This document shows positions 1-35,194 of a stretch of 35,194 nt of DNA, one piece after another. The stretch is from Desulfurococcales archaeon (lineage in GTDB: Archaea; Thermoproteota; Thermoprotei_A; Sulfolobales; NBVN01). A program made the translations under genes and the position numbers. The stretch lies in contig JALWZB010000141.1 of the NCBI GenBank assembly GCA_027002995.1, positions 1-35,194 of the forward strand, read 5' to 3'. Position 1 is the first letter of the stretch. Each line of letters begins with the position of its first letter. Below the pieces are notes generated by a model that saw only the letters and a list, made by a program, of their open reading frames with translations, made no database searches and was not told where the DNA came from.

Positions 1-1065
1 GACTACGTGGAGGAGATAACGAAGGCAGCGCTAAGGCGCCTACCAGACTTCAGGGTGAGGGCAGAGGACTACGTCGAGGACGTGGGTGACGGCAGTAAGG
101 ACGCCGTGATTAGGGTCGAGGTAATTAAGGAGGGCGATAGGGTAGTCGTTGATTACGCGGGCTCATCACCTCAAGTGCCGGCACCGGTGAACGCACCCAT
201 AGCCGTGACGGTAGCCGCAACAACCTTCGTGCTTAAGTCCGTGATAGACCCTGAGATGCCCGTGAACGCCGGGTTCTACAGGCGAATAACGATCAAGGCA
301 CCCCCAGCAACCATAGTTAACGCGCAGTACCCAGCCCCCGTAGCGGCGAGCATAGAGACCGCGCAGAGAATAGTGGACATCCTCTACCTAGCCCTATCTA
401 AGGCACTGCCTGAGAGGGTTCCGGCAGCCTCCTGCGGCTCCATGAACAACCTGCTCCTCGGAGGCCCGGACTACGAGGGCGGGGGCACGTGGGCATTCTA
501 CGAAACCATAGCCGGCGGGTACGGCGGGAGGTACGGGAAGGACGGGGTTGATGCTGTGCACTGCAACATGACGAACACAATGAACACCCCGATCGAGTCC
601 ATAGAGAATGAGCTCCCCCTAATGGTTGTTAGGTACGAGATGCGTGAAGGGAGCTCAGGACCCGGCAAGTGGAGAGGAGGCGTGGGCGTCATTAGGGCGA
701 TAAGGGTGCTCGCACCGACCGCTAAGGTGACGGTGCTCGGCGAGAGGGTCAAGCACGCGCCCTGGGGGCTGAGGGGAGGCATGCCTGGGGCGCCAGCCAA
801 ATACTACGTAATCAAGAAGGACGGCAGTGTCGTCACGTTAAGAAGTAAGCAGACCGTGACTGTGTCGAGGGGCGACATAGTGGTTGTCGAGACAGCTGGT
901 GGCGGAGGGTACGGGAACCCGAGGGAGAGGGACCCGAGGAAAGTGCTTGAGGACTACCTCAACGGCGTCATAACGCATGAGGAAGCCGTGAAGTACTATG
1001 GGGTTAGGGTGGAGTCACTGATCAAGGGCCCCGTAAGCACCGTGCAGGGTGTTGGGGGCAGGTGA
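1..1065 (+). CDS. Hydantoinase B / 5-oxoprolinase (HyuB) family, C-terminal part; 5' end outside the window
   Basis: Frame is open from base 1. Family-like segments: NAPIAVTVAATTFVLKSVIDPEMPVNAGFYRRI, NMTNTMNTPIESIE, GSGPGKWRGGVGVIR-like, ETAGGGGYGNPRERDP. Confidence 0.9.
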   Translation, partial: DYVEEITKAALRRLPDFRVRAEDYVEDVGDGSKDAVIRVEVIKEGDRVVVDYAGSSPQVPAPVNAPIAVTVAATTFVLKSVIDPEMPVNAGFYRRITIKAPPATIVNAQYPAPVAASIETAQRIVDILYLALSKALPERVPAASCGSMNNLLLGGPDYEGGGTWAFYETIAGGYGGRYGKDGVDAVHCNMTNTMNTPIESIENELPLMVVRYEMREGSSGPGKWRGGVGVIRAIRVLAPTAKVTVLGERVKHAPWGLRGGMPGAPAKYYVIKKDGSVVTLRSKQTVTVSRGDIVVVETAGGGGYGNPRERDPRKVLEDYLNGVITHEEAVKYYGVRVESLIKGPVSTVQGVGGR

Positions 1066-1249
1066 AGCTTGTTGTGTGTACATTTTCTCTCTTTATCGAA
1101 TAAGTTTTGTTGCGAACTGTTAAATCTTTCAACATTGTTTATAAACCCCTCACGAATCAGTTAATTTTTACACGTAACGCTTTAATATAACCCCTTCATA
1201 GAGTACTCGGGTAACTTCCAACTACCCTTAGCTTCTGAGGTGACCTAAC

Positions 1250-2701
1250 GTGTCAGGCCCAGCAAGCGAGTACTGGAAGCGTAGGCGGGGCTTCATACTC
1301 GCCGCCATAGGGTCGGCGATAGGTCTTGGGAACATCTGGAGGTTCAGCTGGCTCTGCTACAAGGACGGTGGCGGCGCGTTCCTCCTGCCGTACTTCATCG
1401 CGCTACTGATCGTTGGTTTACCCTTAATAATACTGGAGTTCCTGCTAGGCAACTACTTCTCCGGATCATCACCGAAGGTATTCAGCAGAATAAGGAAGGA
1501 GTTCGAGGTGCTTGGCTGGATAGCGGTGATAGACGTCTTCATAATAGGTACTTACTACGCCGTCGTCCTGGCGTGGGTCATGGATTACATAGGTCTCTCA
1601 GCGATGAACGCGTGGGTATCAGCAGGTGGTGCAGGGAAGCTATTCTCATGGCTAATAGGGTCACCGTGGCTAGTGCTCATCGGCCTACTCCTGACGTGGT
1701 TCATAACGTGGGTAACGGTATTCAAGGGCGTTTCAGGGGGAATCGAGAGGGCGTGTACGTTCGCCATACCTACCCTCTGGGTGCTCTCAGCAATCCTAGT
1801 GATTAGGGGCATCACGCTACCGGGTGCGGACACCGGGATTAACTGGTACTTAACGCCTAACTGGGCGGCCCTAGGTAATGGGCAGGTGTGGATCGATGCC
1901 TTCGGTCAAATACTGTTCACGCTGAGCGTCATGGCCGCGCCACTAATCGTTTACGCCAGCTACATGCCCAAGAAGTCGGAACTACCTAACTCAGCATGGA
2001 TAACGGCGTTCGCCAACTGCGGCTACAGCTTCTTCTTCGGCTTCGCTACTTGGGGCATTATAGGTTACTTAATGGCGATAAACCACGTAACGAACCCCGC
2101 CCACCTCAAGGTCCCGCTAGGTGGCGGTGGCTTAGCGTTCGTCACCATACCCACGGCGGTCAGCAAGCTTCCCGGAGCCCCAGTGACCTCGGCGGTCTTC
2201 GGCACGATATTCTTCATAATCCTGTGGCTAGCGGGCTACACCTCACTAATATCCATCGTGGAGCCCATGTACGCCGCCCTAAGGGATAAGTTCGGCGTAA
2301 CCAGGAGGGCAACCGTGAGCGCGATCTCCGTGCTCTCAATAATCATAGGGCTGGCGTTCGTCATCAACCCAGGCTACATAGACCCCGTCGACTTCATCAC
2401 CGGCACAACCAACCTAATCTGGGTAGTGATGCTCGAGTCAATCATAGCCGCCTACTACCTAGGCGTGAAGAAGCTAAGAGACTACGCCAACCCATACGCC
2501 GAGCTGAAGCTTGGTGTGTGGCTCGACGCCCTACTAATGATAGTCGCGCCAGCATCCCTAGGCATAATCCTGGTGTACGGCCTCCTATCAACTAAGGCAA
2601 TCACCCCACTATCAGCCGTAGTGCTCCTAGCCATCATAATAGCGTCAATACTCCTAGCAGGCATGAGCTGGAGGAAGAAGGAGGGGGGTGAGGCGGCATG
2701 A
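1250..2701 (+). CDS. Neurotransmitter:sodium symporter (NSS/SNF) family transporter, GTG start
   Basis: N-terminal RRRGFILAAIGSAIGLGNIWRFSWLCYKDGGGAFLLPYF is typical of NSS; multiple hydrophobic segments. Confidence 0.93.
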   Translation: MSGPASEYWKRRRGFILAAIGSAIGLGNIWRFSWLCYKDGGGAFLLPYFIALLIVGLPLIILEFLLGNYFSGSSPKVFSRIRKEFEVLGWIAVIDVFIIGTYYAVVLAWVMDYIGLSAMNAWVSAGGAGKLFSWLIGSPWLVLIGLLLTWFITWVTVFKGVSGGIERACTFAIPTLWVLSAILVIRGITLPGADTGINWYLTPNWAALGNGQVWIDAFGQILFTLSVMAAPLIVYASYMPKKSELPNSAWITAFANCGYSFFFGFATWGIIGYLMAINHVTNPAHLKVPLGGGGLAFVTIPTAVSKLPGAPVTSAVFGTIFFIILWLAGYTSLISIVEPMYAALRDKFGVTRRATVSAISVLSIIIGLAFVINPGYIDPVDFITGTTNLIWVVMLESIIAAYYLGVKKLRDYANPYAELKLGVWLDALLMIVAPASLGIILVYGLLSTKAITPLSAVVLLAIIIASILLAGMSWRKKEGGEAA

Positions 2702-2826
2702 TATCCGGCGCGGCAATCGGGATGCTAATCTTCGGGATAATCGTGCTCTACATCTTCGGCCTAGGCTGGGGAATACTCAGAGCATGGAGAAAGAAGGAAG
2801 CCAAGCCTGAAGAAAGCGGTCAGTAG
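2698..2826 (+). CDS. 42-aa single-TM protein overlapping the NSS gene; possible MetS-like small partner
   Basis: ATGA overlap with the NSS stop. Translation MISGAAIGMLIFGIIVLYIFGLGWGILRAWRKKEAKPEESGQ*. Too short for the ORF track. Confidence 0.75.
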   Translation: MISGAAIGMLIFGIIVLYIFGLGWGILRAWRKKEAKPEESGQ

Positions 2827-3105
2827 CACAGCTGTTTAACAGGTCAATCCCTTTTTTCCTCCCCGAAAACTCATCACTCCTCCCCCACAATAACTAACTA
2901 ATTAACCTTGCAATACGCCAGTAACAATAATGACTTTAAGGCTCATACCGCCGAGAGTTAGGGTCAATCACTTAAGCAGGCTTGCGTTAACAGCCACCCT
3001 CACCGTGCTCAGCGGTATGGGCAAAGCCCCAGGCGCAATTCCGGAACTACTTCACTATGAGAAGATTCAGCACCGCACTTAGGGCTCTTCCCGCTAGCGT
3101 CACCT

Positions 3106-3540
3106 TCACTCCTTCACTAACTCTTCGTAGCTCAAGACCGACACACCGTACTGTTTCTCGATGGTGCCCCTAATTGACATAATTAATGAGTCCTCAGTAA
3201 CTAGGTCCTCACCGGATGCTATTGCTGTGGCTAATATGATGCAGTCGATGTAGTCGCTTAAGATTCTCCTTAAGTTGTGGGCTTCATCGATGATATCCTT
3301 CCTATAGAAAGGCACTACAGTGAATGCCCTGAATATGGTGCGCACAGTCCTAAACACGTGCTGCGGTGGGATACCTAGCTTAGACGTCTTAGCCTGCAGC
3401 TCAAATATCGATATTAAACTCACTTTTACGTCGCTAAAGCTAATTCGCTCTCTCACATTACCCTCAGCAATCGCCCTAAGGAGGTCATGCTTAATCCTTA
3501 TCCTTGCTAACGGCAACAGATACGTTGTATCAATGATCAT
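3106..3540 (-). CDS. PIN-domain ribonuclease toxin (VapC-like)
   Basis: MIIDTTYLLPLARI start, FELQAKTSKLG, DYIDCIILATAIASGEDLVTED; 4-bp overlap with the upstream antitoxin-like ORF. Confidence 0.85.
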   Translation of the reverse strand: MIIDTTYLLPLARIRIKHDLLRAIAEGNVRERISFSDVKVSLISIFELQAKTSKLGIPPQHVFRTVRTIFRAFTVVPFYRKDIIDEAHNLRRILSDYIDCIILATAIASGEDLVTEDSLIMSIRGTIEKQYGVSVLSYEELVKE

Positions 3541-3779
3541 CTACCCTCAAGCCTCCTACTTAATTCGCGGCGAAACTCCTCGAACTCCTCCTGACTCACC
3601 TCAGCTAACTTCTCAGAGTATATCAACTGAATCAATTCGCTCTCACCGCTTAAGCTCTCCCTAAGCAACTCATTCAGCACCTTCGACAATGCCCTAGCGG
3701 TCCCATACCTCCTAATACTCTCCTTAACAAGCCTCTCATAAATATCATCCTCCAAAATCACCGTCGTACGCTTAGGCAT
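3537..3779 (-). CDS. VapB-like antitoxin (start likely at MPKRTTVILEDD)
   Basis: Short ORF directly upstream of and overlapping the PIN gene; N-terminal KRTTVILEDDIYERLVKESIRRYG resembles RHH-type antitoxins. The ORF-track start at 3803 adds 8 residues without clear support. Confidence 0.75.
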   Translation of the reverse strand: MPKRTTVILEDDIYERLVKESIRRYGTARALSKVLNELLRESLSGESELIQLIYSEKLAEVSQEEFEEFRRELSRRLEGR

Positions 3780-4056
3780 ACAGGCACCAAAACATCTACG
3801 CATAAAACAAAATAAACCTTCTGAGCAGCTTCCTCGCGCCTGGGCAAGTTAAGCACCACCGCTCAACGAGCTCCCAAGCTCATAGTGCGCAGGAGAAAGT
3901 TCTAAGGCTCTAACAGCCCTCGCCTCACCCTTACACTAGGGGTTGCGGCTTAAACAGCCCCGCTACTTGGCGAATCGGCAAGGCAAATTATCCTCCCTCA
4001 CAGCACAAGGGATAAATCGTAACCATAGGCTAATAGCAGTGTAATTAGGCACTAAT

Positions 4057-4167
4057 TAGTACTGGATAGTACTAGTTCTTGAGGTAGCCCTATGGAGTAG
4101 TAGTACTTTATGGTACTTATTAGTACTAGAGATAGGTTTTTAGTACTTTGTAGTACTTGTTAGTACT
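4057..4167 (+). repeat. TAGTACT heptamer array (7 exact copies plus 1 variant), mostly in 10-bp register
   Basis: Exact TAGTACT at 4057, 4067, 4101, 4121, 4141, 4151, 4161; TGGTACT at 4111; degenerate slot GATAGGT at 4131. Confidence 0.9.
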
Positions 4168-4177
4168 GGGGGTTAGG

Positions 4178-4441
4178 GTGGGTAAGAAGCAGGTGAAGTT
4201 CTATCTGGAGCCGGAGCTTTATGAGAGGCTTAGGAGGGTTGCTGAGGAGCAGGGTGTCAGTGTTCCCGCACTGGTTAAGGGCCTTGTTTTGGAGTTTTTG
4301 GGTGAGGCTGGGGACGGTGATCTGGTCAGTAGGGTGAGTGAGCTTGAGGCTAAGTGTGAGCAGCTTGCTAGGGAGCTTGGGAGGGTGGAGAAGGATCTTG
4401 CGATGCTTATGAAGAGGTGTTGTAGGAGTGAGCGGAGCTAA
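4178..4441 (+). CDS. Ribbon-helix-helix DNA-binding protein with C-terminal coiled coil
   Basis: VGKKQVKFYLEPELYERLRRVAEEQGVSVPALVKGLVLEFLG (RHH-like), then heptad-rich VSELEAKCEQLARELGRVEKDLAML. GTG 4178 preferred because the ORF-track TTG at 4157 lies inside the repeat array. Confidence 0.75.
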   Translation: MGKKQVKFYLEPELYERLRRVAEEQGVSVPALVKGLVLEFLGEAGDGDLVSRVSELEAKCEQLARELGRVEKDLAMLMKRCCRSERS

Positions 4442-5981
4442 GGTCATACAGGCTCTCTTGGAACCCTACAATCCTTGGTGGGTGGATAGGGACTGGGATA
4501 GGAAGGATCCTCTCATAAGGGCTTTCGAGGAGTCGATACTTGAGAGGGAGCCGCGTCTCTACTACAATCTTCGTCGCTACATAATCAAGCCTAACGCTTA
4601 CGGTATCATAACCGTAAGGGGTCCTCGAAGGGTCGGCAAGACCACCCTGATAAAACTCTTGATAAGATACCTCATAAAGGAGAAAGGCGTAAATCCTAAG
4701 TCAATATTCTACATATCCCTAGACTATGAAGGGTTAAGGGATATCAGGCTCTCCGAACTGCTAATGACTATAGCGAGAACCTCCCCTTACGAGAAGTACG
4801 TTTTCCTTGATGAGGCCTCCATGTATCCTGGATGGGCCCAGGCCATCAAAAACCTATACGACGCTGGCCTAGTAGATGCTGGCAGGATGAAGATAGTTGC
4901 TGCCGGGAGCCATTCAATGGACTTGGCTGAGGCCGCCAGCAAGCTCCGGGGTAGGCAGGGAGCCTTAGCACGGCTCTTTAACGTTGGCGGAAACCTCATC
5001 CATATCCCTCTCCGCTTTCCTGAGGTAGTGGAGGCAATTAGAGATGAGGTAAACCGCCTATTTTCTCGCTATAGGCTAAGACGGTCTGGAGCCCGCTTCA
5101 ACTTATTAGTTCAGCTCTCGAACGGTAAGGTACCTCCAATTATACAGGAAATATATGACAATTACTTCCAGTTACTTCAGACAATATTGGAAGACTACCT
5201 TATCCATGGAGGATACCCTCAGGCGATAAACGAGTATTACCGGACAAACAAGATATCGAGGGATTTCTATAGTGACCTAGCTGATCTGCTTGTCAAGGAT
5301 TCTGAGAAAGCCGGTCTTTACCCGGAGAACCTTAAAAAGTTATTGGAGGTGCTAACAGAACCTAAGAGGCTCTCATCCACAATAAACTTCAGAAAACTAG
5401 AGGTGATTGGAGTAGACGAAGACGCCGTACCTAAGAGGAGATTCGGCCTTAGGGATTACATAGAGTACTTGAAGACCACTTGGGCATTCTTCTTCTCATA
5501 CCGTGAGCAAGGGAAGAGCGGAACCTGTACCCCTAATCTCCAAGAGAACGTGAAAAACTATGTGCTAGACCCCTTCATATATCATGCACTCTACAGCTAC
5601 CTACGCAACATACCAGACCCCTTCAATACCTCCAAGGAGCTCGTAAGCAATACGGACTTTAAGGGGCAACTAATAGAAAGTGTAGTGGCTTCCCATATGC
5701 TCCTTTCCCAACAGCTTTTCGAGAGGGTATCCTCAATAGACTACACAAAGGTACTAATGTATAGGACGACGCCTCGTGACGGCTCAGAAAAAGAGACGGA
5801 CTTTGTATTATGTATCAGGAAGAGAGGCCAAGATTACAGATTCATTATAGAGTCTAAATACAGGAAGAGTCCTTCACACGTCATTCCGGAAGAGGGTAAA
5901 ATAGTACTAACAAGAGATATGTTAAAAATCAAAAACGGTACAGTATACATACCTGTATCCGTATTCTTGTTGATCTTTTAG
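4428..5981 (+). CDS. Archaeal AAA+ ATPase with DUF4143-like C-terminal region (COG1373-type)
   Basis: Walker A GPRRVGKTTLIK, Walker B-like YVFLDEASMYPGW, C-terminal nuclease-like ETDFVLCIRKRGQDYRFIIESKYRK; overlaps the RHH gene. Confidence 0.85.
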   Translation: MSGAKVIQALLEPYNPWWVDRDWDRKDPLIRAFEESILEREPRLYYNLRRYIIKPNAYGIITVRGPRRVGKTTLIKLLIRYLIKEKGVNPKSIFYISLDYEGLRDIRLSELLMTIARTSPYEKYVFLDEASMYPGWAQAIKNLYDAGLVDAGRMKIVAAGSHSMDLAEAASKLRGRQGALARLFNVGGNLIHIPLRFPEVVEAIRDEVNRLFSRYRLRRSGARFNLLVQLSNGKVPPIIQEIYDNYFQLLQTILEDYLIHGGYPQAINEYYRTNKISRDFYSDLADLLVKDSEKAGLYPENLKKLLEVLTEPKRLSSTINFRKLEVIGVDEDAVPKRRFGLRDYIEYLKTTWAFFFSYREQGKSGTCTPNLQENVKNYVLDPFIYHALYSYLRNIPDPFNTSKELVSNTDFKGQLIESVVASHMLLSQQLFERVSSIDYTKVLMYRTTPRDGSEKETDFVLCIRKRGQDYRFIIESKYRKSPSHVIPEEGKIVLTRDMLKIKNGTVYIPVSVFLLIF

Positions 5982-6223
5982 AAGAAAATGCTCGAATGCG
6001 TGAATAGTTCATAGATTGTATCTGAAAATTCATGATGTCCTCTCTATTAGTGCTGTTTCCATGCGCTTTGTTTCCCTGTTTGGTGATGCTCTTCCGTGGG
6101 CATGGCTTGATGTGGGGAGTTTCGCTGGGAGTGGTTAAGGTATTACCTCTTCCTTCGTTGGGCATTGTTTCTTTATGGAGTACTTACTTAAGGGTTGTAA
6201 GGCGTTATGGTGTGGGTTGAGGG

Positions 6224-7846
6224 TTGCGGTTAGTGGGTATCGTTGGGAGTGGGTCCACCACGACGTACGCGCCCGTGATTGTTTGGGATAAGTATGAGCA
6301 CGTGGCTAAGGAGGAGCAGTTAGTCATAGTTGATGACGAGAGGAGGGGGATTAAGTACTTAGGCGTGCTTAGAGGGGCTAAGAGGTACGAGCCGTTCCTT
6401 AACGCCTTCAGGAGGACCAGCTACGTTGACAACCCCGAGTTAGCTGATATGGGTACCCTACCCCACACGAGCGTTTATGTCGCGCTGATAGGGGTGGTGA
6501 GTAGTGACGGCGCGCTGAACGAGGTTCAGCTCCCGCCTAACCCCGGGTCGAAGGTTCAGGTCGTTGAGTCCCCTGAGGACTTAGGTGTTGACCTGGGTGA
6601 GGGGTTAATCGTCGGGCACCATAAGTACAGCGGTGTTGAGGTCCCCCTAAACCCTGGGTGGCTTCCCTACCACCTAGCCGTGGTGGGGGCTACGGGCACG
6701 GGTAAGTCCAGGCTCGTTAAGGCATTACTTGATGAGGTGCTGAGTAAGACTGGGTACCGCGTCATAGTGTTCGACCACACAGGCATGGACTACGTGAGGT
6801 ACTACCCGGCGAGGACCGTGCAGGCTTCACGCGTGGTGCTGGACGTCGCCCTAATAACTGACTTGATGCTCGAGAAGACGGGCTTGAACCCCACCACGTA
6901 CGAGCCCTACCTACTCATCTCAACCCTATACTACCTCTTCAGAACCCTACCTAAGGGCGTCAGGGATGAAGTATTCGGCGTTGAGGGCGGTGAAGGTAGG
7001 GCAGGCAAGCCAAGCAACAGTAAGTTCAGGAAGACCGGGGACTTAAGTCGGTTCGGGTTAAGCAACCCGCGGAGCCAAGGAGGTGGGGAGGAGGACGTTA
7101 CCCTCAACGACATGCTGGAGGGTATCGATAAGCTGAACTACTCCGCCCTCCTAAAGGCTATGGCTAAGCACGCCATCACCTGGGATAAGGCGGTCTTCAA
7201 GTCCGCCGTGAGTGAGGTTGCTGAGTTCCTTAGGGGCAGGAACATCGAGAGCGTCAAGATCAGGTTGGGTGTGGCGATAGACGTTAAGTTAGGTGACGCG
7301 TTCTTCAAGTCCCTCAGCAAACGTGACCTACTCCCCTCGGACATTGTTGATGAGGCTTTCAGGGAGAGGTTAGTGGTTGTTGACCTAAGCACGGAGGACA
7401 CGGTGGTGAGGAGGTACGTCGTGGCCACGGTCATTAACGAGCTCTGGAGGAGGATAAGTGAGTCACGCGAGCCCGTGGACACGATCGTGGTTATTGATGA
7501 GGCCCACAACTACGCCTGCAGATTCTGCGGCGAGGCAGGTAAGGCGATCGGGAGGATAGCTAGGGAGGGAAGGAAGTGGGGTCTAGGCGTGGTGCTCGTC
7601 ACCCAAAGAATCATTGACCTTGACCCGGAGGTGAGGGGCAACATAAACACTTGGTTCTTCAGCAAGCTCCAAACACCCTCAGACTTCAACGAGCTGAAAG
7701 GCTACATGAACCTAGCCTGGATATCGGAGCAGTCCCTAGCCATCCTAGGGAGAAGGGAATTCTACGTCGCCGGCCTAATGAACCCCCTGAAGATACCTGT
7801 CCTCCTTAAGGTGAGGGAGGTGAGCGACCCTGAGCGAACCGAGTGA
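6224..7846 (+). CDS. herA: HerA-family DNA translocase (DUF87/FtsK-HerA ATPase), TTG start
   Basis: Walker A VVGATGTGKSRLVKALL; Walker B TIVVIDEAHNYACRF; GRKWGLGVVLVTQRIIDLDPEVRGNINTWFFSKL. Confidence 0.92.
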   Translation: MRLVGIVGSGSTTTYAPVIVWDKYEHVAKEEQLVIVDDERRGIKYLGVLRGAKRYEPFLNAFRRTSYVDNPELADMGTLPHTSVYVALIGVVSSDGALNEVQLPPNPGSKVQVVESPEDLGVDLGEGLIVGHHKYSGVEVPLNPGWLPYHLAVVGATGTGKSRLVKALLDEVLSKTGYRVIVFDHTGMDYVRYYPARTVQASRVVLDVALITDLMLEKTGLNPTTYEPYLLISTLYYLFRTLPKGVRDEVFGVEGGEGRAGKPSNSKFRKTGDLSRFGLSNPRSQGGGEEDVTLNDMLEGIDKLNYSALLKAMAKHAITWDKAVFKSAVSEVAEFLRGRNIESVKIRLGVAIDVKLGDAFFKSLSKRDLLPSDIVDEAFRERLVVVDLSTEDTVVRRYVVATVINELWRRISESREPVDTIVVIDEAHNYACRFCGEAGKAIGRIAREGRKWGLGVVLVTQRIIDLDPEVRGNINTWFFSKLQTPSDFNELKGYMNLAWISEQSLAILGRREFYVAGLMNPLKIPVLLKVREVSDPERTE

Positions 7847-9026
7847 AGGACAGCCGCCCCCCACCGATGAGGCACTGCTTCAAGGGCTCGAGGAGGAGCC
7901 CTTAATCCTCGCCGTACTTAAGGACATCCCTAAGGAGGCAGAGAGGTTAGCGAGGCTCGTTAAGTCGCTCCAGCAAAGCAAGGGCTTAATCAGGAAGAGG
8001 CTTGAGGCATCACTAAGGCTTAAGCAAGTGATTGACGAGTCACCAACCCCTCCCTACCTCGCGTTAGACACGGGCTTCACCTCCCCTCCACTCGAGTTAA
8101 TAGGTGGTAAGTTACTCGTCGTGATAAGGTCGCACGTCCTCCACGGAACCGTATCCAACGCCCTCGAGCCCGCGGCCTCCGTAGGCATAGTTAGGCTCGT
8201 TGAGGAGGAGTCCATAGGTAAGCCCTTCTCGAAGGTCATTGAGAGGCGCTTCGTTAGGGACGCCCTCAAACTGAAGAAGGAGGGCAGGCTCAACATCAAG
8301 CTAGTGATAATTGACGGGGAACTCTTCCCGAGGATCCCGCCCGGGCTTGAGCGCAGGCAGGGACCCGCCGCCAGGCTCTACGGGGAGATCCTCGAACTCA
8401 CGAACGAGGTGCTCAGGTTAGCTGATGAGACCGAGACCGCGTTGGTCGGGGTTGTCAAGAGATCCTACGGGAGAGACATACCCGTAGTGATCGACTACCC
8501 TGAAATACCCGTAAACGACAAGGCACTAGCCACATACGTCCTCAACCCGGGCGAGTGGGTCGACCTAGAAACCTACTCCGACCTAGCCTACTACCTAAGC
8601 AGGTTCATCCGGAAGCACGGGGGCGAACTCCCCGCCCGCGCGGTAAGGAACCTAGAGAATAGGTTAGCGTGGATCACGGCGGTGATGAGGAAGAGCGACT
8701 ACCTAACCTCCTCCATCAGGGTAGCCGTGTACAAGGCTAAGCTACCAACGTACTTCATGGCAGCAACGAAGATCGAGGCATGGCCAAGCAACGAGTTAAG
8801 CATGGAGGACATAGTGGCGTTCCTCTCAAGAATCACGGGCGTCAACGGCGTCCCCCACCCAATAGACCTCGTAGACTCAATGTGCAGGATAAGGAAGGAA
8901 GTCCTACACCTAACACAGCAACAGCTCCAGACCGAACTAATGAAGCTACTCAACGACCCAGCACTAGCAATGAGCCTAGCAGGACTAACAAACCCAGAGA
9001 AAATGCATAAGGTAGGCTTCAAGTAA
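7830..9026 (+). CDS. nurA: NurA-domain nuclease; in-frame coding extends upstream of the ORF-track start (8028), apparently to a CTG codon
   Basis: YLALDTGFTSPPLELIGGKLLVVIRSHVLHG (NurA-type catalytic Asp region) right after herA. Frame is open from the TGA at 7821 with helical sequence upstream of 8028. SD-like GGAGGTGA at 7816-7823 sits 6 nt before CTG 7830. Confidence 0.8.
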   Translation: MSEPSEGQPPPTDEALLQGLEEEPLILAVLKDIPKEAERLARLVKSLQQSKGLIRKRLEASLRLKQVIDESPTPPYLALDTGFTSPPLELIGGKLLVVIRSHVLHGTVSNALEPAASVGIVRLVEEESIGKPFSKVIERRFVRDALKLKKEGRLNIKLVIIDGELFPRIPPGLERRQGPAARLYGEILELTNEVLRLADETETALVGVVKRSYGRDIPVVIDYPEIPVNDKALATYVLNPGEWVDLETYSDLAYYLSRFIRKHGGELPARAVRNLENRLAWITAVMRKSDYLTSSIRVAVYKAKLPTYFMAATKIEAWPSNELSMEDIVAFLSRITGVNGVPHPIDLVDSMCRIRKEVLHLTQQQLQTELMKLLNDPALAMSLAGLTNPEKMHKVGFK

Positions 9027-9254
9027 CGCCCACCCAACCCAGACCTTAACTCCCACTAGCCCCGCTAGCATCGATGTAGGAATCCCTCCCTACTTACTTA
9101 ACAGGACCTCACATGGCTTAGCGCCCGCCTCCCTAATAATCGCGGAGCCAGTAATGCTCAAGAATATTTGCGGTGACTACGCAGGTCGTTCGGTCTAACC
9201 GATTAAGGCATAAGGCGCTTTAACTACGGCGCAAATGTTTGAGGGTATAAGGAA

Positions 9255-9650
9255 TTGAGTGAGTGCGGCGGCACTAATCTTAAGGAGGCTGAGGAGGCCC
9301 TCGACAGGGCTAAGCACACCTTAATGGAGGGCGATAAAGCAGGCGCCTTGAGAGAAGCTATTAGGGCGGCACGTAAGGCGTTAGCGGCCGTCGCCCCCAC
9401 CACCCTACCCCACACTCCTAAGGACTTACCCTTAACGGAGCTGTATAGGTTGGTAAGTGACTCACTAGGTGGGGTGTGGGTTGATGAGGCGTGGAGACGG
9501 ATCCTCGACATGTGCGTTAAGCTGCTCGATAAAGCTGAGGCAGGCGGGCTCAAGGCACCTAACGAGATCAGCGAGGTTGAGGACGTGATAGCCTGTGCTG
9601 AGGAAATACTTAACTGGGTTGAAGCATTCACGCCACGGAGACTCGGTTAG
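9255..9650 (+). CDS. Small alpha-helical protein, HEPN/TPR-like, function unknown
   Basis: ALDRAKHTLMEGDKAGALREAIRAARKALAAVAP helical pattern; no obvious HEPN RNase RxxxxH motif. Confidence 0.5.
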   Translation: MSECGGTNLKEAEEALDRAKHTLMEGDKAGALREAIRAARKALAAVAPTTLPHTPKDLPLTELYRLVSDSLGGVWVDEAWRRILDMCVKLLDKAEAGGLKAPNEISEVEDVIACAEEILNWVEAFTPRRLG

Positions 9651-9757
9651 TCCCCGCAAGCCCACTGAACCCAATAACGCTAGCCCCTAATTCCATAGTA
9701 GGTGGCGATGTACTTTTAGGGTGCGGAATCCTTCAGTAAATGGTGTGGGGGTGAAGG

Positions 9758-9955
9758 TTGTCTAGCTCTGAACTCCTGTCCGAAATTAAAGAGATAAAGG
9801 AAAGACTTGCTAGACTGGAGTTAATGTTGCGTTTTATTATAGAGAGAAACGTAGGGGAGGAGGAACCCCTACCGGACGAGGTTGAAGCTATAGAGTCCAA
9901 AGACGAACTAATAGACATTGATGAAATTAAAAGAAAATTAATGGAGAAGTCCTAA
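9758..9955 (+). CDS. RelB-like antitoxin of an archaeal RelBE-type pair
   Basis: Short coiled protein ending EEEPLPDEVEAIESKDELIDIDEIKRKLMEKS directly upstream of a RelE-like ORF. Confidence 0.75.
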   Translation: MSSSELLSEIKEIKERLARLELMLRFIIERNVGEEEPLPDEVEAIESKDELIDIDEIKRKLMEKS

Positions 9956-9968
9956 CGGGAGATTAAGT

Positions 9969-10244
9969 TTGAACAATAATATTTTTAATGTAAAGGTAAA
10001 ACGCCGCGCTTTTAAAGCATTAGAGCGGCTTCCCAGAGATTACGTGTTTAGAGTATTAGAAGCACTTGACGAATTATCGACTAACCCTATCCCATTCAAG
10101 AGATATGATTTAAAGAAGCTCAAAGGATACAAGGACACCTTTAGAATCCGCATAGGGGGTATACGCATCATCTACACTATAGATTGGGACTCCAAAAGCA
10201 TCATAGTGCATTACATAGGTTCTCGAGAACGTGCATACAAGTAG
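9969..10244 (+). CDS. RelE/ParE-superfamily toxin
   Basis: KVKRRAFKALERLPRDYVFRVLEALDELSTNPIPFKRYDLKKLKGYKDTFRIRIGGIRIIYTID is the canonical RelE core. Confidence 0.9.
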   Translation: MNNNIFNVKVKRRAFKALERLPRDYVFRVLEALDELSTNPIPFKRYDLKKLKGYKDTFRIRIGGIRIIYTIDWDSKSIIVHYIGSRERAYK

Positions 10245-10336
10245 GAAACTTCTTACATATAATACTGCTGTACGGTAAATAGTAGCATTCCGGATATACC
10301 TAATTTTTGGATTACACTTTTCGTATTACACGCATA

Positions 10337-10501
10337 TCATTGAGTTGGATTGCTGAACATGTTTGCGTTCTCACACAGCAGAGGTTCAGGATCTATGATC
10401 CCTGCAGACCCATCAACAAACATTAGCTCAATCTGTTGTCCACTACGATAGCGTTCAAAGCAATAAGGGATTAGGGGTCCAAATGCTATACATTTTAATA
10501 C
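10337..10501 (-). pseudogene. Possible decayed gene fragment, no start codon
   Basis: Open for 54 codons with no canonical start at its 5' end: VLKCIAFGPLIPYCFERYRSGQQIELMFVDGSAGIIDPEPLLCENANMFSNPTQ*. Confidence 0.3.
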
Positions 10502-10525
10502 TTAAGAACAGGATGTAGACCATTA

Positions 10526-10696
10526 TTGGCTGTAGGCAGAGAAGCGTTACTATATAAAGAACTGCGTGAGTTGAGAACTATATTAGAGCGTATCGAGGCC
10601 CTATTGGAGGAGCGACCTATTGGCATTGAGGAGCCTCTACCAGATGAGATTGAGGTGATAAGAAAGTATGAGGGAAGGGAAAGAAAGGGCGGGTAG
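10526..10696 (+). CDS. Orphan RelB-like antitoxin paralogue (TTG start, 56 aa)
   Basis: MAVGREALLYKELRELRTILERIEALLEERPIGIEEPLPDEIEVIRKYEGRERKGG shares EEPLPDE(V/I)E(A/V)I with the antitoxin at 9758-9955; no toxin follows. Confidence 0.6.
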   Translation: MAVGREALLYKELRELRTILERIEALLEERPIGIEEPLPDEIEVIRKYEGRERKGG

Positions 10697-10769
10697 GGCT
10701 TGTTAATTTAGAGGACTTTTAAGAGAGAACCTAAAATTACATTAGATTGCTTAAGTATCTTCACTGCTG

Positions 10770-10928
10770 ATGGGCTTTACTCCAAAGGACGAGCGTATCT
10801 CGGAAGAATACGTTGGCTTCCTCTCCATCTTACGTGGCTTAATGGTGTTGGGTAAAACGCTCTTTAGGTGTGTGACGCTACTTAATATGGGGGGAAGTCC
10901 TGGAGGTTGCTTTTCCCGCGCTAAGTAG
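10770..10928 (+). other. 52-aa ORF, possible remnant of a NuoI-like N-terminus
   Basis: MGFTPKDERISEEYVGFLSILRGLMVLGKTLFRCVTLLNMGGSPGGCFSRAK*; the GLMVLGKTLFRxxVTL segment resembles the start of NuoI-type subunits. Confidence 0.3.
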
Positions 10929-10932
10929 GGGT

Positions 10933-11529
10933 GTGGATAGAGCGTCGATTAGGAGGTTGTATGAGGAGTACCTTCCCTTAATAGAGGAGTCTATTAGGTC
11001 GTGGCGCATGATTTACTATAGGGAGAAAGGTTCACGGAGAAGCAGTAGGGAGGGTGCCGGTAGTAGGTTAGGGAAGGAGTACATCTACGGGACCGTTAGG
11101 CCTTTCTTCGAGAGGTTGAGCCCGGACGATAGTCGCTACATAAGGACGCATAGGATGATAGTTTTCGGGATGATGGAGCACAGCCCCTCACTCAAGGCAG
11201 TGGTGCTTAAGGCCTCGGGAAGGAAGCTGGCGAAGCTACTGCTTAGGGAGGGCATAGTTAGGTCGCTTGACGACTTACCCATGGTCTTCATGGTTCAGAG
11301 GATAGGGTTGCTGGACATCGTTGATGAGTCCCTGAACACCATGAAGGTCAATATCTACGAGTGCATGAGTTGCTTCGGGATGAAGCCGGTCTCCACCCCA
11401 ATGTGTGATTTCGAGGCAGGGATCATTGAGGGCATACTGGAGGGGCTCTACGGCAGGAACGCTACTGTCGAGAAGAACTGTTGGGGGCTAGGCAACCACT
11501 TCTGCGGCTTCGAAGTTTACTTCAAGTAG
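10933..11529 (+). CDS. corQ: V4R (4-vinyl reductase) domain protein, CorQ-like CO-responsive regulator component
   Basis: C-terminal MSCFGMKPVSTPMCDFEAGIIEGILEGLYGRNATVEKNCWGLGNHFCGFEV is V4R-like. Next to an HTH protein and a CODH cluster, as reported for corQR of Thermococcus onnurineus. Confidence 0.82.
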   Translation: MDRASIRRLYEEYLPLIEESIRSWRMIYYREKGSRRSSREGAGSRLGKEYIYGTVRPFFERLSPDDSRYIRTHRMIVFGMMEHSPSLKAVVLKASGRKLAKLLLREGIVRSLDDLPMVFMVQRIGLLDIVDESLNTMKVNIYECMSCFGMKPVSTPMCDFEAGIIEGILEGLYGRNATVEKNCWGLGNHFCGFEVYFK

Positions 11530-11543
11530 TAGGGTAGTAAGGG

Positions 11544-12683
11544 ATGACTTCAACACTGATCGTCAGGCCGGTGGCGCACTGCGACCTCAACCACCCGACA
11601 TGCCCTTTCTCGCATGGGGTGAACAAGGGCTTCGAAATACTTCACCCGGCTGTACTCAGCAGGGTACTGCGTGAGCTTAAGGGCTACGTGTTTGATGAAG
11701 CGGTGATCTCGTGCCCAAACCCCCTACTCCACCCGAGGGTTACGGAGCTGGCATCGCTAATGAAGTCAGTGGCTAAAAGGCTCTCGCTCTTCACCCCCGT
11801 CACCGGGTTAGGCAAGGTGAGTAAGGAGTTACTTGAAATGGTTGACGAGCTAGTAGTGATTAGCTCATCCATAAGCGAGCTTAAGGAGGAGGAAGAAAGG
11901 ATTAAGGGGTTACTGAGCCAAGGATTCGAGAACGTGGCGATCTACTCAACCGTCACTAGGGGGGAGTCAACGCTACTCGCAGCATCGGAGCATGCGGAAT
12001 TCTGCAGGAAGTACGGCATACCGTTAAGGCTTGGGGAGCTACCATACGTAAATAAGGTTCCGTTCAAGCTGAGGGACGCGCTAGTTAAGGAGGGGTGTGA
12101 AGTCTCAATACCTTACGGACTTAAGTACGGGTACGAGGCATCAGTCACGTTCATGAAGGACTACAGGGTGACCGTGCTTGAGAGACCCTCAGGCAGGGCA
12201 TGCAGGATGTTATTCATAGACTATTACGGGAGGGTGGGTAAGTGCCCCTTTACCCGCCCGCTCCTCGAGGCTAAGGACGCCAGTAGCGACTTGCTGAGGA
12301 AGGTGATCTACTCCGAATGCCCGACCAAGGATATGGGACCTGACTACGTCCCGGAGGTCAGGATATCCCTGAGGGCTGGTAGGGACGTCATCATACCTCC
12401 AGACATCCTAGCCTTGCTTGAGGTCATAGAGTCCACAAACTCATTAAGGGCGGCGTGCAGGCTCCTAGGATATAACCCCTCTACCTACGTCGAGAAGCTA
12501 AGGTCGCTGGAGAAGAGGCTGGGTGTTAAGCTAATAACTTCAAAGCGCGGAGGCTCACTCAAGGGCGTGACCCTACTCACTGAGGAGGGGATGAGGATCC
12601 TAGCAACGTACAGGAGGGTTAGGGAGGCAATCATGGCGTCACTCATTAAGGAGAACGTCTACAGGTTCTCCTTCGAGTACTAA
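11544..12683 (+). CDS. corR: CorR-like regulator: N-terminal radical-SAM/MoaA-like domain fused to C-terminal ModE/LysR-type HTH
   Basis: HTH: LLEVIESTNSLRAACRLLGYNPSTYVEKLRSLEKRLGVKLITSKRGGSLKGVTLLTEEGMRIL. N-terminal CDLNHPTCPFSHG and later CRMLFIDYYGRVGKCPFTRPLLEA recall radical-SAM/MoaA segments. Confidence 0.75.
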   Translation: MTSTLIVRPVAHCDLNHPTCPFSHGVNKGFEILHPAVLSRVLRELKGYVFDEAVISCPNPLLHPRVTELASLMKSVAKRLSLFTPVTGLGKVSKELLEMVDELVVISSSISELKEEEERIKGLLSQGFENVAIYSTVTRGESTLLAASEHAEFCRKYGIPLRLGELPYVNKVPFKLRDALVKEGCEVSIPYGLKYGYEASVTFMKDYRVTVLERPSGRACRMLFIDYYGRVGKCPFTRPLLEAKDASSDLLRKVIYSECPTKDMGPDYVPEVRISLRAGRDVIIPPDILALLEVIESTNSLRAACRLLGYNPSTYVEKLRSLEKRLGVKLITSKRGGSLKGVTLLTEEGMRILATYRRVREAIMASLIKENVYRFSFEY

Positions 12684-12689
12684 ACTCCA

Positions 12690-12714
12690 GAACACGTAAT
12701 GCAAATCCGTGTTC
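12690..12714 (+). promoter_or_regulatory. Inverted repeat GAACACG-N11-CGTGTTC upstream of the cooF promoter
   Basis: Perfect 7-bp arms at 12690-12696 and 12708-12714, about 25 bp upstream of an AT-rich TATA candidate. Confidence 0.75.
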
Positions 12715-12739
12715 AGTATTCCGATCACGAACTCCTTAA

Positions 12740-12747
12740 TTTTAAAT
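12740..12747 (+). promoter_or_regulatory. Candidate TATA box for the coo operon
   Basis: TTTTAAAT in ACTCCTTAATTTTAAATTC, about 35 bp before the cooF TTG start. Confidence 0.55.
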
Positions 12748-12778
12748 TCTTTGAGCTATAACAAGGGGTTTTAGTACT

Positions 12779-13426
12779 TTGGCGTTAGCTTCGATAGCTA
12801 GGCTAGGTCCCTCCGCAGAGGAGTATGTGATATTCATTGATCCGGAGAGGTGTATGGGCTGTAAGGCGTGTGAGGTTGCCTGCGCTGTTGAGCACTCGAT
12901 CAGTAAGAATATCTTCGGTGCTGTTCGTGAGAGGCCTAAGCCAAGACCGAGGATCAGGGTAGTTACGGTGGATGATCTATTCTACGTCCCCATGAGGTGC
13001 CAGCACTGCAAGGACGCACCATGCATTAACGTGTGTCCCACGAAAGCCCTTAAGAGAACTGAGGAGGGGTACGTTATCTTAAATGAGAATCAATGCATTG
13101 GGTGCTTAATGTGTGTTCTAGCATGCCCCTTCGGCCACCCAAGGTATAATGCCGACACGAAAACCATAGTTAAGTGCGACTTCTGCATCGACAGGGTGCG
13201 TGAGGGTAAGCTACCAGCATGCGTTGAGGCCTGCCCTACCGGGGCGTTAAGGTTCGGGAGGCTGGAGGAGTTACTGAGGGACGTTACGGAGAAGAAGGCC
13301 AGGGAATTAGTTAGCGGTGCGTCAGTACCCGGAATAGTTATTGTGAAACCCGTCGAGAAGGCGGTGAGGGGTGCCCCCAAGGTATTAGGGGTTAGGTCCA
13401 TGTACTCCCCCGTTTCATGGAGGTGA
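12779..13426 (+). CDS. cooF: CooF-type four-cluster ferredoxin electron carrier
   Basis: CMGCKACEVACAVEH, CQHCKDAPCINVCPTKAL, CIGCLMCVLACPFGHP, CDFCIDRVREGKLPACVEACPTGAL; directly before cooS. Confidence 0.93.
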   Translation: MALASIARLGPSAEEYVIFIDPERCMGCKACEVACAVEHSISKNIFGAVRERPKPRPRIRVVTVDDLFYVPMRCQHCKDAPCINVCPTKALKRTEEGYVILNENQCIGCLMCVLACPFGHPRYNADTKTIVKCDFCIDRVREGKLPACVEACPTGALRFGRLEELLRDVTEKKARELVSGASVPGIVIVKPVEKAVRGAPKVLGVRSMYSPVSWR

Positions 13427-13433
13427 TCACCTC

Positions 13434-15344
13434 ATGGTTAAGAGGAAAGAATACCTCAGGCTCAGGCTCCCGACGAATGAAGTCTCAATAACTCCCGGGG
13501 TCTCCAGGCTACTGGAGAAGGCGGAGGAGGAAGGCATCGAGACAGCATGGCACAGGTACCTCCTGCAACAACCGCAGTGTGGCTTCGGAATGCTGGGGAT
13601 ATGCTGCAGGAACTGCAACATGGGTCCCTGCAGAATAGACCCCTTCGGCTACGGACCTGATAGGGGCATATGCGGTGCTAATGCGGACACCATAGTTGCT
13701 AGGAACATACTCAGGATGATAGCGGCGGGCGCCGCCGCCCACAGCGACCACTGCAGGGACATTGTCAAGGTATTCAGGATGGTTGCCGAGGGCAAGACAA
13801 AGTACTACAAGATAACGGACTCAGAGAAGCTCAGGTGGCTCGCTAAGGCGTACGGCATTGAGGTCGAGGGTAAGGACGACTTAGAGATTGCGAAGGAGCT
13901 CGTACCCATCCTGGAGGCTGAGTTCGGCAAGCAGGATGAGGAACCATTAAGAACCCTAACAGCGCTAGCACCTAAGAAGAGGATTAAAGTATGGGGCAAG
14001 GCAGGGGTACTGCCCAGAGCCATTGATAGGGAGATATGTGAGTGCATGCACAGAACACACATGGGTGTGGACGCGGACTACGTCAGCCTCCTACTGCACG
14101 GCGTCAGAACCTCCCTGGCGGACGGGTGGAGCGGTTCAATGCTCGCCACCATCCTGAGCGACATACTGTTCGGCACGCCCAAACCAATTAAGTCCGTCAT
14201 GAACTTAGGTGTGCTTAAGGAGGACATGGTCAACATAATAGTCCATGGACACAACCCAGTGCTCTCAATGAAGGTTGTCGAGGCAGCAATGAGTGAGGAA
14301 ATGCAGGAGCTGGCGAAGGAGTACGGGGCTAAGGGAGTTAACGTTGCGGGGATGTGCTGCACCGGTAACGAGGTGCTGATGAGGTTAGGCGTCCCGATAG
14401 CGGGTAACATGCTCATGCAGGAACTGGCAATCATCACTGGCGCCGTGGAGGCGATAGTGGTTGACTACCAGTGCGTGATGCCAGCCTTAGTGGATGTGGC
14501 AGGATGCTACCACACCAAGGTAATAACTACTGAGCCGAAGATGCACATACCTGGAGCCCTACACATCGAGTTCGAGCCCGAACACGCCGAGGAGGTAGCT
14601 AAGAAGATAGTTAGGGTGGCGATCGAGAACTACCCCAACAGGTCTAGGGAGAGGATGTACATACCTAAGCACAAGATGGAGATCGTGGCAGGCTTCAGCG
14701 TCGAGGCAATACTCGAGGCACTCGGAGGAACCCTCGAACCGCTAGTGAATGCCTTAAAGGACGGAACCATCAAGGGCATAGCCGGAGTAGTTGGGTGTGT
14801 GAACCCCAAGGTAAAGCACAACTACAGCCACGTAACCCTAACTAAGGAACTGATAAAGAACGACATCCTAGTCGTGGGTACAGGGTGCTGGGCAATCGCC
14901 GCTGGCATGCACGGCCTCCTAAGCCCCGAAGCCGCTAAGATGGCTGGGCCGGGCTTAAGGAAGATCTGTGAAGCGCTAAACATACCGCCATGCCTCCACA
15001 TGGGCAGCTGTGTGGACTGCTCGAGGATGCTCCTAGCCATAGCAGCGCTCGCGGAGGCCGTTGGCGTGGACATGTCCGAACTACCCGTCGTTGGGTCGGC
15101 GCCTGAGTGGATGAGTGAGAAGGCGGTAAGCATAGGCACGTACTTCGTAGCATCAGGAGTCTTCACGCACCTAGGCACCGTCCCGCCAGTGCTCGGCAGT
15201 GAGAGGGTGACTAGGCTACTCACCGAGGACGTGGAGGACGTGGTTGGAGGTAAGTTCTACGTCGAGCCAGACCCCATCAAGGCGGCCAGGGTAATGATTG
15301 AGGTGATTGAGGAGAAACGCAGAAAGTTAGGATGGCCGACGTGA
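13434..15344 (+). CDS. cooS: Anaerobic Ni-CO dehydrogenase catalytic subunit
   Basis: CGFGMLGICCRNCNMGPCRIDPFGYGPDRGICGANADTIVARN; HGHNPVLSMKV; GMCCTGNEVLMRLG; VGCVNPKVKHNY; GTGCWAIAAG; HMGSCVDCSRM. Confidence 0.98.
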   Translation: MVKRKEYLRLRLPTNEVSITPGVSRLLEKAEEEGIETAWHRYLLQQPQCGFGMLGICCRNCNMGPCRIDPFGYGPDRGICGANADTIVARNILRMIAAGAAAHSDHCRDIVKVFRMVAEGKTKYYKITDSEKLRWLAKAYGIEVEGKDDLEIAKELVPILEAEFGKQDEEPLRTLTALAPKKRIKVWGKAGVLPRAIDREICECMHRTHMGVDADYVSLLLHGVRTSLADGWSGSMLATILSDILFGTPKPIKSVMNLGVLKEDMVNIIVHGHNPVLSMKVVEAAMSEEMQELAKEYGAKGVNVAGMCCTGNEVLMRLGVPIAGNMLMQELAIITGAVEAIVVDYQCVMPALVDVAGCYHTKVITTEPKMHIPGALHIEFEPEHAEEVAKKIVRVAIENYPNRSRERMYIPKHKMEIVAGFSVEAILEALGGTLEPLVNALKDGTIKGIAGVVGCVNPKVKHNYSHVTLTKELIKNDILVVGTGCWAIAAGMHGLLSPEAAKMAGPGLRKICEALNIPPCLHMGSCVDCSRMLLAIAALAEAVGVDMSELPVVGSAPEWMSEKAVSIGTYFVASGVFTHLGTVPPVLGSERVTRLLTEDVEDVVGGKFYVEPDPIKAARVMIEVIEEKRRKLGWPT

Positions 15345-15388
15345 GGAACAATTAACGCAGTTGCCAAACATAGTGAGGGGGAGGACAG

Positions 15389-16189
15389 ACGAAGATCCTA
15401 ATATCGGGAAAGGGCGGTACAGGAAAAACAACGGTGGCCGCCTTACTAGCCATGGCATTCGCCAGCAACGGGTACAATGTGATAGCGCTCGACGCGGACT
15501 CCGTGCCTAACTTGGCCCTAAGCCTAGGCGTGCCGAGGGAGCGTGCAGAAGCAATTGTGCCTCTCTCGAAAAATGAGAAATTAGCGGAGGAGAGGACAGG
15601 GGCCAGGCCTGGTGAAGGATGGGGCATACTATTTTCCCTAACGCCAAAGGTCGATGACATAGCCGATAAGTACGGTATTAAAATACTTGATAATCTGAAG
15701 CTAGTGGTTGTGGGTAGCATAGACGCTAGTAAGGAGGGATGCATGTGCCCGGCAATAGCGCTAGCAAGAGCTTTCCTGCTACACGTGATGATACGGAGGA
15801 ACGACGTAGTTATAGTTGACTCCGAGGCCGGAGCTGAGGTGTTCGGCAGGGGCCTTGCGGAGAAGTTTGAATTCAACGTAACGGTTGCTGAACCAACAGT
15901 TAAGTCCCTGTCGATAGCCTCTAAACTAATAAGGATGGCCAACGAGTTAGGTGTTGCTAAGAACGTCTTGGCAGTAAATAAGGTAAGGGACCACATAAAG
16001 GCACTCCGGCTGGTAGCTAAGGTGCTTCACCCTGAAGCACCGCCGACCCACCTTATCAGGTGGGACGATAACGTGGTCAAGGCTGAGGAGGAGGGGTTAG
16101 GACTAAACACCCTCCCCCGAAACTCACCCGCAAAAGAAGATGTTTTTCACCTAATGTCTAAGCTAATCTCCTTCTCAAAAAGACCTTAA
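15389..16189 (+). CDS. cooC: CooC-type nickel-insertion ATPase; start codon not canonical
   Basis: KILISGKGGTGKTTVAALLAMAF (deviant Walker A), VIVDSEAGAEVFGRGL. The ORF-track start at 15434 cuts off the Walker A. In-frame TGA at 15374; no ATG/GTG/TTG between it and the P-loop; ACG at 15389 gives (M)KILISGKGG. Confidence 0.85.
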   Translation, partial: TKILISGKGGTGKTTVAALLAMAFASNGYNVIALDADSVPNLALSLGVPRERAEAIVPLSKNEKLAEERTGARPGEGWGILFSLTPKVDDIADKYGIKILDNLKLVVVGSIDASKEGCMCPAIALARAFLLHVMIRRNDVVIVDSEAGAEVFGRGLAEKFEFNVTVAEPTVKSLSIASKLIRMANELGVAKNVLAVNKVRDHIKALRLVAKVLHPEAPPTHLIRWDDNVVKAEEEGLGLNTLPRNSPAKEDVFHLMSKLISFSKRP

Positions 16190-16217
16190 GCCATCCGTAA
16201 CTTCAAGGGTGGTTCAC

Positions 16218-16412
16218 GTGTGTGAGTCTAAGGTCTACTTAAGAGGCGAGGGTGGAGAGCAGGAAGTAATGGATGACGTCGCGTTCCTGAAGTCCTCAGG
16301 TAAGGAGATAGAGCTTGTCAGGATAGACGGTGCTAGGAAGAGGTTGGAGGACGTAGCGATAGATGAGATAGACTTCATACATCATAAGGTGTACCTGAGG
16401 AAGCTCTGTTAA
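16218..16412 (+). CDS. cooT: CooT-family small Ni-binding protein
   Basis: From GTG 16218: MCESKVYLRGEGGEQEVMDDVAFLKSSGKEIELVRIDGARKRLEDVAIDEIDFIHHKVYLRKLC; Cys2 as in CooT; follows cooFSC. Confidence 0.8.
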   Translation: MCESKVYLRGEGGEQEVMDDVAFLKSSGKEIELVRIDGARKRLEDVAIDEIDFIHHKVYLRKLC

Positions 16413-16424
16413 GGGTGTTACTGG

Positions 16425-18419
16425 ATGGTTAACCTCCCCCTCACCCAACCCGAAGTGCTTTTTCTACTACCTGTGATCTCCTGCCTCCTCTGCTCCGCCG
16501 CATCCCTCATCCTAAGGAAGGGTGTTGTGGCGCGTGCTCTTACCTCGCTACTGACATCACTTTCCTCCGTCCTCATGCTGGTCGTGGCCCTGATGTGCGC
16601 CCTCTTCGGGGTGAGGATACGCTTAAGCATTGCGACAGGTCTTTGGGGATCCTCAAACACCGTGCCCTGGCCGCTCAATACTATTGTGTTCGGGATCGAT
16701 GGCCTCTCCGCTACTTTCGTCCTAATGCTCGGCATCGTGGGTCTAGCATCATCCATATACTCACTAAGCTATCTGAGGAGGTTTGAGGGTGAGTATGACC
16801 TGCGTTTCTTCGGTGTTAACTACTCGCTATTCATCCTGCTGATGTACCTCGTTGTGACTGTTCGCGACCTCTTCTGGTTCTTCATTTTCTGGGAGCTCAT
16901 GACGCTGACATCTCAATTCCTAGTGTCCTTCGAGTACCGTAGGAGAGTGGCGGTAGCTGCTGGCCTGAAGTACTTCACCCTGACTAAGGTGCTGGCTGAA
17001 CTCATGATTGCTGGAGGCGTAGCCGTGATTGTTCTTGGAGGTTTACCGCATGGGACGGGGTTCCGGGAGGTCGCTACGTCACTTAACGCGATGCTCTCCA
17101 GTGAGCCTGTGATAGCGATGATTGCTATCGGTCTATTCTTTGCTGGCCTCATGGTTAAGGCCTCGCTGACCCCCCTACACGTTTGGTTACCCGACGCCCA
17201 CCCTGAAGCCCCCAGCAACGTGTCGGCACTGCTCAGCGGTATAATGATTAAGGTCAGCGTCTACATGATGTTCAGGCTATTCCTCTTCTTCAGCCCGCCG
17301 AACCTGCTGTGGGGAGCGATACTATCGTTTGCTGGGGCCGCGACCCTAACCTACGGAACCATGATGGCGTTAAAGCAGGTGGACAGTAAGAGGTTGCTCG
17401 CGTACCACAGCGTCGGTCAGATAGGGTACGTCGTCCTCGGCTTGGGTGCGTGCGTGACCCTACTCTCCATGAGTCCCCCGAACCCGGCGCTCGCGGCGGT
17501 TGCCGCGCTAGCTTCCCTCTACCACGCCCTCAACCACGCTGTATTCAAGTCGCTCCTCTTCCTGAACGCTGGCTCGGTGGAGTACGTGACTGGGACTAGG
17601 GACCTCAACGTTTTAGGGGGGTTGGGTAAGGTGATGCCTGCCACGGCGTTAACGGCGTTGATAGCGTCGTTCTCGATCGCTGGTATCCCTCCGTTCAACG
17701 GTTTCGTGAGTAAGTGGTTAATTTACTCATCAACAATGACTGTCCGCGGGTACCTGCCGGTTCTGGGTTTCCTCGCTCTCTTCATTTCCTCAGTAACTAC
17801 CGCTAGCTTCATAAAGTTCTACACCTCGATCTTCGGCAAGCCCTCACGTAAGTCCTTCAGTAACGCGCGTGAGGTTCCCGCCTCCATGCTGGTTGCTCAG
17901 CTACTGCTTGCCTCCCTCTGCGTCCTCCTAGGTGTCCTCCCTGGCCTAGCATTCACCCTCCTTAAGCCCGCCTTAGTTAGTGCTGGCTTGAGCATCGCTG
18001 GCTTAGGTGTTAGCTTAACGGCCTTCTCAATACCTTCCGTAGCCATTAACTACCCGACCCTGATAGCCGCGACCCTCTTCCCGGTTGCTGGCGTTATTTA
18101 CGCTGTCCTGAGTGGTAGGGAGGTGCACGGTATTGAGGGGTGGGCGTGCGGTGCCTTGAGGAGCCCGCACTCCCTCTCCCCTCCAGCCAAGTCTTACTAT
18201 GAAGTGTTTGAGGAGGAGTTCCGCGGGTTCTACAGGGTTGGGGAGGCGCTGTATGATTACGTGGTTATTAGGGGCTCCCAAGCACTGCGCGCTATCCTTA
18301 GGGGGGCTCAGCACTTGACTGAAAGTCCCTCACCCATGTCGGCGCTGACCGCGCTCGTGCTGATGGTGGCGCTCCTACTCTGCCTAACGCTTAAGTTGAT
18401 GGGGGTGATGCTCCCGTGA
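16425..18419 (+). CDS. Energy-converting hydrogenase proton-pumping membrane subunit (HyfB/NuoL/MrpD-like)
   Basis: FWFFIFWELMTLTSQFLVSFEYRR, PLHVWLPDAHPEAPSNVSALLSGIMIKVSVYMMFR. Confidence 0.93.
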   Translation: MVNLPLTQPEVLFLLPVISCLLCSAASLILRKGVVARALTSLLTSLSSVLMLVVALMCALFGVRIRLSIATGLWGSSNTVPWPLNTIVFGIDGLSATFVLMLGIVGLASSIYSLSYLRRFEGEYDLRFFGVNYSLFILLMYLVVTVRDLFWFFIFWELMTLTSQFLVSFEYRRRVAVAAGLKYFTLTKVLAELMIAGGVAVIVLGGLPHGTGFREVATSLNAMLSSEPVIAMIAIGLFFAGLMVKASLTPLHVWLPDAHPEAPSNVSALLSGIMIKVSVYMMFRLFLFFSPPNLLWGAILSFAGAATLTYGTMMALKQVDSKRLLAYHSVGQIGYVVLGLGACVTLLSMSPPNPALAAVAALASLYHALNHAVFKSLLFLNAGSVEYVTGTRDLNVLGGLGKVMPATALTALIASFSIAGIPPFNGFVSKWLIYSSTMTVRGYLPVLGFLALFISSVTTASFIKFYTSIFGKPSRKSFSNAREVPASMLVAQLLLASLCVLLGVLPGLAFTLLKPALVSAGLSIAGLGVSLTAFSIPSVAINYPTLIAATLFPVAGVIYAVLSGREVHGIEGWACGALRSPHSLSPPAKSYYEVFEEEFRGFYRVGEALYDYVVIRGSQALRAILRGAQHLTESPSPMSALTALVLMVALLLCLTLKLMGVMLP

Positions 18420-19357
18420 GTGCCGCATCGCCCTTACTGGCGTGCGCCTTCATACTGGTTAACGTTGCTTCACTAGCTGTTCTCGCACTGATTCTTGACG
18501 GTGTGGATAGGAAGGTTAGGGCTAGGGTGCAGCGTAGGGTTGGCCCGCCAATACTTCAGACTCTCTACGACGTGCTTAAGCTGTATAGGAGGCCCGTAAC
18601 GCGTGATGAGCTAGCAGGTCCCTTCCACTCGGTAGCCCCTGCCCTAGCGTTCGCTACGTCCCTAGTCGGTGCGGCCGTGATCCCCTCACTACTCCCTACC
18701 AGTGGCTTCCAGGGCGACCTAATAGTTGCCGTCTACCTAATCTCCTCAGTATCCGCCATAACCTCGTTCGGCGCCGCGTCATCCGGGATACCCTTCAGCG
18801 TGGTTGGTGGGTGGAGGGAGGCGTCATTAATGATGACTTCCGAGCTAGTCCTCGGAGCTACGGTGGCGGCCATAGCAAGCTCCAGCGGGTCGCTAATGCT
18901 TTCCTCCCTAATGCCGTTAATCCGGCCGAGCACCGTTAAGGTCTCACCGATAATTGCGTTGGCTAGCCTAGCATTACTAACATACGTTGAGGGAGGCAGG
19001 CTACCCTTCGAGATAGCTGAGGCGGAGCCCGAGCTGGCTGGCGGGGTTGCGTCAGGCTACGGTGGCCCGTCACTAGCCCTCCTCATGCACTCGCTACTGC
19101 TTAAACGCGTGTTGCTGGCGACGCTCTTCCTAGACCTGCTTGTCCCGTGGGGCGCGATCAGCAACGCGTTAGGCGCGCCTCTCGGGCTCGCCGTGAGGGC
19201 GCTGGCCTTCACCCTAGCCCTGACCCTGGTTTCCTTGGTGAGCGCCGTCATTGAGGCGCTGTACGGGAGGTGCAGGCCAGGTCACGCGATATCGATTGTG
19301 AAGAAAGCGTTAATTGTTTCGGGGGTGGCGTTGATTGCGGCGTGCGTCGGGTTCTGA
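18416..19357 (+). CDS. Hydrogenase membrane anchor, NuoH/HyfC/HycD-like
   Basis: DRKVRARVQRRVGPPILQTLYDVLKLYRR; EGGRLPFEIAEAEPELAGGVASGYGGP. Confidence 0.93.
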   Translation: MSAASPLLACAFILVNVASLAVLALILDGVDRKVRARVQRRVGPPILQTLYDVLKLYRRPVTRDELAGPFHSVAPALAFATSLVGAAVIPSLLPTSGFQGDLIVAVYLISSVSAITSFGAASSGIPFSVVGGWREASLMMTSELVLGATVAAIASSSGSLMLSSLMPLIRPSTVKVSPIIALASLALLTYVEGGRLPFEIAEAEPELAGGVASGYGGPSLALLMHSLLLKRVLLATLFLDLLVPWGAISNALGAPLGLAVRALAFTLALTLVSLVSAVIEALYGRCRPGHAISIVKKALIVSGVALIAACVGF

Positions 19358-19358
19358 G

Positions 19359-21056
19359 GTGCTGGGCAGGGTTGTTGAGACGCTTAAGCGCTTGGGCGCC
19401 GAGAGCGTGACGGTTACGCAGGAGGGGGTAGTGCTCTCTACCGTGACTAAGGATAGGTTAAGGGACTTCGTGAGGGCTTTGATTAGGGAGTACGGTGAGT
19501 CCTTAAGGCACTCAACATGCATGGGGACCGACTTAAGGCCTGTTAGGGGGTCCTTCAGCGTTACCCACGTGCTGGCGCTGGATGGTTTACGCCTGTACCT
19601 ACTGGTGGAGACCGAGGCCTTCGGCAACAGACCTAAGGTACCTTCACTAACCCCGCTCCTGCCAGCCGCTAACTGGGCTGAGAGGGAGGCGAGGGACTTA
19701 CTCGGCATTGAGTTCGAGGGCCATCCTGAACCTGTTAAGTTAATACTGCCGGACCCGTGGCCTGAGGGCGTGTTCCCCCTCAGGAAGGACTACCCCTACA
19801 ATAAGAAGCTTTACGAGACGCCGGCGCAGGTGCGTGGGGTGAGGGGCGAGCCCAGGTTCTTCTCCGCGAAGCCTTCCCCTCCGTCGGAAAGTGTTAGGGA
19901 GGGCTGCGCATTAATACCTGTGGGGCCTTACCACCCAGCGCTTCACGAGCCGGAGTACTATGAGCTCTACGTTGAGGGGGAGAGGATCGTTGAGGCTAGG
20001 TATAGAGGTTTCTTCGTGCATAGGGGGATGGAGAAGCTTGCAGAGTCTAGGATGACGATTAACCAAGTTCCCTTCCTGGCTGAGAGGATCTGCGGTATAT
20101 GCGGCTATACCCACGCGTGCGCGTACTGTCAGGCGGTGGAGGCAGCGGCCAGGATAGAGGTGCCTGAGAGGGCACTCTACATAAGGTCAATACTCCTCGA
20201 GATCGAGAGGCTCCATAGCCATATCCTGTGGTTTGGTGTCGCCTTCCATATGCTTGGGTTTGACACAGGCTTTATGGCGATGTGGAGGATTAGGGAGGAG
20301 GTTATGAGGGTTGCTGAGGCCCTCACAGGCAACAGGAAGACATACGGCATGAACCTAGTTGGTGGGGTGAGGAGGGACATAGACGAGGGTAAGGCGTCAC
20401 TCGTGCTGAGGATGCTTGAGTCCGTTGAGGGAGAGTTCAGGAGGTTCTGCGACTCCGTCCTCTCAATGCGTGAGGTCGTTGAGAGGGTTAAGGAGGTGGG
20501 TGTGCTCACCCGTGAGGACGCGCGGAGGCTCGGGGCCGTAGGTCCTCACGCCAGGGCGTCGGGGCTGGGGATAGATGTTAGGGTCGACCACCCCTACGCC
20601 GCCTACAGGTTCGTCGACGTTAACGTAGCTGTTAGGGACTCGTGCGATGTCCTAGCCAGGATACTGGTGAGGTATGATGAGGTCATCGAGTCCGTGCGCC
20701 TAATCAGGGAGCTCCTCAAGAACATGCCTAAGGGAGAGCTAATGGCTGAGTACGGTGACCTACCCCCGCTACGGGTAGGGCTCGGGGCAACGGAAGCGCC
20801 TAGGGGTGAGGACATTCACCTCGTGATCACTGGTAGGGGGAATAAGCTCTACAGGTGGAGACCCAGGGCACCCTCGTACGTCAACTTAGCGACAGTCCCC
20901 ACGATGCTTGAGGGGGAGAGACTGGCTAACGCACCCATAATAATAGCCAGCATAGACCCCTGCTTCTCCTGCACGGATCACGTGGTAGTGGTTGATTTGA
21001 GGACCGGGGTGAGGAGACGTATGAACCTACTTAGGAATGCATTAACGCGTGGGTGA
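19359..21056 (+). CDS. Group-4 [NiFe] hydrogenase large subunit, NuoC-NuoD fusion (HycE-like)
   Basis: NuoC-like AANWAEREARDLLGIEFEGHPEPVKLILPDPWPEGVFPLRKDY; Ni motifs RICGICGYTHACAYCQAVE and DPCFSCTDH. GTG 19359 follows the hyfC-like stop; ORF-track start is 19335. Confidence 0.95.
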   Translation: MLGRVVETLKRLGAESVTVTQEGVVLSTVTKDRLRDFVRALIREYGESLRHSTCMGTDLRPVRGSFSVTHVLALDGLRLYLLVETEAFGNRPKVPSLTPLLPAANWAEREARDLLGIEFEGHPEPVKLILPDPWPEGVFPLRKDYPYNKKLYETPAQVRGVRGEPRFFSAKPSPPSESVREGCALIPVGPYHPALHEPEYYELYVEGERIVEARYRGFFVHRGMEKLAESRMTINQVPFLAERICGICGYTHACAYCQAVEAAARIEVPERALYIRSILLEIERLHSHILWFGVAFHMLGFDTGFMAMWRIREEVMRVAEALTGNRKTYGMNLVGGVRRDIDEGKASLVLRMLESVEGEFRRFCDSVLSMREVVERVKEVGVLTREDARRLGAVGPHARASGLGIDVRVDHPYAAYRFVDVNVAVRDSCDVLARILVRYDEVIESVRLIRELLKNMPKGELMAEYGDLPPLRVGLGATEAPRGEDIHLVITGRGNKLYRWRPRAPSYVNLATVPTMLEGERLANAPIIIASIDPCFSCTDHVVVVDLRTGVRRRMNLLRNALTRG

Positions 21057-21062
21057 TGGTCG

Positions 21063-21560
21063 ATGGGCAGGCTACAGGTAATGGTCGAGGGTCTGGGCAA
21101 GCGAGTCGTCACTGAAGCGTACCCTTGGGCACCGCTGGAGGTTCCCGAGGGCTTCAGGGGTAAGCCAGTAATAGATCCTGAAAAGTGCGTTGGTTGCGGT
21201 TCATGCGTTAACGCCTGCCCGCCGAACGCGTTAACCTTGAGTGATGATGGGCGTCACCGCGTGGTTAAGCTGTTCCTCGGGCGATGCATTTTCTGCGGTA
21301 GGTGTGAGGAGGTGTGCCCATTCAACGCCATTGAGTTAACTAAGGAATTCGAGCTAGCAACCTCAAGCACCGAGGACTTAGTTCAGGAGGTTAGGCTGGT
21401 TATGGCTAAGTGCACTGTCTGCGGCAGGCCCTACGCCACGTTAAGGGAGGTTAGGAAGGTCGCTGAGTCGCTACCGGAGAACCTGAGAGGCTTAGCCTAT
21501 GTCTGCCCTGACTGCAGGGGGAGGATCTCATCATACTTCGTGGGGTTCGCTAGGAGGTGA
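21063..21560 (+). CDS. 2[4Fe-4S] hydrogenase ferredoxin subunit (HycF-like, C-terminal CxxC pairs)
   Basis: CVGCGSCVNACPPNALTL, CIFCGRCEEVCPFNAIEL, then CTVCGRPYA ... CPDCRG. Confidence 0.92.
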   Translation: MGRLQVMVEGLGKRVVTEAYPWAPLEVPEGFRGKPVIDPEKCVGCGSCVNACPPNALTLSDDGRHRVVKLFLGRCIFCGRCEEVCPFNAIELTKEFELATSSTEDLVQEVRLVMAKCTVCGRPYATLREVRKVAESLPENLRGLAYVCPDCRGRISSYFVGFARR

Positions 21561-22114
21561 GCTGCGTGGGGACGTGGTTCAGGAGAAGCACGTGGGTCTT
21601 CCACCTGAACTCCGGGTCGTGTAACGGGTGCGACATAGAGGTTCTTAACATGTTCGCCCCCACGCAGGACGTTGAGCGCCTCGGCGTTAAGCTAGTGGGG
21701 TCCCCCCTACACGCCGACGTCATAGTTTTCACAGGACCCGTCACGTTCCAAGCCCTCCCCTACGTTATTGAGGCGTTGAAGGCTGTCCCCAACCCTAAGG
21801 CAGTGGTTGCGTGCGGGTCATGCGCGTGCGGTGGGGGTATATGGCATGACTCATACAACGTTGTGGGAGGGATTAACGCCCTCTACGAGATCCTTGATGC
21901 CTTAGGAATCCCGAGACCGCCTACGGTCTACGTGCCTGGGTGCCCGCCGAAGCCGGAGGCGATGATGTATGGGGTGTTACTGGCTAGGGGCATGGTGGGG
22001 CAGAGGCAGAGGAGGGAGGTCTACGTGGAGGAGGTAAAGGAGGTTGAGGCTCCCCAAGATGTTAGGGAAGTGGTTGCTAAGGCGGTGAAGGCCTTCAGGG
22101 GTGGTGAGGCATGA
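21557..22114 (+). CDS. Group-4 [NiFe] hydrogenase small subunit (HycG/NuoB-like)
   Basis: NSGSCNGCDIEVLNMFAPTQDVERLGVKLVGSPLHADVIVFTGPVT, ACGSCACGGGIWHDSYNVVGG, YVPGCPPKPEAMMYGV. Confidence 0.95.
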   Translation: MSCVGTWFRRSTWVFHLNSGSCNGCDIEVLNMFAPTQDVERLGVKLVGSPLHADVIVFTGPVTFQALPYVIEALKAVPNPKAVVACGSCACGGGIWHDSYNVVGGINALYEILDALGIPRPPTVYVPGCPPKPEAMMYGVLLARGMVGQRQRREVYVEEVKEVEAPQDVREVVAKAVKAFRGGEA

Positions 22115-22398
22115 ACACTGCCCACATCCTCTCCTGGTTCGTGCCCGCCGTGACCTCAATCTTCCTGGCGGCCTTCACCCTATACATCGTGAGGGTCGTT
22201 AGGGGGCCGACGCTCCCGGACATCGTGTTAGCGATTGACTGCCTGTCGTACGACCTGGCGGTGTTCGTCGCCCTAATGTCGCTTTACTACGGCACGCCCT
22301 TCCTCGTCATCGGCGCGTTACTCCTGTCCCTCTGGGCGTTCATATTCGACGTGTTCGTGTCCAAGTACCTTGTGAGGAAGGACTTAGGGGGTGGGTAG
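22111..22398 (+). CDS. mrpF: Na+/H+ antiporter subunit MrpF-like
   Basis: RVVRGPTLPDIVLAIDCLSYDLAVFVALMSLYYGTPFL; small 3-TM protein in a Mrp cluster. Confidence 0.88.
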   Translation: MNTAHILSWFVPAVTSIFLAAFTLYIVRVVRGPTLPDIVLAIDCLSYDLAVFVALMSLYYGTPFLVIGALLLSLWAFIFDVFVSKYLVRKDLGGG

Positions 22399-22400
22399 CG

Positions 22401-22790
22401 GTGGTTAACGCGGTGGTGGATCAGGTACTGCTCTACGTCGGGATGGCCTTAGTCACCGTTGGGGCTGTCTACGACTTAATAGCTGGGATAGGCATGGCTA
22501 GGTTCCCGAACTTCTTCGTGAGGCTCCACGCGGCAACCATAGGTGCGGTGGGTGGTGCGGCGCTTCCCCTAGTCGGTGTTGCCCTGATAGCGCTTGCGTC
22601 GGATCAGCTAGGACCCTACAGGTTCGGGGTGTGCGCGGTGTGCTTGCTGACGGCTGCCGCGATACTGATAACTGCCCCTACGGGTTCACACATACTCGCG
22701 TACGCCGCGTACAAGACCCACGCCTCACCTAGGAAGCCCTGCATCCACGACGCCTTAAGGAAGTTCCTTGAGGAGGGTGAGGGAGGATGA
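22401..22790 (+). CDS. mrpG: Na+/H+ antiporter subunit MrpG-like
   Basis: GIGMARFPNFFVRLHAATIGAVGGAALPLVGVAL. Confidence 0.9.
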   Translation: MVNAVVDQVLLYVGMALVTVGAVYDLIAGIGMARFPNFFVRLHAATIGAVGGAALPLVGVALIALASDQLGPYRFGVCAVCLLTAAAILITAPTGSHILAYAAYKTHASPRKPCIHDALRKFLEEGEGG

Positions 22791-23053
22791 ACCCGGCCTT
22801 CGCATTAGGCATAGTCCTGTACCTCTGCGTCACCGCATTAGTAGCGTCGATCCTCGCCATCCGCGCAAGGGACTTAGTGAAGGCTGTGGCGTTCTCCGCC
22901 ATGCAGTCCGTCGCGTACGCCATAATCTACGCGTTGCTCCTCGCCCCAGACATACTGTTTGTTTACGTCGCCGTGGGTGTGGGTATATACCCGATCCTCA
23001 TGCTCTACGCCATATCGAAGACTAAGAGATTCGAGGAGGTGAGTGAGGGTTGA
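22787..23053 (+). CDS. MbhD-like / DUF4040 hydrogenase-antiporter subunit
   Basis: LYLCVTALVASILAIRARDLVKAVAFSAMQSVAYAIIYALLLAPDILFVYVAVGVGIYPILMLYAI. Confidence 0.85.
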   Translation: MNPAFALGIVLYLCVTALVASILAIRARDLVKAVAFSAMQSVAYAIIYALLLAPDILFVYVAVGVGIYPILMLYAISKTKRFEEVSEG

Positions 23054-23841
23054 GGAAGGCCTCCTACATCGCGCTGGCCGTGGTGGGGTGTGCGGCGTTA
23101 ACGCTCGTAGCGGTGCTCGGCACCTTCGCGAGCCCCAACACCTTAAGCAGGGTTAGGGCTCTAGGGGAGTTCATCCTTTACAACACCTTCAATGTCTTCA
23201 GCAAGCGCTGGTGGGCAGGAAGCCCGGAGGCGGTGACGGCAGTACTTTGGGACTACAGAGGGCTGGACACTATCTTCGAGACCACCGTGCTCTACGCCGC
23301 AGTAGCTGGGTGCGTCGTCCTAGGCTACACCAGCCTACTGAAGCGGGGCAGGGGACGTGACGAGGCAGGCGGGGGCCTAACCGTCGTCGTTAAGGCGGCC
23401 ACGAAGATACTTTTCGCCTTAATACTGATAACTTCAGTTAATGTCGCCCTTCACGGCTACATAACCCCCGGAGGAGGTTTCGCGGGAGGCTCAACCTTCG
23501 CCATAGCCCCGCTACTAGTCATAGCGGCGTACTCCACTGAGAAAGTTGTGCGGATGGGGTTCAGGTTCCTTAGCTCGGCGGTTATGAGGAGTGCTGGGTT
23601 GCTGGCCCTAGCGCTGGTGGTGCTCTCGCCGCTGATATACTACGGCTTCGTCCTCCAGAACCAGCTAAAGCCCAACTCCGGGTTCCCCGGGTACCCGGCC
23701 TTCCTAGGCCCGCTCTTCTTGGGCGGGTCCCTCCTCTACCTCAACTTCGCGGAGTTCCTTGTTGTTGGTATGGAGTTCGTCTTGGTCTTCCTAGCATTCC
23801 ACTTCATGGATAAGCTGATGGGGGGTGAGGGCAGTGGTTAG
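23050..23841 (+). CDS. mrpB: MrpB-domain protein (MbhE/F-like fusion)
   Basis: LDTIFETTVLYAAVAGCVVLG and VNVALHGYITPGGGFAGGSTFAIAPLLVIAAYS, hallmarks of MrpA C-terminus and MrpB. Confidence 0.9.
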   Translation: MRKASYIALAVVGCAALTLVAVLGTFASPNTLSRVRALGEFILYNTFNVFSKRWWAGSPEAVTAVLWDYRGLDTIFETTVLYAAVAGCVVLGYTSLLKRGRGRDEAGGGLTVVVKAATKILFALILITSVNVALHGYITPGGGFAGGSTFAIAPLLVIAAYSTEKVVRMGFRFLSSAVMRSAGLLALALVVLSPLIYYGFVLQNQLKPNSGFPGYPAFLGPLFLGGSLLYLNFAEFLVVGMEFVLVFLAFHFMDKLMGGEGSG

Positions 23842-24250
23842 TGTTGCCTACGTTATTTACGTCGCGTCATTCATAACCCTAGCTTGTACTGCGGCCGTGG
23901 GGGTTTACGGAGTCCTAGCTAAGAGGAACATCATCAAGAAGATCATAGCCCTCACAATAGTTGGGGATACCGCGAACACCTTCGCCATACTCCTAGGGTT
24001 CAGGGTTTCAGCGAACGTCATGCCGCCGGTGCTTCCTAGCCTGAACCCGAGTAAGGAGTTACTGACGCGCTTCGCTGGGGCCGCGGTGGACCCTGTGCCC
24101 CAAGCCCTCGTCATAACGGCGATAGTGATTAACCTAGCGATAACTGCGTTCCTCCTCTTCCTCGCTGTCCGTATTTACTCCCTCTACGGCACGCTGGACT
24201 ACGGTAAGGTAATCCGGGTTAGGAGGGGTGAGCTGGATGGTGAGGGCTAA
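23825..24250 (+). CDS. mrpC: MrpC (NuoK-like) antiporter subunit
   Basis: VYGVLAKRNIIKKIIALTIVGDTANTFAILLGFR ... DPVPQALVITAIVINLAITAFLLFLAVRIY. Confidence 0.92.
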   Translation: MRAVVSVAYVIYVASFITLACTAAVGVYGVLAKRNIIKKIIALTIVGDTANTFAILLGFRVSANVMPPVLPSLNPSKELLTRFAGAAVDPVPQALVITAIVINLAITAFLLFLAVRIYSLYGTLDYGKVIRVRRGELDGEG

Positions 24251-24740
24251 GGCGTACGTGGTTACCGCGCTCCTGCTCTTCGCAATATACCTAATGCTGG
24301 CGGGCTCGTTATCGAGTACGGACCTGATCTTCGGGGCTGCCGCCGCTGCATGCGTCTCCGCCATAGTGTGTGGCGTCCTAGTAAGGGATCCGGGGAAACT
24401 CAGCCCGACTAGGTTAGCGTACCTCATTAAGTACATGTTAAAGTACTTCCTCATCTACGAGGTCAGGGCACACGTAGATGTCGCGAGGAGGGCGTTAAGC
24501 CCGTCACTCCCCATAAACCCAGGATTCGTTGAGGTCCCCTACGACTTAAGGAGTGAGTACGCGGTGCTAACCGTGGCTAACTCAGTCACGAACACCCCAG
24601 GCACCGTAACCGTTGCTGTCGACGAGAAGGGCAAGAAGCTGTACATTCACTGGATAGACGTTAAGGCGGTCGACCCTAGGAGGTGTAGGGAGCTGATAAC
24701 GAGGGAGTTTGAGGAGTACGCTAGGAAAATTTTTGATTGA
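24228..24740 (+). CDS. mrpE: MrpE antiporter subunit
   Basis: YLIKYMLKYFLIYEVRAHVDVARRALSPSLPINPGFVEVPYDLRSEYAVLTVANSVTNTPGTVTVAVDEKGKKLYIHWIDV. Confidence 0.92.
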   Translation: MSWMVRAKAYVVTALLLFAIYLMLAGSLSSTDLIFGAAAAACVSAIVCGVLVRDPGKLSPTRLAYLIKYMLKYFLIYEVRAHVDVARRALSPSLPINPGFVEVPYDLRSEYAVLTVANSVTNTPGTVTVAVDEKGKKLYIHWIDVKAVDPRRCRELITREFEEYARKIFD

Positions 24741-24743
24741 GGG

Positions 24744-26336
24744 GTGATGATCATGGTTGACCCAGCAGCGCCCGAAGCGGTTCTGCCGGCGCTTGCCGTG
24801 CTTACCCCAGCCGTAACTGCTTTCGCGCTCCCGCTAGCCCACATTGCTGGGTTAGGGAGGAGGGGTGTTGAGGCCCTAGCCCTGCTTTCCTCAATCATAA
24901 CCGGGTTCTTCTCGGTTAAGCTCCTAGCGGCGGCGCTGAGCGACGGCACCCCCCTAACCTACTGCTTCGGTGGGTGGCCGCCGCCACTAGGGATATTCTA
25001 CGAGGTTGACGTTACTGGCGCCTTACTCGGGTGCTTGACGGCGTGCCTAATGTTCCTCATAGTGCTGTTCAGTGTTGGGTACATGGAGGATGACGGCAGG
25101 CTCTACCTGTACTACACGCTACTAATGGTTGTTGAGGCGGGGATGCTGGGCTGCTTCTACACTGGCGACTTCTTCAACCTATTCGTCATGATTGAGGTTA
25201 CCGCGATCTCGTCCTACGCCCTGGTCTCGTACCTCAGGAGCGATAGGGTGGCGGTGGCTGCCTCGCTGAAGTACGCTGTTTACGGGGCGTTAGCGACTAC
25301 GGCGTACTTCGCCGCTACAGTCTTCGCCTACGGCTCGATGGGGACCCTCAACATGGCCGACATGCACGCTAAGATAGCGGGCATCCCAACACCCTTAACG
25401 GGGACGGGCTTCGCTAACGTTGGCCTTGGGTTGCTGGTGTTCGTTGCCCTAGCCCTCTACGCCTTCACCTACAAGTCAGCGTTATTCCCGAACCACTTCT
25501 GGTTACCTGAGGCCCACTCATCAGCCCCGACACCGGTGTCGGCCCTCCTCTCAGGCCTCGTAGTGAATGTGGGGATCTACGCGATAGTGAGGTTCACCTA
25601 CACGGTCATAGGCGGCGCGTCAGCCGTCGGTAAGTACCTCCCCATAGCCCTCCTCGCTACGGGGGCGGCGTCAGCCGTTATTGGCGGTCTACTCATGAAC
25701 CTGCAGAGGGACGTTAAGAGGTTAATAGCTTACAGCACGGTAATGAATCTAGGCTTCATAGCCCTGGGCTACGGCCTATCCACGGACTTAGGGGTGGCTG
25801 CCGCCACCTACCACCTAGTCACGCACGCAGTGGCTAAGGCGATGCTCTTCATGAGCGCGGGGCTAGCGATAGCGTGCGTAGGGTCACGCAACCTCAGCGA
25901 CTTGGAGGGTGTGGGGCGTGCCTCCCCCTTCATAGGGTTCATGATTGGGGTATCAACCCTAACCCTAGCTGGGGTGCCCCCGCTAAGCGTGTTCATGAGT
26001 GAGTACGCCCTAATAACGGCCATGGTGAGGGCGGGGAATTACTTCGCCCTAGCAGCGTTCCTCACAGCCTACGTGTCTGGGGCGGTAGCGTACCTCAAGC
26101 TACTCTACGTGACGTGCGTGAAGCCCCCGAGGAAGCCTCGAACAGAGATCAGGGGCAGGGGGGCGACGTACAGCGTCCTCACAATACTCGCGGTGGCCTG
26201 CGTGGCCCTAGGCCTCCTAGCACCGCTGATCTTCAGGAGCGTGTTCATGCCTGCCGCACACACCCTAATGAACCCCTCACAGTACCTGAAAGCCTTCCTG
26301 CACTACGCGTCCACACTAACCAGCTACTCACCATGA
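24744..26336 (+). CDS. mrpD: MrpD (NuoN/NuoL-like) antiporter subunit
   Basis: GDFFNLFVMIEVTAISSYALVSY, KSALFPNHFWLPEAHSSAPTPVSALLSGLVVNVGIYAIVRF. Confidence 0.93.
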   Translation: MMIMVDPAAPEAVLPALAVLTPAVTAFALPLAHIAGLGRRGVEALALLSSIITGFFSVKLLAAALSDGTPLTYCFGGWPPPLGIFYEVDVTGALLGCLTACLMFLIVLFSVGYMEDDGRLYLYYTLLMVVEAGMLGCFYTGDFFNLFVMIEVTAISSYALVSYLRSDRVAVAASLKYAVYGALATTAYFAATVFAYGSMGTLNMADMHAKIAGIPTPLTGTGFANVGLGLLVFVALALYAFTYKSALFPNHFWLPEAHSSAPTPVSALLSGLVVNVGIYAIVRFTYTVIGGASAVGKYLPIALLATGAASAVIGGLLMNLQRDVKRLIAYSTVMNLGFIALGYGLSTDLGVAAATYHLVTHAVAKAMLFMSAGLAIACVGSRNLSDLEGVGRASPFIGFMIGVSTLTLAGVPPLSVFMSEYALITAMVRAGNYFALAAFLTAYVSGAVAYLKLLYVTCVKPPRKPRTEIRGRGATYSVLTILAVACVALGLLAPLIFRSVFMPAAHTLMNPSQYLKAFLHYASTLTSYSP

Positions 26337-26422
26337 AATGCGGCCCTCAAAGAACTCAACTCCCGGTGAAGGTAAGCACGCCCACGGAGAGGAGGTTAAG
26401 GTGAGGGATAGTATGTCTAAGC

Positions 26423-28033
26423 TCATACTTTCTTGTAGTGCTTTGCCTTCTTCAAGCTCTCTTCCTTCCTGTGCTTGTGGGTGAAGTGTATGTCTGCTGG
26501 GTGTTGGGGTGTTAGGCCGGCCCTCTCCTTGATTCTCGCCTCCACCTCCTTCTCTTCTTCGGGTGTTTTCGGCGGGTTCTCCGTGATCACGAGTATGTCT
26601 ACGTCGTGGGCTGCGTGTTCCTCGCCCCTGACTATACTACCTACTAAGTAGACTTCAGCGTCCCTGAATTCTTGCTTGATGTGGTGGATTAGCTTGGGTA
26701 CCCACTCGAACCAGTGTTTGATGTTTTCCTCCCTCTGCCTTAGGCGGTGGTCCACGTACTCCGCTATCTCCCTGCCCGTTGCTTTCCTGTAGGCGTACTC
26801 GATTATGAATGAGGCGATCAGTATCACTATGAACACAACCAGCTTCTCGGGGGCTATGGTGATCATCCTGTACGTGAGTATCGCTAGGGCGGCTGCCGTA
26901 GCTACCGCACCGATCCCCGTAATCACGGGGTTGGCTTTGGCTTCCTTCCTTAGCCTGAGGGCCGCTAGGTTGACGGTGAGGAATATTAGGAGGAACCCGC
27001 CGCTCCCCGCCGCCGATATCTCCTCCAAGTCGGCGGTGTTTGCCAGGATTAGGGAGGCTAGGGAAATCATTATTAGGCCTTCGTACGCCTGCTTCCAGAG
27101 GGGCTTCTCGACTGCCTTAGGTAGTTGGCCGTACTTAGCCACCATGTAGGACGCCCTAGCCGTGCCGTATAGGGTGGCGTTAATTGCGGAGCTCGTCGAC
27201 GCTAAGGCTGCTGCCGCGACCAGCACGAAGCCCACCTGCCCTAGGGAGGGTTTGGCGGCCATCGCTAGCGCGTAGTCCCTCGCCCTCAGGATCACGTCGT
27301 AGGGTAGGTTGCCGACGGTCACGACCGCTACGAGGACGTACACGGTAATCACGACTAGTACGGCGGCGTAGAAGGTCTTAGGGAGGACGTCCGGATCCTC
27401 AACGTCCTGCCCCGCATTAGCTATTAGCTCGAAGCCCTCGTACGCGAGGAAGATTATCATGCCGCCAGCGATTAAGCTGACGGGGCCGGGCCAGTTGCTC
27501 GGCGCTAGCCTGCCCCAGTCAACGAAGAGCATGCCAGCACCAACCACGAGGATCAGTACGGCGAGCTTGAACCCAACTAAAGCGTCCTCAGCCCTACCCG
27601 AAACCACCGCGCCCAAGGCATTAACCACCGTGAACACTACGATGACTAGGGTTATGAAGACGTGCTTGAGGAGGGGGTTAGACCCTATCAGGCTGGCTCC
27701 GTAGCTTCCGAAGGCGTAGGAGTAGAGGGAAATCATTACGACGTAGGAAGCGAGGAGCATCACATTCAACCCGCCGGAAAGGACGCCTGTACCGAACGCC
27801 CTAACAAGGAACTCGATCGTGCCGCCCTCGCTGGGGTACCTGCGTGAGAGCTTAGCATAGGAGTAAGCGGTGGTCAACGCGATTAAGCCGGCGAGGAGGA
27901 ACGCTATGGGGGCGCCGCCGTGGGAGAGCTGAACGCTCAGCCCGAGGACGGCGAATATGCCGCCCCCAATCATCCCGCCCACACCTATGCTGAAGGCTTC
28001 CCAGAAACCTATCTTACCCTCCCTACGCCCCAC
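26423..28033 (-). CDS. APC-superfamily amino-acid permease fused to a C-terminal minimal nucleotidyltransferase domain
   Basis: FWEAFSIGVGGMIGGGIFAVLGLSVQLSHGGAPIAFLLAG (APC) and C-terminal AEVYLVGSIVRGEEHAAHDVDILVITENPP (GSx(R)G...DxD). Confidence 0.88.
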   Translation of the reverse strand: MGRREGKIGFWEAFSIGVGGMIGGGIFAVLGLSVQLSHGGAPIAFLLAGLIALTTAYSYAKLSRRYPSEGGTIEFLVRAFGTGVLSGGLNVMLLASYVVMISLYSYAFGSYGASLIGSNPLLKHVFITLVIVVFTVVNALGAVVSGRAEDALVGFKLAVLILVVGAGMLFVDWGRLAPSNWPGPVSLIAGGMIIFLAYEGFELIANAGQDVEDPDVLPKTFYAAVLVVITVYVLVAVVTVGNLPYDVILRARDYALAMAAKPSLGQVGFVLVAAAALASTSSAINATLYGTARASYMVAKYGQLPKAVEKPLWKQAYEGLIMISLASLILANTADLEEISAAGSGGFLLIFLTVNLAALRLRKEAKANPVITGIGAVATAAALAILTYRMITIAPEKLVVFIVILIASFIIEYAYRKATGREIAEYVDHRLRQREENIKHWFEWVPKLIHHIKQEFRDAEVYLVGSIVRGEEHAAHDVDILVITENPPKTPEEEKEVEARIKERAGLTPQHPADIHFTHKHRKEESLKKAKHYKKV

Positions 28034-28108
28034 CGCAAATCACTAACTAGAGTAATGCGTGGAACCAATAAATCGGTTAAGCCAAAAAGCGGGTCACGCC
28101 CCCACCCA

Positions 28109-28519
28109 TCACGCGGGCCCATGCACCTGCACCACGACCTGACGCAAGTGGTTCTGCACGGGCCTGGTCTCAAGGAAGTATAGGCCGTAACCTTGAGGCA
28201 ACGACGGCTCCCCGCCGAGGACAGGCACGGCCTTAAGGGTTGAGAGCACAGTTGAGCGGAGGTGCGCGTACGCGTTCCCATGCTCCCAGGGCTCCCCGGG
28301 AGGGATTGCTGGGAATAGCTTCTCAACACACCTAACGGCATCCCCTACAGCGTCGTCCCTAACGATAAGTAAGGCTGGGGTCGCTCCCTTAGCCGAGACC
28401 CACGCCACCCCCTCCTCGATGCTCGACGCCTTAATGACGCTCCTTAACGCGTCGGTTAAGTCGTAGATGCCTGAGGGTCCGTTAGTCCTGAACCTCAGTA
28501 TTGCCGTGAATACCTTCAA
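28109..28519 (-). CDS. YjbQ/UPF0047-family protein (second of tandem pair)
   Basis: GNAYAHLRSTVLSTLKAVPVLGGEPSLPQGYGLYFLETRPVQNHLRQVVVQVHG matches the NADAHLKASLLG...P...L...GTWQ...E...R region. Confidence 0.75.
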   Translation of the reverse strand: MKVFTAILRFRTNGPSGIYDLTDALRSVIKASSIEEGVAWVSAKGATPALLIVRDDAVGDAVRCVEKLFPAIPPGEPWEHGNAYAHLRSTVLSTLKAVPVLGGEPSLPQGYGLYFLETRPVQNHLRQVVVQVHGPA

Positions 28520-28889
28520 GGGTTATGAGCACCTCCTTAACCCCCGCCCTCCTGGAGAGGTCCACTAGGATGAAGTGCTTGAACGTCCCTAAAGCCACCT
28601 CCCCATCAACTACGGGTGCGGCGGCGAACTTACCTACGAGGGCCTCAGCTAGCACAGGGTTAGCGCCGCAGTACTCCCTAATAACCCTCTCCAAGTCCTT
28701 CATTAATCCAGGCTCGTACTCAATCATCGTCACGGAGCACCCCGGCTCTGGAGTGAAGACGGACACCAAACCCTCCCTTAACCCCTCAACACGCACCACG
28801 TCCTCAACTATCTCTGTTATGTCCTCCACACCGTACCCGCTTGACTTGATCCGTACCTTAATAACCTTAACCAGGGTTTCCCCACCCAC
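28482..28889 (-). CDS. YjbQ/UPF0047-like protein, divergent paralogue
   Basis: GYGVEDITEIVEDVVRVEGLREGLVSVFTPEPGCSVTMIEYEPGLMKDLERVIRE ... VVDGEVALGTFKHFILVDLSRRAGVKEVLI. Confidence 0.75.
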   Translation of the reverse strand: MGGETLVKVIKVRIKSSGYGVEDITEIVEDVVRVEGLREGLVSVFTPEPGCSVTMIEYEPGLMKDLERVIREYCGANPVLAEALVGKFAAAPVVDGEVALGTFKHFILVDLSRRAGVKEVLITLEGIHGNTEVQD

Positions 28890-28963
28890 ACGCGTTCACC
28901 CCCTACTGAGTCACCAATGATTAGGGACGTCATGAAGTATATACGTTACCTTTATTAGTTTTC

Positions 28964-28980
28964 CTAACAATTAATGTTAG
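28964..28980 (+). promoter_or_regulatory. Inverted repeat CTAACA-ATTAA-TGTTAG just upstream of the superoxide reductase gene
   Basis: Perfect 6-bp arms ending 9 bp before the ATG at 28990. Confidence 0.6.
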
Positions 28981-28989
28981 GGATCAAAC

Positions 28990-29364
28990 ATGTTCAGGAT
29001 TGGAAACCTAATCAATACGCGAGACACGGCTAAAGGCCCCGCACTAGCTAAGGTCGAGTCCCACACCCCGAAAATAGAGGCACCCGACACCGTGAAAGCA
29101 GGGGAACCATTCAAGGTTAAGGTCAAGGTAGGACCCCACCCATCAACGCCGGAACACCACATAGCGGAAGTAACGATATACTTCAGCAAGGAGGGCAAGC
29201 CATTCAACCCAGTGAAGGTGGCTACCATAACCTTCGAACCAGGCATCACGGAACCGGAAGCCGATGTAGTAATGAAGGTCGACGGCCCCGGAACAATCCA
29301 CGCTGTAGCGTACTGCAACCTCCACGGACTCTGGGAAGGAACGAAGGAAATCAAGGTAGAGTAA
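28990..29364 (+). CDS. sor: Superoxide reductase (neelaredoxin-type)
   Basis: ESHTPKIEAP, GPHPSTPEHHIAEVTIYF, VAYCNLHGLWEGTKEIKV give the His4Cys site. Confidence 0.93.
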   Translation: MFRIGNLINTRDTAKGPALAKVESHTPKIEAPDTVKAGEPFKVKVKVGPHPSTPEHHIAEVTIYFSKEGKPFNPVKVATITFEPGITEPEADVVMKVDGPGTIHAVAYCNLHGLWEGTKEIKVE

Positions 29365-29432
29365 CCACAGCAACACCGCCAACAACTCAACCACCGAGCA
29401 CGGGTGCGGGGCGAGGGGTCAGGGGTTAGGTA

Positions 29433-29789
29433 ATGATGGCGCATCACCCCACCAAGCCTGGTGGGGTTCCGGAGCACGTGGTTAGGGCTCTGACGAGGTT
29501 AATCAATAGGTACAACAGGTACCACTCACCGGAAGCCGTAGCGAGCCTAGAGAGGGTGGAGGCGCTAAACCCCGACGATGGCCTGTACTTGGTTAGGGTG
29601 AGGTTTAAGGGGAGCTTCTGCGCCACGTGCGGTGTGAGGGACTGGGTTGAGGACCTAGCCTACCTAGGTGAGTCCCTAGGTGTTGAGGCTAAGTTAGAGG
29701 AGGTCGTCGAGCCTGAGGGTGTTGAGGACGAGCGCGTGGGTTACTTCATAGTTAAGGTACCTAGCCCCGCACCCGAGGTTAGGGCGTGA
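29433..29789 (+). CDS. Conserved-looking small protein with a CATC motif, function unknown
   Basis: Overlaps the next ORF by 4 bp; VRFKGSFCATCGVRDWVEDLAYLGESLGVEAKLEEV. Confidence 0.6.
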   Translation: MMAHHPTKPGGVPEHVVRALTRLINRYNRYHSPEAVASLERVEALNPDDGLYLVRVRFKGSFCATCGVRDWVEDLAYLGESLGVEAKLEEVVEPEGVEDERVGYFIVKVPSPAPEVRA

Positions 29790-30342
29790 GGCGATTGAGC
29801 ATGGGTGAGTCAAGCATCGATTCGGGCGTTGAGGACAGCATTAAGTCCCTCCTCAAGCTAATGGGTTCCTACGCCGCCGTAATGACTGTCACTGCCCTAG
29901 CGATTGGCGTGCTGTATCGTGAGGTCAGCAAGGCGTACCTAGCGAGCGTACCGTTGAGTGACGCCATCACTGCCTCCTACTACCTAAGCGTGGCGCACGG
30001 CCACACCTTCATGGCGGGAGTACTAATACCTGCGGCCCTAGCCACGCTAACCTACGTTGCCGTCAAGCTGGGCGGTGAGTTAAGCCCGAAATCAGCGAGG
30101 GGGCGTTCGCGGTATACGTGATCGGCTCGCTGATGATGCTGGCCCTACTCATCTATAAGGGCTTGGGTATCGTGATGACTTACGGCTCTAACCCCGCGGC
30201 AGGTCTTGACGTGGCGAACAACGCGTTATTTCTAGGGAGCCATGCCCTGAGAGAATCCCTCTACGGTGCCGCCCACCTACTCCTTGGGATCGGGTTGGTG
30301 TGGTACGTAACGCTACTGATTAAGGCGTTCAGGAGGGCGTGA
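29786..30342 (+). pseudogene. DUF2871-like membrane protein split into two frames (29786-30121 and 30118-30342)
   Basis: First ORF has VLYREVSK and VAHGHTFMAGVLIPA; second has LMMLALLIYKGLGIV and LYGAAHLLLGIGLV. The second frame stays open upstream of its GTG and reads EISEGAFAVYVIGSL. Confidence 0.6.
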
Positions 30343-30423
30343 ACCCTCCCTTTTTAAGGATCATTTCCCTATTAGGAGGATGTTTTAAATACCTGAACAG
30401 GTAACTCATGTAAAGGTGGTTAA

Positions 30424-31119
30424 ATGACTTTGCCACAGTCCTTAGGGGGTGACGTAGCGGCTTTCGAGGAGGGCATGAACCAGCTTAAGACAGCAGCCAT
30501 AATAATGATAGTCGCCGCCGTACTCACCGGGCTCGGGGCGCTAGCGTCAATAACGACCTTCCTCACGAGCTTCACCGCGTCACCAGCGTCAGCAATATCC
30601 AAGGTATTCGGGGGTGTCGCGGCTGCGGGCATGCTGGGAGGCGTCATAATCCTGGTCGCGACGTTCCTCTACCTAATTAAGGCGTTCGACAAGCTGAAGG
30701 AATTCGACCCAAGTAAGTTCGGCGCACCAGCAACCATCATTAAGATAGGGTTCCCAGCATATGGAGTGATGGCGATCATCGCACCCATAGCCATGTACGC
30801 CACAGTATCGCAACTCCTAGGTAGCGGCGCGCCAGACTTCGCAACCGTACAGCAAGTGATGGGGACCCTGCAGGGAATCAACGCGCTCGTCTTCATAGCG
30901 AAGGCAGCGGCGATGGTGGGGATAGGTATAGGGACGTACTACATCCACGAAGTAACTAACGAGGGACTCTTCCTAGCCGCCGCCATACTCTTCTTCATAG
31001 CCATATTCATATCGCTCCTAGCATTCATTGCGTGGATACTAGTGATAGTTGGGGCAGGCAACGCAGTAAGTAAAGTCAGGGCTACTCAAGCAACGCAAGC
31101 ACAACAACTGCCACAGTAA
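30424..31119 (+). CDS. DUF973-like archaeal membrane protein
   Basis: Multi-TM; FEEGMNQLKTAAIIMIVAAVLTGLG, LYLIKAFDKLKEFDPSKFGAPATIIKIGFPAYGVMAI, FIAWILVIVGAGNAVSKVR. Confidence 0.7.
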   Translation: MTLPQSLGGDVAAFEEGMNQLKTAAIIMIVAAVLTGLGALASITTFLTSFTASPASAISKVFGGVAAAGMLGGVIILVATFLYLIKAFDKLKEFDPSKFGAPATIIKIGFPAYGVMAIIAPIAMYATVSQLLGSGAPDFATVQQVMGTLQGINALVFIAKAAAMVGIGIGTYYIHEVTNEGLFLAAAILFFIAIFISLLAFIAWILVIVGAGNAVSKVRATQATQAQQLPQ

Positions 31120-31339
31120 GCAACTATTTTTAAGACATATTTTATCGAGCCAATGGCTACGTCCTTAAACATCACGACCTTACCACGAATACCAATGTCT
31201 GACAACACCACCGCACCCACCGCTTGTCGAATACCTTACGCTAACTACTAACCCCTTTGTGGGTGCTCGAATAAAACACGACAGTATTTCACTTTAGCAC
31301 TTAGGGGAGAGAATTTTGAGTGGAGTGAATATTTCCTCT

Positions 31340-32098
31340 CTACTCTTCCCTGTACCCGAACCTCGTTATCTTGACTACCTTGTCTGGGAATACCCTGATT
31401 CCTTTGTCGGTTATTTCGAATGGGTGTCTGCGCATGTCGTGTTTCGTGCCCCTCATCTTCCATACTATTAGGGAGCGCTTTAACTCGCCGTTGACCTCGT
31501 CTAGGTCTAGCCTTATGATGCCGTCTACGGCGTGTTCGACGCCGGGCCCGCCGAAGCCTCGTTCGGTTACGCTTACCTGCGATACGAGTATCGCTGTCGC
31601 CCCTAGTCCTGCTAGGACTCTCTTGAGGTTCATTAGGACTCCCCTAGCTATGGCTGGCTTCGTTATGTATAGTGTCGACACTGAATCCACTACCGCCCTC
31701 ACCGCTCTCGTGTCCCTTAACGCCTGCTTCACCACGTCAATGAATTCGCCGAAGTCATCGACGCTCGTTACTACGTAGCGCTCCCTCTTGGCTGCCTCAC
31801 CTATTCCTCCCGTGAAGGCGTCCACGATCGCGAAGAGCCCTTCCTCCTCGAACTTCCTCACGTCCCAGCCGAACTCAGCCATGTTCCTCCTCACCTGCAC
31901 TGGGTGCTCCTCGAGCGCCACGTAAACCGCTGGCTCGCCGTGCAGTAGGCCGTAGTACACGTACTGCTGGCTGAATATCGTCTTGCCGGTGCCGGGCCCG
32001 CCGGAGAGCAGCACTATGTTCCTCTTAGGTATGCCTCCGTAGAGGAGCTCGTCCATCCCGGGGATCCCGGTTTTAATCCTCTCGACCACGATAATCAC
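31340..32098 (-). CDS. KaiC/RadA-like single-domain ATPase
   Basis: [67 protein letters not shown]. Confidence 0.9.
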
Positions 32099-32201
32099 CC
32101 AAGTAAATATAATTCAAAACCAAGCTAATAACCTTCCCTCAAGGAATCAGGCGGCGAGGCAGGCTAATGATTTAATAAGCCTTAAACTTGCGGGCAACCA
32201 C

Positions 32202-32669
32202 TTACTTAGGGCTTAATCCTCTCCTCAACCATCCAGTATCGATGGCTACGTCCTTGGCTTTCTCCAGTATCTCCTTATCATTTGTTAGGAGCTTCGCCTT
32301 ACGTAGCCTCGCGTAGTGGACGTAGGCCGCATCATACGCTGTTAGGCCCAGTTGCTCACCTAACGTGCTAATGTGCTTCAGGTCTTCGGGCTCTACACGT
32401 ATTATTGTTAAGTACTTAGCCAGCTTGGATACGGCGGTAACCACTTGCTCGAGATTCCTTATCCTTCCCCTACGCGCCTCAATTACCGCGGCGTTCGCTA
32501 CCTCGTAGAGCGTTAAGTCAAGCACCGCCACGCCCTCCTCAAGTAGTTGTTTGATGGCTTCCGTAGCGCCCTCACGCACGAATTTAGCTATGGGGTACAG
32601 TGCTGACGCGTCAAGTATTATCAAGTGTTCTCCCCCAGCGGGCAGCTTTAATGACATTAACCCACTCAT
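32202..32669 (-). CDS. PIN-domain toxin (VapC-like)
   Basis: LIILDASALYPIAKF, DLTLYEVANAAVIEARRGR, GLTAYDAAYVHYARLRKAKLLTNDKEILEKA. Confidence 0.9.
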   Translation of the reverse strand: MSGLMSLKLPAGGEHLIILDASALYPIAKFVREGATEAIKQLLEEGVAVLDLTLYEVANAAVIEARRGRIRNLEQVVTAVSKLAKYLTIIRVEPEDLKHISTLGEQLGLTAYDAAYVHYARLRKAKLLTNDKEILEKAKDVAIDTGWLRRGLSPK

Positions 32670-32853
32670 CCTCGCTTAAGCCCTCACAAGCCTCCGCCAG
32701 CTCCCTTAAGGCCTCCATCACCCTCCTCCTCTTCTCCTCCTCGATAGCGCGGCGCAACGACTCCTCAATTACTTGACGGATATTCACCCCTAACCGCTCG
32801 GCCTCCTCCTTAAGGCGCTTAGGTATGCGGACCGAGACAACTACCGTTGACAA
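32611..32853 (-). CDS. VapB-like antitoxin
   Basis: TVVVSVRIPKRLKEEAERLGVNIRQVIEESLRRAIEEEKRRRVMEALRELAEAC; overlaps the PIN gene. Confidence 0.88.
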   Translation of the reverse strand: MSTVVVSVRIPKRLKEEAERLGVNIRQVIEESLRRAIEEEKRRRVMEALRELAEACEGLSEDEWVNVIKAARWGRTLDNT

Positions 32854-32920
32854 ACAATCACCGTATACGTAATGACGTAAACAAGGTAATAAGTCTACGT
32901 AAGGCCTACCCTGCGGGACC

Positions 32921-33955
32921 CTACACCGCCCTATACACGCGCCTCCTTAGATCCCTTAGGTCAGTAACCCTCCTCACTAACCCTCTTCTGAGGAGGACTG
33001 AGAGGGCGTGCCTAACGGTTCTTTCTGGTAGGCCCGTTAGTGCTAGTAGCTCCTTTGTTGAGGCAGGGCCGTACACCTTGAGCATTTTGAGGACATATTT
33101 AGCGCTGGGCGGTAGGTCCTTGACCTCGCCCGCAACTACCCTTACCTTCCTTTCGATCACGTCGCTAAGGCCCTCGCCGAACCTTATGAAGGTTACGGGT
33201 GAGGGTGCCTTAACCACCCTTACCTCCTCCCGCACCCTAACTCGCTCGACGCCATCCGCAATGACCTCCACGACGTACCTGCTGGATATGTTCGTTATGG
33301 TTACTTCGGCGTCCTCAGGTATGACCAACGCCCTCCTTAAGGGGTTAACGGTGTTCACTGGCACGACCTCCAGCACTTTCGAGTGAGGCATAACTATGGG
33401 GCCCCCGACGGAGAACGCGTACGCGGTGGAGCCAGCCGGGGTCGCGATTAGGACGCCGTCTGCCTTATCCCTCCACACGAACTCCTTATTCACGAATAGG
33501 TCGTACTCCATCACTGAAGCGCTCCTCGAGGGGAAGACCGCCACCTCGTTAAGAGCCCTCGTTACGGCTTCCCCATTCACGATCGCCTCGATCCTCGTGT
33601 AGGGCCTGAGCACGTACTCCCCACGCGCTAACCTCTCCACCGCTTCCTTGAGGCCTTCCCAGTCGGTTGATGCAAAGAACGTGGAGTACCCTGGGGGAGA
33701 GATCGGCAGTATCGGGAGGGCCTCCACCACGGCTTGATGCGTTGCTTTAAGGACGTCGCTGTCCGTGCCTATGATCACTAACGCGTCAACGTCGCTTAAG
33801 TCGCTTGGCTTGATCGAGGTGAGGGGCTTCGTCAGCACCCGCGCGTCGATTTCCGTGGTTGTGAACAGCTTAGTTATTGCTGCTGCCCTCGAACCTAAGC
33901 CCCTGCTGAGAGCCACGGCCACGCGTTTTACCGGCATCACTTGCATTTTAACCAT
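32921..33955 (-). CDS. NAD kinase-fold protein with degenerate GGDG motif and C-terminal winged-HTH
   Basis: VDALVIIGTDSDVLKA, NEVAVFPSRSASVMEYDLFVN, ADGVLIATPAGSTAYAFSVGGPIVMP; C-terminal YVLKMLKVYGPASTKELLALTGLPERTVRHALSVLLRRGLVRRV. Start 33955 preferred by TATA spacing; ORF-track start is 33967. Confidence 0.85.
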   Translation of the reverse strand: MVKMQVMPVKRVAVALSRGLGSRAAAITKLFTTTEIDARVLTKPLTSIKPSDLSDVDALVIIGTDSDVLKATHQAVVEALPILPISPPGYSTFFASTDWEGLKEAVERLARGEYVLRPYTRIEAIVNGEAVTRALNEVAVFPSRSASVMEYDLFVNKEFVWRDKADGVLIATPAGSTAYAFSVGGPIVMPHSKVLEVVPVNTVNPLRRALVIPEDAEVTITNISSRYVVEVIADGVERVRVREEVRVVKAPSPVTFIRFGEGLSDVIERKVRVVAGEVKDLPPSAKYVLKMLKVYGPASTKELLALTGLPERTVRHALSVLLRRGLVRRVTDLRDLRRRVYRAV

Positions 33956-33967
33956 GGTTAAATGCAA
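33941..33967. promoter_or_regulatory. 27-bp near-perfect palindrome TTGCATTTTAACCATGGTTAAATGCAA at the 5' end of the NAD kinase-HTH gene
   Basis: Arms TTGCATTTTAA / TTAAATGCAA around CCATGG, differing by one T. Confidence 0.8.
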
Positions 33968-33972
33968 TTATT

Positions 33973-33983
33973 GCATAAATAGC
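33973..33983. promoter_or_regulatory. Shared AT-rich promoter element for divergent genes
   Basis: GCATAAATAGC (+) / GCTATTTATGC (-), about 28 bp from ATG 34011 (+) and about 25 bp from ATG 33955 (-). Confidence 0.5.
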
Positions 33984-34010
33984 TTGCCTTAAAGCGATCC
34001 CCGCATAATC

Positions 34011-34229
34011 ATGGTTGGGGTGCCGCCCGTGGGTACCGGGAGGAAACTACTGTACCTCACGTGGTCCTTACTCGTGCTCGCCCTAGCTTACGTCGCCCCC
34101 TACACCCTCTTAGCCGGGGTTGAGGGGATGGAGCTCTACGCTTTCTGGGCATTGCTTGCGGTGACCCACATCATCGTTTCCTACGCCTACGTTAGGTTCG
34201 GGGGTGATGACTCGTGGACGCGGCCCTAA
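34011..34229 (+). CDS. Small two-TM protein, DUF3311-like partner of an SSS symporter
   Basis: Hydrophobic 72-aa ORF overlapping the symporter start. Confidence 0.7.
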   Translation: MVGVPPVGTGRKLLYLTWSLLVLALAYVAPYTLLAGVEGMELYAFWALLAVTHIIVSYAYVRFGGDDSWTRP

Positions 34230-35194
34230 CAGCATTCGCTGCTACGCTCATCATTTACTTCGTTGCCGGCACCGCCTTAGCCCTAGCCTCGAGAAAGGCT
34301 GGGATAGGAACTAGCAGGGACTACTTCGTGGCCGGGTACAGGTTAGGCGGGTTCCTCGCTGCGATGACTTACGCCGCCACCACCTACTCCGCCTTCATGA
34401 TGGTGGGGCTCGTCGGCCTAACGTACGTTACGGGCGTCGGGGCATTCGGCTTCGAACTCACGTACCTCCTAGCGACGGTCTCGATACTCGCCCTCCTAGC
34501 CCCTAGGGTTTGGGGCCTGGCACGTGAGAGAAGGTGGGTTAGCCCGGCGGAGATGCTCTCCGACCTCTACGGCTCCAAGGCGTTGGGGCCGGTCACGGCA
34601 GCCACGTACTTAGCCGCCCTAATACCGTACACGGCGGCTCAAGTCATAGGGATAGGCGTCATAGTTCAGGTGCTTGGGGGTGGTAGTGAGTCAGCTTACT
34701 TAGCGGGCGTGTGCTTGGCTGTCGCTACGATCGCGCTGTGGGTTTACCTAGGCGGGATGTGGTCCGTCGCCGCCACCGACGCGTTCCAGGGGCTCTGGAT
34801 GATTACCGCGGCGTTAGGCTTCATAGTGTGGCTCTTCACCTGGGGCTTCGGGGACTTGAGTAAGCTCGCGTCGTCTCTGGCGGTCCTAGGTAAGGAGGGG
34901 TTGCTGAGCACGGGTAAGGTGTGGACACCCATGATATTCGTGTCCTACACCATCCCATGGCTATTCTTCGCCGTAACTAACCCGCAGGTAGTTCAGAGGC
35001 TCTACACCCCGAGAAGCAAGTCCGCGTTAACGCGGATGATAGCTCTCTTCGCTGCCTTCGGCCTAACTTACACCGTCATAGTCACGATGGCCGGCCTCAT
35101 GGGGAGGGCCCTAACCGCTACGGGCGTACTACCGTTCATCAAGGATAGGGACGCCGTCACCCCAACCCTACTTGCCCACGCACCACCATGGCTC
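34214..35194 (+). CDS. Sodium:solute symporter (SSS) family, 3' end outside the window
   Basis: GTG 34214, open to the window end: VDAALTAFAATLIIYFVAGTALALASRKAGIGTSRDYFVAGYRLGG. Not in the ORF track. Confidence 0.92.
   Translation, partial: MDAALTAFAATLIIYFVAGTALALASRKAGIGTSRDYFVAGYRLGGFLAAMTYAATTYSAFMMVGLVGLTYVTGVGAFGFELTYLLATVSILALLAPRVWGLARERRWVSPAEMLSDLYGSKALGPVTAATYLAALIPYTAAQVIGIGVIVQVLGGGSESAYLAGVCLAVATIALWVYLGGMWSVAATDAFQGLWMITAALGFIVWLFTWGFGDLSKLASSLAVLGKEGLLSTGKVWTPMIFVSYTIPWLFFAVTNPQVVQRLYTPRSKSALTRMIALFAAFGLTYTVIVTMAGLMGRALTATGVLPFIKDRDAVTPTLLAHAPPWL

Follow-up and report, generated by a model that had tools for sequence, protein, structure and literature searches.

The CorR-like regulator encoded in the window (the whole stretch of archaeal DNA that was analysed, 35,194 nucleotides) carries a LysR/ModE-type winged HTH behind an N-terminal part, residues 1-270, for which independent lines of evidence (profile comparison and model-predicted fold) support a diverged radical-SAM/MoaA-like fold. 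This domain is maintained under strong purifying selection. The reading favoured here, preferred to its rivals with moderate confidence, is that CorR is a transcriptional regulator of the neighbouring CO dehydrogenase (CODH)/hydrogenase operon with CorQ as its partner, and that its sensor half is a repurposed radical-SAM domain which binds Fe-S and performs no SAM chemistry; the binding of metal, CO and DNA is inferred.

Gene, genomic setting and relatives of CorR

The window corresponds to contig C141 in a 1.86 Mb genome, the closest named relatives of which are Desulfurococcales MAGs. The corR-like ORF is a single open frame with an ATG start (Table 1), while the reverse strand of the same interval possesses stops throughout and is non-coding. 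The gene order is corQ, corR, cooF, cooS and cooC, followed by the Mrp-type hydrogenase to approximately position 26336. Together, cooF-cooS-cooC and the hydrogenase form an operon for CO oxidation, H2 evolution and ion pumping, such as is known in Thermococcus. The layout is that of the CorQR type, where the gene of a V4R-domain protein adjoins that of an HTH protein, which adjoins the CODH genes. The corQR genes of T. onnurineus have been reported to activate the CODH cluster (PMC4791640). The original paper reportedly names the V4R protein CorQ and the HTH protein CorR, and this naming is followed here; PMC6557876 has the opposite usage, with CorQ as the protein bearing the LysR-type domain and CorR as the one bearing V4R. 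Orthology of the window CorR to that of T. onnurineus rests on architecture and gene order, with no sequence comparison.

Table 1. Features of CorR, its operon and the candidate control region (positions in the window)
Feature	Position	Strand	Basis
CorQ-like V4R-domain protein	10933..11529	+	Pfam V4R 6.4e-12; alignment of six
CorR-like regulator, 379 aa; radical-SAM/MoaA-like N-terminal domain, then LysR/ModE-type HTH	11544..12683	+	ORF, hhalign, Foldseek, Pfam HTH_1
Radical-SAM Cys loop C13-DLN-H17-PT-C20 (CxxxHxxC), residues 13-20	11580..11603	+	Aligned to CxxxCxxC of relatives and canonical radical-SAM proteins
C57-P-N-P at GGEP position, residues 57-60	11712..11723	+	hhalign alignment; C57 in 16/17 family members
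Twitch/SPASM-like region with C220, C234 (CX13C, C-x8-G-x4-C) and C259	12201..12320	+	Trio in 15/17 family members; hhalign to SPASM 55%
LysR/ModE-type winged HTH, residues 286-363	12399..12632	+	Pfam HTH_1, TIGR00637; E. coli ModE 1b9m by fold
Candidate operator in the corR-cooF gap, inverted repeat GAACACG-N11-CGTGTTC	12690..12714	.	Only own-genome match (<=1 mismatch); exact matches in G001, G524
CACGAAC (third half-site-like), then TATA-like TTTTAAAT; candidate cooF promoter	12726..12747	+	Common to four genomes of the genus; promoter role inferred
cooF, ferredoxin-like electron carrier	12779..13426	+	Pfam Fer4_11
cooS, anaerobic CO dehydrogenase catalytic subunit	13434..15344	+	TIGR01702, 769.6 bits vs cut-off 478
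cooC-like nickel-insertion ATPase (P-loop)	15434..16189	+	Pfam CbiA; position conserved in relatives
Energy-converting hydrogenase with Mrp antiporter subunits	16425..26336	+	NCBIfam/Pfam

A number of other genes of the window were also noted. A HerA-like ATPase and then a NurA-domain protein are encoded at 6224-9026, and genome G001 (L060) keeps both adjoining the HEPN, ParE-like and corQR genes. Just upstream of corQ (9255-10244), the window itself encodes a protein with a HEPN domain as well as an ORF that resembles a ParE-type toxin. An amino-acid permease (26423-28033, - strand) shows a weak match of its C-terminal residues 461-504 to an MntA-type nucleotidyltransferase model, and an ATP-NAD kinase-like protein (32921-33967, - strand) is unusual in its fusion to a C-terminal segment that matches a winged HTH.

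Searches of archaeal genomes identified sixteen relatives covering the N-terminal domain; a contig scan gave Desulfurococcales relatives only, and no CorR relatives were found in the plasmid sequences searched. For fifteen of the sixteen, corR is located on the same contig as cooF-cooS (16 genomes with the window), lying directly upstream of these genes in 13, divergent from them in L121 and a few kb upstream in L120. The remaining relative (G158, L059:7689-9287 (-) / L097), a protein of 533 aa, has genes of formate dehydrogenase and of an Mrp-type hydrogenase as its neighbours, and the family may therefore serve other H2-evolving operons. This protein consists of a radical-SAM-like half, an HTH and an extra C-terminal domain, and is without the C-terminal cysteine trio described below.

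Of the 17 genomes, 12 have a V4R gene adjoining corR. Genomes G005 (L054; 93% complete) and G063 (L056; 85% complete) possess corR-cooF-cooS-cooC, with a V4R match nowhere in the genome; as these are draft genomes, the absence is likely and unproven. V4R genes are present in G280 and G241, located away from corR. Alignment of six CorQs identified five invariant cysteines (C144, C147, C158, C183 and C191).

Fold, selection and cysteine sites

Three features were used to judge membership of the radical-SAM superfamily: a partial (beta/alpha)6 barrel, the cluster motif CxxxCxxC and the motif GGEP, which binds SAM by contacting its methionine. The first is met by CorR (predicted models, Foldseek and hhalign), and both motifs are unmet in the window protein, which has CxxxHxxC and CPNP in their place. 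Comparison of the CorR N-terminal profile with a radical-SAM profile using hhalign gave a probability of 98.6% (E 5.8e-16, columns 9-168), the CorR Cys loop being paired with CxxxCxxC and C57-P-N-P with GGEP; controls with the CorQ profile and with a reversed radical-SAM profile gave 0.1% and 1.6%, respectively. When the same N-terminal profile was run on whole genomes, matches outside the family were SPASM/MoaA-type radical-SAM proteins, and a canonical radical-SAM/SPASM relative (L095) is encoded in the same genome as the window. Taken alone, the window protein gave weak radical-SAM matches only (W_rSAM_matur, E 0.004); among relatives, the same model, that of a tungsten-cofactor radical-SAM maturase, was matched by six of eleven (best 8.8e-06) and MoaA by two. 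A Pfam scan of residues 1-269 alone showed no match, Pfam Radical_SAM not being significant for the window protein, and single-sequence domain searches therefore miss the radical-SAM half.

In the AlphaFold2 model of CorR (pLDDT 83, pTM 0.65, with low pLDDT at the Cys loop), strands and helices alternate as in the partial (beta/alpha)6 barrel of radical-SAM enzymes, and a C-terminal extension of the MoaA type is also predicted. Foldseek comparison of this model with the PDB placed MoaA first (E 8.4e-9, TM 0.50/0.57), and 48 of the 49 matches at E<=1e-3 were radical-SAM enzymes; sequence identity between CorR and MoaA is only 12-15%. When the L024 relative, which bears CxxxCxxC, was modelled as well, MoaA was again the best Foldseek match and the HTH led to ModE. 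The alignments underlying the two models contained 11 and 14 sequences only.

Pfam HTH_1 matches CorR with 29.1 bits, above the cut-off of 26.6 that was taken as the criterion for a LysR/ModE-type HTH. The best NCBIfam match is the ModE N-terminal-domain model TIGR00637 (6e-08, far under its cut-off), and a PDB search with the CorR sequence returned HTH proteins only. No Pfam match in CorR was obtained for the LysR effector (periplasmic-binding-protein-like) domain or the ModE molybdate-binding (MOP-like) domain, the other domain of CorR being radical-SAM-like and N-terminal.

For residues 1-275, dN/dS is ~0.10, a value that is approximate because dS is >1 in that pair; a closer pair, the window protein and L005, gave 0.09 for the whole protein. 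The possibility of a pseudogene or decaying relic was rejected on a dN/dS of ~0.1.

An earlier note on this DNA had described the protein as a degenerate radical-SAM/MoaA-like domain fused to a ModE-type HTH, and its account of the N-terminal half held, by profile and by predicted fold. Two outcomes that it had named as refuting were not obtained: structure prediction found a radical-SAM barrel with a MoaA-type extension, and the cysteines are conserved in homologues. The ORF and the three segments that it quoted are present, namely HCDLNHPTCPFSHG (carrying C13 and C20), SCPNPLLHPRVTEL (carrying C57) and CRMLFIDYYGRVGKCPF (carrying C220 and C234). Its Cys-x6-Cys also held, the alignment resolving this as CxxxHxxC, in which His17 takes the place of the middle Cys. 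The claim that the C-terminal half is the HTH held in part, as the HTH is real and occupies the C-terminal quarter. "Degenerate" applies family-wide only to GGEP, CxxxCxxC being intact in most members and His specific to the window genus, and the word "retired" is applicable to catalysis only, the domain being under purifying selection.

Cysteines were counted in a 17-row alignment of the window protein and its 16 relatives. The N-terminal triad reads CxxxCxxC in 10/17 rows and CxxxHxxC in 4/17, all of the window's genus; other variants are FxxxCxxC (Phe13) in L056, C-x2-C-x3-C in L120 and a deletion in L121. This genus forms one fully supported clade (100/100) whose four genomes all retain His17, and CxxxCxxC is the motif of canonical radical-SAM proteins; the change from Cys17 to His17 is therefore derived. 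The first Gly of GGEP is replaced by Cys (C57) in sixteen of the seventeen rows, the exception being L121, which has lost its entire Cys loop as well. As C57 is lost only together with the loop, it is a candidate additional cluster ligand, a role inferred from sequence alone and without C57-to-loop distances. The joint loss would fit shared work of C57 and the loop, a possibility that rests on one event with no statistical test. It has been described that a Gly-to-Ala change in GGEP abolishes the activity of BlsE, while the same paper notes that BioB tolerates changes there (PMC3715490). The L121 protein (L121:2-1018, - strand) is itself a natural CorR variant, with the Cys loop and C57 gone and the C-terminal trio kept, and its corQR genes are divergent from cooF.

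L026 and L078 lack the entire C-terminal trio (C220, C234 and C259). With hhalign, this region matches SPASM modestly (reversed control 0.1%). The C220-x13-C234 spacing is that of the second half of the MoaA motif CX2CX13C (PMC5352715), and in MoaA three Cys residues hold the auxiliary [4Fe-4S] cluster, leaving an open iron where substrate binds (PMC9012708, PMC5352715). The resemblance of C220-x13-C234 and C259 to this three-Cys cluster is an inference from the residues, with no cluster data.

Candidate operator, proposed mechanism and rival readings

The gap between corR and cooF is 95 bp and contains an inverted repeat (Table 1), the sole match to GAACACG-N11-CGTGTTC in its own genome when up to one mismatch is allowed. 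Exact copies were identified in the corresponding position of G001 and also upstream of cooF in the distant genome G524, which belongs to a different family; about 0.1 exact matches would be expected over 21 genomes (author estimate, simple base counting). A second exact copy in G524 (contig C128, inside a gene) and weaker ones in or beside unrelated genes were treated as chance. The single half-site AACACG occurs in 5 of 11 cooF-upstream regions (lineages); in a control over all GC-rich 6-mers, shuffles reached >=5 in 11 of 500, and the half-site is suggestive only. Binding of CorR to the palindrome is inferred, as there are no DNA-binding data.

In the favoured reading, the sensor half of CorR would be a radical-SAM (MoaA/twitch-like) domain without SAM radical chemistry; the loss of this chemistry is inferred because GGEP has become C57-P-N-P and, in the window genus, because of His17. 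The protein would carry one or two Fe-S clusters. The N-terminal site would consist of C13, C17 or His17, C20 and possibly C57 where SAM would sit, and the C-terminal site of C220, C234 and C259, which may leave one iron open as in the MoaA auxiliary cluster. Acting with CorQ, the Cys-rich V4R protein, a cluster that changes in redox state or ligand would then shift the HTH on the palindrome upstream of cooF, turning the operon on when CO is present. Neither cluster would be universally required, as the N-terminal site is altered in several lineages and the C-terminal site is absent in L026 and L078. The suggestion of the earlier note that Fe-S or metal binding allows CO or redox sensing with CorQ is plausible, and remains an unproven inference. 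If true, this would be an unusual radical-SAM domain, its SAM motif lost, that was retained to serve a transcription factor as its sensor. The radical-SAM/MoaA-like half and its two Cys sets name the residues to mutate and the spectroscopy, the candidate operator gives a DNA-binding assay, and the natural variants (His17, loop deletion, trio loss and CorQ absence) are ready-made mutants.

Against this reading, it is conceivable that CorQ, with five invariant cysteines of its own, is the only sensor where it is present. A related rival, which also remains possible, is that the radical-SAM-like half is a dimerisation or CorQ-docking scaffold only, with sensing by the V4R domain of CorQ and no functional cluster in CorR. 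In its favour are the invariance of the Cys residues in six CorQs, the loss of either CorR Cys site in individual lineages, and published accounts that put sensing in the 4-vinyl reductase domain (PMC6557876). However, cooF-linked CorR without V4R was found in G005 and G063, and no V4R gene adjoins corR in G280 and G241, which suggests that CorR can work where no CorQ is encoded beside it; in addition, conservation of C57 and the C-terminal trio is strong across distant orders.

A bolder reading, less likely than the favoured one, may also be entertained, in which CorR would be the first known case of a heme-free Fe-S CO-sensing transcription factor derived from a radical-SAM enzyme. C57, with C13, C17 or His17 and C20, would close the SAM site, and the open iron of the MoaA-like three-Cys C-terminal cluster would bind CO directly and drive DNA binding; CorQ would only tune the response, since some genomes are without it.

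It is unlikely that CorR is still a catalytic radical-SAM enzyme, cleaving SAM (for example to modify CorQ, itself or a small molecule) in a reaction coupled to transcription. The intact CxxxCxxC of ten family members, the fold and the similarity to MoaA speak for this, whereas GGEP is replaced by CPNP or similar across the family (the corresponding BlsE variant is inactive, though BioB is tolerant; PMC3715490), the window protein is without the middle Cys, and one relative with the loop deleted is still located beside CODH genes. Equally doubtful is a mononuclear metal site (Zn, Ni or Fe) at the Cys/His positions, by which CorR would report metal supply, such as nickel for CODH, and not CO or redox state. 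CxxxHxxC and C57 in the window genus could form a Cys3His site, and CooS needs Ni; against this, most relatives have the radical-SAM Fe-S Cys spacing, CX13C is MoaA-like, and the published CorQR phenotype is CO-related (PMC4791640). Generic TIM-barrel likeness with coincidental Cys motifs can be all but dismissed: the low identity to MoaA, the pTM of 0.65 and the non-significant Pfam Radical_SAM result would allow it, but nearly all Foldseek matches (48/49) belong to radical-SAM proteins even though other barrels abound in the PDB, and the independent, controlled profile evidence and the coinciding motif positions count against it.

Comparison with known regulators and radical-SAM enzymes

CorQR of Thermococcus onnurineus NA1 (Kim et al. 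2015, cited in PMC4791640 and PMC6557876) shares with the window the V4R and LysR-type-HTH genes beside an archaeal CODH/hydrogenase cluster; a radical-SAM-like half of its CorR is not mentioned in the accessible papers. The bacterial regulators CooA, RcoM and CoxC likewise control CODH genes in the response to CO, CooA and RcoM using heme and CoxC a MHYT domain (PMC11347149, PMC6557876), and no such domain is present in CorR. CO sensing by archaeal CorQR has been open because a heme domain is lacking, and the reading favoured here suggests a specific, testable route of heme-free CO sensing in heat-loving archaea. ModE and LysR-type regulators possess a winged HTH of the same family as that of CorR, but the CorR sensor half is radical-SAM-like, their molybdate-binding and substrate-binding domains not having been found in it.

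Among radical-SAM proteins, the best fold match to CorR is MoaA (GTP 3',8-cyclase, PDB 1tv7/2fb2), a twitch-type enzyme. The two share the position of the N-terminal Cys loop and a C-terminal CX13C with three cysteines in all; the third of these lies 24 residues after CX13C in CorR, whereas MoaA has CX2C before it. CorR also differs from MoaA in CxxxHxxC (window genus), in CPNP for GGEP and in the added HTH, and there is no evidence for catalysis. The closest NCBIfam non-HTH model is that of the tungsten-cofactor oxidoreductase radical-SAM maturase (TIGR04317), which CorR, with the motifs lost, matches with 16 bits against a cut-off of 380. TsrM has a side chain that excludes SAM from the unique iron of its cluster (PMC8992657). 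CorR shares the radical-SAM fold with this protein and, as a proposal, the occupation of the unique iron by a side chain rather than by SAM; in TsrM this is a Glu in an enzyme, whereas for CorR it would be a Cys at the first GGEP position in a regulator.
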